Below, piece after piece: positions 1-47,585 of a stretch of DNA of 47,585 nucleotides. A program made the position numbers and the translations under genes. The number at the start of each line of letters is the position of its first letter. Positions within the stretch are counted from its first letter, which is position 1. Under the pieces are notes generated by a model. The model was not told where the DNA came from. It saw nothing but the letters and a program-made list of their open reading frames with translations, and did not search any database. Source of the stretch: a virus; IMG/VR virus record IMGVR_UViG_3300010354_000142, positions 1 through 47,585 of that record. One strand, given 5' to 3'.

Positions 1-2
1 GA

Positions 3-1682
3 GGTTCCACAAGTATTTGGGGTAATTAATGAAAGTTGTGGTGCCGGTAATGTCCAATTTCTATTAGCCTTATATGATAACGCCGCAATTATTTCTTCAT
101 CATCAATAACAATCATTTTTGAATCAGGATAAACTTTACCTACTCTACTAGGAAGACCATTTGGTTGTGCAAATGTATCCCAAAGATTATAGTATCTCAT
201 CCCGGGTTGATTCATATTTGATGAAACAGTTGATTTTGTATATTGTACTTGGAATAGATTTTTTCCTTCAAATCCTGGAGGATCAACATAAAAAGTTTGA
301 CCATAACAACACTCAGGGTTTTTGTGCCACATCAAAGTTGGTATGTGTAATCTAAAGTTTCTTGCTTGACCTTGTGTATTTAAAGGGTTCGACACATCAT
401 AAGGTTGCATTGCAAACTTTTCTCCATAGAAGAAATCAATAGTTTGATTTGTATAATGTATAATTGCAATTGCTTTTTGATTTTTTGGTAAAACAACTTG
501 TTTTTCACCAAATGAGTTGTAGTAATAAACATCATCTGTCGATGTCTGAGCACTTGTGGTATACCCCAAATATTCTTTTGATCCAATGTATTGTTTAGAA
601 CCAAAATTAGCATAACCCTCAAATTGATTTGCAATAAGACCTGCAGGATTTTCAGTCCATGGAATATTCATGTTCCAAATTTTAACATCAAATTGATCCG
701 TGTCACATACTGATTCAAAGTCTATCACACTTTTAGCCCAATGTGGTTCTGGTGTAAAACTATCGTATAATGGAACCATTTGTGGTGGATATATAAGTGC
801 TCTTGCAATACATTCCGAAGACAAATCAGTATAATTTGGTGTTGTTCTATCTAAAGTTAATAGGTTTCCACAGACAGCAACAATCTTATATGTCAGAATT
901 GCAACACAACTATAAACTGATTTTAAACAGTCTGCAGGTGGTGGTGCCGGACATAATGGACTGTTTGAAACCGTCACACATGGTGTACTTGTCGGTGTTG
1001 GTGTTGCGGTAGGAGATAAACATGGATTACCAATAGTTCCTGAAGGAGTTGGTGTTGGAGTTGGTGTTTGATATTGAGAGGCCGAAGGTGATTGTGTAGG
1101 TGTTGGGGTTGGTAAGTTACTACAAGAACAATCTTGAGCTGCTAAGCCATCATAATATATTGTAATTATATCACCTACTTCAGGTGTGTTTGTGTTCCCA
1201 ACATTACAATCTAAACGATAAACCTCAATTTGGTTAGTACCAACCAAAGTTGACATGTTTACAACATAGTTGGGTGTGATAACATATTGATTGTTTACAA
1301 GAGCCTTCCAATTTAAAGTATTTGCGGAAGTGAATCCCGAAAAGAATCCTCTAGGCGCCGCTCTATTGAATACGGGTTCAACTTGTGAATCCATAAATGG
1401 TATACCATATATATTAGTTTCGCCTTGATCAACCAAATAAGGGTATTTAATGTATTGTCTATTTGATTCAGGAACTCCACTACTATTCTGTGCGTTGAAC
1501 TGTGGTTCGAGAATCATAGTGTCAGCTTGATTATATGTTTGTGGCAAAGCATTGTAAGAAACTTCACTGTCTCCTATTGCAAAGTATGCAACTCTAAAAT
1601 TACCTTCAGATAGTTTTTGTCTACCTGTATCAGTAACTCTTGTGTTAACTAAACCCGATGTGTTTTTTATTATGTATGCCAT
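3..1682 (-). CDS. Tail or fibre structural protein, C-terminus beyond the window
   Basis: An open frame runs from ATG at 1682 to the left edge without a stop, so at least 560 residues are present and the C-terminus is missing. It begins MAYIIKNTSGLVNTRVTDTG and continues with a GRQKLSEGNF...YFAIGDSEV stretch. This loosely recalls the N-terminus of phage tail-collar fibre proteins (TDAGR...FAxGD), but the likeness is weak. Residues about 190-233 form a Pro/Thr/Ser linker of PTPTP type, flanked by Cys-containing segments. The rest looks like a beta-rich virion protein, with no enzyme motif seen. It is the last visible member of the adhesion block and has a TATTTATT box 6 bases before the start. 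A virion role is inferred from context and composition; the exact role is unknown. Confidence 0.8.
   Translation of the reverse strand, partial: MAYIIKNTSGLVNTRVTDTGRQKLSEGNFRVAYFAIGDSEVSYNALPQTYNQADTMILEPQFNAQNSSGVPESNRQYIKYPYLVDQGETNIYGIPFMDSQVEPVFNRAAPRGFFSGFTSANTLNWKALVNNQYVITPNYVVNMSTLVGTNQIEVYRLDCNVGNTNTPEVGDIITIYYDGLAAQDCSCSNLPTPTPTQSPSASQYQTPTPTPTPSGTIGNPCLSPTATPTPTSTPCVTVSNSPLCPAPPPADCLKSVYSCVAILTYKIVAVCGNLLTLDRTTPNYTDLSSECIARALIYPPQMVPLYDSFTPEPHWAKSVIDFESVCDTDQFDVKIWNMNIPWTENPAGLIANQFEGYANFGSKQYIGSKEYLGYTTSAQTSTDDVYYYNSFGEKQVVLPKNQKAIAIIHYTNQTIDFFYGEKFAMQPYDVSNPLNTQGQARNFRLHIPTLMWHKNPECCYGQTFYVDPPGFEGKNLFQVQYTKSTVSSNMNQPGMRYYNLWDTFAQPNGLPSRVGKVYPDSKMIVIDDEEIIAALSYKANRNWTLPAPQLSLITPNTCGT
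985..1115 (-). repeat. Pro/Thr/Ser-rich linker repeat inside the left-edge gene
   Basis: The minus strand encodes alternating Pro-Thr and Pro-Ser units (PTPTPTQSPSAS, then TPTPTPTPSG, then SPTATPTPTSTP). The DNA is a degenerate run of GGTGTT/GGAGTT-type units on the plus strand. Such linkers usually act as stiff, extended spacers between folded domains. The 301-residue protein at 11781-12686 has a shorter S/P/T stretch of similar type. Confidence 0.7.
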
Positions 1683-1688
1683 TTATTG

Positions 1689-1696
1689 AATAAATA
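1689..1696 (-). promoter_or_regulatory. TATTTATT box, candidate late promoter
   Basis: The minus strand reads TATTTATT 6 bases before the ATG at 1682. It is one of nine similar boxes in the window. If it acts as a -10 element the transcript would be almost leaderless. Confidence 0.35.
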
Positions 1697-1710
1697 TACT
1701 TTTAATTGTT

Positions 1711-3783
1711 TTATGGGAATGTAAGTGGTGGTCTTAAAGGAGGATTTGTTACTTGGACATTACAACAACCGCAATTTTGTATTGTTGCATTACTTAAAGT
1801 AAGCGAATAAGTGGATTTTGCTCCTTTACAAGATCCTGCAGAGAATAAACCAATGGTGTTCAATGTATATCCTGTGACGACCTGATTACTTGTTAATGTG
1901 AGTGGGTAACCCAAAGCTCTTTGAGTTTGTGAAATATTAATTGGACCTGAACTAGTACAAGGACCTGTCAACAAAGATGTACTATTATTAGTAGTGATCA
2001 AGTTTGTTATTGGTGAACCTGTAACATATCCCGCGGTAATGAACAATGGTTGAGGAAAAATAGTTGAGGGGTAGAATCCTGTTGATATATTTAAAACCAA
2101 ATTAACACTTATGTAAACACCGGGTGGTAATGATGGTGCTACTATGTTAAAAGTATTGTTTGTATAATCCGCATTAAGAGTAACTGTGTATGTAGTTACT
2201 TGTAAATTGGTAATTTGTGTTTGTACGACTTGTGATACAACATTATTTGAATCGATCGCTTGAACATTATAATTACCTGAACTAAGGTTGTTGAATATCG
2301 GGGATTGTTGATATGTCTGTCCTCCGTTTATAGAATATTGGTAGGGTAATACTCCTCCCGTAGCACTCATAGTGATACTTCCACCTTGATTACATGACCC
2401 ATCATTTTTATTAACTACTAAACTAATTGTATAAGCAGAACTACATTCTCCTGTTACAACACTCATACTTAATAGTGTTGGTGGTCCAGCGATCTGCCAA
2501 TTAGAAAGTGGAGGATAAGATGGATCATAATTAGTAATACCAACACTCGGATATCCTGTGAGTACCCATTGGCTAGGGCTGGCACCTGAATTCCAATATA
2601 TAAGATATGGGTCTGTTGAAGCCGTCCAACTAGGTTCTCCGTTAATTGTGGATCCGGGGCTAAACTGTACATTTGTAGTTTGGATTGGTGAGAGATACTC
2701 TTTATCGTCTCTTGTTGTAAAAGTCACACAAAGATCTGTTTCTTCTTTCGGTATTACAGGAATAACACAACTACCCACATATGATTCGGTGATCACTAAC
2801 TGTGTGTCAGAAACTACTAACCAATCTCCTGTACCTCCTGTTGGGTAAAAATCCTGTGAAATTAATTTATTGAAAGGGTTACCTTGGCAATCCAATGTCT
2901 CACAAAATAACCAACTATCTGTTGCTCCGTCAAAGAATACATATCCAAGTTCAACCACACCATATTGTAAAAAATAATATGGTTTACCATTTTTCATCCC
3001 AACTTTTGAACTATTGACATATACAATATTATCTTCTACAACTCCCGAAACAATAAAACACATTCCTGAAATTGTTAAAGTTTCCGCAGTTAACACACAT
3101 GTTGTGTTTGCGGTAAAATCACCATAATAGTCAGTTACTGTCGCGGTATATTCACCAATTCCCAAATTGATGAGAGCTGGCGCAAAACTTCCTATTTCCC
3201 AAAATATTGTATAAGGGGGTGTTCCTCCTGTAATTACAAGAGCAGCTGACCCATCAAAGGATTGGTCGTTCGATGGTTGTTGGACTAAACAGTTTACATC
3301 CATCGGGAATATTGTGATTACATCACATTCATTCTTGGGTTTAACTGTAGGTATTGTTGGGGGACACTGACCATTTTGACATATGTCAGTCAACTTGATT
3401 GGTATTTGAGTTGGCGTATCGAATTGAGGATATACTTTACTACAAATGTTATAAGTCAAACCTTCTTGAATTGTATCTACCACTATCTCGTCATTACAGT
3501 TTACATATGTAACATCTGTTGTTTGACTTGCAGATCTGATAAAATAACAATAACAAGGACAACTACATGTATCACCCGTTACAGATGTTATTTCATAAGT
3601 AACTTGACAATCAATACTTCCTAAACTCAAAACATAAAAACATGTATCAGGAATTCCATCGACAGGATCCGTTAAGTATACTCTTACATAAGAAGATGAG
3701 TGGGCACTCAGACCTGAAAAATTCGAAACAATAGGTTCATATGAACCGTCACAAGAATATAATATATAACAATTTTCTACCAT
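1711..3783 (-). CDS. Adhesin-like tail fibre protein with SprB-type repeats
   Basis: A 690-residue, Cys-rich, beta-strand-rich protein. Two segments look like SprB/PKD-type repeats: residues about 172-232 (ITGGTPPYTIFWEIG, then GEYTATVTDYYG) and about 458-525 (NDGSCNQGGSI, PYQYSINGG, LSSGNYNVQAIDS). Between them, residues about 256-339 and 371-447 form a degenerate tandem pair built on NG(K/E)P, a central W, a second W and a closing G-x-C. The N-terminus has a CSCPCYC cluster (residues 73-79) and the C-terminus a CGCC motif. SprB repeats are typical of the Flavobacterium gliding adhesin SprB and related surface proteins. Position after collagen-like and SprB-like genes suggests a receptor-binding fibre or tip. 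No signal peptide is seen, which fits a virion protein better than an expressed surface protein. Confidence 0.8.
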   Translation of the reverse strand: MVENCYILYSCDGSYEPIVSNFSGLSAHSSSYVRVYLTDPVDGIPDTCFYVLSLGSIDCQVTYEITSVTGDTCSCPCYCYFIRSASQTTDVTYVNCNDEIVVDTIQEGLTYNICSKVYPQFDTPTQIPIKLTDICQNGQCPPTIPTVKPKNECDVITIFPMDVNCLVQQPSNDQSFDGSAALVITGGTPPYTIFWEIGSFAPALINLGIGEYTATVTDYYGDFTANTTCVLTAETLTISGMCFIVSGVVEDNIVYVNSSKVGMKNGKPYYFLQYGVVELGYVFFDGATDSWLFCETLDCQGNPFNKLISQDFYPTGGTGDWLVVSDTQLVITESYVGSCVIPVIPKEETDLCVTFTTRDDKEYLSPIQTTNVQFSPGSTINGEPSWTASTDPYLIYWNSGASPSQWVLTGYPSVGITNYDPSYPPLSNWQIAGPPTLLSMSVVTGECSSAYTISLVVNKNDGSCNQGGSITMSATGGVLPYQYSINGGQTYQQSPIFNNLSSGNYNVQAIDSNNVVSQVVQTQITNLQVTTYTVTLNADYTNNTFNIVAPSLPPGVYISVNLVLNISTGFYPSTIFPQPLFITAGYVTGSPITNLITTNNSTSLLTGPCTSSGPINISQTQRALGYPLTLTSNQVVTGYTLNTIGLFSAGSCKGAKSTYSLTLSNATIQNCGCCNVQVTNPPLRPPLTFP

Positions 3784-3790
3784 TACTTAC

Positions 3791-3798
3791 AATAAATA
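3791..3798 (-). promoter_or_regulatory. TATTTATT box, candidate late promoter
   Basis: The minus strand reads TATTTATT 7 bases before the ATG at 3783, in the short gap after the glycosyltransferase gene. Confidence 0.33.
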
Positions 3799-3799
3799 A

Positions 3800-4780
3800 T
3801 CAACTTTCGTATTTTTTAATGAATGATCTCATATTATCTATATATTTTACAGTAGAACTGTTGGGTTCTATAAAATCAAAGTATGTTGGATCTTCTTTAA
3901 GTCTTTCAATTGGATCAACATTTATAAACTCACCTTTATAAAACTTTTTGAATCTCATATCTTGAGTTACTCCTGCCATGTGTAAAATAGGTCTTTTATT
4001 GTAAATCTCAATTGAGTCTGTAGCCCATGAAAATTCAAGTTCATTTGTTATTTTTGTTTTGTGCCCATACAACCACAAGTTCCACAACAATGACCACATT
4101 TCAGCTGTCCAAAATTGTATCTCTCCTGGTGAAATTGGGAACCTTTTTTGGTAATCTAACATTTGATCATATAATACGGTTGAATCTTTATATATCTTAT
4201 CCCACAATTCACAATTTGTGTTTTTAATGAGGTATTGTCCTCCACCTGAATTTTCTTGATTTTGTTTTATTAACTCAACATCGATTCCAACCACATTTGC
4301 CATTTCGTTGATAAGTTGACCTTTTTCAGAATTTGAGTGTTGTAGTTCGTATCTTTTACAACAATCCATAATATAGTTGTATCCTATGTAACCAACCGTG
4401 TCTGACAAATAAGAAATGTCGTCATTTAACATTTCATTAAAATTTGGTAATCTATTGAAGATTATATCTGCGTCGTGTAAAAAGAACAGTTCTCCATACT
4501 TTGGATTTACTTGTAACCACTTTGAAACAAGGAATGGTTTTATTGAAGGGATATAATGTCCTTTTGTTCTTTCGTCTTTAAAATGGTGAAGTTGTATTCC
4601 AAGTTTTTGGAGTTCTAATGACTCCTCGGATGGTTCAGTATTTCTATTAACTATTCCTAAGATCACATGTATTTGATTTGGATCAATTCCTTTTTCAACA
4701 AAGTTATTAATATACAATTTGATTTGCCAAATAAAATATGGGACATCAGGTTGTGCCGTCACAAATAGAATTTTTTCCAT
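3800..4780 (-). CDS. Putative glycosyltransferase (GT-A-like, DXD motif)
   Basis: A 326-residue soluble protein that opens with an alternating hydrophobic strand (KILFVTAQPDVPYF). It has the motif FFLHDADIIF at residues 99-108, a classical DXD (Asp103, Asp105) that binds the metal and nucleotide-sugar in GT-A enzymes. A later segment, ILHMAGVTQDMRFKKFYKG, carries a His where many GT-A enzymes have a C-terminal metal or phosphate ligand. The opening and the Y-F-x-W-Q motif faintly recall plant hydroxyproline/serine glycosyltransferases, but this is from memory only. It lies between two fibre genes, so it may glycosylate a fibre (the Ser/Thr-rich Gly-X-Y protein next door is a natural candidate) or modify a host glycan. 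Substrate and donor are unknown. No TATTTAT box precedes it. Confidence 0.72.
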   Translation of the reverse strand: MEKILFVTAQPDVPYFIWQIKLYINNFVEKGIDPNQIHVILGIVNRNTEPSEESLELQKLGIQLHHFKDERTKGHYIPSIKPFLVSKWLQVNPKYGELFFLHDADIIFNRLPNFNEMLNDDISYLSDTVGYIGYNYIMDCCKRYELQHSNSEKGQLINEMANVVGIDVELIKQNQENSGGGQYLIKNTNCELWDKIYKDSTVLYDQMLDYQKRFPISPGEIQFWTAEMWSLLWNLWLYGHKTKITNELEFSWATDSIEIYNKRPILHMAGVTQDMRFKKFYKGEFINVDPIERLKEDPTYFDFIEPNSSTVKYIDNMRSFIKKYES

Positions 4781-4814
4781 AAAGAAAAATTAAACCGAAT
4801 TTTAAAAAAGTGAA

Positions 4815-6278
4815 TTAGTAAACTTTGTTCAATACTAAGAATTCTGAATAAATAAAATTTGACGCGTTTGTGGAACTAAATTGTACTGTAATATCTAAAG
4901 TATTTGATATAGTAGTATCAAATGTTGTATTGTTCACTGTTGTAAAACCTTGCGCATCATAACTATTAGAAGAATCAGTAATGAATGTAAAAAACCCTGT
5001 ACTCAATATTGTGGCATTTCCTGTTGTACCTGTCGATCTAATTGTGAATCCAACATCAAACATGAAATGATTATTAGTAATGGTTGGCATTGTAATTGGC
5101 CCCGTATCACCAAGGATGACAGATCCTGTTTTCACTCTAATTTCTATTGTGTCGTTATTTTGTGTACCAAGGTCCCCGAACATTTTTAGTGTGAAAGAAT
5201 CTCCGACGGAAAATCCATTTGGCGGTACTGTTAGTGTACCAAGACCATTTCCAATTATTGTTGTTTCTGATGTAGTACCTGATACTGTAACACTATTACC
5301 TGTTTGAGAAAATAAACCATATACATATGGGAATGGACTGACAGGTGAAGTCCCACTAGTACCTGCCGAACCACTAGAACCTGATGTTCCTGTTGATCCT
5401 GATGAACCACTAGTTCCTGCGGACCCACTAGTTCCTGCACTTCCTGAGAATGCAAAGTTAAAACTTATTGAGTAGTAAGATAAACTGTTAAGTGACCCAT
5501 TCGATGCGAGGGTGTTATTAACATTAATAGTAAAGTATGTAGTGTTATCGATAACCGAATTAAGATCCCAACTCCCGACAATTGAATTGTTGGATACATC
5601 AGTTATTGTTATGACAAACCCTGAGTTTTGGAATTTAGTAAGTAATGTATAATAATTGTTCAAGTAAATATCATTTATTGAGATGTCAATAGTAGTAATA
5701 CTAGAAATTATTGAACTGTCTGTTGTAAAATAAGATGATGAAACTGAAGTTGGGTCCCACAACCATCTTGAGCTAACTGACCCATCAACACCCCCGAATC
5801 CAGAAGTCCCGTCTGTACCTGAAATACCACTAGTACCTGAGGATCCACTTGTACCATCAATACCTGAAACACCACTTGATCCAGAACTTCCGTCGAATCC
5901 TGATGTACCATCAATTCCGCTAGTTCCCGATGATCCACTAATGCCACTAGTACCAGAACTACCACTAGTACCATCTGTTCCGGAAGATCCGCTCGTCCCA
6001 TTTGACCCCGATGTTCCGCTTGATCCCGAACTTCCATTTGATCCTGAAGTTCCACTAATCCCATCAACTCCGCTCGATCCTGAACTCCCGCTCAATCCTG
6101 ATGTACCACTTGAACCTGAACTTCCACTTGTACCCGTTATTGCAGCCGCAACTTGTGCAATTGAGGCTTTAAAAGATGATCCTGCAGGATTTTGTGAAGT
6201 ATCACCTGTTATTACAATGTGTATTAAATCATTTAAGGAGACTCCTGATGCAAATATTTGGTCGGTAAGTAATGCCAT
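4815..6278 (-). CDS. Collagen-like Gly-X-Y tail fibre protein
   Basis: A 487-residue protein. Residues 1-48 form a small N-terminal region (MALLTDQIFASGVSLNDLIH) likely to attach to the virion. Residues 49-167 are about 39 uninterrupted Gly-X-Y triplets, mostly GSS, GTS, GIS, GID and GTD. A globular insert follows, then a second block of 11 triplets (33 residues), then a beta-rich C-terminal domain of about 175 residues rich in Thr, Asn and Ser. Collagen-like triple-helical shafts with globular tips are known in phage tail fibres and usually imply a trimer. There is no proline, so the shaft is of the bacterial Ser/Thr type and could be a glycosylation target for the adjacent transferase. The C-terminal domain is the best guess for receptor contact. 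Confidence 0.85.
   Translation of the reverse strand: MALLTDQIFASGVSLNDLIHIVITGDTSQNPAGSSFKASIAQVAAAITGTSGSSGSSGTSGLSGSSGSSGVDGISGTSGSNGSSGSSGTSGSNGTSGSSGTDGTSGSSGTSGISGSSGTSGIDGTSGFDGSSGSSGVSGIDGTSGSSGTSGISGTDGTSGFGGVDGSVSSRWLWDPTSVSSSYFTTDSSIISSITTIDISINDIYLNNYYTLLTKFQNSGFVITITDVSNNSIVGSWDLNSVIDNTTYFTINVNNTLASNGSLNSLSYYSISFNFAFSGSAGTSGSAGTSGSSGSTGTSGSSGSAGTSGTSPVSPFPYVYGLFSQTGNSVTVSGTTSETTIIGNGLGTLTVPPNGFSVGDSFTLKMFGDLGTQNNDTIEIRVKTGSVILGDTGPITMPTITNNHFMFDVGFTIRSTGTTGNATILSTGFFTFITDSSNSYDAQGFTTVNNTTFDTTISNTLDITVQFSSTNASNFIYSEFLVLNKVY
5346..5444 (-). repeat. Second Gly-X-Y coding repeat (11 triplets)
   Basis: Ninety-nine bases encode 11 triplets (GSA, GTS, GSS, GST) just before the C-terminal globular domain of the collagen-like fibre. 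The DNA is a degenerate 9-base periodic repeat, built largely on CCACTAGTACCTG-like units on the plus strand. Confidence 0.8.
5778..6134 (-). repeat. Main Gly-X-Y coding repeat (about 39 triplets)
   Basis: About 357 bases of degenerate 9-base periodic DNA encode residues 49-167 of the collagen-like fibre. Slippage or recombination here would change shaft length in whole triplets without breaking the frame. The complementary strand gives a spurious Pro-rich frame. Confidence 0.85.
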
Positions 6279-6285
6279 ATCAATT

Positions 6286-6293
6286 TATAAATA
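6286..6293 (-). promoter_or_regulatory. TATTTATA box, candidate late promoter
   Basis: The minus strand reads TATTTATA 7 bases before the ATG at 6278 of the collagen-like fibre gene. The box overlaps the end of the 98-residue gene upstream. Confidence 0.35.
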
Positions 6294-6298
6294 TTTGG

Positions 6299-6595
6299 TT
6301 ATTGGAATTCGTAAGGGGTTCCATCCATAAAGAAGAAATAATCTAAGTTTTGGAATTGTTTTGGCGGTGCCCCTACAACACAATAAATTGTTTCAGTAAC
6401 AGAACACCCAAATGAATCAGTTAGTGTTAGTTGTACAACTGGTGCGCTATTGAATTGTACCGGTAATGTGAATGTTATTGGAAATGTAGTTCCACTTCCA
6501 AGATAAGAACAATTATTCCCGTAAAAATCACAAACGGTACCACTAAATGGAGGTGTAATGCCCGTCGCAGAAAATATGGTTACTTGGTTTGCCAT
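6299..6595 (-). CDS. Small beta-rich virion protein (98 aa)
   Basis: A 98-residue protein with the look of a single Ig/PKD-like module: a GTVCDFYGNNC segment, then FPITFTLPV, then VQLTLTDSFGCSVTETIYC. The phrase LTLTDSFGC resembles the last strand of the SprB-like repeats in the gene just upstream. Its ATG at 6595 follows directly on the TAA stop of that gene, so translation is probably coupled. No enzyme motif is present. It could be a cap, chaperone or short fibre subunit working with the 732-residue fibre. I recognise no named family. Confidence 0.7.
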   Translation of the reverse strand: MANQVTIFSATGITPPFSGTVCDFYGNNCSYLGSGTTFPITFTLPVQFNSAPVVQLTLTDSFGCSVTETIYCVVGAPPKQFQNLDYFFFMDGTPYEFQ

Positions 6596-8794
6596 TTAGG
6601 AACATATCACACATGATATATCATAATCAATCACCAAATTGACTATAACTTGATTATCTTGAAGAGGATTTATTGGTTCAACAATACAACCCTTAGGTAT
6701 ATCTTCGCAGGTAGTTTGGATTGTTATTCTGTTATTTGTGATATCAACTGTTGTTCCACTTATACCAACAAAAGAATCTAAAGTATCTGTAATTGTTTGA
6801 GCCCATAATGTGTCACTTGGGTAATCAGTGGACCCTGAAGATGTATAAAAAACTGTTTGTGCTGATTGACTTCCAATTTGTGCATATATTGAGAAGTCTG
6901 CAGAGTTTATAATACAATTTGTGTCTCCACTTGTAAGGTCTGTGAAACCCTCTAAATACATTGACCTTACCCCTCTTTTTGTGACCACTCCACTGTTTTG
7001 GAATTGGTCGTCGCAGATGTTATAATATCTGTAACTTCCATACCTTATAGTACCAGTTAAAGTTGTATCTTTTGTAAAACTACATCCATCTATGTCAGTG
7101 ACGGTAAGCGAATATGTTCCGGCTGTTAATCCTGTTACCGTAGAACCTGTTTGAGTTGCTGCACTTCCTCCTGACCAAACATAATTGAACGGTGGTTCCC
7201 CCGACAATATATATGCGGTAATTGATCCATCATTACCTATTATCGGTTGTGAGTCAACAAGATTAAAAAATACATTTGAACTTGATGGGATATTAATTGC
7301 GAAAGTTCTGACACATGAAGGAGTTCCTGAATCTTGTACTGTGAGTACATAATTACCACCCTCTAAATTGGTAAATGTGTCTAATAAAGTATTAACCGTT
7401 ACAGGGTTTTGTGTTGGTCCTGTTAATGTATAGATATATGGTTGAGTACCTCCAGTTGATGCGGTAACTTGTAAAACTCCATTATTACTTCCACAAGTTG
7501 TACCTGTGATAGAAGTCGACACTTCATATAAATTGACTGAGTTTACTGTTGCATATGCGGTATAAGTACACCCAACTGATGTAACAGTGATTAAATATGT
7601 ACCTGAGGGTAATCCAACAAATGTTTTGACCGTTTGTCCTGATGTACCAAATTGCTGAGTACCAGAGTCACCTGAAATTGATATGATTAAATTAGGGTTA
7701 GTTGTAACTCCGCTGTCCACCACAACTTGTATGGTCCCGTCAGTTGCAGAACAATAAGAAGGTGTTGCATTTATTTGGACATTGGTAAATGAATTAGGCG
7801 TCCCTATTGTCATTGAGTCACTAATAGTACATAAACCAGCATCAGTCGCTAAAAAATTGATCGTACCTGATGGTAAGTTTGTAAAAACAGCGGATTGACT
7901 AAATGTTATTTCTACTTGACCTGTAGAAGCACTAAAATAATATGGTGCCGTACCTCCTGTTATAATAAATTCAACTTCACCGTCACTTGCAAAACAAGAT
8001 GGTTGTTGTATTACTATGAATCCAGCAGAACCTATACTACTAACACCACTTATTGTAAAACTTTCGGTTGTTTGACAACCATCAGGATTTGTGATTTCAA
8101 CATTATAAGATCCTGATGTAAGACCAGTAACCGTTGTTCCAGTCTGACCATTAACATTAGTTAACCAATTTATAGTATAAGCGGAGACAGGTAATGTTAA
8201 TCCTGTCAAGAATATCTTACCACTTGGTCCTCCAATACAACTTCCATCATTTACAACATAAGCACCAAAGTTAAATGGGTTTGATGGATTGATAATAACC
8301 GATGCGGTAATACCCGTACATCCACCACCATCATTTGCAACTATATAGTATGTACCTGCAGATAAGGATTGGAAATCGTAAAAATTATTTGGGGTATCAG
8401 CTGAGGTTATGAAGTTGTCATCACCATCATAAAGATTAAATGTTGCAACTCCATAGACTCCGTTTGTAAATCCTGTTACGGAACCGTTGTCAAATCCACA
8501 TGTGGTATCATTAGAATCTATTGTTGCGGTAGTTCCTGAAGATATGTATACACTTTGAATAAAGGTACTATTAGAAGCGTCCTTTATTTCTAAAAAGTAT
8601 GTGTCGGCAGAAAACCCAACATATTGAAAAGTGTATGGAGGTCCTGTAACAATAGTTGGTGAGATAACACAAGGTGTGTTTAAACAACTTACAACATACG
8701 GTGGTGTAGTTCCTGAAATTTCAAAACTTACCGCTCCTGATATTGTATTTGTACAATCCCCTGTTACTCCGTAATTTATTAATACAAAACTCAT
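6596..8794 (-). CDS. Tail fibre/adhesin with seven SprB-like repeats
   Basis: A 732-residue protein. Residues 1-582 hold about seven repeats of 75-85 residues (roughly 1-85, 90-170, 178-250, 257-330, 336-415, 425-503 and 508-582). The usual pattern is a Cys and (D/N)G near the start, PY or a similar turn in the middle, and L-x-(A/S/G)-G-x-Y-x(3)-V-x-(D/N) at the end, often followed by Gly-Cys. This is the SprB-repeat pattern of Bacteroidota surface adhesins. Residues about 632-732 form a different C-terminal module with Y658-PSDT-x-W that is shared with the 995-residue protein upstream. The start ATG overlaps the upstream stop by one base (TAATG), implying coupled translation. It is most likely a fibre or spike that reaches for the host; the receptor is unknown. 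Confidence 0.83.
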   Translation of the reverse strand: MSFVLINYGVTGDCTNTISGAVSFEISGTTPPYVVSCLNTPCVISPTIVTGPPYTFQYVGFSADTYFLEIKDASNSTFIQSVYISSGTTATIDSNDTTCGFDNGSVTGFTNGVYGVATFNLYDGDDNFITSADTPNNFYDFQSLSAGTYYIVANDGGGCTGITASVIINPSNPFNFGAYVVNDGSCIGGPSGKIFLTGLTLPVSAYTINWLTNVNGQTGTTVTGLTSGSYNVEITNPDGCQTTESFTISGVSSIGSAGFIVIQQPSCFASDGEVEFIITGGTAPYYFSASTGQVEITFSQSAVFTNLPSGTINFLATDAGLCTISDSMTIGTPNSFTNVQINATPSYCSATDGTIQVVVDSGVTTNPNLIISISGDSGTQQFGTSGQTVKTFVGLPSGTYLITVTSVGCTYTAYATVNSVNLYEVSTSITGTTCGSNNGVLQVTASTGGTQPYIYTLTGPTQNPVTVNTLLDTFTNLEGGNYVLTVQDSGTPSCVRTFAINIPSSSNVFFNLVDSQPIIGNDGSITAYILSGEPPFNYVWSGGSAATQTGSTVTGLTAGTYSLTVTDIDGCSFTKDTTLTGTIRYGSYRYYNICDDQFQNSGVVTKRGVRSMYLEGFTDLTSGDTNCIINSADFSIYAQIGSQSAQTVFYTSSGSTDYPSDTLWAQTITDTLDSFVGISGTTVDITNNRITIQTTCEDIPKGCIVEPINPLQDNQVIVNLVIDYDISCVICS
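7049..8794 (-). repeat. Seven SprB-like protein repeats
   Basis: The coding region for residues 1-582 of the 732-residue fibre holds about seven diverged repeats of 225-255 bases. They are recognisable in protein (L-x-x-G-x-Y and V-x-D-x-x-G-C endings) but hardly at DNA level, so the array looks old rather than newly expanded. Confidence 0.65.
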
Positions 8795-11781
8795 TATCCG
8801 TTACAATATACTTGGAAGTTTATACCAACATTTATTTGAAGGTCATCAAAATTAGGTTGACAGTTATTGTTGAAAACCACAATTTCTTCAGTTTGAGTAT
8901 CAATATTATAACCATATCCTGAAGTTTGTAAACTTTGGAACGCTTCTTCTAAAGCCGTTACCCACTCGGTATCGGAAGGGTATTGGTTTAATCCTACTCC
9001 TTGGAAGAATGGATATTGAAGTAATACTATATTATTTAATCTTATATCCACAAACCAACTACTAACGGTGGTATTCATTTGACAAGTATTTGGTAATATA
9101 CCTTCGGATATGAAAAATGAATTGAGAGTATCTGTCAAAACAACGCCAAAAGAAATGGTATTAGGATCAGAATTCCAAGGATATAATGCACATGTCACTT
9201 GTTGTACGGGACAATCCAATACGAAAAGTTGAGTTGTCAAGCTACAAGGTTTACATGGTATTGGTACAAACTTACATCCTTCTTGTCTTCTCCATACAAA
9301 TTTTTGTCTGTGGAATATAGAATTTTCTAATCTTACACCTGTGTTCCAAATTGTGGTTGCAGGAACCATTTGTTCAATAAGTTGAATCCAATAATCTCCC
9401 ATACCATTAACAAAGTCGATCATTGTCTGATATGTGAAGTTATTATTCGGAATACCCGCTTGAGTCAATGAGTCCAAATATTTCCAATAGATAGATTGAA
9501 GTGTAGGATACCCGCCAGTTTTACCATCCGTTATAAACTGTCTGTTTCTTGTGTTTACCATGTTTCTCCAAAAAGTTTGGGCAAACTCAAAAAATGTTTT
9601 TTGTTTAGGTTTCGGTATGATTGTTGTCCAATCTACCCCTCCGATTTTTGGATAAGGATTTGGGATATTACATGGTGAAGGTGGTGTATAAAATAATCCT
9701 TGTTCAGGTATAGGGTAATTATACTCTCTTGACATAGACCAAACATCGTATGCCAAACCTTGACCTGGATTCATCATTATGTCAACATTCTTAACATTAA
9801 GAACTAAACATTCCTCACCTACAGTATAGTATGATGTAAATCCTCCATCAGAACTTGTTCGTAAGAAAGGATTTGTATCTACCCAACTTTTTTTGTTTTC
9901 AGCCACTTTTCTTAACTTGAATCCCATGTCCATGTATGGGAAGTATCTATATCTGAATAGATATTCCTCACCATAATTGAATGGTAAAAGTTGAGTTTGG
10001 TAACTTGGATTGTTACCCGTAAACACTTGATTGGTTGGTACCGCAAATTCGGGCATCCTGTGATCAGGAGTAGATTGATACCAACCTCCTCCAATTTGGA
10101 AGAAATAACTTTCTGAAGGAGTTGGCATTTTTGGACATCCGAACTCGTCAACAGGATAATCGTTTCTTGTTGTCAGTACTGTGAAATTAGTTGCTGTTGT
10201 TGTGAAACCAGTATACTGAATTCCTTGGATTGAGAACACATTACTAGTTTGTAAAACCGGTAACTGAGTTGTTAGAGTACCTGTACTGATTTCCGCAAAC
10301 TGAGAATTGAACTCATCCATGTTTATTCTTCTATCAGCAACATATACATACTCATTAAAATCTGTTAGTGCTTCGGGAGCCCCTACCATTTTTAACAAAC
10401 ACTCAATTGATTTTCTTGTTCCTTTGGATTTGAATAAGTAAGCAGAATTCAATATCAAATTTCTATAAAACTGATAATTTAATTCCTCAGGGGTTGGTCC
10501 TATTTGTAGACCAGGGAATCTATTTGGTTGTGTTGTGAATACAGCTTGTAATAACTCTTCTTGTGAAATCGGAGAAAAGTTTGTAATCCATCCTAAGGTT
10601 TGTGCGAGATTTTTTAATAACTGTGATGGTATATCGTTTTGAACCGTGTAGTGTACACTGTTCATATTACCTAAAGCACCGATGAAAGTTTTGGTTTCGT
10701 CAAAACTTCTTCCATAAAGTTGTAACAACTTTTCAAACCTTTGATCAGGTGTGTCAAATTCCTTTAAAGCTCCCGTCGTTAAAAATCTTGATATAATGTT
10801 AGTAGAATATGTGTCAAGGTTTGCGGCAAAGTCATTGATCTGTGTTAAGTAGTTATCAAATCTTACTGAAGAGATATCCAAATTCCAAAACCCCGCTCTT
10901 GGCCAAGTGGCTAATTCTGTTGTTAATGCAAAAGTACCATCTTCTTGTTCTCGAGGTACAATAAACTGTGCTGTGTAAGGTGGTGAAATTTGTCTATTCA
11001 ATAAGAAATTTTCTACAGTGTCTAATTCAGTGTTGAAAACCTTATTACATTCAAAATCGTTTGGTCTAATAACCAAGTAGTCATTTGAGAAACTTGCACC
11101 GCTGAAAGGGTTGCCATCTACAATCAACTTTAAAGTTGTCGAGCTACTATTTGTCGGGTAAAGGTAATTAACAGGATATTGTACTCCATTCAAATAGAGT
11201 ACATATTTTTTATAGTTTAACTTCATGTTCCTCAACGGTGATGTTGGGAGTTCGTTAAACATCATGTTAGTTTCTGCGTTTTCTGAGTAATCTAATTCAA
11301 AAGGATTCTGAATTGACTCTAAGTAAACTTCAAATGTTGTGTCGTTTTCTACCGAATCATAAGAGATGTTAATTGCCGTTTCTTGAGTGATAAACTTTGG
11401 GGTCTGTGGATTTATTTCTAAACCTGCAGGAAAGAACCCAATTATTCTTGTTATTGAAACCGACATTCTTTTAACTAATGAACCGTATTGTGTGAAGTTG
11501 GTAACTTGTGATAAGTCATAGTTAGGGTAAACCCTATAATTGTTTGCAAGAATATCAGCCGACTCAATGTTGTTTTCTATATTCATGGATTCCAAATTTA
11601 TTGGATCCGAGAAAGTTCCTATGGTAAAAGTTCGGTTTTGTTTTTCACTTATACCTGTTGTAAATTGGAAATTTGCCTGCGTCAACCCTCCGCCAGTTAC
11701 CAACTGAACACCCACTAAATTGTTCGAGAACGAATTAGCGGCACTACTCTGAGGTGGGCAAGTAAATTTGTTTGTCGCCAT
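8794..11781 (-). CDS. Baseplate wedge protein, gp7/P2 gpI-like, with C-terminal fibre-type module
   Basis: A 995-residue virion protein. Residues about 310-480 resemble the tail protein I/gp7 class: a helical region (FEKLLQLYGRSFDETKTFIG) followed by YLFKSKGTRKSIECLLKMVG near residue 447, the K-(S/T)-KGT-x(4)-(L/I) motif typical of these wedge proteins. The middle is rich in aromatic residues (FRYRYFPYMDMG). A second helical part (FFEFAQTFWRNMVNTRNRQF) lies near residue 735. The C-terminal 95 or so residues (with Y934-PSDTEW) match the end of the next protein downstream. The gene overlaps its upstream neighbour by one base (TAATG). In T4-type baseplates gp7 joins wedge and periphery; here the added C-terminus may anchor or mimic the fibre. 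Class is inferred from motif and order (gp25, gp6, then this). Confidence 0.7.
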   Translation of the reverse strand: MATNKFTCPPQSSAANSFSNNLVGVQLVTGGGLTQANFQFTTGISEKQNRTFTIGTFSDPINLESMNIENNIESADILANNYRVYPNYDLSQVTNFTQYGSLVKRMSVSITRIIGFFPAGLEINPQTPKFITQETAINISYDSVENDTTFEVYLESIQNPFELDYSENAETNMMFNELPTSPLRNMKLNYKKYVLYLNGVQYPVNYLYPTNSSSTTLKLIVDGNPFSGASFSNDYLVIRPNDFECNKVFNTELDTVENFLLNRQISPPYTAQFIVPREQEDGTFALTTELATWPRAGFWNLDISSVRFDNYLTQINDFAANLDTYSTNIISRFLTTGALKEFDTPDQRFEKLLQLYGRSFDETKTFIGALGNMNSVHYTVQNDIPSQLLKNLAQTLGWITNFSPISQEELLQAVFTTQPNRFPGLQIGPTPEELNYQFYRNLILNSAYLFKSKGTRKSIECLLKMVGAPEALTDFNEYVYVADRRINMDEFNSQFAEISTGTLTTQLPVLQTSNVFSIQGIQYTGFTTTATNFTVLTTRNDYPVDEFGCPKMPTPSESYFFQIGGGWYQSTPDHRMPEFAVPTNQVFTGNNPSYQTQLLPFNYGEEYLFRYRYFPYMDMGFKLRKVAENKKSWVDTNPFLRTSSDGGFTSYYTVGEECLVLNVKNVDIMMNPGQGLAYDVWSMSREYNYPIPEQGLFYTPPSPCNIPNPYPKIGGVDWTTIIPKPKQKTFFEFAQTFWRNMVNTRNRQFITDGKTGGYPTLQSIYWKYLDSLTQAGIPNNNFTYQTMIDFVNGMGDYWIQLIEQMVPATTIWNTGVRLENSIFHRQKFVWRRQEGCKFVPIPCKPCSLTTQLFVLDCPVQQVTCALYPWNSDPNTISFGVVLTDTLNSFFISEGILPNTCQMNTTVSSWFVDIRLNNIVLLQYPFFQGVGLNQYPSDTEWVTALEEAFQSLQTSGYGYNIDTQTEEIVVFNNNCQPNFDDLQINVGINFQVYCNG

Positions 11782-12686
11782 TAAGCAGTAATGTTATTAA
11801 AGGCTTTAGAGAAGTCGATATTTTCACCACGGTCTTGTCTAACCTCGTAAAGAAGAGTATTAAACTGATCTTTAATTTCGTACAAGTTGTATTGTTTGTA
11901 GATGTTATTGTTAGTATCATAGATAGTGTAGATACCGTCTTCCATAGATTTAGTTTGGTTACCGTAAAGTGCAATAGCGAGAGTCGAGATGTCTTGATCT
12001 ACTATTTCAATTTCAGTAGTGATCGGGTTGAAGTATGTATTTGTAATTATAATATTTTGATTTGGTTGACCTATATATGGTGTTGCACTAGGTTTGTTTG
12101 TTGGTGATGATGAAGGTGATAATGTACAAAACAAAAGATTTGTAGCCCCTTCAACATATCTATATCGAATAGATTTTTGGATTGTGTTTGTAAGGTTTTG
12201 AACTACTGGCTCACAGTAGAAACTAGAAGTAATTATTCTAAAAAAGTTAGGAATTTTTGTATTATCGGGATTTAAATACTCAACTCTGAACCCCACCAAT
12301 CCTTGATTAACAAATTTGTTTCTATACTCTGATGGAACATTATTCAAATCGATAACTATACCTTTAACATTTGGAAGGGATGATAAAACACCACAATCTG
12401 TTATTACGGTTCTTATTTCTGCAGGTCTTATCATCAGGGTATAAATTCCTAATTTAGTGAATTGATCTGCAGGTAATTTTAAATTATATAAACCCCCAAG
12501 AACCTCCACTGAGTTACCTCCTGTCGCCTGATTATTGAAGTATGGTCTTAGCACATCTTGTGGATCAAGAGTTGTTAAAGTGAAGTTTTGAGTGTCATCT
12601 CTAGACTCAGTATAAACCATTACTATTTGTACATCTTCAGGACTAACATCTGCCGGTCTTATAGTTCCATAATTTCCTGTTGCCAT
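11781..12686 (-). CDS. Tail/baseplate structural protein, unknown family (301 aa)
   Basis: A 301-residue protein, mostly beta-strand by composition, beginning MATGNYGTIRPADVSPEDVQ. It has an S/P/T-rich linker near residues 190-205 (LSPSSSPTNKPSATPY) that may separate two domains, and a more helical, charged C-terminus (EIKDQFNTLLYEVRQDRGEN). No catalytic motif is seen. It sits between a PKD protein and the 995-residue wedge protein, and its stop overlaps the next start (TAATG). A TATTTATA box lies 20 bases before its ATG. A peripheral baseplate or fibre-connector role is likely from context only. Confidence 0.72.
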   Translation of the reverse strand: MATGNYGTIRPADVSPEDVQIVMVYTESRDDTQNFTLTTLDPQDVLRPYFNNQATGGNSVEVLGGLYNLKLPADQFTKLGIYTLMIRPAEIRTVITDCGVLSSLPNVKGIVIDLNNVPSEYRNKFVNQGLVGFRVEYLNPDNTKIPNFFRIITSSFYCEPVVQNLTNTIQKSIRYRYVEGATNLLFCTLSPSSSPTNKPSATPYIGQPNQNIIITNTYFNPITTEIEIVDQDISTLAIALYGNQTKSMEDGIYTIYDTNNNIYKQYNLYEIKDQFNTLLYEVRQDRGENIDFSKAFNNITA

Positions 12687-12706
12687 TTTTTTCTTTTTGT
12701 CTTTTT

Positions 12707-12714
12707 TATAAATA
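12707..12714 (-). promoter_or_regulatory. TATTTATA box, candidate late promoter
   Basis: The minus strand reads AAATATTTATAAAAAAG with the box 20 bases before the ATG at 12686. The 29-base gap upstream of the gene is almost wholly A and T. Confidence 0.4.
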
Positions 12715-12715
12715 T

Positions 12716-13891
12716 TTATGTGGACACTTTTTCAATTATAAAATATTTGTATCCGTATTTTTCTAAGTCTCCCACATTATCTACTTCACCCAACCTCATC
12801 ACATTTTCCAAAGGAGAATTTTTACCCCTTTCGATGAAAACACTTGTTATAATCTCAGGTTGGTCTATTACATTAATTAAAGCTTCATTTTTTGTTATTG
12901 CCGTAAGAATGATTTCACCAGGAACATAACCATAAGAGTCAGTAAAATAAATTGTGTAATCTTCATAATCGTGATATATTACACCATTGATCGTATAGGC
13001 TGTATAAGTATTTGTAATATCAGGACCATAATATGTTCCGATAGCACCTGTTTGTCCTGTAACTTGAATACCTAACTTGAACTTACCTCCTGCTAAATTT
13101 ACTTTCGGACCAAATTGTGTTAGGTCATTTAAACTAGACTCTGTGAATCCTGTTATTGGAAAAGGAACTGTTGTAAAATTATATGTGTAATAATCATTTA
13201 TATTTGTACTTGAATCGAAATCATATATATAATCATAATTCAATGGAGTCGCTGACCATGATCCACCTGCAGGATAAAAAACTAAATTTCCTTGTGGGTT
13301 GGTAATTGTTACATTACTATAGGGTACTGTTATTGGTTTTTGTACCACTGATATACCCCAAGGTGAAGTGGCCGTTAAAGTTATAGTGTATTCATTTGGT
13401 GTTGCAGGGTATGTGTGAGAAATTGGTGTTATACCTAAAACCGCCTGTGGTGGACTACCATCTCCCCAATTTAATGTATATGTAACTAGTTGTAAAAACT
13501 TTATAAGTTCTAAATCAGATGTGTTATAAAAGGTATATGTGTATGGGTTAATTGTATCGGCAGTTGCTATAAAATTATTCAAAACATCTTTTTGAAGAAT
13601 CATTCCATCTGTCGGTGAATAATATCCTAAATCTACTGTTGATTCTGTTATCATTATATTTACTGACAATCCTGTAAGGAATGATGTACCTCCTGTATTA
13701 CCACTAAGTAAGTAAGACATAGGTAAATAAATTCCTGTAGTCCCTGTAGTTGTTGCCGAAATAGTAGTCGCCGTCAAACAACAAGGGTCTATAATTGTTG
13801 TAATATCAGTATCACCTGTATAATTTACAAATATCAAGTCACTTTTGACATTTTCAGGTGAAACAATAAATTTATATTCTTGTAGTTCCAT
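12716..13891 (-). CDS. PKD-domain tail structural protein
   Basis: A 391-residue protein. Residues about 128-190 are a clear PKD domain: YTLNWGDGSPPQ, then HTYPATPNEYTITLTATSPWG, giving the W-G-D-G-S, H-T-Y and Y-T-(I/V)-T-L-T pattern. The N-terminal part has a Thr-rich stretch (ATTISATTTGTTG), and the C-terminal part is aromatic-rich (YHDYEDYTIYFTDSYGYVPG) and ends with a basic-aromatic tail. PKD domains mediate protein or glycan contacts at surfaces and occur in some phage tail proteins. The gene overlaps its upstream neighbour by one base, so it is translated with the 268-residue protein. It is probably an accessory of the baseplate periphery. Confidence 0.8.
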   Translation of the reverse strand: MELQEYKFIVSPENVKSDLIFVNYTGDTDITTIIDPCCLTATTISATTTGTTGIYLPMSYLLSGNTGGTSFLTGLSVNIMITESTVDLGYYSPTDGMILQKDVLNNFIATADTINPYTYTFYNTSDLELIKFLQLVTYTLNWGDGSPPQAVLGITPISHTYPATPNEYTITLTATSPWGISVVQKPITVPYSNVTITNPQGNLVFYPAGGSWSATPLNYDYIYDFDSSTNINDYYTYNFTTVPFPITGFTESSLNDLTQFGPKVNLAGGKFKLGIQVTGQTGAIGTYYGPDITNTYTAYTINGVIYHDYEDYTIYFTDSYGYVPGEIILTAITKNEALINVIDQPEIITSVFIERGKNSPLENVMRLGEVDNVGDLEKYGYKYFIIEKVST

Positions 13892-14697
13892 TATGGATTA
13901 ACAAATTCAAACCATTTTATCGGCGTATTCAAATCACCAACTCTGTTGTTGGTGAAAGTTGAATAAACTTCGTATGTTTTTTGATTGTAATCCAACCTTA
14001 CTTCATAATAGTAGTATTGGGTGTGATCAAATGTAAATTTATCAGGAGTCAGAAGATCCTGTCTTGTGTTTGTCATTTCTTTGTAAACCCCTGTCATTGC
14101 GTCGAAAAAACTTGCTCCCATGAAAAAGGTAGATATATCCACAAAGTCTCTTTTTCTTAACCAATAAATGTAATACCCTTCTTTGTCGTTACCTATTGAA
14201 TCTAAAATCATTTGCGGTTTTTTTATTTCAACGGGAGGTATAATTGGTGATAAGACAGCGGTCTGAGTCAATCCTTGTTGGACTGGTAATATAATTGACA
14301 AGTACAATTGTTGTACTGTGTCATCGGGACTATCATAAAAATCTAATTTGAAAAAAGAATTAGTGAAAGATCTTGAGAAATAATAAACATCTTGTACACT
14401 GAACCCGTTGTTTAAATAATCAACACTCCAATTACCTACTGTGTTTGCGGTTATTGGTTGTGAATAATCATAAAAGTTAAACTCGTAATTTATAAATGTA
14501 TCTTGATTATTATTTGGGTTATGTGAAAATCTAATTACCTCAAAATCTTGAGGTGCACCAATAACTTGTTTAATTGCATCAACTTCATATTCTTGGATAC
14601 TATCGTCCCTACCCATGAAATCCCACTGCATATTAACCGGTATGTTAATAAACTTGTCGGTGTCATTTTTTACAATTTTTACTCTTGTGAAATCCAT
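13891..14697 (-). CDS. Baseplate-associated protein with shared DKFIN N-terminal motif
   Basis: A 268-residue protein starting MDFTRVKIVKNDTDKFINIP. The DKFINIPV segment is matched near the N-terminus of the two proteins encoded just upstream (DKYINVNL and DQFINVPL). The remainder is beta-rich with many Tyr and Phe residues and ends in KWFEFVNP. No enzyme motif was found. The stop overlaps the start of the PKD gene. The shared motif suggests that the three proteins dock on the same baseplate component or have homologous N-terminal domains; a wedge-periphery role is inferred. Confidence 0.72.
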   Translation of the reverse strand: MDFTRVKIVKNDTDKFINIPVNMQWDFMGRDDSIQEYEVDAIKQVIGAPQDFEVIRFSHNPNNNQDTFINYEFNFYDYSQPITANTVGNWSVDYLNNGFSVQDVYYFSRSFTNSFFKLDFYDSPDDTVQQLYLSIILPVQQGLTQTAVLSPIIPPVEIKKPQMILDSIGNDKEGYYIYWLRKRDFVDISTFFMGASFFDAMTGVYKEMTNTRQDLLTPDKFTFDHTQYYYYEVRLDYNQKTYEVYSTFTNNRVGDLNTPIKWFEFVNP

Positions 14698-14709
14698 TTT
14701 TTTATTTTT

Positions 14710-16575
14710 TTAAGGGGTAGTTACTGCGTTAAATATTAAACTTCCTGCATCACAACCGTCAGCTAATGGTTCTGCAATCACTCCATTATCAGCAGGAACT
14801 TTACCTCCTTGATAATTATTCAGATCATTTGGATTTGTTGGTGTTCCATAGTCACTTGGTATGTTATAATTCTCAGGTGTTATTCTGAAAATTGTGTTTG
14901 TTGAGGGATAATGAGCATTATTCAAAAATGGGTAATCTAAACCTACTCCATCACCACTTATAAAACCGTATGGATATAAATCCCTCCATCTAAAGGATGC
15001 ATTCAATGTTGAGTAATAAGAATATTCAGGAAGACCTACCAAATCCTCATTGTTTGTTTCCTCGATATAATCAGAAAATTCCCTAATCTGAATTACATTA
15101 TGTGGTTGGTAAAAGTAACCAAACAAGTTGGTCGGACTCAATGATGGTAAGTTTAATTTAAACCAGTTATTGTTGTAAGTTATTTTATGTTGATATGTTG
15201 ATATTACCCTTTCTATTTGTTCAAAATTATTCCATTCACAAAAATCTCCGTCCATTGTGTCTCCTGTCATCAAAAAGTCATTGTATAAAAATGGTCCTTG
15301 ATTGTTTAAAGAAGTGTATTGAGATTGATTTACATTTGTGTTTGAATCTATGTTATTTTGGTCCCACCATAGTTGTGGTTTACCCATATCCAAAAATGTA
15401 TTGAACTCCCAACCCTGTTTTAGTTTTTGTGTCCATCCAAAATATCCTCTCCAAACTGTGGTAAAAAAAAGTTGACTCAGAGGTCTGTTCTGATTATCTC
15501 TTAAACCATCTATATTTACATCACAGTTGAATGTTAGATTGTAAGATCTTGCGCCTTCCTTAACTGAAGTCCTTTGTTTTTGATTGGGAGTTAAAGATTT
15601 GATTTCACACTTAGATTTATCGTTATAAATATTCTTTTCGAATCCCGCGTTGGTTAACACCGCACAATTAGCATCTGTTATAATTCTATGAGTTCTTATA
15701 TAATATGAACTAATCGTATCTGCTGAGTTAGTGAAGTCTATAATTCTTCTGAAAGTTCCTTGGGTCCCTGTTTGGAATGTTGTACCTGTGTATCCAACAT
15801 TTTGAATATTGAATATATATTCTTCCGATCCTGATCCTGCGTCTCCCAATCCATTTACTTGGAATACTCCGTTGTTATTGTAATTAATTGACAAATAAAC
15901 AAACTGACCCGGTGTAAGTCCATGTGCTACAGGACATTTGAATCTTATGAAAGTATTCTGTGTATCATTTCCAAGAGTTATGTAGAATGGTATACCGTCA
16001 CCTGCAACCCAATTCCACACTACCTGAGACTGAGGTTCAACAGCATATAAGTTTCTATTTGGTTCGTTTCTATATGGGTAACTAACATAATGTGACCAAT
16101 TGTATGTTGTCGCACTTACCGATTTGAAATCCAAATGTCTGTTTGGTCCTATAGTATATCCGACAACATCATTATCCGTTCTAATGAAATCAAATTCAGG
16201 GTATTGTGGGAACCCTTCCCAAGGTATTGTTTGGTCAGTTGTTATTGGTGTTGACGCATTACCTAATGGGTAGTATGAAATAGCATTCTGTAATGCATTA
16301 GTATAATATAGATTATCTCTGTAAGGTACATATGTTGTCGATCCTGTGTAAGCATTTTCGAATAGAATAGTGAATTTGGTAATAGGTCTGAAAGTTGTTG
16401 ATTGTTGTCGTTCATCATCAAATACCGCAATTAAACTTAAATCAACACTTCTATCAAACTCAACCAATTCCTTCATGGTCTGTTTCAATGGGACATTAAT
16501 AAATTGATCAGACAAAGGTGCTGACTTATACCTTTGTGTTGATTCTATTATACTTGTTGATGGGTCTATATTCAT
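14710..16575 (-). CDS. Large baseplate structural protein (621 or 628 aa)
   Basis: I take the start at 16575 (MNIDPSTSI), one base after the TAG stop of the upstream gene and with GGAAGA about 9 bases before it. An ATG at 16596 would add seven residues and a 20-base overlap and is the main alternative. Near the N-terminus is DQFINVPLKQTMKELVEFDR, matching the motif of both neighbours. The middle has PVAHGLTPGQFVYLSINY, a beta-hairpin motif often seen in phage structural proteins. Later parts are rich in Trp, Tyr and Asn (TTVWRGYFGWTQKL). No enzyme motif was found. By order it could occupy the place of gp8 or another wedge protein, but I cannot show homology. Confidence 0.75.
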   Translation of the reverse strand: MNIDPSTSIIESTQRYKSAPLSDQFINVPLKQTMKELVEFDRSVDLSLIAVFDDERQQSTTFRPITKFTILFENAYTGSTTYVPYRDNLYYTNALQNAISYYPLGNASTPITTDQTIPWEGFPQYPEFDFIRTDNDVVGYTIGPNRHLDFKSVSATTYNWSHYVSYPYRNEPNRNLYAVEPQSQVVWNWVAGDGIPFYITLGNDTQNTFIRFKCPVAHGLTPGQFVYLSINYNNNGVFQVNGLGDAGSGSEEYIFNIQNVGYTGTTFQTGTQGTFRRIIDFTNSADTISSYYIRTHRIITDANCAVLTNAGFEKNIYNDKSKCEIKSLTPNQKQRTSVKEGARSYNLTFNCDVNIDGLRDNQNRPLSQLFFTTVWRGYFGWTQKLKQGWEFNTFLDMGKPQLWWDQNNIDSNTNVNQSQYTSLNNQGPFLYNDFLMTGDTMDGDFCEWNNFEQIERVISTYQHKITYNNNWFKLNLPSLSPTNLFGYFYQPHNVIQIREFSDYIEETNNEDLVGLPEYSYYSTLNASFRWRDLYPYGFISGDGVGLDYPFLNNAHYPSTNTIFRITPENYNIPSDYGTPTNPNDLNNYQGGKVPADNGVIAEPLADGCDAGSLIFNAVTTP

Positions 16576-16576
16576 T

Positions 16577-19500
16577 CTATTCTTCCGTTGATACATAAAG
16601 TTTAAAGAACCTATCTATTGCGGTCTTACCGTTGTTTAATCCAAAGTAAAAATGATAAGGAGCTCCAACGATTATTGTTGAACTTGATGTTGGTGAAGAA
16701 CTTGGTGCTCCTTGTAAAATGGTTTGAGATGGTATATAAACCGCAGGATTACCGTTCAAGTCAAAATTCGTAAGATATCCCAACTCAGTCGTTGTGGTTC
16801 TGTACTTTCCAAACGACGAGTTGAAGTCTAAATCTTGGTATTTTCTTGTTAAGAACCCTGAAGTATTACTCGCATTCGTGTACCAATTATTATCTTCGGA
16901 ACCAAAAATGTTAGGTGTTCCTCCATAGGTTTGTGGTAATGAGATATTCCATCTATAATTTGGCACCTCTTGCGATTTTGGATAACCAAAAGATTCTTCA
17001 ATTAATGGTGAGAAATTATAAGTTTCAATACCAGGTGACATTATTTTTCTATATCTAATATCTTCTTGACTCACTTCAAAGAATAGTCCCATGATAGGTC
17101 TAAGATCATCGTTTGACACTGAGTTTGGTGCGTTGTTAGAGTTGTCACCAAAATAAATGTATTGTGGTCCCACAACATTTTCAGAAATGAATGGTGAAAT
17201 TTTCCATTCCGAATTAATTGATAACATTTGAGCCCAATCACCGTCAATTCTTTCACCTCCACGAGTACTATTAAAGAACTGAATGATACCTTTACCTTCA
17301 GAATTATCACCACCGTTACTTATTGGTATGATTCTTTGTCTGACACCAGCGTTTAATATTCTCGACAAGAATCCCAACTGAACTATATCCGAATTATCTT
17401 GATAAGAAGTTGTCTTCAATTGATCGGCATAATAAGATCCAAAACCTTTTTCACCACCTGAACAACATATTTCATTTATAAAATAATCTCTTGGACCCAA
17501 ATCAACGATAGTCGTTGGGAATTGTATTTGTTTAACATTATACCCAAAACCAGGATAATTACTAAATGCTGAATTTGGATTTTGTTGTGGAGAATCTTTT
17601 CCAACAAACTCATCTGTTGAGTCGCTATATGGAGATGATCTATAAAAGAATGTGTTAGAAATTTTATTGAAAACTAATACATCTCTACAATAGTTATAAA
17701 ATGGTTCATCTGGACCATTAGGAAAAGTTGTTTTTTTATTGAAATTGAACATGTATAAGGTCCCGTTAATCCAATTGTTTTGGAAAACTTGTGCAAATAC
17801 TCCTCTACAAGCCGCAAAGTTCATAGTAAATCTTACTTTCCACTCTAAGAATAATCTGACATCATCACCATATTGGAATAAGTATGTTTTATTCAATAAA
17901 CAATAACAACCGTTTATCATTCTGTTTGCAGGGATTGAGCATTGTCCTGCAGGTACAACACCTACATTTACCCCACTTCCAGTATAACACGCTAATGGTA
18001 CCATTCCCTCACATGTTAATGTGTCTGTCAAACCTGAAGTAATTGGGTCGGTATCTTCTTGTTCCCCTGAAGGTAAATCCAAACCTGCAGTAATGATAGG
18101 TTCACTCTGTGTACCATCTGCTTTATAAAACGCAAAATTATCGTTTTGATGTAGTGCAAAACCTGTCTGTGTTCCAGTCGCACCGTTTTGTACTTCAGTT
18201 GAGGTAGGTAACCTATCACTCCTCATTACAATATTATTCGAGTTATTGAAAACTACACCTGTCAAATTGTATCGATAATATGCCGGTGAATAGGTAGCCG
18301 TAAGATTACCCGCAGAGTTAACACCCGTATAAAAACTTGAAGTTGTGTCGAAGTATTGTCCTTTTTGACAAGTCTGATCACAAGATGGTGTACTTTGATT
18401 ATCACCTGTTTGTAAGAATATTGGGTAAGTTGTTAACGAATCTACCCATCTCATGTAAGTACCACCAACAGTATAGAATGAAGTGTTTCCTATTGGTAAA
18501 TCACGAGTCCCACTTACAATAGTCTCTTGTAATGATGTTGTACTTTGTGCGTTTGTTTGCCACTGACCAGGATATGGACTATATGATGAAGATATTGAAT
18601 CATCCGTACTCAAATAATAATAAGGATAGTTAGAAGTAAACGCGGTATATGATGACGAACTTGGGGTGAAGGTAAATGAGTTAAAATAAAGTGTCGACAA
18701 TGAATTGTTCGCGGTGTCATGTTGTGCTGGTTTAACACCACTCGGTAATGCCTGTATTGGATAGTTCAAATAATAACTTCCACTTACTATAGGACCCGTA
18801 CCAAATGATTTTCCAAATATCTTTGATAAGTCATATGTTATAGTTGGTTGTTTTGGTGAATGTGGATCTACCCCTCTTACAAAAATACAAATCTCATAAT
18901 TTTGGTAATCTTGCATATATGTTACAACATTCGGGAATGTAAGTGAGTTTACACCACATGTCCCTACAAGACAACTAATATCATGAAGTAAATAAGTGTT
19001 TGGAAAGAAACCAACATTACCAGTGTTAGACAAGTTTATAAAATCATTATATGTTACACCAGTAACTAATTGGAAGTACTCAATGTCTGTTGGATATTGT
19101 AGATAGGATTGTTCAACACTAGTATTTCCGATGACTGGTAACTGACTCACCTGTGGTGAAACGACAAATATATTTGCAGACAGTGAACTAAGTGGATTAG
19201 ACGGGTTTGCATATGAAACTACTTTCGGTATACTAGTACCTGTAGTTGTAACTCCCGTTATCGAATTGGTATTAAATTGGTTTAAGGTTGCACCTGTCAA
19301 ATTGGTTAACCTATTTCCTGGTGAAGTATAGTTTGGGTTAACATAATTTGGATTTTGGAATGTTACAATCTCCCCAACCCCTAATTCTTCTGTAGATCCT
19401 TGATTCATTAATACAACAACTACTTGATCATAATATGGTGTGGATCCTAATGTTGGGTTTACAGTAGTCTTTATTTGGTTAACACCACTATTGATCTGAT

Positions 19501-22183
19501 TTTGAGTACTTGAATAAAAATATTTATCTCTTGTATTAAATTCATTTAATTTTTGACCATAAGGTACACTACTTGGGACTGCAAACCATCTATCGTCTTT
19601 AATATTGTTACCAGGAACTCCGTTTTTATCAGCTCTAAATAAAAATGGTTGAGGAGCCTTAAGTAAGTAAGATTCATTTGGTATTAGTCTATTAGGATCT
19701 GTAGAACTAATAACATCGTAACCCGAAAATATTCTTTTAAAATCTACTGAAGCTTTCAATATCACATCAATTTTTACATCCTCATCTTGTAATAATTCAC
19801 TAAATGTTCTACAAGAAAAAGGATCATTTCCATCTTCGTCAGGTGCGGTATTAGGGTGATCAATAAGATATGCCCCTGAATAACTCACAGGTGCAATAAG
19901 AGTGTTTGGAGTTGCTAAGACAACATTATTTCCTCCTTGTCCCGATGCTTCTTGTGCCGCTGCCGCTTCAAGTTGATTTGTTACAGAACTTGTACTGAAA
20001 TCATCTTCAAGTTCTGCATCACCACATTGACAATCACAACTTGTACAGTCAGGATATGCAATCATAGGTAAACCGATCCTTGGGAATCCTTTAACTCTGA
20101 TGGCAGCAAGTATAGCGAAAGCTGTAAATGCCGCGGCTAAAACTACAGAAAATGCCGCCTTCAGTACAAGAACAACCTGAGCTAAAATTAATCTTATCGA
20201 TTTTACAATCGCACCGACATCAACAACAGGTCCCGCAGCACTTGCAGATATTATACTCGATTGTGTTTCAATCACATCCGCTGCGTTCTGAACCGCATTA
20301 AATGTGTCTGCGATTGCATTTTTGGTTAAAACAATACCTAAAATGATTAATACATATTTTAATATTGGCCACATGAAGGCTATGAAATGGGCCACGAACA
20401 ATAGTACTAATAGTGGAAAAGTTAAAATATTGATGAGTATGTTGAAAACAAAAAATATTGGATCAAAATTTCTTATTATGTCGTTGACGGGAAATGTGTT
20501 AACAGTAGATTTACAAGATCTATTGTCTATTTCTTTAATACCTAAATGTCTCGCCCGACCAATACCATTTTTATATCGGTCTAAAAACATTCCCGTTGTG
20601 TAAACTTTATTATACCCAAACTCATAGAAAGTATCTTCACAATCTATAGCGGATTGAGAATCATAATAATCATCCCAATCCGTGCTGAATGCATAGGATC
20701 TGAATACATCAAAAAGATCTTGCGGGATGTAAGTAAACTGAATATCTTGTGGTTGATTTATGTTAAGTGGTGTTGCAACAATAAAAAATGTGTCACCAGG
20801 TCCTATTGCAATTGATTCAACAGAACCAAAGTATTCTGCGCCATTAATATAAATTGAGTAACTTTCAACATTATTTGTTATTGGATTTGCCAACCCTCCT
20901 GGTGGTACCGTGGATGTTGACCCTGTCAATGAACCTGCAGGTATTTGTGGGTAGGTATATGTACCTGTATTATTATTAATGAATGGATCACTACTTGATG
21001 AGGTCCATCCATGTTCTTTAATGTTTGGTACTAGAAAATCAGCTCTCAAAAAATTACCTTGTAATCCTTGTTCACTTTGCCACTTGAACTTAAATCTATA
21101 TTTACCTTTTGTCGGTATTCCTTTCGTAGGGTCATTAGATAAAACTTGTTGACCAAATTCATTTGTAAAAATGTAATCTAAATTCATAGGTACATTTAGA
21201 ACAAAAGTTCCGTCAGCGTCTATTACTTTACCTCCTTGTTCTATGTCCCATCTTTCGAGGATAGGAAGTCCATCAACATCTGAGAATATTGTCTGTCTAA
21301 TTGCTTGTATAGAACCTGGTCCTGCAACTAACTCACACAAGTTACCCGTATTGTTTTTCGGTTTACATTTTGTTTTTAGAGCATCATCATCCGTATTAGA
21401 GAAAATTGACCCCATGAAAATGGCATTAGGTTGGATTGTAATGTTCGCCTGTTTCGTCAAGTCAAAGTCTACTCTTGTAATCCCTATTTGACAAAGGTCT
21501 TGACTACCCCAAAATGGTCTTACATTAACATTATAAATAAGATTTTTAATTTGAGGTAATTCTCGTAAGTTTGATGAGGACTTAAATCTTGCACCATTTA
21601 CTTGTGATTCAGTCGCCAATCCTTGTTGAATTAAATCTTGAGGAGAAAGAGAGAAACAACCAATATCAGATAAGTCAACATCCATCACTATTGTTTGTTC
21701 ACCAACAGGAACACCAAAAATCATAAAGTCACCACTTTCGTTGGTAGTCACAGTAAATCTATAGTACTTATCATACACTTCTATATATGATTCGTCCATC
21801 AAAACATCACCCTTGTTAGGAAATGATCCTGTGGATACATGTCCTTGGTAAGATGGTAATTTTGGAAGTAAGTTATATCGATAACCTTCTTCATTAATAT
21901 CGTTAATACTTTTGTAAGGGTATAATTCTGAAATTACAGGATTTAATTCATCGTCATCCTCTAAGGGTATGAATACTGATACTTTAGCATTTGGTAGTCC
22001 AAACCCACCATTAACAAATACACGACCTGTTACAACACCATAGTCAGCACAGAATCTTGTATAAATGTTATTAGACAGAATCTTCAAAGATAAAATCTCT
22101 AAGGATTCCCAATCTTGCTCTAAATTTACATTAATATACTTATCAACACCTACTTCGGTCCTTATTCTATATGATTTGGGCAT
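16577..22183 (-). CDS. Giant baseplate protein with CnaB-like domain, membrane-like helices and Cys cluster (1868 aa)
   Basis: Residues 13-35 carry the DKYINVNLEQDW motif shared with the next two genes. Residues about 49-170 look like a carboxypeptidase-regulatory/CnaB-type beta-sandwich (VTGRVFVNGGFGLPNAKVSV, then FTVTTNESGDFMIFGVPVGE). Residues about 574-620 hold strongly hydrophobic helices (FFVFNILINILTFPLLVLLF and YVLIILGIVL) and 661-696 another pair (LAQVVLVLKAAFSVVLAAAF). C713, C716, C718 and C720 form a CTSCDCQC cluster. The remaining 1100 residues are Asn/Ser/Tyr-rich beta structure. It follows gp25 and gp6, so a wedge or periphery role is expected. Transmembrane helices are unusual in a virion protein and may be buried in the particle or inserted in the host membrane on contraction. 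Confidence 0.8.
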   Translation of the reverse strand: MPKSYRIRTEVGVDKYINVNLEQDWESLEILSLKILSNNIYTRFCADYGVVTGRVFVNGGFGLPNAKVSVFIPLEDDDELNPVISELYPYKSINDINEEGYRYNLLPKLPSYQGHVSTGSFPNKGDVLMDESYIEVYDKYYRFTVTTNESGDFMIFGVPVGEQTIVMDVDLSDIGCFSLSPQDLIQQGLATESQVNGARFKSSSNLRELPQIKNLIYNVNVRPFWGSQDLCQIGITRVDFDLTKQANITIQPNAIFMGSIFSNTDDDALKTKCKPKNNTGNLCELVAGPGSIQAIRQTIFSDVDGLPILERWDIEQGGKVIDADGTFVLNVPMNLDYIFTNEFGQQVLSNDPTKGIPTKGKYRFKFKWQSEQGLQGNFLRADFLVPNIKEHGWTSSSSDPFINNNTGTYTYPQIPAGSLTGSTSTVPPGGLANPITNNVESYSIYINGAEYFGSVESIAIGPGDTFFIVATPLNINQPQDIQFTYIPQDLFDVFRSYAFSTDWDDYYDSQSAIDCEDTFYEFGYNKVYTTGMFLDRYKNGIGRARHLGIKEIDNRSCKSTVNTFPVNDIIRNFDPIFFVFNILINILTFPLLVLLFVAHFIAFMWPILKYVLIILGIVLTKNAIADTFNAVQNAADVIETQSSIISASAAGPVVDVGAIVKSIRLILAQVVLVLKAAFSVVLAAAFTAFAILAAIRVKGFPRIGLPMIAYPDCTSCDCQCGDAELEDDFSTSSVTNQLEAAAAQEASGQGGNNVVLATPNTLIAPVSYSGAYLIDHPNTAPDEDGNDPFSCRTFSELLQDEDVKIDVILKASVDFKRIFSGYDVISSTDPNRLIPNESYLLKAPQPFLFRADKNGVPGNNIKDDRWFAVPSSVPYGQKLNEFNTRDKYFYSSTQNQINSGVNQIKTTVNPTLGSTPYYDQVVVVLMNQGSTEELGVGEIVTFQNPNYVNPNYTSPGNRLTNLTGATLNQFNTNSITGVTTTGTSIPKVVSYANPSNPLSSLSANIFVVSPQVSQLPVIGNTSVEQSYLQYPTDIEYFQLVTGVTYNDFINLSNTGNVGFFPNTYLLHDISCLVGTCGVNSLTFPNVVTYMQDYQNYEICIFVRGVDPHSPKQPTITYDLSKIFGKSFGTGPIVSGSYYLNYPIQALPSGVKPAQHDTANNSLSTLYFNSFTFTPSSSSYTAFTSNYPYYYLSTDDSISSSYSPYPGQWQTNAQSTTSLQETIVSGTRDLPIGNTSFYTVGGTYMRWVDSLTTYPIFLQTGDNQSTPSCDQTCQKGQYFDTTSSFYTGVNSAGNLTATYSPAYYRYNLTGVVFNNSNNIVMRSDRLPTSTEVQNGATGTQTGFALHQNDNFAFYKADGTQSEPIITAGLDLPSGEQEDTDPITSGLTDTLTCEGMVPLACYTGSGVNVGVVPAGQCSIPANRMINGCYCLLNKTYLFQYGDDVRLFLEWKVRFTMNFAACRGVFAQVFQNNWINGTLYMFNFNKKTTFPNGPDEPFYNYCRDVLVFNKISNTFFYRSSPYSDSTDEFVGKDSPQQNPNSAFSNYPGFGYNVKQIQFPTTIVDLGPRDYFINEICCSGGEKGFGSYYADQLKTTSYQDNSDIVQLGFLSRILNAGVRQRIIPISNGGDNSEGKGIIQFFNSTRGGERIDGDWAQMLSINSEWKISPFISENVVGPQYIYFGDNSNNAPNSVSNDDLRPIMGLFFEVSQEDIRYRKIMSPGIETYNFSPLIEESFGYPKSQEVPNYRWNISLPQTYGGTPNIFGSEDNNWYTNASNTSGFLTRKYQDLDFNSSFGKYRTTTTELGYLTNFDLNGNPAVYIPSQTILQGAPSSSPTSSSTIIVGAPYHFYFGLNNGKTAIDRFFKLYVSTEE
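20026..20464 (-). other. Membrane-helix region and CxxCxCxC cluster within the 1868-aa protein
   Basis: This part of the gene encodes residues about 574-720. It contains three to four hydrophobic helices long enough to span a bilayer, an amphipathic Ala-rich stretch between them, and then four cysteines in eight residues (C713-C720). The composition is quite unlike the polar, Asn-rich protein on either side. Confidence 0.65.
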
Positions 22184-22199
22184 TAATTTTTCTTTTTTT

Positions 22200-22207
22200 G
22201 ATAAATA
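22200..22207 (-). promoter_or_regulatory. TATTTATC box, candidate late promoter
   Basis: The minus strand reads CTATTTATCAAAA with the box 16 bases before the ATG at 22183. The 77-base gap (22184-22260) holds nothing else I can identify; no clear stem-loop was found. Confidence 0.38.
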
Positions 22208-22260
22208 GTTTATTTCCCATTTTCATAGAAAAATACGCCCATACTATAAAAAATAAATCG

Positions 22261-24102
22261 CTACGAGAAATTAACAGATTTTAAATTAAGAACCCTGATA
22301 TTAATATCCTTATTCGGGTATCTTACTTGATAGATTTGTGTTGGTGTTGCAAAAAGAGTGTCGGCAACTGGTTGTATTTGTCTTGTTAAAGGATCTGCGT
22401 ATGTCATTGAAGTTTGACTTGAGGAATACTGTCCCCCAACTTGGTTAAAGAATAATACATCTGAAACTGAAACAATACCATTCTCTGATTGAATAAGTCT
22501 TCTGAGTTCGGATATGTTAACATTTTGACCTAAGTTTCTAACTAATGGATTGAAGAAGTTTGTTACTATCTCAATAGTTTTCGCAATAACCGCACCTTGG
22601 TTTTGACTATTGTCTAACACAACATCTACCGTAACTGCCAAGTCTATGGTTTCTGCCGCTTGGATCGATATGTAATCATTAATCATTCTGTAGTTAGAAA
22701 GATAATTAGCAACATTTTGTTTTAGTGTATTTGAGACAACATTTGTTAAAGTACCTGAAGAATCGTAAGATAACATTTTGATTATTATTTTATTATTTTC
22801 TTCAGTTATTGCAACTTTTGCAGGTGCACCAAACTGAGCTGGCATAGTTCTCAATAAAGAATTATAATCGTTTACTGTTACAGCTCTATTCTGTGCCGCG
22901 AAGTTGAATGATACCATGTTTCTTACATCCTCCGTTGTTGGTGGATTTGCACCACCTATAGCGGCGGTAACATTGTTACATTGTAGGCTGTTAATTACAC
23001 TTCTGTTTGCACTTTCTGAAGGTCCATTAACTGCAAATGAAACAGTACCTATTTGATTAATGGTATTGATACCAACATTACTTGACAATCCACCACCAAT
23101 TCTATACTGAACAAACAAAGTTGTGTTAGGTGTCAAAGCAGCACCCATGGAATAGTTGTTAGTGTATCTACTCAAATCAAATCCTTTACCGTCTCTTGCA
23201 AATTCTTTAAGTTGTTCGTCAGCAGAAATGTTTCCACCACCAAAAGTCATTTTACAAAAACCTTGAGGTGTGTATTCAGAAATAAACTTATTAGATGTTG
23301 TTATGTAAACTCCAACTTTAATTCCTGGTTGGTCTGATGTTTTGGTTGGATCTTCAACAAACACTCTGTCTTGAACTAATGCGTCTACTTCATACCAACG
23401 ATCAGGTCCTAATGTTATAAAATCTTGAGGGTTAGGAATTGTAGAATATTGTGTACCTTGTTTTAATAGAACACTTGTGATACCTAATACATTTTTTTCA
23501 GGTAAAAACAATTCCAAATATGGTTTACTATCGTTTGGAGTTATTACTCTTTTGAAAACTTTTGTGATCCCGTTAACAACAACTTCTCTTTTGGTGATTG
23601 TATAATTTAACAACTTTCCGCTTGCATCGAAATTCGGAGTTTTAATTCTGTTTGGGGACCCTTCAGCATTTATAGGAGACGCAAAATCAATATCATAAAC
23701 TGTTTCAAATGGTTGTCCTGCACCATTGACCTGCGAACCTCTTCTTAATACTCCACAATATCTTAAATCTTCACGGTCACCAAAAGCTGGTACAGTTATC
23801 GAAAAGTCAACAAGTGCAACAGATGGTCTTTGACCAGGAACTTTTAATCCATAAGTTCTTGCAATATTGAAAACTGAATTTTTTTGTTGAGCAAACTGTA
23901 GAACTGTTTCCTGAATACTTCTGTCAATTTGATAATTTAAGTTATCAGTTACTGCAGCATTCAAATCTAACATGACGGAAAAGATACCGGCGTCATTGAA
24001 GTTTTGGACCAAGTCAGGATAATAGGTTCGTGTGAAGTTAATCAACTCAGTTCTAACTCCTTGAAAGTCCCTTACGGTGTAGGAAATCTTTTTTTCTGCC
24101 AT
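22261..24102 (-). CDS. 6: Baseplate wedge protein gp6-like (baseplate J family)
   Basis: A 613-residue protein starting MAEKKISYTVRDFQGVRTEL. The N-terminal helix-rich part has the NDAGIFSVMLDLNAAVTDNL segment and an IDR-x(2)-QE-x(2)-L pattern near residues 58-68, typical of gp6/J-type wedge proteins, which dimerise to form the inner baseplate ring. A central region (PPTTEDVRNMVSFNFAAQNR) and VTVNDYNSLLRTMPAQFG are the familiar baseplate-J core: a short helix, then V-T-x-x-D-Y. The C-terminus is of mixed fold with ISELRRLIQSENGIVSVSDV. Its position directly after gp25 matches the conserved gp25-gp6 pair of contractile systems. T4 gp6 is about 660 residues, so the length fits. Confidence 0.9.
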   Translation of the reverse strand: MAEKKISYTVRDFQGVRTELINFTRTYYPDLVQNFNDAGIFSVMLDLNAAVTDNLNYQIDRSIQETVLQFAQQKNSVFNIARTYGLKVPGQRPSVALVDFSITVPAFGDREDLRYCGVLRRGSQVNGAGQPFETVYDIDFASPINAEGSPNRIKTPNFDASGKLLNYTITKREVVVNGITKVFKRVITPNDSKPYLELFLPEKNVLGITSVLLKQGTQYSTIPNPQDFITLGPDRWYEVDALVQDRVFVEDPTKTSDQPGIKVGVYITTSNKFISEYTPQGFCKMTFGGGNISADEQLKEFARDGKGFDLSRYTNNYSMGAALTPNTTLFVQYRIGGGLSSNVGINTINQIGTVSFAVNGPSESANRSVINSLQCNNVTAAIGGANPPTTEDVRNMVSFNFAAQNRAVTVNDYNSLLRTMPAQFGAPAKVAITEENNKIIIKMLSYDSSGTLTNVVSNTLKQNVANYLSNYRMINDYISIQAAETIDLAVTVDVVLDNSQNQGAVIAKTIEIVTNFFNPLVRNLGQNVNISELRRLIQSENGIVSVSDVLFFNQVGGQYSSSQTSMTYADPLTRQIQPVADTLFATPTQIYQVRYPNKDINIRVLNLKSVNFS

Positions 24103-24108
24103 ATAAAA

Positions 24109-24567
24109 TTAAATATTTAGAATTATAAAATCTTGTGATTCAAATGCCGAATCTGTGATTCTATAATCAATTTTGATTCTTGCGGTGTGTTCTAATGTTG
24201 CAATATTGGTAACTTTGAACTCTCGTTCTCCATCTTTGTTAACAGTATACCCTTTATCCTCCAACCCTGCTGAGGCAGGTTCAACAGTGATATTGATTAC
24301 TTGTAAATTTGGCATGTAATTTCGTATGGAATCCCTTATTTCACTTTCAATGTCAGAGAATGTTGGCCCATCAAGTGGTTCAAAGATGTATTCATATAAT
24401 CTTGTACCAAAATCAGGTAAAAAATATCTACTACCTTTTCTTGTTAATAGTAAATGAACAAGGTTTGCCCTTATTTCACCTTCAGTAGAATTTGTGACAT
24501 CCAAATACCTACCGGTAAAAGAATCCACAAAAGGAAAAGAAATTCCGTAAGTAATACCATTTGCCAT
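24109..24567 (-). CDS. 25: Baseplate wedge protein gp25-like (GPW/gp25 family)
   Basis: A 152-residue protein with the gp25 core around residues 35-70: E-G-E-I-R-A-N-L-V-H-L-L-L-T, then RKGSRYFLPDFGTRLYEYIF with P-D-F-G-x-x-L. This is the hallmark of the GPW/gp25 family, which joins the wedge to the sheath base in T4, P2 and type VI secretion systems. A helix (FSDIESEIRDSIRNYMPNLQ) and beta-strands follow, as expected. Six bases separate it from gp6. Older records sometimes label such proteins lysozyme; no lysozyme catalytic motif is present. It opens tail module B after the nrdA terminator and has its own TATTTATA box. Confidence 0.93.
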   Translation of the reverse strand: MANGITYGISFPFVDSFTGRYLDVTNSTEGEIRANLVHLLLTRKGSRYFLPDFGTRLYEYIFEPLDGPTFSDIESEIRDSIRNYMPNLQVINITVEPASAGLEDKGYTVNKDGEREFKVTNIATLEHTARIKIDYRITDSAFESQDFIILNI

Positions 24568-24573
24568 ATCACA

Positions 24574-24581
24574 TATAAATA
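24574..24581 (-). promoter_or_regulatory. TATTTATA box, candidate late promoter of tail module B
   Basis: The minus strand reads CTTATATTTATATGTGATATG, with the box 6 bases before the ATG at 24567. It lies just after the nrdA terminator, where a new promoter is needed to express gp25 and the genes beyond. Confidence 0.45.
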
Positions 24582-24602
24582 TAAGTTAGGCTTTTTTTAA
24601 GT

Positions 24603-24632
24603 AAAAAAAAATCACTACCGAAATAGTGATTT
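24603..24632 (-). terminator. Intrinsic terminator after nrdA
   Basis: On the minus strand AAATCACTA, loop TTTCGG, TAGTGATTT pairs over nine bases and runs into a T-tract. The plus strand also has a T-rich tract (24631-24642), so it may work in both directions. It starts about 9 bases after the nrdA stop and separates the nucleotide genes from the gp25 operon. Confidence 0.85.
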
Positions 24633-24640
24633 TATTTTTT

Positions 24641-27070
24641 TTAGGAAGAACATCCAAAACATTCAAAATCTGAGTTTTCAGGTCTCGGAGGTAAATTTAA
24701 ATGAGTGTAATCTACTTTTGGTGTTTCAGTCACGACTTTTGGTTTTTCTCTTTTGGAAATATCCACGGCCAAATGCTTGGCTCCTGTTGAGATTGCTTTA
24801 GTTCTAACATAATAACAAAGAGTCTTTAAACCTTTTTCCCATGAATGAAAATGTGATGAGGTAATCTTCGATAGTGTTGGGTTTGCCATGTAGATATTCA
24901 TTGATTGTGATTGATCGACAAAAGGTGCTCTGTCTGCCGCCATATCAATAAGTTGTCTTTGTGAAATCTCCCAAATGGTTTTATATTTAGGAATCAAATG
25001 TTCAATTCGTTTAACTTTCTTATTATAATTTTTGTCTTCAGGATCCAAATAATTGTTGAAGTTAATGTTTTGAATTGACCCTTCATTGATAATAATTTCA
25101 TTTTTCAAGTCTTCACACCAAATTCCAATCTTTTCAAAATCGTTAATTAAGTATTTGTTTACGATCAAGATTTCACCACCCACAACTCGTCTGTTAAATA
25201 ATGCTGAGTGTGCCGGTTCAGTCATTTCAAATGAACCTGTAATCTTTGCTGAAGATGCCACTGGCATTTGTGCGGTAAATAATGAATTACAAACACCGTA
25301 CTCAGAAACACTCTTCTTTAATTTACTCCAATCCCACATTCCTGAAAGTTGTGTTTGATCAACACCCCACATATCAAATTGGAATTCTCCTTTTGACATC
25401 GGTGAACCTTTAAAGAATTTATAGGGTTCATACTTCCCATTCATACACAACTGATTACTTTCATAAATTGCCGCATAATAGATAGTTTCAAAAATATCCT
25501 TATTTAACTTTTTAGCTTCCTCAGATGTAAAGATATAGTCCATCAAATAAAAGACATCTGCCAAGCCTTGGGTACCAATTGCAATAGCTCTTTGTTCCAT
25601 CCCACCCTTTAAACCCTTTTGAGTTGAGTAGTTATTGATATCAATTACTTTGTTGAGTGCTCTAACAACTTTTCTTACTTCAGTAAATAACAATTCGAAA
25701 TCAAACTTTCCTCCTTGGATGAAGTTTTTCAAAACCATAGATGATAGTGTACAAATTGCGGTTGTTTCTTCATCAGTATATTGATAAATCTCATTACAAA
25801 GATTCGATTGTTTGATTACACCAATATTTTGGTGATTAGTTTTTCTATTCGCACTGTCTTTTGCACATAAGTAAGGTACACCGGTCTCAATTTGTGACTC
25901 GATTATTTTAGTCCAAATATCTTGAGCTTTAACTTTTTTACCAAGTCCCATGGAAACTGCGGTATTATAAGTTTGTTCATATTCGTCACCAAAAGATTCT
26001 TGAAGTGGTTTCAATCCCGCCTTTTTAATATCATTAGGACAGAACAAATACCAATCATCTCCGTTTCTAACGGATCTCATAAAATTATCAGGAATCCAAA
26101 GTGCCGTAAACAAGTCACGAGCTCTTAATTCTTCAGCGCCTGTATTCTTTTTAATATCCAAAAGATCAAAGATATCTTTGTGCCATGGTTCAAGGTAAAT
26201 TGCTGCAGAACCTGGTCTACGACCTTGTTGATTAAAGAACCTTAGTGATTCGTTTACAATTTTAAGGTATTTTAATAGACCACCAGCATATCCACCTGAA
26301 CTTGAAATTCTACTTTCTTTACTACGGATATTAGACATTGATAACCCAATACCTGCAGCATCTGATGAGAATGTTGAAATATCAGTTAATGTGTCTAACA
26401 AACCTTTTCTTGAATCAGAATCATTATAGTGTAGAACACATGATGCTAACTGAGGAACTTTTGTTCCTGAATTAATCATAATAGGGGTCGCCTTTGAGAT
26501 TAATTGATTAGATAAAGATTGGTAGTATTCAAGTGCGTCTGCAATGTTTGTAGTAACCCAAAGAGCGACTCTCATGTACATGTGTTGTGGTCTTTCAATC
26601 ACCTTACCGTTAGGTTTTTTTAACAAGTACATTTCTTGTAAAGATCTCCAAGCAAAGTAATCAAAGTTATAATCATTCTCATGATTAATTGCTGCGTCGA
26701 TAGTATCTTCACCATATTCTTTAATGGTTTCAATCAACTTTTCATTAATGATACCATCCTCATACAACTCATTCATTGTTTGAGAGAAACTATCATTTGT
26801 TTCTTTGTGGTAGGATGAAATTGCAACGAATGATGCTAATCTAGAATAATCGTGATGACTTCCTGTATATGAAGCTGCGATTTCGTAAACTAACTTATCT
26901 AACTCTTTTGTAGTTATTTCACCCTCCGTTGGTACTGAGGTAATTACTTTAATAAAAATTTCATCAGAGTTAACACTTAAACCTTTAGCGGCTCTTTTAA
27001 CTCTATTGTAAATTTTTTGTGGGTTAAATGGGACTACCTCACCACCTCTTTTGATTATTTTTAATGACAT
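24641..27070 (-). CDS. nrdA: Ribonucleotide reductase class Ia alpha subunit
   Basis: An 809-residue protein. Residues 1-85 form an ATP-cone (MSLKIIKRGGEVVPFNPQKI), the allosteric activity site. The catalytic Cys is in QSNLCNEIYQ near residue 421 (the N-x-C-x-E motif), with redox partners in QLASCVLHY and TTAICTLSS. The radical-transfer tyrosine pair is in KTLCYYVRT. The C-terminal CFGC (residues 804-807) is the swinging dithiol reduced by thioredoxin or glutaredoxin. All key residues are present, so the enzyme should reduce NDPs to dNDPs for phage DNA synthesis. The length fits class Ia. The gene follows nrdB by 10 bases, forming a clear nrdB-nrdA pair, and ends at a terminator. No inteins or introns were seen. 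Confidence 0.97.
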   Translation of the reverse strand: MSLKIIKRGGEVVPFNPQKIYNRVKRAAKGLSVNSDEIFIKVITSVPTEGEITTKELDKLVYEIAASYTGSHHDYSRLASFVAISSYHKETNDSFSQTMNELYEDGIINEKLIETIKEYGEDTIDAAINHENDYNFDYFAWRSLQEMYLLKKPNGKVIERPQHMYMRVALWVTTNIADALEYYQSLSNQLISKATPIMINSGTKVPQLASCVLHYNDSDSRKGLLDTLTDISTFSSDAAGIGLSMSNIRSKESRISSSGGYAGGLLKYLKIVNESLRFFNQQGRRPGSAAIYLEPWHKDIFDLLDIKKNTGAEELRARDLFTALWIPDNFMRSVRNGDDWYLFCPNDIKKAGLKPLQESFGDEYEQTYNTAVSMGLGKKVKAQDIWTKIIESQIETGVPYLCAKDSANRKTNHQNIGVIKQSNLCNEIYQYTDEETTAICTLSSMVLKNFIQGGKFDFELLFTEVRKVVRALNKVIDINNYSTQKGLKGGMEQRAIAIGTQGLADVFYLMDYIFTSEEAKKLNKDIFETIYYAAIYESNQLCMNGKYEPYKFFKGSPMSKGEFQFDMWGVDQTQLSGMWDWSKLKKSVSEYGVCNSLFTAQMPVASSAKITGSFEMTEPAHSALFNRRVVGGEILIVNKYLINDFEKIGIWCEDLKNEIIINEGSIQNINFNNYLDPEDKNYNKKVKRIEHLIPKYKTIWEISQRQLIDMAADRAPFVDQSQSMNIYMANPTLSKITSSHFHSWEKGLKTLCYYVRTKAISTGAKHLAVDISKREKPKVVTETPKVDYTHLNLPPRPENSDFECFGCSS

Positions 27071-27080
27071 AATTTTAAAT

Positions 27081-28028
27081 TTAAAAGTCCTCTGTAAATG
27101 TTATTGTTTCATTCAGTTTTGCCTTCTGATATTCCATAGTTCTTGACTCAAAGAAATTACCTTTTGTTTCGACCGCAATTTGTTCCATGAATTTAAATGG
27201 TTGATCAACATTGAACTCTTTTGAACAACCCATTTTAACAAGTAATCCGTCAACAACAAACTCAAGATATTGTTTCATAAGGTTGGAGTTCATACCGATA
27301 AGTGAAACAGGGAGTGATTCTGTGATAAATTCTTTTTCAATTTCAAGAGCGGATAATAAAATTTCTTTAATTCGTTTTTCAGAAGGTTTTTCTTCTAAAT
27401 GATTATTCAATAAATGAATTGCAAAATCACAATGTAAGTTTTCGTCTTTGAATATTAATGAATTTGCATTACACAACCCTTGCATAATTCCTCTTGATTT
27501 CATCCAAAATATAGAACAGAATGATCCTGAGAAAAAGATACCTTCAACCGCCGCGAATGCAACTAATCGTTCCGCGAATGAAGCTTTTTCAATCCAATCC
27601 AAGGCCCACTTAGCTTTTTTCTGAACTGCAGGTAATCTGTCAATTGCATTAAAACATTCGTCTTTTTCTTTTGGGTTATTGATGTAGGTGTCGATAAGTA
27701 ATGAGTACATCAAGGAGTGGATGTTTTCCATAGCCAATTGGAACCCGTAGAAAAATTTAGCTTCAGGATATTGTACTTCACGATAAAAGTTCTCAGCCAA
27801 ATTTTCATTCACGATACCATCAGAAGCCGCAAAGAACGACAATACATTTTTGATAAAATATTTTTCATTCTCTGTTAATGATTCCCAATCACGAATGTCA
27901 TTAGTTAAGTCAACTTCCTCAGCAGTCCAAAAAGCCGCTTGGTGTTGTTTGTAATATTCCCAAATATCATTGTGTTCGATAGGGAAGATGACGAACCGAC
28001 CAGGATTTTCAACTAGTATTTTTTCCAT
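27081..28028 (-). CDS. nrdB: Ribonucleotide reductase class Ia beta subunit
   Basis: A 315-residue R2 protein. Iron ligands are D40 (WTAEEVDL), E101 and H104 (AMENIHS), E162 (AVEGIFF), and E196 and H199 (FKDENLHC). The radical tyrosine Y108 lies four residues after H104, as in the standard E-x-x-H-x(3)-Y arrangement. The C-terminus ends FTEDF, similar to eukaryotic-type R2 tails that bind the alpha subunit. It is a little shorter than E. coli NrdB (376 residues), as is usual for this subgroup. It stores the tyrosyl radical for NrdA, encoded immediately downstream. No Shine-Dalgarno site is visible upstream. The iron-tyrosyl prediction comes from conserved residues alone. Confidence 0.97.
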
Positions 28029-28048
28029 TTTTAAAATTTAATTATTTG

Positions 28049-29431
28049 TTAATTTGTTTGTGTTTCTTTTTGTTTTCTTTTTTCAAGAAGTTCTCTAACT
28101 CTTTGTCTTTGTCTTTCTTCTTTTTGTTCCTCGAGACCAAGAAAAGTCATCGAGCTTTCAGTATCAATTTCAATCATTGCATTATCAAACTTACAATTTT
28201 CGAAAACTACTCCATCATCACCTATACGAGACTTTGTAATTGCAATTGTTGCTAACTTCAACTCTTTTTGTTGTAGTGTTTTAGCGACTGAGATAATGAC
28301 ATGTCCAACCTGAGCTTTTTTAATTGACCCACCCATTTGATCTGTGGTTACAACTTCAGATGAAATTGATGATCGGTTACCTTGTGTTGCGGTCCAACCA
28401 ACTATATTCATCTCGTGACACATCGCTTCAAATGCTCTCATTACCGATCCTTCGCTTTTCCACTCATCACCAAGATTCTTATCAGGAACAACACAGTCAA
28501 TATAGTCTAATACTACCATATCAATCTTGATTCCGTCAGAAACCATTTTTCTAATTTGATTTTTAATTTGTAACATCGTCATCGTATCAGATGGGAGTTT
28601 TTTCAAAATCAACTTATTCGGCATTGAGTCTTCAATCTCTTTTACTTTAGCCATAACCTCATCCTTTTTTTCTGACAAATCGTCAGGATGTATTTTGGTC
28701 CAAAGGGTAAAGTGTTTTCTTTGGATTACCTTTGAGTTATCCTCAAAAAAGATTTGGAGGACATTGAAACCAAGATTGAATGCGTGATTTGCCATCTTAG
28801 TTAAAATTGTTGACTTACCAACACCCGTAGGGGCTAAGATAACGCCAATTTCTCCTTTTGCCAAACCTCCTTTCAATAATCTGTCGATACCTGGTATACC
28901 CATTGGGACAGGGTGTCTATAGTCCTCTTCGAGAACTTGATCAAGGTTCGAGAATACATCCAATATTGATGTATCTTTTGATCCCACTTGAAGTGCCGTT
29001 TTGACCATTTCTTCAAGGGTGTCATAACTTTCAAACTCACCTCCATCGATTATTTTTTGAGCCTTACCCATAACCTTTTGAAGTTCCTGTTGTTTACAGA
29101 ACTTTAAAGCCTTTTCTTGGACAAAACCCACTCCGTCGATAGGTGCATCTTTAATTTTTTTAATTGTATCCAAAACAATCTTGGATGCGGTTGCTTGTTG
29201 TAATTCAGACTTAGTAATTTGTTCAAGTGTTTCAAACGATGGTGTGTGATCATATTTAAGATAATACTCTTTCACCATTTGAATAATTATTTTGAAGTAC
29301 TTGTTTTCAAAATAATTGTTTTCAATAACATCAAGAATTGAGTGTGAAAAGTCTTTATCTACAACAATTTGATTTAATAATTGTAACTGAAATGTGTTCC
29401 CTAAATATTCAAAGTTTTTGCTAGTCGCCAT
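28049..29431 (-). CDS. 41: Replicative DNA helicase, gp41/DnaB-like
   Basis: A 460-residue protein with a helical N-terminal domain (about 1-150) and a RecA-fold C-terminal domain. Walker A is APTGVGKST at residues 200-208, the catalytic Glu is in IFFEDN near 230, and Walker B is MVVLDY at about 305-310. A DnaB H4-type segment (TTDQMGGSIKKAQVGHVIIS) lies near residue 375. The C-terminus is strongly charged (EEQKEERQRQRVRELLEKRK). In T4, gp41 is the hexameric 5'-3' replicative helicase that works with a primase. No primase domain is fused here and no primase gene was seen in the window. Upstream is the best Shine-Dalgarno site seen in the window (AAAGGAGA, 9 bases before ATG) and a TATTTATC box. 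Confidence 0.9.
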   Translation of the reverse strand: MATSKNFEYLGNTFQLQLLNQIVVDKDFSHSILDVIENNYFENKYFKIIIQMVKEYYLKYDHTPSFETLEQITKSELQQATASKIVLDTIKKIKDAPIDGVGFVQEKALKFCKQQELQKVMGKAQKIIDGGEFESYDTLEEMVKTALQVGSKDTSILDVFSNLDQVLEEDYRHPVPMGIPGIDRLLKGGLAKGEIGVILAPTGVGKSTILTKMANHAFNLGFNVLQIFFEDNSKVIQRKHFTLWTKIHPDDLSEKKDEVMAKVKEIEDSMPNKLILKKLPSDTMTMLQIKNQIRKMVSDGIKIDMVVLDYIDCVVPDKNLGDEWKSEGSVMRAFEAMCHEMNIVGWTATQGNRSSISSEVVTTDQMGGSIKKAQVGHVIISVAKTLQQKELKLATIAITKSRIGDDGVVFENCKFDNAMIEIDTESSMTFLGLEEQKEERQRQRVRELLEKRKQKETQTN

Positions 29432-29440
29432 ATTTTTTTT

Positions 29441-29448
29441 TCTCCTTT
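29441..29448 (-). promoter_or_regulatory. Strong Shine-Dalgarno site of the helicase gene
   Basis: The minus strand reads AAAGGAGA 9 bases before the ATG at 29431. This is notable because most genes here lack a recognisable purine-rich site, as is common in the Bacteroidota. Confidence 0.7.
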
Positions 29449-29454
29449 AGTAAA

Positions 29455-29462
29455 GATAAATA
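29455..29462 (-). promoter_or_regulatory. TATTTATC box upstream of the helicase gene
   Basis: The minus strand reads TATTTATC 23 bases before the ATG at 29431. It is the only box of this type seen before a replication gene. The spacing leaves room for a Shine-Dalgarno site, unlike the fibre genes. Confidence 0.3.
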
Positions 29463-29465
29463 GTA

Positions 29466-29915
29466 CTAGTTTTTGATAAAGTTAGGATAAAAATAATTAA
29501 ATTTTTGACCTGAAAAAATGTCAGTCAAGTCCGCCATTATAGCTTTTAACTTTGGGCGTAGGTCTACGGTGTATCTTACCTTTGGAGGGTAAGGTTTAGC
29601 GTCAAACTGTCTATGACAAATTGTCATATCTCCTACCTTAATAATTAGATTAAAATTTTCTGGTCCATCAGTAATCGATGTATTCAGAAGTTCAGGGTTC
29701 TCTAAAATTTCATATTGGTTGTCCAACATGTAAACTACCGATCTCATTTTAAGATCGTACTTAAGCTCTCTTGAAAGTCTGTCTATGTGATCATAAAACT
29801 CCTCCGACTTGTGAGCATTTTTGTTGTACCCTCTAACATTGAAGAATCTTTGAACAACAATGTTATCATTACACATTAACAAGAATTCTACTTTTGTTAT
29901 GTCCTGTTCTCTCAT
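29466..29915 (-). CDS. Conserved-looking hypothetical protein between rnh and helicase (149 aa)
   Basis: A 149-residue protein of mixed alpha/beta composition: MREQDITKVEFLLMCNDNIV, then a helical EEFYDHIDRLSRELKYDLK and a C-terminal LKAIMADLTDIFSGQKFNYF. I do not recognise a family and see no nucleotide-binding motif or zinc ligands. It is packed tightly between rnh and the helicase gene, so a role in replication (loader, regulator or accessory factor) is plausible but unproven. The size would allow a helicase loader such as T4 gp59, but I see no sequence reason to claim it. Confidence 0.75.
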   Translation of the reverse strand: MREQDITKVEFLLMCNDNIVVQRFFNVRGYNKNAHKSEEFYDHIDRLSRELKYDLKMRSVVYMLDNQYEILENPELLNTSITDGPENFNLIIKVGDMTICHRQFDAKPYPPKVRYTVDLRPKLKAIMADLTDIFSGQKFNYFYPNFIKN

Positions 29916-29920
29916 TTTTT

Positions 29921-30931
29921 TTAATTTTTTTTGTTTCTAAATTTTTGTTTTTCTTTTCTTGTCAATTTAAGGAATGGTTTTAAAAAACTTACCCAAGCGT
30001 CGTCACCCTTCGGTAGATATTTGAAAAACCCGTCCTCCATCATCATTCGAATTAGGTTTCTATGTCCTCTTCCATCGGGATCCAACGACTCAGAGTAATA
30101 TAATCCAACTAATTCTTTTTCCTCTTCATTCAAAAGCGGGTTGTCTAAATTAACAAGTTTTTCGTTTATTACAAAAAACTCATCTCCATAAATTCCCTCT
30201 TTTGTTTTTCCGCTTAATAGATTTTGAAGAGCAACATTTCCTTTTTCTTCTTTCAAGAGTTGTTCACTCTTTTGTAAAATATAAGATAATTCTACCTTTT
30301 CTTCAAGAAGTTCAGGAAAGATTTTGATCAAAGTCTTTTCACCAAGGAAAAATATTCCATCAATGTTGTCGGAACTATCACCAGTGAGAATTTTGATTGT
30401 TTTAACATTATAGTGGGGAACTTCGATATCATGAAGTTTAATTTTATCCCCATTCTTATAATATTGTTTTGTGGATGGTGAATAAATGGATACCTTCTCC
30501 CCAATCAGTTGAGTTAAATCTCTATCACTCGAAAAGATTGTTTTCTCTTCGTCTGGTGACACTTTACAGTAGTGAGCTATTAAGTCATCAGCTTCTGCAT
30601 GTTCTGTCTCCAATTGTCTTACAAACATCTCCTCGAGGTATTGTTTTACCCTCTGTTTCTGATCCAAAAAAGATTCCTCTTTTGATTCTGTTTCTGACGA
30701 TTTACGATTCAACTTATACTTTGGGTAGATCAACCTTCTCTGTGCTGATGAGGTTTTGGAATCCCAACAAACAACAACTTTATTATAGTTGTGTTCTTCT
30801 AAGAATTTTCGAAGAGTGTTTAGAAAGTGCCAAACTCCGCCGACATGTTTCCCATTGTGATAGAACTCTCTAACACCATGAAAACCAATTTTCAATAAAT
30901 TATTTCCGTCTACTAATAATGTTTTGGACAC
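29921..30931 (-). CDS. rnh: 5'-3' exonuclease / RNase H of the FEN family
   Basis: A 336-residue protein with the acidic active-site motifs of the FEN/5'-nuclease family: LLVDGNN (D8), VVVCWD (D57), HAEADDLIA at 111-119, SSDRDLTQL at 134-142 and GDSSDNIDGI at 184-193. The last is the helix-hairpin entry with two metal-binding Asp residues. T4 RNase H is 305 residues, removes RNA primers and trims the lagging strand with gp32. The start codon is GTG at 30931, with AGGAA directly upstream, unlike the ATG starts elsewhere. The C-terminus is basic (LTRKEKQKFRNKKN). It lies between uvsX and the helicase region, which fits lagging-strand processing. Confidence 0.92.
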   Translation of the reverse strand: MSKTLLVDGNNLLKIGFHGVREFYHNGKHVGGVWHFLNTLRKFLEEHNYNKVVVCWDSKTSSAQRRLIYPKYKLNRKSSETESKEESFLDQKQRVKQYLEEMFVRQLETEHAEADDLIAHYCKVSPDEEKTIFSSDRDLTQLIGEKVSIYSPSTKQYYKNGDKIKLHDIEVPHYNVKTIKILTGDSSDNIDGIFFLGEKTLIKIFPELLEEKVELSYILQKSEQLLKEEKGNVALQNLLSGKTKEGIYGDEFFVINEKLVNLDNPLLNEEEKELVGLYYSESLDPDGRGHRNLIRMMMEDGFFKYLPKGDDAWVSFLKPFLKLTRKEKQKFRNKKN

Positions 30932-30952
30932 TTCCTAAAACTTAAATGATTT

Positions 30953-31969
30953 CTACTCTACTTCTTCTTTTTCTTTTTCGACTTTCAAATCGAAGTCACC
31001 ATCAACTCCGATAATATCTTTCCAATAGTCGGCATATTCTTTCTTATACTTTTCTATTGATGATTTCTCCTCTGCAGTGTCTTTTCCTGGTAAGAAACCG
31101 TGTGGGGTTACAATGATTCTACCGTCTTCAAAACCAAGTCCGTTGATGTGATTTTTCATAACCGACACTTTCGTTCTTGAAGCGAACTTCACAGTTCTCT
31201 TGTCTTTTGTTGCCGTGATCTTTGTTGTTCCCGCACCTTTTTGATTACCAAATAAAAATACCAAAGAAGAGTTTAACCAAATTGCTTCACCACCTTTTGC
31301 CTTGATCTTAGGTTGACCAAATGGATTATCAGGTAATTCTACCCAAGGTTGGTTAACAATTATTAGAGTATTTTCATATTTAGAATCCGCCTTACGAGAT
31401 CCTGAAATACGCTGGTTGATACCCATACCAATTTTGTCCGCTAAAACACTTGCATTGTGTTGTTTACCACCTTTACCCTCATAGGTCATCTTACAAGGAA
31501 CTGATCCTACTGAATCCCACATAATACATAGAGAATAATCTAATTCACCTTTTTCTTGTGCGTCCAATAAGTCGTTGATGTATTCTGTGATTTGTTCGAT
31601 GTAGTCGAAGTTGTTATTAAATAGGAAAAAACCATCCCATGTTAATTCACCAGTTTCTTCATCAACAACTTCTTCACATTCAAGTCCCATAAGTTTGGAG
31701 TGTTCGAAAGACCACTTTTGTTCCGTAATTATGAACACAGGTAAAATTCCTTTGTTCTGAGCATCAACCGCAGTTTTAATAAGTGCCGTTGTTTTTCCTG
31801 TGTCAGAGTGACCAAGTAACATATTCAAGTGACCAATTGCGGGGCCTGGAAGTCCAACTGCATCAAGGAATTCGGATCCAAGATCAAAAAATCTTTGTGG
31901 TTTGTATTTTGCGTCGGTAGAAAACTTTTTCTTTATCGAACTAAAGTCGTTTTTTTTAAGTGCTGCCAT
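30953..31969 (-). CDS. uvsX: UvsX/RecA-like recombinase
   Basis: A 338-residue RecA-fold protein. Walker A is GHSDTGKTT at 53-61. A catalytic Glu lies in FIITEQKW (E83), and Walker B is SLCIMWD at about 146-152, followed by SVGSVPCK. Loop regions GKGGKQHNASVLADKIG and GGEAIWLNSSLVF match the L1/L2-type DNA-binding region, and IIVNQPW corresponds to the RecA N-Q switch. The C-terminus is acidic and helical (EKEKEEVE). In T4, UvsX drives recombination-dependent replication with gp32 and UvsY. The start overlaps the stop of the 73-residue gene by one base (TAATG), so translation is coupled. Confidence 0.93.
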   Translation of the reverse strand: MAALKKNDFSSIKKKFSTDAKYKPQRFFDLGSEFLDAVGLPGPAIGHLNMLLGHSDTGKTTALIKTAVDAQNKGILPVFIITEQKWSFEHSKLMGLECEEVVDEETGELTWDGFFLFNNNFDYIEQITEYINDLLDAQEKGELDYSLCIMWDSVGSVPCKMTYEGKGGKQHNASVLADKIGMGINQRISGSRKADSKYENTLIIVNQPWVELPDNPFGQPKIKAKGGEAIWLNSSLVFLFGNQKGAGTTKITATKDKRTVKFASRTKVSVMKNHINGLGFEDGRIIVTPHGFLPGKDTAEEKSSIEKYKKEYADYWKDIIGVDGDFDLKVEKEKEEVE

Positions 31970-32190
31970 TATAGTTCGTATATTTTAAAGTTTGTAATTG
32001 TTTCTAATTTATCTTTAGCGTCTGTTAGTTGCCCGACTAAATTATCCATTTCTTCCGTGTGTTGTGGGTGTTCCCCAATACCAACAGGATTGGTAAAATA
32101 AACATATAATCTTGCTTCAGCATCCGCAATTTCCGCTTCGTATTTTTTTACAAGGGCCTCTTTTAATTTTTCAGCAATAAATGGTTTCAT
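31969..32190 (-). CDS. Small helical protein co-translated with uvsX (73 aa)
   Basis: A 73-residue protein with two long helices: MKPFIAEKLKEALVKKYEAE and a C-terminal MDNLVGQLTDAKDKLETI, separated by a loop with GIGEHPQH. Its stop overlaps the uvsX start. The size, coiled-coil look and position upstream of uvsX make a recombination mediator such as UvsY conceivable, but T4 UvsY is 137 residues and I see no real sequence match. Best treated as an unknown replication or recombination accessory. Confidence 0.75.
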   Translation of the reverse strand: MKPFIAEKLKEALVKKYEAEIADAEARLYVYFTNPVGIGEHPQHTEEMDNLVGQLTDAKDKLETITNFKIYEL

Positions 32191-32213
32191 AGTTTTTTTT
32201 TAAAAATATACAC

Positions 32214-32244
32214 AAAAAAACGGGAACAATAAACTGCTCCCGTT
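32214..32244 (-). terminator. Intrinsic terminator after gp32
   Basis: On the minus strand AACGGGA pairs with TCCCGTT across a 12-base loop, and the stem runs into a tract of seven T residues (32214-32220). It lies about 17 bases after the gp32 stop and leaves gp32 as a single-gene unit, with readthrough possible into the uvsX genes. Confidence 0.85.
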
Positions 32245-32260
32245 ATACTTTTTTTCATAA

Positions 32261-33124
32261 TTAGAATGGAAGATCTTCGTCAACCTCATCATTAGTCTGA
32301 GGATCAACAACTGTTGTGTTTGTTTTGATGGATGGTGTTCCTCCCATTGAAACTTCAGATGTTTCATCATTCGAATAAACATATCCACCTTTCTCAGAAT
32401 CCCATCTTGGGGTTTCTCCACGAGCAATAGCTTCAAGATATTCAACAGGTTTTTTTGAATAAACATCTTCCCAAGTCATTTCATCTCCAACCCACTCTGC
32501 CATTTGGTCAGCGTCTGCTGAAATAGGGGATGGATCATCATACATAACTGTTTGGATCACAGTGTAAGTTGCTCCTTTTGGAGTTTTAGCCTTTGTGAGT
32601 TCAAGAATTAAATCACGACCTGTGTCAGGATCTGTGATATCACCTTTTGCTTTCCAAATTGGAATAATTTTATCAAGGATTCCTTCTTGTTTGTAATTGT
32701 GTTTGAATCTCCAAAACTTAACTCCATCTTGTTCGCAATCACGGTCGATTACTTTTACAATGTAAAACTTACGAGATCTGTATTGTGTTGCTAATTGTTT
32801 ATCAGACTCCTTTCCTGTAGACATGAGTTCTTCGTAAACCTCATTAAGTGGTGAACGCTCATTGTCATTTTTTGCCGGATCATAAAACTTTTGCCATTTA
32901 CCGTCCACTTGAACTTCGTGGAACCATACTTCTTTGAAGGGTGAGGACCCATCTGCGGTAGGAAGGATTCGGATTTTTCTTTGTCCTTGTTTTTCATTGT
33001 CTTTCAAAAGAGCCGCGAAATACTTTTTCATTCGGTCTTCAGAAGACATTTTGTTTGTAGTGTTAGAACTACTTTGTGATTTTTCGTACTGTTGTAGTAC
33101 TGCGTCTAATGAATTTGTCGCCAT
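32261..33124 (-). CDS. 32: Single-stranded DNA-binding protein, gp32-like
   Basis: A 287-residue protein. The N-terminus is short and Ser/Gln-rich (LQQYEKSQSSSNTTNKM). The OB-fold core begins near RKIRILPTADGSSPFKEVWF and continues with SPLNEVYEE, YRSRKFYIVKVIDR and FWRFKHNYKQEG, the order seen in T4-type gp32. The C-terminus ends DEVDEDLPF, an acidic tail with hydrophobic tip like bacterial SSB (E. coli ends DDDIPF), used there to recruit partners. The zinc-binding Cys cluster of T4 gp32 (C-x(9)-C-x(2)-C) is absent; I see only one Cys (DRDCEQDG). It has its own sigma70-like promoter and its own terminator, as expected for a protein needed in large amounts. Confidence 0.92.
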   Translation of the reverse strand: MATNSLDAVLQQYEKSQSSSNTTNKMSSEDRMKKYFAALLKDNEKQGQRKIRILPTADGSSPFKEVWFHEVQVDGKWQKFYDPAKNDNERSPLNEVYEELMSTGKESDKQLATQYRSRKFYIVKVIDRDCEQDGVKFWRFKHNYKQEGILDKIIPIWKAKGDITDPDTGRDLILELTKAKTPKGATYTVIQTVMYDDPSPISADADQMAEWVGDEMTWEDVYSKKPVEYLEAIARGETPRWDSEKGGYVYSNDETSEVSMGGTPSIKTNTTVVDPQTNDEVDEDLPF

Positions 33125-33156
33125 GTGTAATTAAAATTTAGAGTTTATGTGTAAGA

Positions 33157-33185
33157 ATTATAGTTGTATAAAAAGTTATAGTCAA
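33157..33185 (-). promoter_or_regulatory. Sigma70-like promoter of gp32
   Basis: On the minus strand TTGACT (33185-33180), a 17-base spacer, then TATAAT (33162-33157). The -35 box is one base from consensus and the -10 box and spacing are ideal. About 32 bases separate the -10 box from the ATG at 33124. It follows directly on the terminator of tail module A. Bacteroidota primary promoters are usually TTTG...TAnnTTTG, so this Proteobacteria-like form is notable. Confidence 0.7.
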
Positions 33186-33195
33186 ATTGTGTCAG

Positions 33196-33230
33196 AAAAA
33201 AAAAATAAAGGTCGAATTAATCGACCTTTA
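33196..33230 (-). terminator. Strong intrinsic terminator ending tail module A
   Basis: On the minus strand TAAAGGTCGA pairs perfectly with TCGACCTTTA across a five-base loop (TTAAT), followed by ten T residues (33205-33196). It starts only 3 bases after the stop codon of the 224-residue gene, so structural transcripts end before the gp32 promoter. Confidence 0.92.
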
Positions 33231-33233
33231 GAT

Positions 33234-33908
33234 TTATGCGTTATATCGGTTTAATAAAATGTCATCTTCATCTTCCATTGGGTCGTTGAATGTTTTTTCT
33301 ATTTCAGAAGGACTAAAATTTTCAACTTCGTCTTGAGTTAAAACATATTCATTTTTTCCAGTCTTTTCCATTTCATCTTTCTTTTCATCAAAGAAGTCTG
33401 CTAAGTTTTGTTTGAACGGTCCTGAATCCAAACTTCTGAGTTGTAATTTTTCTTGAGCTGTTTTTGGTCGGTATTTTTCTAACTTGGATTCAACACTGTC
33501 AATCTTCGTTACTAAAGTGTCCATTTCAGCTAATTTTTCTTCCATTTTTTTTATTTGGTCGAAAAGATTTGTAAAATATTCTTCTTGTTTATCAGCCATA
33601 GTTTTCTGAGAGTCAACTAAATCGGTGATGTCCAACTCTTCAGTTTCCCCTTCACCTTCTTCACCTTCCCCTCCTTCTGTAGGAAGCTCCTCAACATCAG
33701 GATCATTAGCAACATCAATTGGTTCCCCTGCTGGTGGTGCTGGGGGTGGTGGTGCCGCACCTTCTGCGGGAGGGGCTGCAGGATCTGCTGGTGGAGGTGC
33801 TCCTGCCGCAGGGTCTGCAGGTGGTGGTGGAACATCTTGTTCCATAATATATTGATTAATAGAGTTATATCTACTAATTTCACTAAGTATTTTTTCGTCT
33901 AATCTCAT
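33234..33908 (-). CDS. Pro/Ala-rich coiled-coil protein, unknown function (224 aa)
   Basis: Three parts are visible. Residues 1-24 are a short helical start (MRLDEKILSEISRYNSINQY). Residues about 25-62 form a Pro/Ala linker (PPPPADPAAGAPPPADPAAP and similar), then an acidic Glu/Gly stretch (EGGEGEEGEGETEE) near 75-90. Residues about 95-150 look like a coiled coil (LFDQIKKMEEKLAEMDTLVT), and the C-terminus is highly charged and acidic. The GC-rich linker DNA stands out from the AT-rich surroundings. It ends tail module A, just before the terminator. It could be a scaffold, chaperone or minor virion protein; nothing identifies the family. Confidence 0.78.
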   Translation of the reverse strand: MRLDEKILSEISRYNSINQYIMEQDVPPPPADPAAGAPPPADPAAPPAEGAAPPPPAPPAGEPIDVANDPDVEELPTEGGEGEEGEGETEELDITDLVDSQKTMADKQEEYFTNLFDQIKKMEEKLAEMDTLVTKIDSVESKLEKYRPKTAQEKLQLRSLDSGPFKQNLADFFDEKKDEMEKTGKNEYVLTQDEVENFSPSEIEKTFNDPMEDEDDILLNRYNA

Positions 33909-33909
33909 T

Positions 33910-34137
33910 CTATCCGTTTAATAAAGTTTTTATACCTGACTTGGTTTCTACTTGAATTTTCTTGAATGTTTTCATCGTGTTGTCAACTCTTTCAATCAAT
34001 CCGTCTCTCATTCTTACAGTATAACAATCTCCGGTATCAAGGTCACAAACTTCTTTGGTTCCGTTACCCATATCTTTTTCGGATACCCTTGTATTTTTTC
34101 CAAGATAGTTATCCAATATCATTTTTGTGTTGCTCAT
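33910..34137 (-). CDS. Small hypothetical protein (75 aa)
   Basis: A 75-residue protein beginning MSNTKMILDNYLGKNTRVSE, with CDLDTGDCYTVRMRDG in the middle. A Cys pair seven residues apart sits in a likely beta-hairpin, and the protein ends TKSGIKTLLNG. Tightly packed between the giant hub gene and the 224-residue gene. It has a TATTTATA box 15 bases before the start, so it may open a short late unit. I do not recognise it; a minor structural or regulatory role is possible. Confidence 0.7.
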   Translation of the reverse strand: MSNTKMILDNYLGKNTRVSEKDMGNGTKEVCDLDTGDCYTVRMRDGLIERVDNTMKTFKKIQVETKSGIKTLLNG

Positions 34138-34152
34138 ATGTTTTGTTTTTTA

Positions 34153-34160
34153 TATAAATA
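34153..34160 (-). promoter_or_regulatory. TATTTATA box, candidate late promoter
   Basis: The minus strand reads GATATTTATATAAAA with the box 15 bases before the ATG at 34137, in the gap just after the giant hub gene. Confidence 0.4.
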
Positions 34161-34163
34161 TCA

Positions 34164-37100
34164 TCACATTGCAGAAGTTGCATCGTATACATTTGACGCA
34201 TTCAAGAACTCACTTCTAAGTTTATCTATTTGGTTTTGATCTTTTTCAATTTGTGTGTAAACATTTGCATTTTGGTTTACAGGATAATGTAATACATACT
34301 CTTTTGCTAATGTATAAATAAAGTCATTTTCACCAAATTGAGTAAAACTTGCTATATCTTGTTTTATGAAAGTAGGTATACTTCTTACTTGGAAGAATAC
34401 AAATTTTACAAAATCTTTAAGTGTTCTGAAAGATACGATAGGTAAATTAGGATTTGATCCTCTAGATACACAGAAGTATCTTCTATTGATGTATTCAAAA
34501 AACTTATCTCCATACACTTCAGTAAGATTTATGGTACTGAAATTGTTTTCATATCCTTTTATACCTGAATTACCTTGATTAGCGGAATCAACATATATGA
34601 ATGTAAAAATAATTAGACTATAATCTTGAAAAGTAGTACCAGTTGAAGAGTAACCTTGTTCTGTCAATACTTCTCTGATTGTGTTGTAAAGTTCTTTAGC
34701 GGAATAATTTGTGACGGTTGGTTCATCAACACCAATAAACCCGCTATATCTCGAATTGATTTGAGCGGCACAATCTTGGTTTTTAGTTAGGGTGTCCTCA
34801 CTATCTAAATTTGCTATTGTATTGGAAGCCTGAATGAGCACATTTTCAGATTTGGCTTTGTTTGCTTGTTCACCTTCTCTTACTTTTTCTTGTAGTTGGC
34901 TTACCAATTTAGTGTTTAGGGTTTGAAGGAAATTGTCAACCGTTGGTAAGCTGTAAAAAGGTTGTCTTGTTCCTGAAAAAGTTGTATCAAATCCTGACTC
35001 AGATATTCTGTGAGAAACATTAGTAATCATATATGGTCCTGAGAACATAGGTATGTTTCTAATATTAAAATACATTAAAGGTTGTATAAGAGCACATCCC
35101 ATCATATCAACTGAACATGTATAACTTCTGTTCTTGTAGAGATTGAACAAAGATACATTTTGAGTTGTAGATCTACGGTTTTTACCTAAGTTAGCCATTT
35201 GATTTAACATTTCTAAAGACTCTGAAGTTGGTTTACCTGGATCTTGGTTTACACTAAAGGACTTGAAAATTTGTTGGTTTTCTCTTGTGGGATCTACATT
35301 AAACCCTACAATTTTATTTGATTTATCCCAATCTATTTTACTTGACAGGTTATCAAGTAGTGGATTATCACTCGCTCGTCTCAAATCAAAAGCATCATCT
35401 CTATATCTATAATCAATGTTATCTTTCATATTAAGATGCTCACTAGGTTTGTTAACATAGTAACACAAAAACTTGGGTGAACTTTGTCTATAATCAACAT
35501 TTAAGAAAGTTCCAAACATCATGTTTCCAACCTCCATAGTTCCGTCAGGTCTTGGTATTGGATTTTTAGCGGCATCCTGAACATTGTAAAAATTCACATA
35601 TGCAGGTAACATAAAATGTTGAAAGTTGTTCTGAACTAATATGGTTGTAACCATATCCAACAAAGTATTTTTGTATGAGTTACTTCCTTGGTTTTTTTCA
35701 GTTGCTCCATCTTCCAAAAGATTTATAATACCATAAATGTCGGCTAAAACTTTGTCACCAACATTTCTACTTGCTCTATCAACTAATAATACATCTTCAA
35801 AAAGAGTTTTGTTTTGGAAATCAAATCCGGCAATCCATGTGTCATTTAAAGCCTTAAAGGTTTCCCATAACTCAGTTCTTGTTTGTTCCGTAAAACCTGC
35901 TTCTAAGTTTGCCCGATTCTGACTACCGTCATCTGTAATAAAAACATTTGGTAATTGTTTTCTAACATAAGGTAGCATTACATTAAGAGCATTACCTATA
36001 TATGTAATACCTTCATCAATGTATTTATCCATTAATTGATAAAAACTTCCCGCATTTAAGTTAGGTTTTAAAAGTTTTTGAGTTGCGTAAACTTGAATCA
36101 AAGGTGCAAAGTCTTGTACATTTTTTTCATTAAACGCAACATTCAAATCGATAAAAAAATCTGTAATGTAAGATCCACTATTTTGATATTCTAACTGAGG
36201 GATTGTTGAATTCCCAACATAAAACTCTAATGCTTCCCAAGTTTTTGGGTTTTGTATTTTAGATTGTGCAAGTGTTACTTGTGGGGGTAAATTACCTTGC
36301 TCATAGGGACCATATATTATTGGGTCCTCGATATATTTAGTTGAAAATGTGTAATATAATCTCTTATCATAGTTACTAGGATTTCCATATCTAAAAGCCA
36401 CATCGTAATTCATAAAATCACTCAAGACTGACTGAAACTTTTGGTTCTGATCAGTGATTACACTTTGTAACTTCAATTCAGGTGAAGTTCCTGTTGGTTT
36501 ATTAATTACCAACAATCTTCTCATTAATGCTTGGAAATTTTTAAAACTTTTTTCACTTTCCGTTATATCACTTAATTGTCGTTGTGACCCTGGTATTGAT
36601 TCTTGTTGTACTAATTGGTTTGGTAAAGTGTCCACAAAATCATATATTGACCTACTGAAATTTAAAAACTGAGATTCAAAAATATCTAAAACATTTGTAT
36701 CAAAAGTTGTAAATAACTCCTCAAAATTCGAATAGTCTGAAGTTTTTCCATTGATGGAAAAGTTTTGTTGGTCAGCTTGGTTAAAGAAAATCTTTTTAAG
36801 GTATGTTGACGGATCGTTTTTCAAAACTTTACTGTTGTCAAACCAACCATATTGAGGTGAGTTCCAAAATAATCTAACACTTCCGTTGAACATTGCGGGG
36901 TTGTTAGACAACTCAACTTTCATGTTACCGTTTTTAAACGCCTCAAGTTTTGCTTGATTAACATTTGATCCAAAAGAAGGTAAAACAAAGTACGATGTTG
37001 GTTCAAAAGTATTTCTGACAACAACTGACCACGGACTCACTCTCATGGATCTTTGTAAATTAGAGTTGTCAAAGCCTGGTGTTTCGTATATTGTTGCATT

Positions 37101-40100
37101 AGTCGTATTCATCATCATAAGAGTCTCATTGTTCAAATAATTTTGTATTTGTTGAGATCCTATTCCTTGAATAAATGCGTTTTGTACTACAAATCCTGAA
37201 GTTGTACCAGGATTTATGGTTGGCGTAAAATATAAACCAACACCTCCCGTAGTTCCTGAAATTTGTGATGTAATTGTAATATTACCATTCAAATTCTGAC
37301 CATTCAAAATTGAACTGTTGTTCAAAGCATTACTCTGAATTGCAATTACTTGTATTGGTGGGTTCACTACTGTATAGTTATAAGTTTCAGCAGTAGTTGT
37401 TGTTAGTTCGTATATATCTGTAGTTCCTGTGGTCGCACTATAAATAGACACTACCGTAACCAAAGGTGATGAAGGACTACCACTCAAAATTTGTCCAACA
37501 CTTATAGGTATTGAAGATGTGTTTGTAATGTAACCAAAACTACCTAAAACAAAATCTAAATTAGTAAAGGCGGCATTAAAATTCAAAGGGGTTGTATAAT
37601 ACCCTGTACCCCCTGTAACCCCACTGACCTGAGATACTAATTGGATAGACGCATTTAACGATGGTATAAAAATATTATGGGGTGTGGTAATAAAGTTATT
37701 TGTAATTGAATTGATGGTGATACCTGTTCCGTTTGTTGAACAGGTTCCTGTTACTTGAATTGTGTTACACTGTCCTGTTATTGATTCCACAACACAAGTT
37801 CCTGAAACTTGAGTTTGTCCACTGAACAACTTTCTACCTTGTATGAAAACATTAAAATCATCCATCAATTGAGGATAAAATCCAGTGTTAATATCTGTAA
37901 ATTGTGGCGCTGGTGTTGTGGTATCCAATACTAGATTTCTTGGTGTTCCGTCTATTGTGAGATTATAACTATAAGTTGCCGCAGATGTTGCAGGATCCCA
38001 ATTCTCTAAATAATTGAAGTCTTTCCAAACATCATCAAGAAAATCAATTCCCGTTTCTTTAAATGTCTTGTACCTGTGCCAAATTGATCCATATTTCAAA
38101 ATCCAAGCATATGGTAATTTGTGTACTCCACCAAATTTTTTCAGTGTTGACATTATGTAATTCAAGTCTGTGACTGCACCATCAGTCAAAGATCTATATT
38201 TTTCTTTGAGAGTCGCTAAAGGTAAACTGTTCAAAAATAAGTAAGCGGCACTCTTGTACGGGTATAAATCGGTTTGTTTGTATCTAAAATTGAAAACTCC
38301 TTTTTGAATTGCATTTATAAAGTATGGGGTGTTCAACATTGATGTTGTCTGTGTTGGTGTTAGGTAATTTGAGTAATTTTCATAATTAAGATTACCTTCA
38401 GTCACTAATTGATTTGTAAATTCCCTTGTTTCATAAAAATTTTTCAAATTTGATGTATCAACTGTAACATCCAAATTTATGAAGTTAAAATGTGTGAATG
38501 GTCTTTTATCATTATTTGTGTCTTGTGTTTTGAAGTTGGTTACAGTTTTGTGAACTTCGTTATAATTCAAAATCAATTTAGTATCATAAACTTCATTAGC
38601 ATTGTTGAGAGCTTTTCCATTCGCCATGTTTGTTTTGACCCACGAATAATTAGTTAATGGGTAAGTGTCAACAAAATCAAACTCGTTGGAGGTAGTAGAG
38701 TCACTTAGGTATTTTTCCAAGTTTACTATATTACTTGCGTTAGATAGGGAAACTACTGGCTGAGATTTAAGGGATTGGAAAATTGCCCCATTGTATAATA
38801 CATTAGGGTTCGCAGCGTCATTTCTCAAATAAGGTGTAACAAACTCCCCTCTGATAAATTGTTGCCAACTTTCACCTTGACCTTGATTTGATATATGTTG
38901 TAAAAAAGGAACATAGTTGTTAGAGTCCAACAAATATTCTTTTAGTTTTTTCGCCAAAAAAGGATTATCAACACCCAAACTTTGTAGAACATTAACAGCT
39001 TCTGCATCCGCCTCCGCTTCATATATACTTAGACTGTATCCTGATTTTCTATTAAATCTACTATAAAAAGAATTCATCATTAGTCTTTCGTAAATTTCGT
39101 AGAAATATTTGGATTCTTCTTTGTTTTGGAATACTTCATTGTTGATAGGGAAATCTATAGCATTCAATGATTCCCTGAATGGTTGTTGGTTAGATTCAAA
39201 AACTTGTGTGTCAAAAATGTCTTCATTCAACCTTTCGGTGTATCCTTTAATAAATTGTTCAACAAATTCTACCTCAGGCCAAACCTCAGGGCTATAGGCT
39301 CTGTATGTTGTAGCAACGGTTTGGTCACCAGGATAAATAATTTCGAATTTTTCTTTACCGTCTTCACCAACAGTTTCTTTAATAACCTGAGGCCAAGGAT
39401 AAATTGGTTCGTTATCTTGCGTTGAGTCTTTTACATCCACACTTGGGGCTGATGTTACATTCCCAAATATCGCGGCTCTTCTATATTTATCTTCCCTCCT
39501 ATCCCAAGCTTTCTTATGTACCTCATCCATTAACCTTAGAAAGGCTTCACCCTGACAATAGAATACCGCTAAAATATTTCTTATCGATGGTACAAATCCT
39601 AAACCTCCACTCCCTTGTGAATTGAATTTTGTTGCCAAACTTGCACTAATCGCAGATTCAATTTGTTTTCTTGTTTCTGATGCCTTTGTCGCCATCTGAT
39701 CGGTTATATCCATAAAAGACCCTGGTCCTTCGAATACATAGACCACATTTTTGTTGGAAGCTAAAGTTGCTTGAAGTGTTGTTTTGAAATTTATAATAAC
39801 TTGATCTGTTTCTTTGAAATTTCCCTTTGGTGCATTTTTTTGTGCCACATATGTTGCAACTAAATCTATGTCTGAAATATTAATTGATCTTTCGAAAGTT
39901 TTTTCAAGAGTAACATTATTAGGAATTTCAGATTGAGTCTTAACACCACCAACAGTATAACTTCCTTTTATTCCGAAAACACTATTTTGATTTAATACAT
40001 CGTTATATTGAGCAATATCCCCTTTAAGTTGTGCGATAGCCGCCTGTTTTTTCGATGGGTCAATTTCATAAACTTGTTTGAATACGAAAGCATTTTGGGA

Positions 40101-41234
40101 TTTAGTTTTGAGTACAATTGGATTATCTCTATCCATATATGTTGAAAACCATGAACCATTTGAGAACAGAAATATTTTTTGTTGGTATGTTAACAAGTTA
40201 TTCGTATAGAGAGTCATGTCAGTTAAAAGCCCCATGTTCTCCTTTTCAAACTGATCTAATACTTGGTCGATAAATGTTTGTAATCTATATTTTAACTGTA
40301 GTAAAGTAATTTCAGGAAAGTTATCATCGATTAACCCTTTTGATTTGTAATCCGAATAAATTTCTTTCATTTTTTGATAACCCCTACTTACAGTTTGTGG
40401 TGCGGTTACAGATGCGGATGTTGAGGTTACATCTCCTTGAGTTTTAGCGATAGGAGTTGTTGTAATATTACTTTTATACATTTGAGGAACCGCCATCAAA
40501 GCTCCAAAATTTACATATGATAATAATGTATATTTGTAACCGTAGAATTTGAGTTTGATTTGAAAGTTGTGTGTTGCTGGGTCAAAGGTCGAGGTAAAAG
40601 ATTGCAACATGATAGGAAACTTAATTGCCTTTCCGTAGTAACCTTTCAATGTTAATGTAAACTGTGGGTAAGGTAATTGAAAAAATGCCGCATATGGTGA
40701 ATTGTTTCCACCTTCGAAAAGTGCTCTTCCCTTAACATCCTCTAAGTCCACATCAATTACAGGTAGGAAGTCTGTACCAATATTTACAGTGATTGACTTA
40801 ATACCTAAAAGTCCGTTATCCACCGCACCTGGTGTCCCGTTGGACCATAGGTTTTGAGTGATATAATAGTCATTAGTTTGGTTAGGGTTTTTTACCGCAG
40901 TTTGTCTTGGCTGATTAACACCCTTACCGGTCAAAGTATTTTTACCTGTCAGTTCATCAGTATACGCATCATCTAAAAATGTTTTATTACCAGGATTCAA
41001 GAAATTAATTCTACCCACTGAAATTGTTCGTGACGAATCATTCATTGCAGTACCTACCGCAAGTTTAGTTCTTGGCAAAACATTACATTCCAAGTTTGCG
41101 TAGTAAACTAGATTTTCTTGTTTGACAAGTCTATCACTAACATTCCCTAATTCATCAATAACTTTGTTGGGGTCAATTAAACTAATATTGTCATAATCAA
41201 GTTCAACTAATATATTTTCTTGATCACCTACCAT
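34164..41234 (-). CDS. Giant baseplate hub-like protein (2356 aa)
   Basis: The largest gene here. Residues about 143-250 resemble a hub/tube beta-barrel (SITVNIGTDFLPVIDVDLED, then QFTLTLKGYYGKAIKFPIML and FQIKLKFYGYKYTLL). Near residues 2055-2085 is NIPMFSGPYMITNVSHRI with GFDTTFSGTR, a motif typical of gp27/gp44/VgrG-type hubs, where this domain closes the barrel. Residues about 1142-1365 form a Thr/Ser/Gly-rich beta insert (GTGITINSITNN, IQLVSQVSGVTGG, ITITSQISGTTGG) with internal repetition. The rest is long, Asn-rich and helical in places. T4 gp27 is only 391 residues, so this is hugely extended. It follows the LysM/gp53 gene with an 11-base overlap, matching the tube-adaptor then hub order of contractile systems. 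No lysozyme domain was recognised in it. Confidence 0.75.
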   Translation of the reverse strand: MVGDQENILVELDYDNISLIDPNKVIDELGNVSDRLVKQENLVYYANLECNVLPRTKLAVGTAMNDSSRTISVGRINFLNPGNKTFLDDAYTDELTGKNTLTGKGVNQPRQTAVKNPNQTNDYYITQNLWSNGTPGAVDNGLLGIKSITVNIGTDFLPVIDVDLEDVKGRALFEGGNNSPYAAFFQLPYPQFTLTLKGYYGKAIKFPIMLQSFTSTFDPATHNFQIKLKFYGYKYTLLSYVNFGALMAVPQMYKSNITTTPIAKTQGDVTSTSASVTAPQTVSRGYQKMKEIYSDYKSKGLIDDNFPEITLLQLKYRLQTFIDQVLDQFEKENMGLLTDMTLYTNNLLTYQQKIFLFSNGSWFSTYMDRDNPIVLKTKSQNAFVFKQVYEIDPSKKQAAIAQLKGDIAQYNDVLNQNSVFGIKGSYTVGGVKTQSEIPNNVTLEKTFERSINISDIDLVATYVAQKNAPKGNFKETDQVIINFKTTLQATLASNKNVVYVFEGPGSFMDITDQMATKASETRKQIESAISASLATKFNSQGSGGLGFVPSIRNILAVFYCQGEAFLRLMDEVHKKAWDRREDKYRRAAIFGNVTSAPSVDVKDSTQDNEPIYPWPQVIKETVGEDGKEKFEIIYPGDQTVATTYRAYSPEVWPEVEFVEQFIKGYTERLNEDIFDTQVFESNQQPFRESLNAIDFPINNEVFQNKEESKYFYEIYERLMMNSFYSRFNRKSGYSLSIYEAEADAEAVNVLQSLGVDNPFLAKKLKEYLLDSNNYVPFLQHISNQGQGESWQQFIRGEFVTPYLRNDAANPNVLYNGAIFQSLKSQPVVSLSNASNIVNLEKYLSDSTTSNEFDFVDTYPLTNYSWVKTNMANGKALNNANEVYDTKLILNYNEVHKTVTNFKTQDTNNDKRPFTHFNFINLDVTVDTSNLKNFYETREFTNQLVTEGNLNYENYSNYLTPTQTTSMLNTPYFINAIQKGVFNFRYKQTDLYPYKSAAYLFLNSLPLATLKEKYRSLTDGAVTDLNYIMSTLKKFGGVHKLPYAWILKYGSIWHRYKTFKETGIDFLDDVWKDFNYLENWDPATSAATYSYNLTIDGTPRNLVLDTTTPAPQFTDINTGFYPQLMDDFNVFIQGRKLFSGQTQVSGTCVVESITGQCNTIQVTGTCSTNGTGITINSITNNFITTPHNIFIPSLNASIQLVSQVSGVTGGTGYYTTPLNFNAAFTNLDFVLGSFGYITNTSSIPISVGQILSGSPSSPLVTVVSIYSATTGTTDIYELTTTTAETYNYTVVNPPIQVIAIQSNALNNSSILNGQNLNGNITITSQISGTTGGVGLYFTPTINPGTTSGFVVQNAFIQGIGSQQIQNYLNNETLMMMNTTNATIYETPGFDNSNLQRSMRVSPWSVVVRNTFEPTSYFVLPSFGSNVNQAKLEAFKNGNMKVELSNNPAMFNGSVRLFWNSPQYGWFDNSKVLKNDPSTYLKKIFFNQADQQNFSINGKTSDYSNFEELFTTFDTNVLDIFESQFLNFSRSIYDFVDTLPNQLVQQESIPGSQRQLSDITESEKSFKNFQALMRRLLVINKPTGTSPELKLQSVITDQNQKFQSVLSDFMNYDVAFRYGNPSNYDKRLYYTFSTKYIEDPIIYGPYEQGNLPPQVTLAQSKIQNPKTWEALEFYVGNSTIPQLEYQNSGSYITDFFIDLNVAFNEKNVQDFAPLIQVYATQKLLKPNLNAGSFYQLMDKYIDEGITYIGNALNVMLPYVRKQLPNVFITDDGSQNRANLEAGFTEQTRTELWETFKALNDTWIAGFDFQNKTLFEDVLLVDRASRNVGDKVLADIYGIINLLEDGATEKNQGSNSYKNTLLDMVTTILVQNNFQHFMLPAYVNFYNVQDAAKNPIPRPDGTMEVGNMMFGTFLNVDYRQSSPKFLCYYVNKPSEHLNMKDNIDYRYRDDAFDLRRASDNPLLDNLSSKIDWDKSNKIVGFNVDPTRENQQIFKSFSVNQDPGKPTSESLEMLNQMANLGKNRRSTTQNVSLFNLYKNRSYTCSVDMMGCALIQPLMYFNIRNIPMFSGPYMITNVSHRISESGFDTTFSGTRQPFYSLPTVDNFLQTLNTKLVSQLQEKVREGEQANKAKSENVLIQASNTIANLDSEDTLTKNQDCAAQINSRYSGFIGVDEPTVTNYSAKELYNTIREVLTEQGYSSTGTTFQDYSLIIFTFIYVDSANQGNSGIKGYENNFSTINLTEVYGDKFFEYINRRYFCVSRGSNPNLPIVSFRTLKDFVKFVFFQVRSIPTFIKQDIASFTQFGENDFIYTLAKEYVLHYPVNQNANVYTQIEKDQNQIDKLRSEFLNASNVYDATSAM
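37145..37810 (-). repeat. Repetitive Thr/Gly-rich beta insert in the giant hub
   Basis: Codons for residues about 1142-1365 contain a unit repeated with divergence: I-x-I-x-S-x-I-T/Q followed after about 30 residues by Q-(V/I)-SG-(V/T)-TGG-(T/V)-G-x-Y-(F/Y). Two copies are clear, Q-V-SGVTGGTGYYTTP and Q-I-SGTTGGVGLYFTP. The flanks lack this pattern, so it looks like an inserted decoration domain. Confidence 0.55.
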
Positions 41235-41547
41235 AATAGAAATAATAATTTTCGTAAGAGTTTTTATAGTCTTGTAAGGAAGCTATCAAAGGAAAAGGAA
41301 TTGTCAATACTGCACCATCAGGTATTGCATATTCACTTCCTGAGAATTGCGGGTTTGCCGCTTGTATTAACCACCCAAAGTATGGTGACCCATAAAATTG
41401 TTGTGAAATCTTATCAAGTCTTGATTGACCGATTTTATAGATATAATTTTTGTCGGAAGATTTAGAAGGCAACGCAACATATGGAACAACATTTTGTTGT
41501 CCATTAATTAAAAAATCACTGTATCTATTCCAATATTGATAACTCAT
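41224..41547 (-). CDS. 53: LysM-type baseplate wedge/tube-adaptor protein, gp53-like
   Basis: A 107-residue protein. Residues about 35-87 form a LysM-like unit: YIYKIGQSRLDKISQQFYGS, PYFGWLIQAANPQ, then a PDGAVLTIPFP closing strand. The gp53 family of T4-like phages has this arrangement, and short LysM proteins sit beside the tape measure and hub in most contractile systems. LysM binds peptidoglycan in other settings, but in baseplates it serves mainly as a structural clamp. Its end overlaps the start of the giant hub gene by 11 bases, so translation is likely coupled. It begins 2 bases after the stop of the 1682-residue gene. Confidence 0.85.
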   Translation of the reverse strand: MSYQYWNRYSDFLINGQQNVVPYVALPSKSSDKNYIYKIGQSRLDKISQQFYGSPYFGWLIQAANPQFSGSEYAIPDGAVLTIPFPLIASLQDYKNSYENYYFYYGR

Positions 41548-41549
41548 AA

Positions 41550-44500
41550 TTAATTAAATGTTACTTTTCCATTGAAAGTGTTTTTTCTTTCATTGAGGTT
41601 TATGTTAGAATACAGATCTTTAATTTTTTTTCTTTTTCCAACTAAACCACCTTCAGCCGGTGTAATATAGTTACATGTTTTAACCGTATTGTCAGGTATT
41701 TTCCATGTGGTTGCTTCAACATAAGTTGGATTTTCCGCAAAGTTTTTAAGTTCTGTTTTCCAATATTCTTGGAATTTACCGAATTCCTTTTTCAATTCAT
41801 CACAAGTGTTTTTGATTAGTTCGACTAAAGTGTTGTCAGCTTTAACTTCAGGACCTGAAATTAGTTCATTTACCAATGTTTGGAATTTATCAGACTTTTC
41901 ATAAAAAGGATTCATTAATATATAATATCTGTTAGTTGGGCAATTTGTCAAGAAACTTTCATTAGTGCCTACAACAACATTACATCCACTTCCAGTGTCA
42001 ATTGTTGAATTAATAGGTTTATAGAACTCACTGTCGAACTTTCTTGCTATAACTAACTCGTTGAATTTTGTAATTATATTTTTTACTTTTATGGTATAAA
42101 CATCGAAAATTGATCCTGAATTCTCGTCCACTGAATAAAACTGAGGACTACTCAAGTCATAGAGTAGCGGCTCGTTAGTCTGTGTTATTGATCCATCTAA
42201 CTTATCTGCAACAACATCAAGTTGTCTAAATATGTAATTTAATTCGTTCTGAACATTAGTGATATTGGTTGCATTATTGTTTAAAGTATTAAGTATATCG
42301 GTTTTACCAAGAGCAGTTTGAGCTTTCAATTTTTCTTGTAGTTCTCTTTTTTGTTTTCCTGTTATACCTCCTGATCTATCAACAGCAGCTTTCAAAATTG
42401 GGTTGTCATTTTGATCAATGTCTTTGTCAATTTCTTTTATCAAGTTATCTATTAAATCTTGGTAGTTATTCGATTTACCATAAATTTCTACTTCAGTTTT
42501 TTCACTTGTATATTCAGAGATATCTCCTTTAGTATAATCATTTTTTCTAATCGAAATTAATGTAGCACCGTAAGAATAATCTGTTGTTGTTTTATTAAGG
42601 GTATCGTAGTAAGTTTTAAAGTAACCTTGGAGTTTTTCTTGTAGTGATCCATAAAGTCCTGCATAATCCATAACAGTTCCATCCACCACAGTACCAACAG
42701 TAGATCCACCTCTTTGAGGTTGTACACTATTAATTGCGTTTTGTTGTTGTTGACTTACAGGTGGTAATCCTCCGGTTATTTTTTCAACAACATATTTATC
42801 TCTCTCACTCGTACTTTCAGTTGCAACTGCTCTTTCGTCATATATTTCAGTATTTGCATAATAGTTGAATGAAAGTGCATTTTGTAATTGTTGTACGGGT
42901 TCTTTCAATCCCATACCTCCGATGATGTTAAACGCCATTGTGACATTAACTAACATTGGTTGTACCCCAATACCTTCAGGGTTTATATCCAAACCTTCAT
43001 ATGTAAATCCAACACTTGTTGGAACAATCTTAGTATGGTAAAAGTCACCAATCCTCAATACTAAAATTGGGGGTGCACCAAATGAAGTGTTCAACGCATC
43101 GTTGTATTTTGGTCTACCATCAGGTCCTATAATCGGAATTGTCTGACCAGGTCTTGTACATTGTTGTAAAAATGTAAGTCTAGCATTTAAACCTTCAGGT
43201 GTCATTGAGTGAAATGCAGGATTAAAATATTTAATTCTATCCTTAATCGTATCATAAACCATTGGGTTTGTATCTTTAATTACTTCGAAATAATCACACT
43301 CTGTAAATAAATTTCTGAGAATTTTTTTCGATATACCTTCTTTAATTTTTTGTTCGATAGTGATCTTTGGTTCAGGTTTAATACTTTGTGTGATACCAGT
43401 TAATGTGTCCTGTGGATTATTTGTTGATGTACTTGTCTCAGTTGGTGGTGGAATTACAGGTTTTTCAGGTTCTTTTTGAACTTTAGCGGTAATTTTAGAA
43501 ATTGCAACTCTTCGACAAGCCATTGCAGGTACACTATACCATTCTGCCTGTGTGGTAACTTTTGGTGGGTTATATGCTAAATCGACAACATTATTTCTAC
43601 AATTTACACTAGAGGTAAGAATGTCACCCCCTTGAGCATTATTAACACTTATATCTGTAGGGTCTTCCGTTGCCGCAGCAGCTGCTCTTGTTTTTGCAAT
43701 TACAATCTCTTCACCGTTTGGATTCAACTTCAAAGTGAATCTTTTGTCATCGTAATATTTTTGTATAGTTGTTCCTCCTGAGAGTGGTTGTTGTAAGAAC
43801 CATTTCAAAACGGAGTTGTTTCTTCTTTCTGATAATTTTTGGTTGTATGAAACTGAGGCAATTGCAGATGCGGATCCAATCATTTCAATTTCAATACTAC
43901 CATTTTTATTTATCAAAATTTCTTCTATTTGTTTCAAGAAGTCAGTTTTGATAAAATTAAAATTACCAATAACAACTTCATTAAAAAAGTTTTGTACTCC
44001 AGATCCTGAGAATATATCACTACCGGATTGTACTTTTGCAGGCGCTTGATTTTTATAAACACCATTTTGTAAACCTAAGTACTCGTTATAATAAATGTCG
44101 AATGGACTGGCAGCTTCTGGTGATGGGTTTCCTTTTGGAATATCATTGTGGAAGTAGAACCCTGTACCCTCGAATTTTGATAAATCTACAGTTTCATATT
44201 CAATATTTTGAGCCTGTTGAGTCCCGTCTCCTGTTTGATTTGGATTTCCATCCGCACCTTCCGCTTTACCTGTATTACTAGAAGAACTATCCATAGGTAT
44301 ACTTTGTAGTACTTGAACTGTTTCTTCAGCGGTAAGTCTTGGGTTATTTAATATTTGTTGATATGTAAATAGATCTTTTGTCGGTATAGTATTAAACTTA
44401 ATTCCTAATTCATATAAATCATATTTTGTACAACCGGCATAAAACGAATCTACAATACTTTGTATTCTGTCTTTTTGGACACCTTTCAATTGTTTTTCAA

Positions 44501-46598
44501 TAATAGTATTCATCATTGCAGGATTATCTACAATAATAGTCCAACTTAAACTTCCCGATCTAGAGGTATTTTTGTAAGTATATATTGGTTCAGGCCTACC
44601 TAAGAAAGTTGTTGGATTAAATTCAGGTCTTGTATCATCACTGAATTTCAAATTGTAAGGTGGGAACCACATAATCCTACCACCATTTGGTCCTTTTTCA
44701 CAAACGGGTAGATCATCATATGTAAACCCTGGTCTATCTGAAGTTCTCCATGCCAAATTTTCTAATGAGAACATGTACTTTTTAACTTTACCATCAACAA
44801 TATTAGTAGATCCTGGATTTCGTAATGGTGCTATGTTTAAATTGTATGTGTTGTCAAATATGGAGTAATCAAATCCTCTACCAGCCTTTGTTATACCGTC
44901 CACTTTTTGTAAGTCGGCATAAGTAAAATAAGGAGTATCTTTTTGGAAAACTCTACAGTATTCTAAACCAGCTTGAGTACCGTCCGCTTGATTGACATAT
45001 GAAAGTACTCTCGATCCTTTGGTTAATTCTTTATAACCATCGTTGAAAACTTTTGAAACTTGGTTGATCGCAGTTCCAACATGTTTTAATCTTGCCTCAC
45101 CTTGTACTTGATCAGCAGATTCAATTAACCTTTGAGTATTATATAAAATTGAACCTGGTTTGAATGGGATATTTGTTGATTCGTATTGAAGGTAATCTCC
45201 TGTGATGAGGTTAAATTCGTTATCCAAACTTCCAGCTCCCCCTCCCTCAGTCGCTCTAAAACCAGCATTACCTTTGTACTTTGGAGATGTCCAAACTAAC
45301 TGGCCTGCGGTACCACCACCATCGGTGTATGATTTTCCTTTAAATCCGAATTTAATTAACTCTTCATTTCCTTCGTAAAGAATACCGAGTTCTTGTGGAC
45401 CATAAACTATAGTTGCCTGTTGTTCACCAAACTGATTTACAGGTACTTGGTTTGCCGGCGAGTCAATTAGACTTGGTTCGGCATTAGGACTACCGACATA
45501 GTAAGTTCCAGTTGCAGGACTGTCTTGGTCAACAAAGGCATTAGCCAAAGCGGATAAACCTTGTATTAAACCAATGTTATATGATGGTCGATACAGGTTA
45601 TAATTTAAAGACGCAAATAATGTTGATCGTGTTCCATTTCCTGTGTTTGCAACAAATATTTCCGAAGGATTTCTACTTTTATTTAATATAGGGGAAAGTA
45701 AACCACCTGTTAAATTGTTTATTGTATTTAACGCACCGTTTTGTTGTTGTGGATTTGTATAAGGGGTATTCTCATTAAAATAGTCACCCGGTATAAATGA
45801 CACTGGAAAGTAAGTTCCTGTAATTCTTGTTGCTAAATTTACCGCATTAACTAATGGATTTTCGGGTACTGTAATTTTCCAATCTCTTATAAAGAAAGGT
45901 TGTTGACCTGAAGCCAATAAACTAGCGGTAAAAGGATCAGATAAAGTGTCCAAGTTGATAGAACCAACTGTTGCCTGATTGATTTCTTGTGCAACTCTTT
46001 CTTCAAACGCAAATTTAAGTTGTGTCGCACCAATTTTAGCAAGGTAACTATCTGACGATAATGATCCATTCGAACCGATCGGGTCGTCTTGAAACACCAT
46101 ATTGAAAAGTGAATATGATGAATAGTTGTAATATCCAGGGTTCCAAAAAGGTTGGTATATTGGGTTAGTGAGGAATGTGTCGGTTATTATTACCAAATCT
46201 TTGTAACCTCCTGATGGTCCCCATCTATTTGTTACATAAGCGGATTCTATGTAGAATTCATTTACAAGAGCTAAACCTTCCATTTGAGCGGCTTCAAGAG
46301 GATAGTAAGGACCTTGATTAGGTTCCAATACAGGTGTTAGATTTACACCTATTGGGTCACCAAACCCACCTTCAGGACCATATTCATTCAAAGGGTATAA
46401 GTCGGATGCAAATAAATTTGTTGAGACATAGTTATTTGGTGAGTCCACAACATTACTTACCGTAAGATTTGTTTCGTAGTTGATTGGGTTACCGGGTGAT
46501 GTGTAACTACCTGGCACATTATATGGTGTAAGGTTTCTTACTAATAGTTGTTTTCGGAATGTCTCTGAACTACCAAACGATAAAAAACTTTCGGCCAT
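41550..46598 (-). CDS. Large tail protein with embedded OmpA-like domain (1682 aa)
   Basis: A 1682-residue protein. Residues about 635-695 have GRIMWFPPYNLKFSDDTRPE with FLGRPEPIYTYKNTSRSGSL, and residues about 1175-1245 have LVLRIGDFYHTKIVPTSVGF then VQPMLVNVTMAFNIIGG. Both look like the beta-barrel of contractile tail-tube/baseplate adaptor proteins (the CIS-tube, gp48/gp54 type). Between them, residues about 870-1040 hold an OmpA-like domain with IEMIGSASAIASVSYNQKLSERRNNSVLKWF in two parts. A P/T/S/Q-rich stretch near 1045-1065 is a linker. Residues about 1320-1640 include charged coiled-coil-like helices. It lies between the tape measure and the gp53-like gene, where the tube-initiator genes sit in T4. 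Family is inferred, length is exceptional. Confidence 0.75.
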   Translation of the reverse strand: MAESFLSFGSSETFRKQLLVRNLTPYNVPGSYTSPGNPINYETNLTVSNVVDSPNNYVSTNLFASDLYPLNEYGPEGGFGDPIGVNLTPVLEPNQGPYYPLEAAQMEGLALVNEFYIESAYVTNRWGPSGGYKDLVIITDTFLTNPIYQPFWNPGYYNYSSYSLFNMVFQDDPIGSNGSLSSDSYLAKIGATQLKFAFEERVAQEINQATVGSINLDTLSDPFTASLLASGQQPFFIRDWKITVPENPLVNAVNLATRITGTYFPVSFIPGDYFNENTPYTNPQQQNGALNTINNLTGGLLSPILNKSRNPSEIFVANTGNGTRSTLFASLNYNLYRPSYNIGLIQGLSALANAFVDQDSPATGTYYVGSPNAEPSLIDSPANQVPVNQFGEQQATIVYGPQELGILYEGNEELIKFGFKGKSYTDGGGTAGQLVWTSPKYKGNAGFRATEGGGAGSLDNEFNLITGDYLQYESTNIPFKPGSILYNTQRLIESADQVQGEARLKHVGTAINQVSKVFNDGYKELTKGSRVLSYVNQADGTQAGLEYCRVFQKDTPYFTYADLQKVDGITKAGRGFDYSIFDNTYNLNIAPLRNPGSTNIVDGKVKKYMFSLENLAWRTSDRPGFTYDDLPVCEKGPNGGRIMWFPPYNLKFSDDTRPEFNPTTFLGRPEPIYTYKNTSRSGSLSWTIIVDNPAMMNTIIEKQLKGVQKDRIQSIVDSFYAGCTKYDLYELGIKFNTIPTKDLFTYQQILNNPRLTAEETVQVLQSIPMDSSSSNTGKAEGADGNPNQTGDGTQQAQNIEYETVDLSKFEGTGFYFHNDIPKGNPSPEAASPFDIYYNEYLGLQNGVYKNQAPAKVQSGSDIFSGSGVQNFFNEVVIGNFNFIKTDFLKQIEEILINKNGSIEIEMIGSASAIASVSYNQKLSERRNNSVLKWFLQQPLSGGTTIQKYYDDKRFTLKLNPNGEEIVIAKTRAAAAATEDPTDISVNNAQGGDILTSSVNCRNNVVDLAYNPPKVTTQAEWYSVPAMACRRVAISKITAKVQKEPEKPVIPPPTETSTSTNNPQDTLTGITQSIKPEPKITIEQKIKEGISKKILRNLFTECDYFEVIKDTNPMVYDTIKDRIKYFNPAFHSMTPEGLNARLTFLQQCTRPGQTIPIIGPDGRPKYNDALNTSFGAPPILVLRIGDFYHTKIVPTSVGFTYEGLDINPEGIGVQPMLVNVTMAFNIIGGMGLKEPVQQLQNALSFNYYANTEIYDERAVATESTSERDKYVVEKITGGLPPVSQQQQNAINSVQPQRGGSTVGTVVDGTVMDYAGLYGSLQEKLQGYFKTYYDTLNKTTTDYSYGATLISIRKNDYTKGDISEYTSEKTEVEIYGKSNNYQDLIDNLIKEIDKDIDQNDNPILKAAVDRSGGITGKQKRELQEKLKAQTALGKTDILNTLNNNATNITNVQNELNYIFRQLDVVADKLDGSITQTNEPLLYDLSSPQFYSVDENSGSIFDVYTIKVKNIITKFNELVIARKFDSEFYKPINSTIDTGSGCNVVVGTNESFLTNCPTNRYYILMNPFYEKSDKFQTLVNELISGPEVKADNTLVELIKNTCDELKKEFGKFQEYWKTELKNFAENPTYVEATTWKIPDNTVKTCNYITPAEGGLVGKRKKIKDLYSNINLNERKNTFNGKVTFN
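43466..44021 (-). other. OmpA-like domain within the 1682-aa tail protein
   Basis: Residues about 860-1045 follow the OmpA C-terminal pattern: a strand and helix (FLKQIEEILI), strand IEIEMIGSAS, then YNQKLSERRNNSVLKWFLQ, the N-x-x-L-S-x-R-R signature that in OmpA and MotB helps bind the diaminopimelate of peptidoglycan. The loop and strand after it (KRFTLKLNPNGEEIVI) also fit. Split tube-domain halves on either side suggest that it is inserted. Confidence 0.65.
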
Positions 46599-46610
46599 AT
46601 TATTTTATTC

Positions 46611-46618
46611 TATAAATA
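46611..46618 (-). promoter_or_regulatory. TATTTATA box, candidate late promoter
   Basis: The minus strand reads CTATTTATAGAATAAAA with the box 12 bases before the ATG at 46598, in the 49-base gap after the tape-measure gene. Confidence 0.4.
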
Positions 46619-46647
46619 GATAATATTCACTTTTTTTGAGAAGTATA

Positions 46648-47585
46648 TTATGGGGTATTTTTACCACCTGTAACGGCACTTGGCGCAGACCCCCCATTTA
46701 GAACGCTAAGAATTGCATTTGAAGTATTAGGGTTTTGCATACTATTAACCAAAGCCTTTGTAACTTGATCACCATCCACTTTTGCTGTGTTTGCATCACT
46801 TTCAAGTTTTACATTAAGATTTACAGTTTGAGGTTCGGTTTGCGATTTTTTTTCACCCATATAGGCGTTACCTACGGCACTTGATATATCTGAGAGAGCA
46901 TTTGAAAGAAAGGATTCAGCTTTATCAAAATAGCCACCAAAAACTGTTCCTATAGCACTTTGGAAATTTTTCAAACCGGCAGCGGCTTGTGCATCTCCCT
47001 CTACACCCCCTTTTAAAGTACCAACAGTTATGTCTTCTAAACTTCCGGCAACAGACTGATATTTAAGGGCGATGTCTCTAACATTACCTACCTCTTCTCG
47101 ATACCTTGCAGCAACTGACTTTGTTGATTTAGCAATTACTCCACCAAATTTATCAAAAGATGGTGCAATTGCCTTACCATATTGTGCCGCAATTTGACCA
47201 CTTTGTAAAAGTGCGTTAATTTGTTTTGTTTCGTCAAGTTGATTAATTGCAATTTCTTCAATAGATTTTGAAGATTCTTCGTTAGCTTTTTTCAAATTTT
47301 CAATGTCGTCAGGTGTCAGTTCCTCAACTGCCTTTTCTTCCATGAATCCTGTTTCAACATTTTTTACCATGATTTTTGCGGTACCACTAGCGTCAAGTTG
47401 AGCCATGGATGCGATAAGTTCCTTAGTTTCCTCGTCACCCTCTGCTAAAGCCGGCATTTTAATTTGTTTCAACTTCCTATCAAAGTCGGCAGCTTGAATT
47501 GACATTTTTGCAAATTCACCCGCGTCTATATTTAATTCCCCCGCAATTTCTCGTAGTCTTCTTTTTGCACCAGGAAGAATTTCCA
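46648..47585 (-). CDS. Tape-measure protein, C-terminal part (5' end beyond the window)
   Basis: The frame is open from the stop at 46648 to the right edge with no stop, so the ATG at 47505 is probably internal. The codons before it (LREIAGELNIDAGEFAKMSI) read on naturally. About 312 residues are visible: helical, Ala/Lys/Glu-rich segments (ALAEGDEETKELIASMAQLD, then EESSKSIEEIAINQLDETKQ), a Gly/Ala-rich stretch (VFGGYFDKAESFLSNALSDI) and a low-complexity C-terminus (VNLNVKLESDANTAK). Low Cys, helical content and place just before the tube/adaptor gene match the end of a tape-measure protein, which sets tail length. Identity rests on context and composition. Confidence 0.72.
   Translation of the reverse strand, partial: EILPGAKRRLREIAGELNIDAGEFAKMSIQAADFDRKLKQIKMPALAEGDEETKELIASMAQLDASGTAKIMVKNVETGFMEEKAVEELTPDDIENLKKANEESSKSIEEIAINQLDETKQINALLQSGQIAAQYGKAIAPSFDKFGGVIAKSTKSVAARYREEVGNVRDIALKYQSVAGSLEDITVGTLKGGVEGDAQAAAGLKNFQSAIGTVFGGYFDKAESFLSNALSDISSAVGNAYMGEKKSQTEPQTVNLNVKLESDANTAKVDGDQVTKALVNSMQNPNTSNAILSVLNGGSAPSAVTGGKNTP

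Follow-up and report, generated by a model that had tools for sequence, protein, structure and literature searches.

Does a contractile-tailed phage carry, in its baseplate, helices of its own that enter the host membrane? In contractile-tailed phages, passage of the DNA across the inner membrane is usually credited to the tape measure protein or to ejected proteins. The window analyzed here, a 47.6-kb virus record (47,585 nucleotides), encodes an 1868-aa protein, hereafter X, in which a sequence-only reading had noted a hydrophobic stretch followed by C-x-x-C-x-C-x-C. Both are real and lie within two bases of where they had been placed. A hydrophobic helix paired with a Cys cluster is unusual for a virus tail part and may help it to grip or cross the host membrane. 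X is a concrete, testable candidate for the inner-membrane crossing of contractile-tailed phage DNA in hundreds of uncultured large phages.

An additional protein in the baseplate operon

The reading had also placed X in a baseplate, and this setting is borne out by the surrounding genes:

16577–22183, minus strand: protein X of the baseplate operon, 1868 aa, bearing the hydrophobic helices (open reading frame and homologues)
22261–24102, minus strand: gp6/Baseplate_J wedge protein, immediately upstream of X (PF04865, E=1.2e-4; phrog_219, E=3e-19)
24109–24567, minus strand: gp25 wedge protein (PF04965, E=6.5e-13; phrog_261, E=1.5e-17)
8794–11781, minus strand: gp7/gpI/TssG-like wedge protein, 995 aa (KSKGTRKSIECLLKMVGAP motif; hhalign)
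41224–41547, minus strand: small baseplate wedge protein, gp53-like (phrog_7145, baseplate wedge subunit, E=2.5e-6)

We infer the last of these to be gp53 by name. Enough upstream DNA was available at 302 loci encoding relatives of X. A readable ORF ended immediately before the X gene in 274 of these, and in 268/274 a gp6 profile matched it. X is thus, by gene order, a fixed component of a T4-like contractile-tail baseplate operon (gp25-gp6-X), and from synteny alone we infer that it is part of the virion. The order gp25-gp6-X can serve as a marker and gives an identity to a large unannotated gene.

X is not the gp7/gpI/TssG wedge protein: the KGT..SI..LL...G.P motif region is absent from X and found in the 995-aa protein. 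The latter carries the KSKGTRKSIECLLKMVGAP motif, which we take to be a marker of gpI/gp7, and in hhalign it matched the corresponding large tail protein from three other phages (probability 94, E=1.1e-7). Because motif and profile match both fall in the 995-aa protein, X represents an additional protein of the operon. The large post-gp6 gene of Flavobacterium phage immuto, Mel-JY01, and LR756508 was likewise rejected as a counterpart, as hhalign returned nothing and those proteins lack hydrophobic segments.

A superfamily of uncultured giant phages

Sequence comparison places X in a large unrecognized superfamily present in hundreds of uncultured giant phages. Searches of Pfam and PDB with X gave zero matches, PHROGs nothing convincing (one weak match, phrog_33348, E=0.036), and INPHARED no cultured relatives (tblastn with seven superfamily members). 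By contrast, a scan of IMG/VR yielded 194 relatives, and two wider viral-contig scans yielded at least 581 and at least 586 confirmed relatives. Several phages of the group lie on contigs of 150–410 kb, the longest, in the second type described next, being 412 kb. Homologues at 51–82% identity, mostly full length, surround the window's X (window-type); a remote set reached through MAG contigs (second-type) is ~40% identical over the first 390 residues. Across the superfamily, identity to the window's X falls to ~31%, with the helix and trailing Cys still kept. Papers on Jug-phages and bS21-phages name baseplate proteins without this hydrophobic helix/Cys feature.

The following elements of X were delineated, in order from the N terminus:

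20999–22183, minus strand: N-terminal beta-rich domain, residues 1–395, superfamily-defining (40–42% identity to the relatives L152 and L151)
20714–20998, minus strand: inserted beta domain, residues 396–490 (AlphaFold pLDDT mainly 85–98)
20639–20641, minus strand: Cys515, upstream of the helices (C in 82/97 window-type sequences)
20513–20515, minus strand: Cys557, upstream of the helices (C in 93/97 window-type sequences)
20480–20494, minus strand: FPVND motif, residues 564–568, start of the helix region (conservation of P565 and N567)
20255–20461, minus strand: helix 1, residues 575–643, hydrophobic core ~576–622, superfamily-wide element (AlphaFold, Kyte-Doolittle peaks, conservation)
20096–20218, minus strand: helix 2, residues 656–696, hydrophobic, variable in sequence, missing in some close relatives (AlphaFold helix)
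20024–20047, minus strand: CTSCDCQC, residues 713–720, candidate metal site (conserved Cys)
17762–17785, minus strand: FQNNWING motif, residues 1467–1474, core of the C-terminal half (common to L151 and L152)
16607–16657, minus strand: YHFYFGLNNGKTAIDRF motif, residues 1843–1859, end of the core (common to L152; similar pattern in many homologues)

AlphaFold with 33 close homologues as input reached a pLDDT of only 48, compared with 83 (pTM 0.68) for 135 diverse sequences. The latter model comprises a beta-rich body, whose N-terminal domain is predicted in blocks of mainly pLDDT 80–95, the inserted beta domain, poorly conserved in sequence, and two long helices of 69 (575–643) and 41 residues (656–696) that sit between the folded body and the low-confidence Cys segment. 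Against PDB, the best 50 Foldseek matches listed were just generic beta sandwiches, at query TM-scores near 0.1. The one viral homologue that it retrieved, A0A8S5LA66 of Myoviridae sp. ctPuP5 (30% identity over 666 columns, E=6.7e-48), belongs to the same superfamily and is uncharacterized, so it is uninformative on function; the remaining matches were partial and generic. In the C-terminal half, a loose FQNNWING pattern fits most second-type homologues. The YFYFGL motif ends X in the window, and many second-type homologues (L290–L369) run ~1000–2000 residues past it, so the C-terminal extension is variable.

One conserved hydrophobic helix

Kyte-Doolittle hydropathy (19-residue windows, threshold ≥1.6) exceeds the threshold at residues 573–625 and 653–700 of X, with peaks of 2.53, 2.34, and 2.44. 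The mean maximum over 500 shuffles of X was 1.88 and the largest 3.09. A lone peak of 2.5 is within the shuffle range, and the case therefore rests on clustering at one site and on conservation. A second scale put three segments, at residues 582, 604, and 677, under its threshold of 0, with a marginal fourth at 656. We found no segment ≥1.6 in the other tail or structural ORFs of the window.

Conservation in homologues had been set beforehand as the refutation test, and both the hydrophobic helices and the Cys proved to be kept. In a first alignment (the window plus 68 near-full-length homologues), C.SC.C.C was always there, always after 1–4 hydrophobic segments. A hydrophobic segment at the equivalent site occurred in 326/327 superfamily proteins ≥900 aa; by the second scale, 325/327 had 1–4 segments there. 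The ORF of the sole exception (L077) starts ~200 codons late, apparently because the frame of this X gene is broken upstream, near its start (8001–8620 of that contig). The segment was not found in two shorter relatives, L151 (743 aa) and L153 (~725 aa).

Within the window's clade, residues 573–612 are strongly conserved, and N581, H599, and W605 of helix 1 are invariant in 46 diverse sequences; residues 625–700 vary in sequence yet remain hydrophobic. The stretch from PxN to the first Cys spans 75 residues rather than ~145 in some relatives close to the window's X (L055–L061, L121, and L132) that lack helix 2. In the tree, these are scattered within the window's clade and form no single branch. 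As helix 2 is absent from such close relatives, a fixed multi-pass topology is not required, and, on account of the same short proteins, the common denominator of the superfamily is, from the sequences compared, one helix of roughly 30–50 residues. The several bilayer-length helices originally proposed are hydrophobic helices indeed, but what is conserved is a single helix, and the number of hydrophobic segments varies from 1 to 4.

Helical periodicity at 100 degrees was significant in 69% of 137 diverse 30-residue segments (median p 0.017), as against just 4–7% at 90, 110, and 160 degrees. A narrow polar stripe runs along these amphipathic segments, and for most of the 137 the mean hydropathy is ~1.8–3, which far exceeds that of an ordinary amphipathic or coiled-coil helix. 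When the helical-wheel test was confined to the window's clade, the signal was weak and mixed (p 0.01 to 0.3) because the segment is too conserved there; it is clear only superfamily-wide.

Cysteines on both sides of the helices

The helix region is bounded by conserved residues. P565 is kept in 96/97 window-type and 38/38 other sequences and N567 in 92/97 and 37/38, where one window-type row sits among the 38. CTSCDCQC is the sole C..C.C.C in X, and its cysteines are kept in 91 (C713), 88 (C716), 82 (C718), and 52 (C720) of the 97 window-type sequences. With Cys515 and Cys557, conserved Cys flank the hydrophobic region on both sides. Looking for at least four potential ligand cysteines, we found C515, C557, C713, C716, and C718, each in 82–93/97 window-type sequences. 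Over the 90 residues that follow the helices, Cys density is 4.8%, vs 1.4% elsewhere (3.5 times). The four-Cys cluster of the sequence-only reading survives in that its Cys are conserved; its exact CxxCxCxC spacing, specific to the window's clade, stands at one end of a gradient that passes through CxxCxC to CxxC, with C-x4-C instead in much of the second type. Given the conserved pattern, the cysteines at the helix base most likely bind metal (zinc or iron-sulfur).

Membrane-active helices or a buried core

We consider it quite possible, if somewhat short of probable, that the helices of X are membrane-active and deployed at infection. Several copies, probably six like other wedge-linked parts, would hold their helices packed in the resting baseplate. 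Opening of the baseplate would expose them, and they would then insert into or lie on the host membrane, the hydrophobic face towards lipid and the polar stripe towards a channel or neighboring helices. The baseplate would thereby be anchored, or a path for tube and DNA would be lined, while the Cys-bound metal would hold both ends of the helical region together. A wider claim, which we regard as rather doubtful, makes X the first recognized example of a class of baseplate proteins, widespread in contractile-tailed phages, that bring their own membrane-inserting helices with a cysteine-metal clasp at the helix base; anchoring to the host membrane or opening it would then fall to the baseplate rather than to the tape measure or ejected proteins.

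Precedents exist for the parts of this model. The loops of phi29 gp9 start as a helix bundle within the knob and rearrange into a barrel whose outer surface is hydrophobic (PMC6542822), and X would act like these pore-forming loops, unrelated by descent. Under the membrane-active model both are tail-tip proteins with an internal hydrophobic helical segment (PMC6542822), but the phi29 tail is short and non-contractile, whereas the operon of X is that of a contractile-tail baseplate, and X has a Cys cluster. An hmmsearch of PDB chains with profile A6 gave 0 matches at E≤10, hence none to gp9, and the gp9 fold was not among the best 50 Foldseek PDB matches of X. In the tCIS of Anabaena, extensions of the baseplate protein Cis12 and the fiber protein Cis13 attach to the thylakoid, and Cis13 has a membrane helix (PMC8894136). 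Here too, an amphipathic or membrane helix sits in a baseplate or fiber component of contractile machinery. These extensions, however, tether the machine within the cell that made it, and the membrane helix belongs to the fiber protein Cis13; X is encoded separately, next to gp6. The equivalent of Cis12 (gp7/gpI) in the window is the 995-aa protein, not X. At the lambda tail tip, gpL holds an iron-sulfur cluster bound by four Cys (PMC10721106). X shares with gpL and RcGTA gp13 four conserved Cys in a tail-tip protein, with metal bound in gpL (PMC10721106), although Cys173, 182, 205, and 212 of gpL are widely spaced, unlike CxxCxCxC after a hydrophobic helical region. Large tail proteins with predicted membrane-spanning segments are also known among siphophage tape measure proteins such as that of TP901-1, whose hydrophobic regions may serve assembly or chaperone binding and not membrane insertion (PMC5099701).

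X differs from those tape measure proteins in being beta-rich and encoded beside gp6; a tape measure would be a mostly helical rod encoded next to the tube and sheath genes, and we rejected that role for X. The 272-kb contig of one relative (L019; L370–L384) encodes a separate candidate tape measure, a 614-aa helical Cys-free protein between the sheath gene (116037–119387) and the large tail proteins; it had no family match and no hydrophobic segment. Helix-forming residues make up 28% of the X orthologue of this phage vs 45% of the better tape measure candidate. X is the sole protein ≥450 aa with >1 hydrophobic segment on this contig. The same contig also encodes, at 47292–48623, a 443-aa protein that matches no PHROG and contains three or four hydrophobic segments.

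The main rival to membrane-active helices is a buried oligomeric core, a reading that we hold possible with more reservation: X subunits would pool their helices as the hydrophobic interior of an oligomer in the baseplate, never meeting lipid, and the Cys metal site would lock it. A segment number of 1–4 between conserved flanks, together with the loss of helix 2, is easier to reconcile with a bundle than with a membrane topology, and one-helix relatives, some of them close to the window, are incapable of two passes. Amphipathic periodicity suits a helical bundle as well, and the 69-residue helix predicted by AlphaFold exceeds what a bilayer needs. Nor could a C-terminal part of ~1100 residues readily be pushed through a membrane, and the first membrane that a wedge-linked part would meet is the outer one, in which alpha-helical spans are rarely found. 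On the other hand, a hydropathy of ~1.8–3 over 30 residues leaves a polar stripe thinner than that of most bundle helices, and no solved baseplate component is alike in sequence or overall fold. Insertion into the host membrane would account for the retention of helix and trailing Cys at the same site despite strong divergence, with 625–700 free to vary; it agrees with the alpha-helical periodicity and high hydropathy of the 137 segments, with the predicted placement of two long helices between body and Cys segment, with hydrophobic segments in X and none in the tape measure candidate of the 272-kb phage, and with the precedents of phi29 gp9 (PMC6542822), Cis13 (PMC8894136), and lambda gpL (PMC10721106). 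Even a buried core would leave a new superfamily with an unusual architecture.

An assembly role without any part in entry, in which X tethers the growing baseplate to the membrane of the infected cell or its hydrophobic part binds a chaperone, appears unlikely. The thylakoid attachment of Cis12 and Cis13 extensions (PMC8894136) speaks for a tether, and the possible recruitment of chaperones by hydrophobic parts of a tape measure protein (PMC5099701), which also counts against membrane insertion, for the chaperone. However, no partner gene was identified, the released virion must still cover its hydrophobic surface, and the tCIS membrane helix sits in the fiber protein, not beside gp6. That the stretch is a neutral insertion, lacking any important function and tolerated in a giant protein, is very improbable in view of its conservation. 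Its sequence does vary freely at 625–700, and L151 and L153 manage without it, a lack that weighs against membrane activity too; but its presence in 326/327 homologues ≥900 aa with strict PxN and Cys neighbors, and the high conservation of helix 1 in the window's clade, oppose neutrality.

Genomic neighborhood and hosts

Downstream of X, the window encodes proteins with PKD, collagen, and SprB repeats. Two Cys-rich SprB-repeat proteins (1711–3783 and 6596–8794; 27 and 20 Cys), probably adhesins or fibers, lie near a collagen-repeat fiber (4815–6278), and a 326-aa protein at 3800–4780 matches phrog_4417 (unknown function, E=4e-67). The hosts of X-bearing phages are probably Bacteroidota, given the SprB repeats, the occurrence of a Flavobacterium phage among the strongest matches to gp6, and the labels of the MAG contigs, which include Bacteroidota and Cytophagales, but also, among the four, one Mycoplasmatota and one Wolfebacteria. 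Farther upstream of X, genes for gp32-like and UvsX-like proteins, an exonuclease, a gp41-type helicase, and both ribonucleotide reductase subunits (NrdA/NrdB) occupy 24641–33124, between two tail-gene blocks on the same strand. Beyond these replication genes lie a phrog_52 tail protein and then the small wedge protein. A 1682-aa tail protein at 41550–46598 has a weak OmpA-like match at residues 888–942 (E=0.0097, short of the Pfam cut-off) that may mark a peptidoglycan-binding domain.
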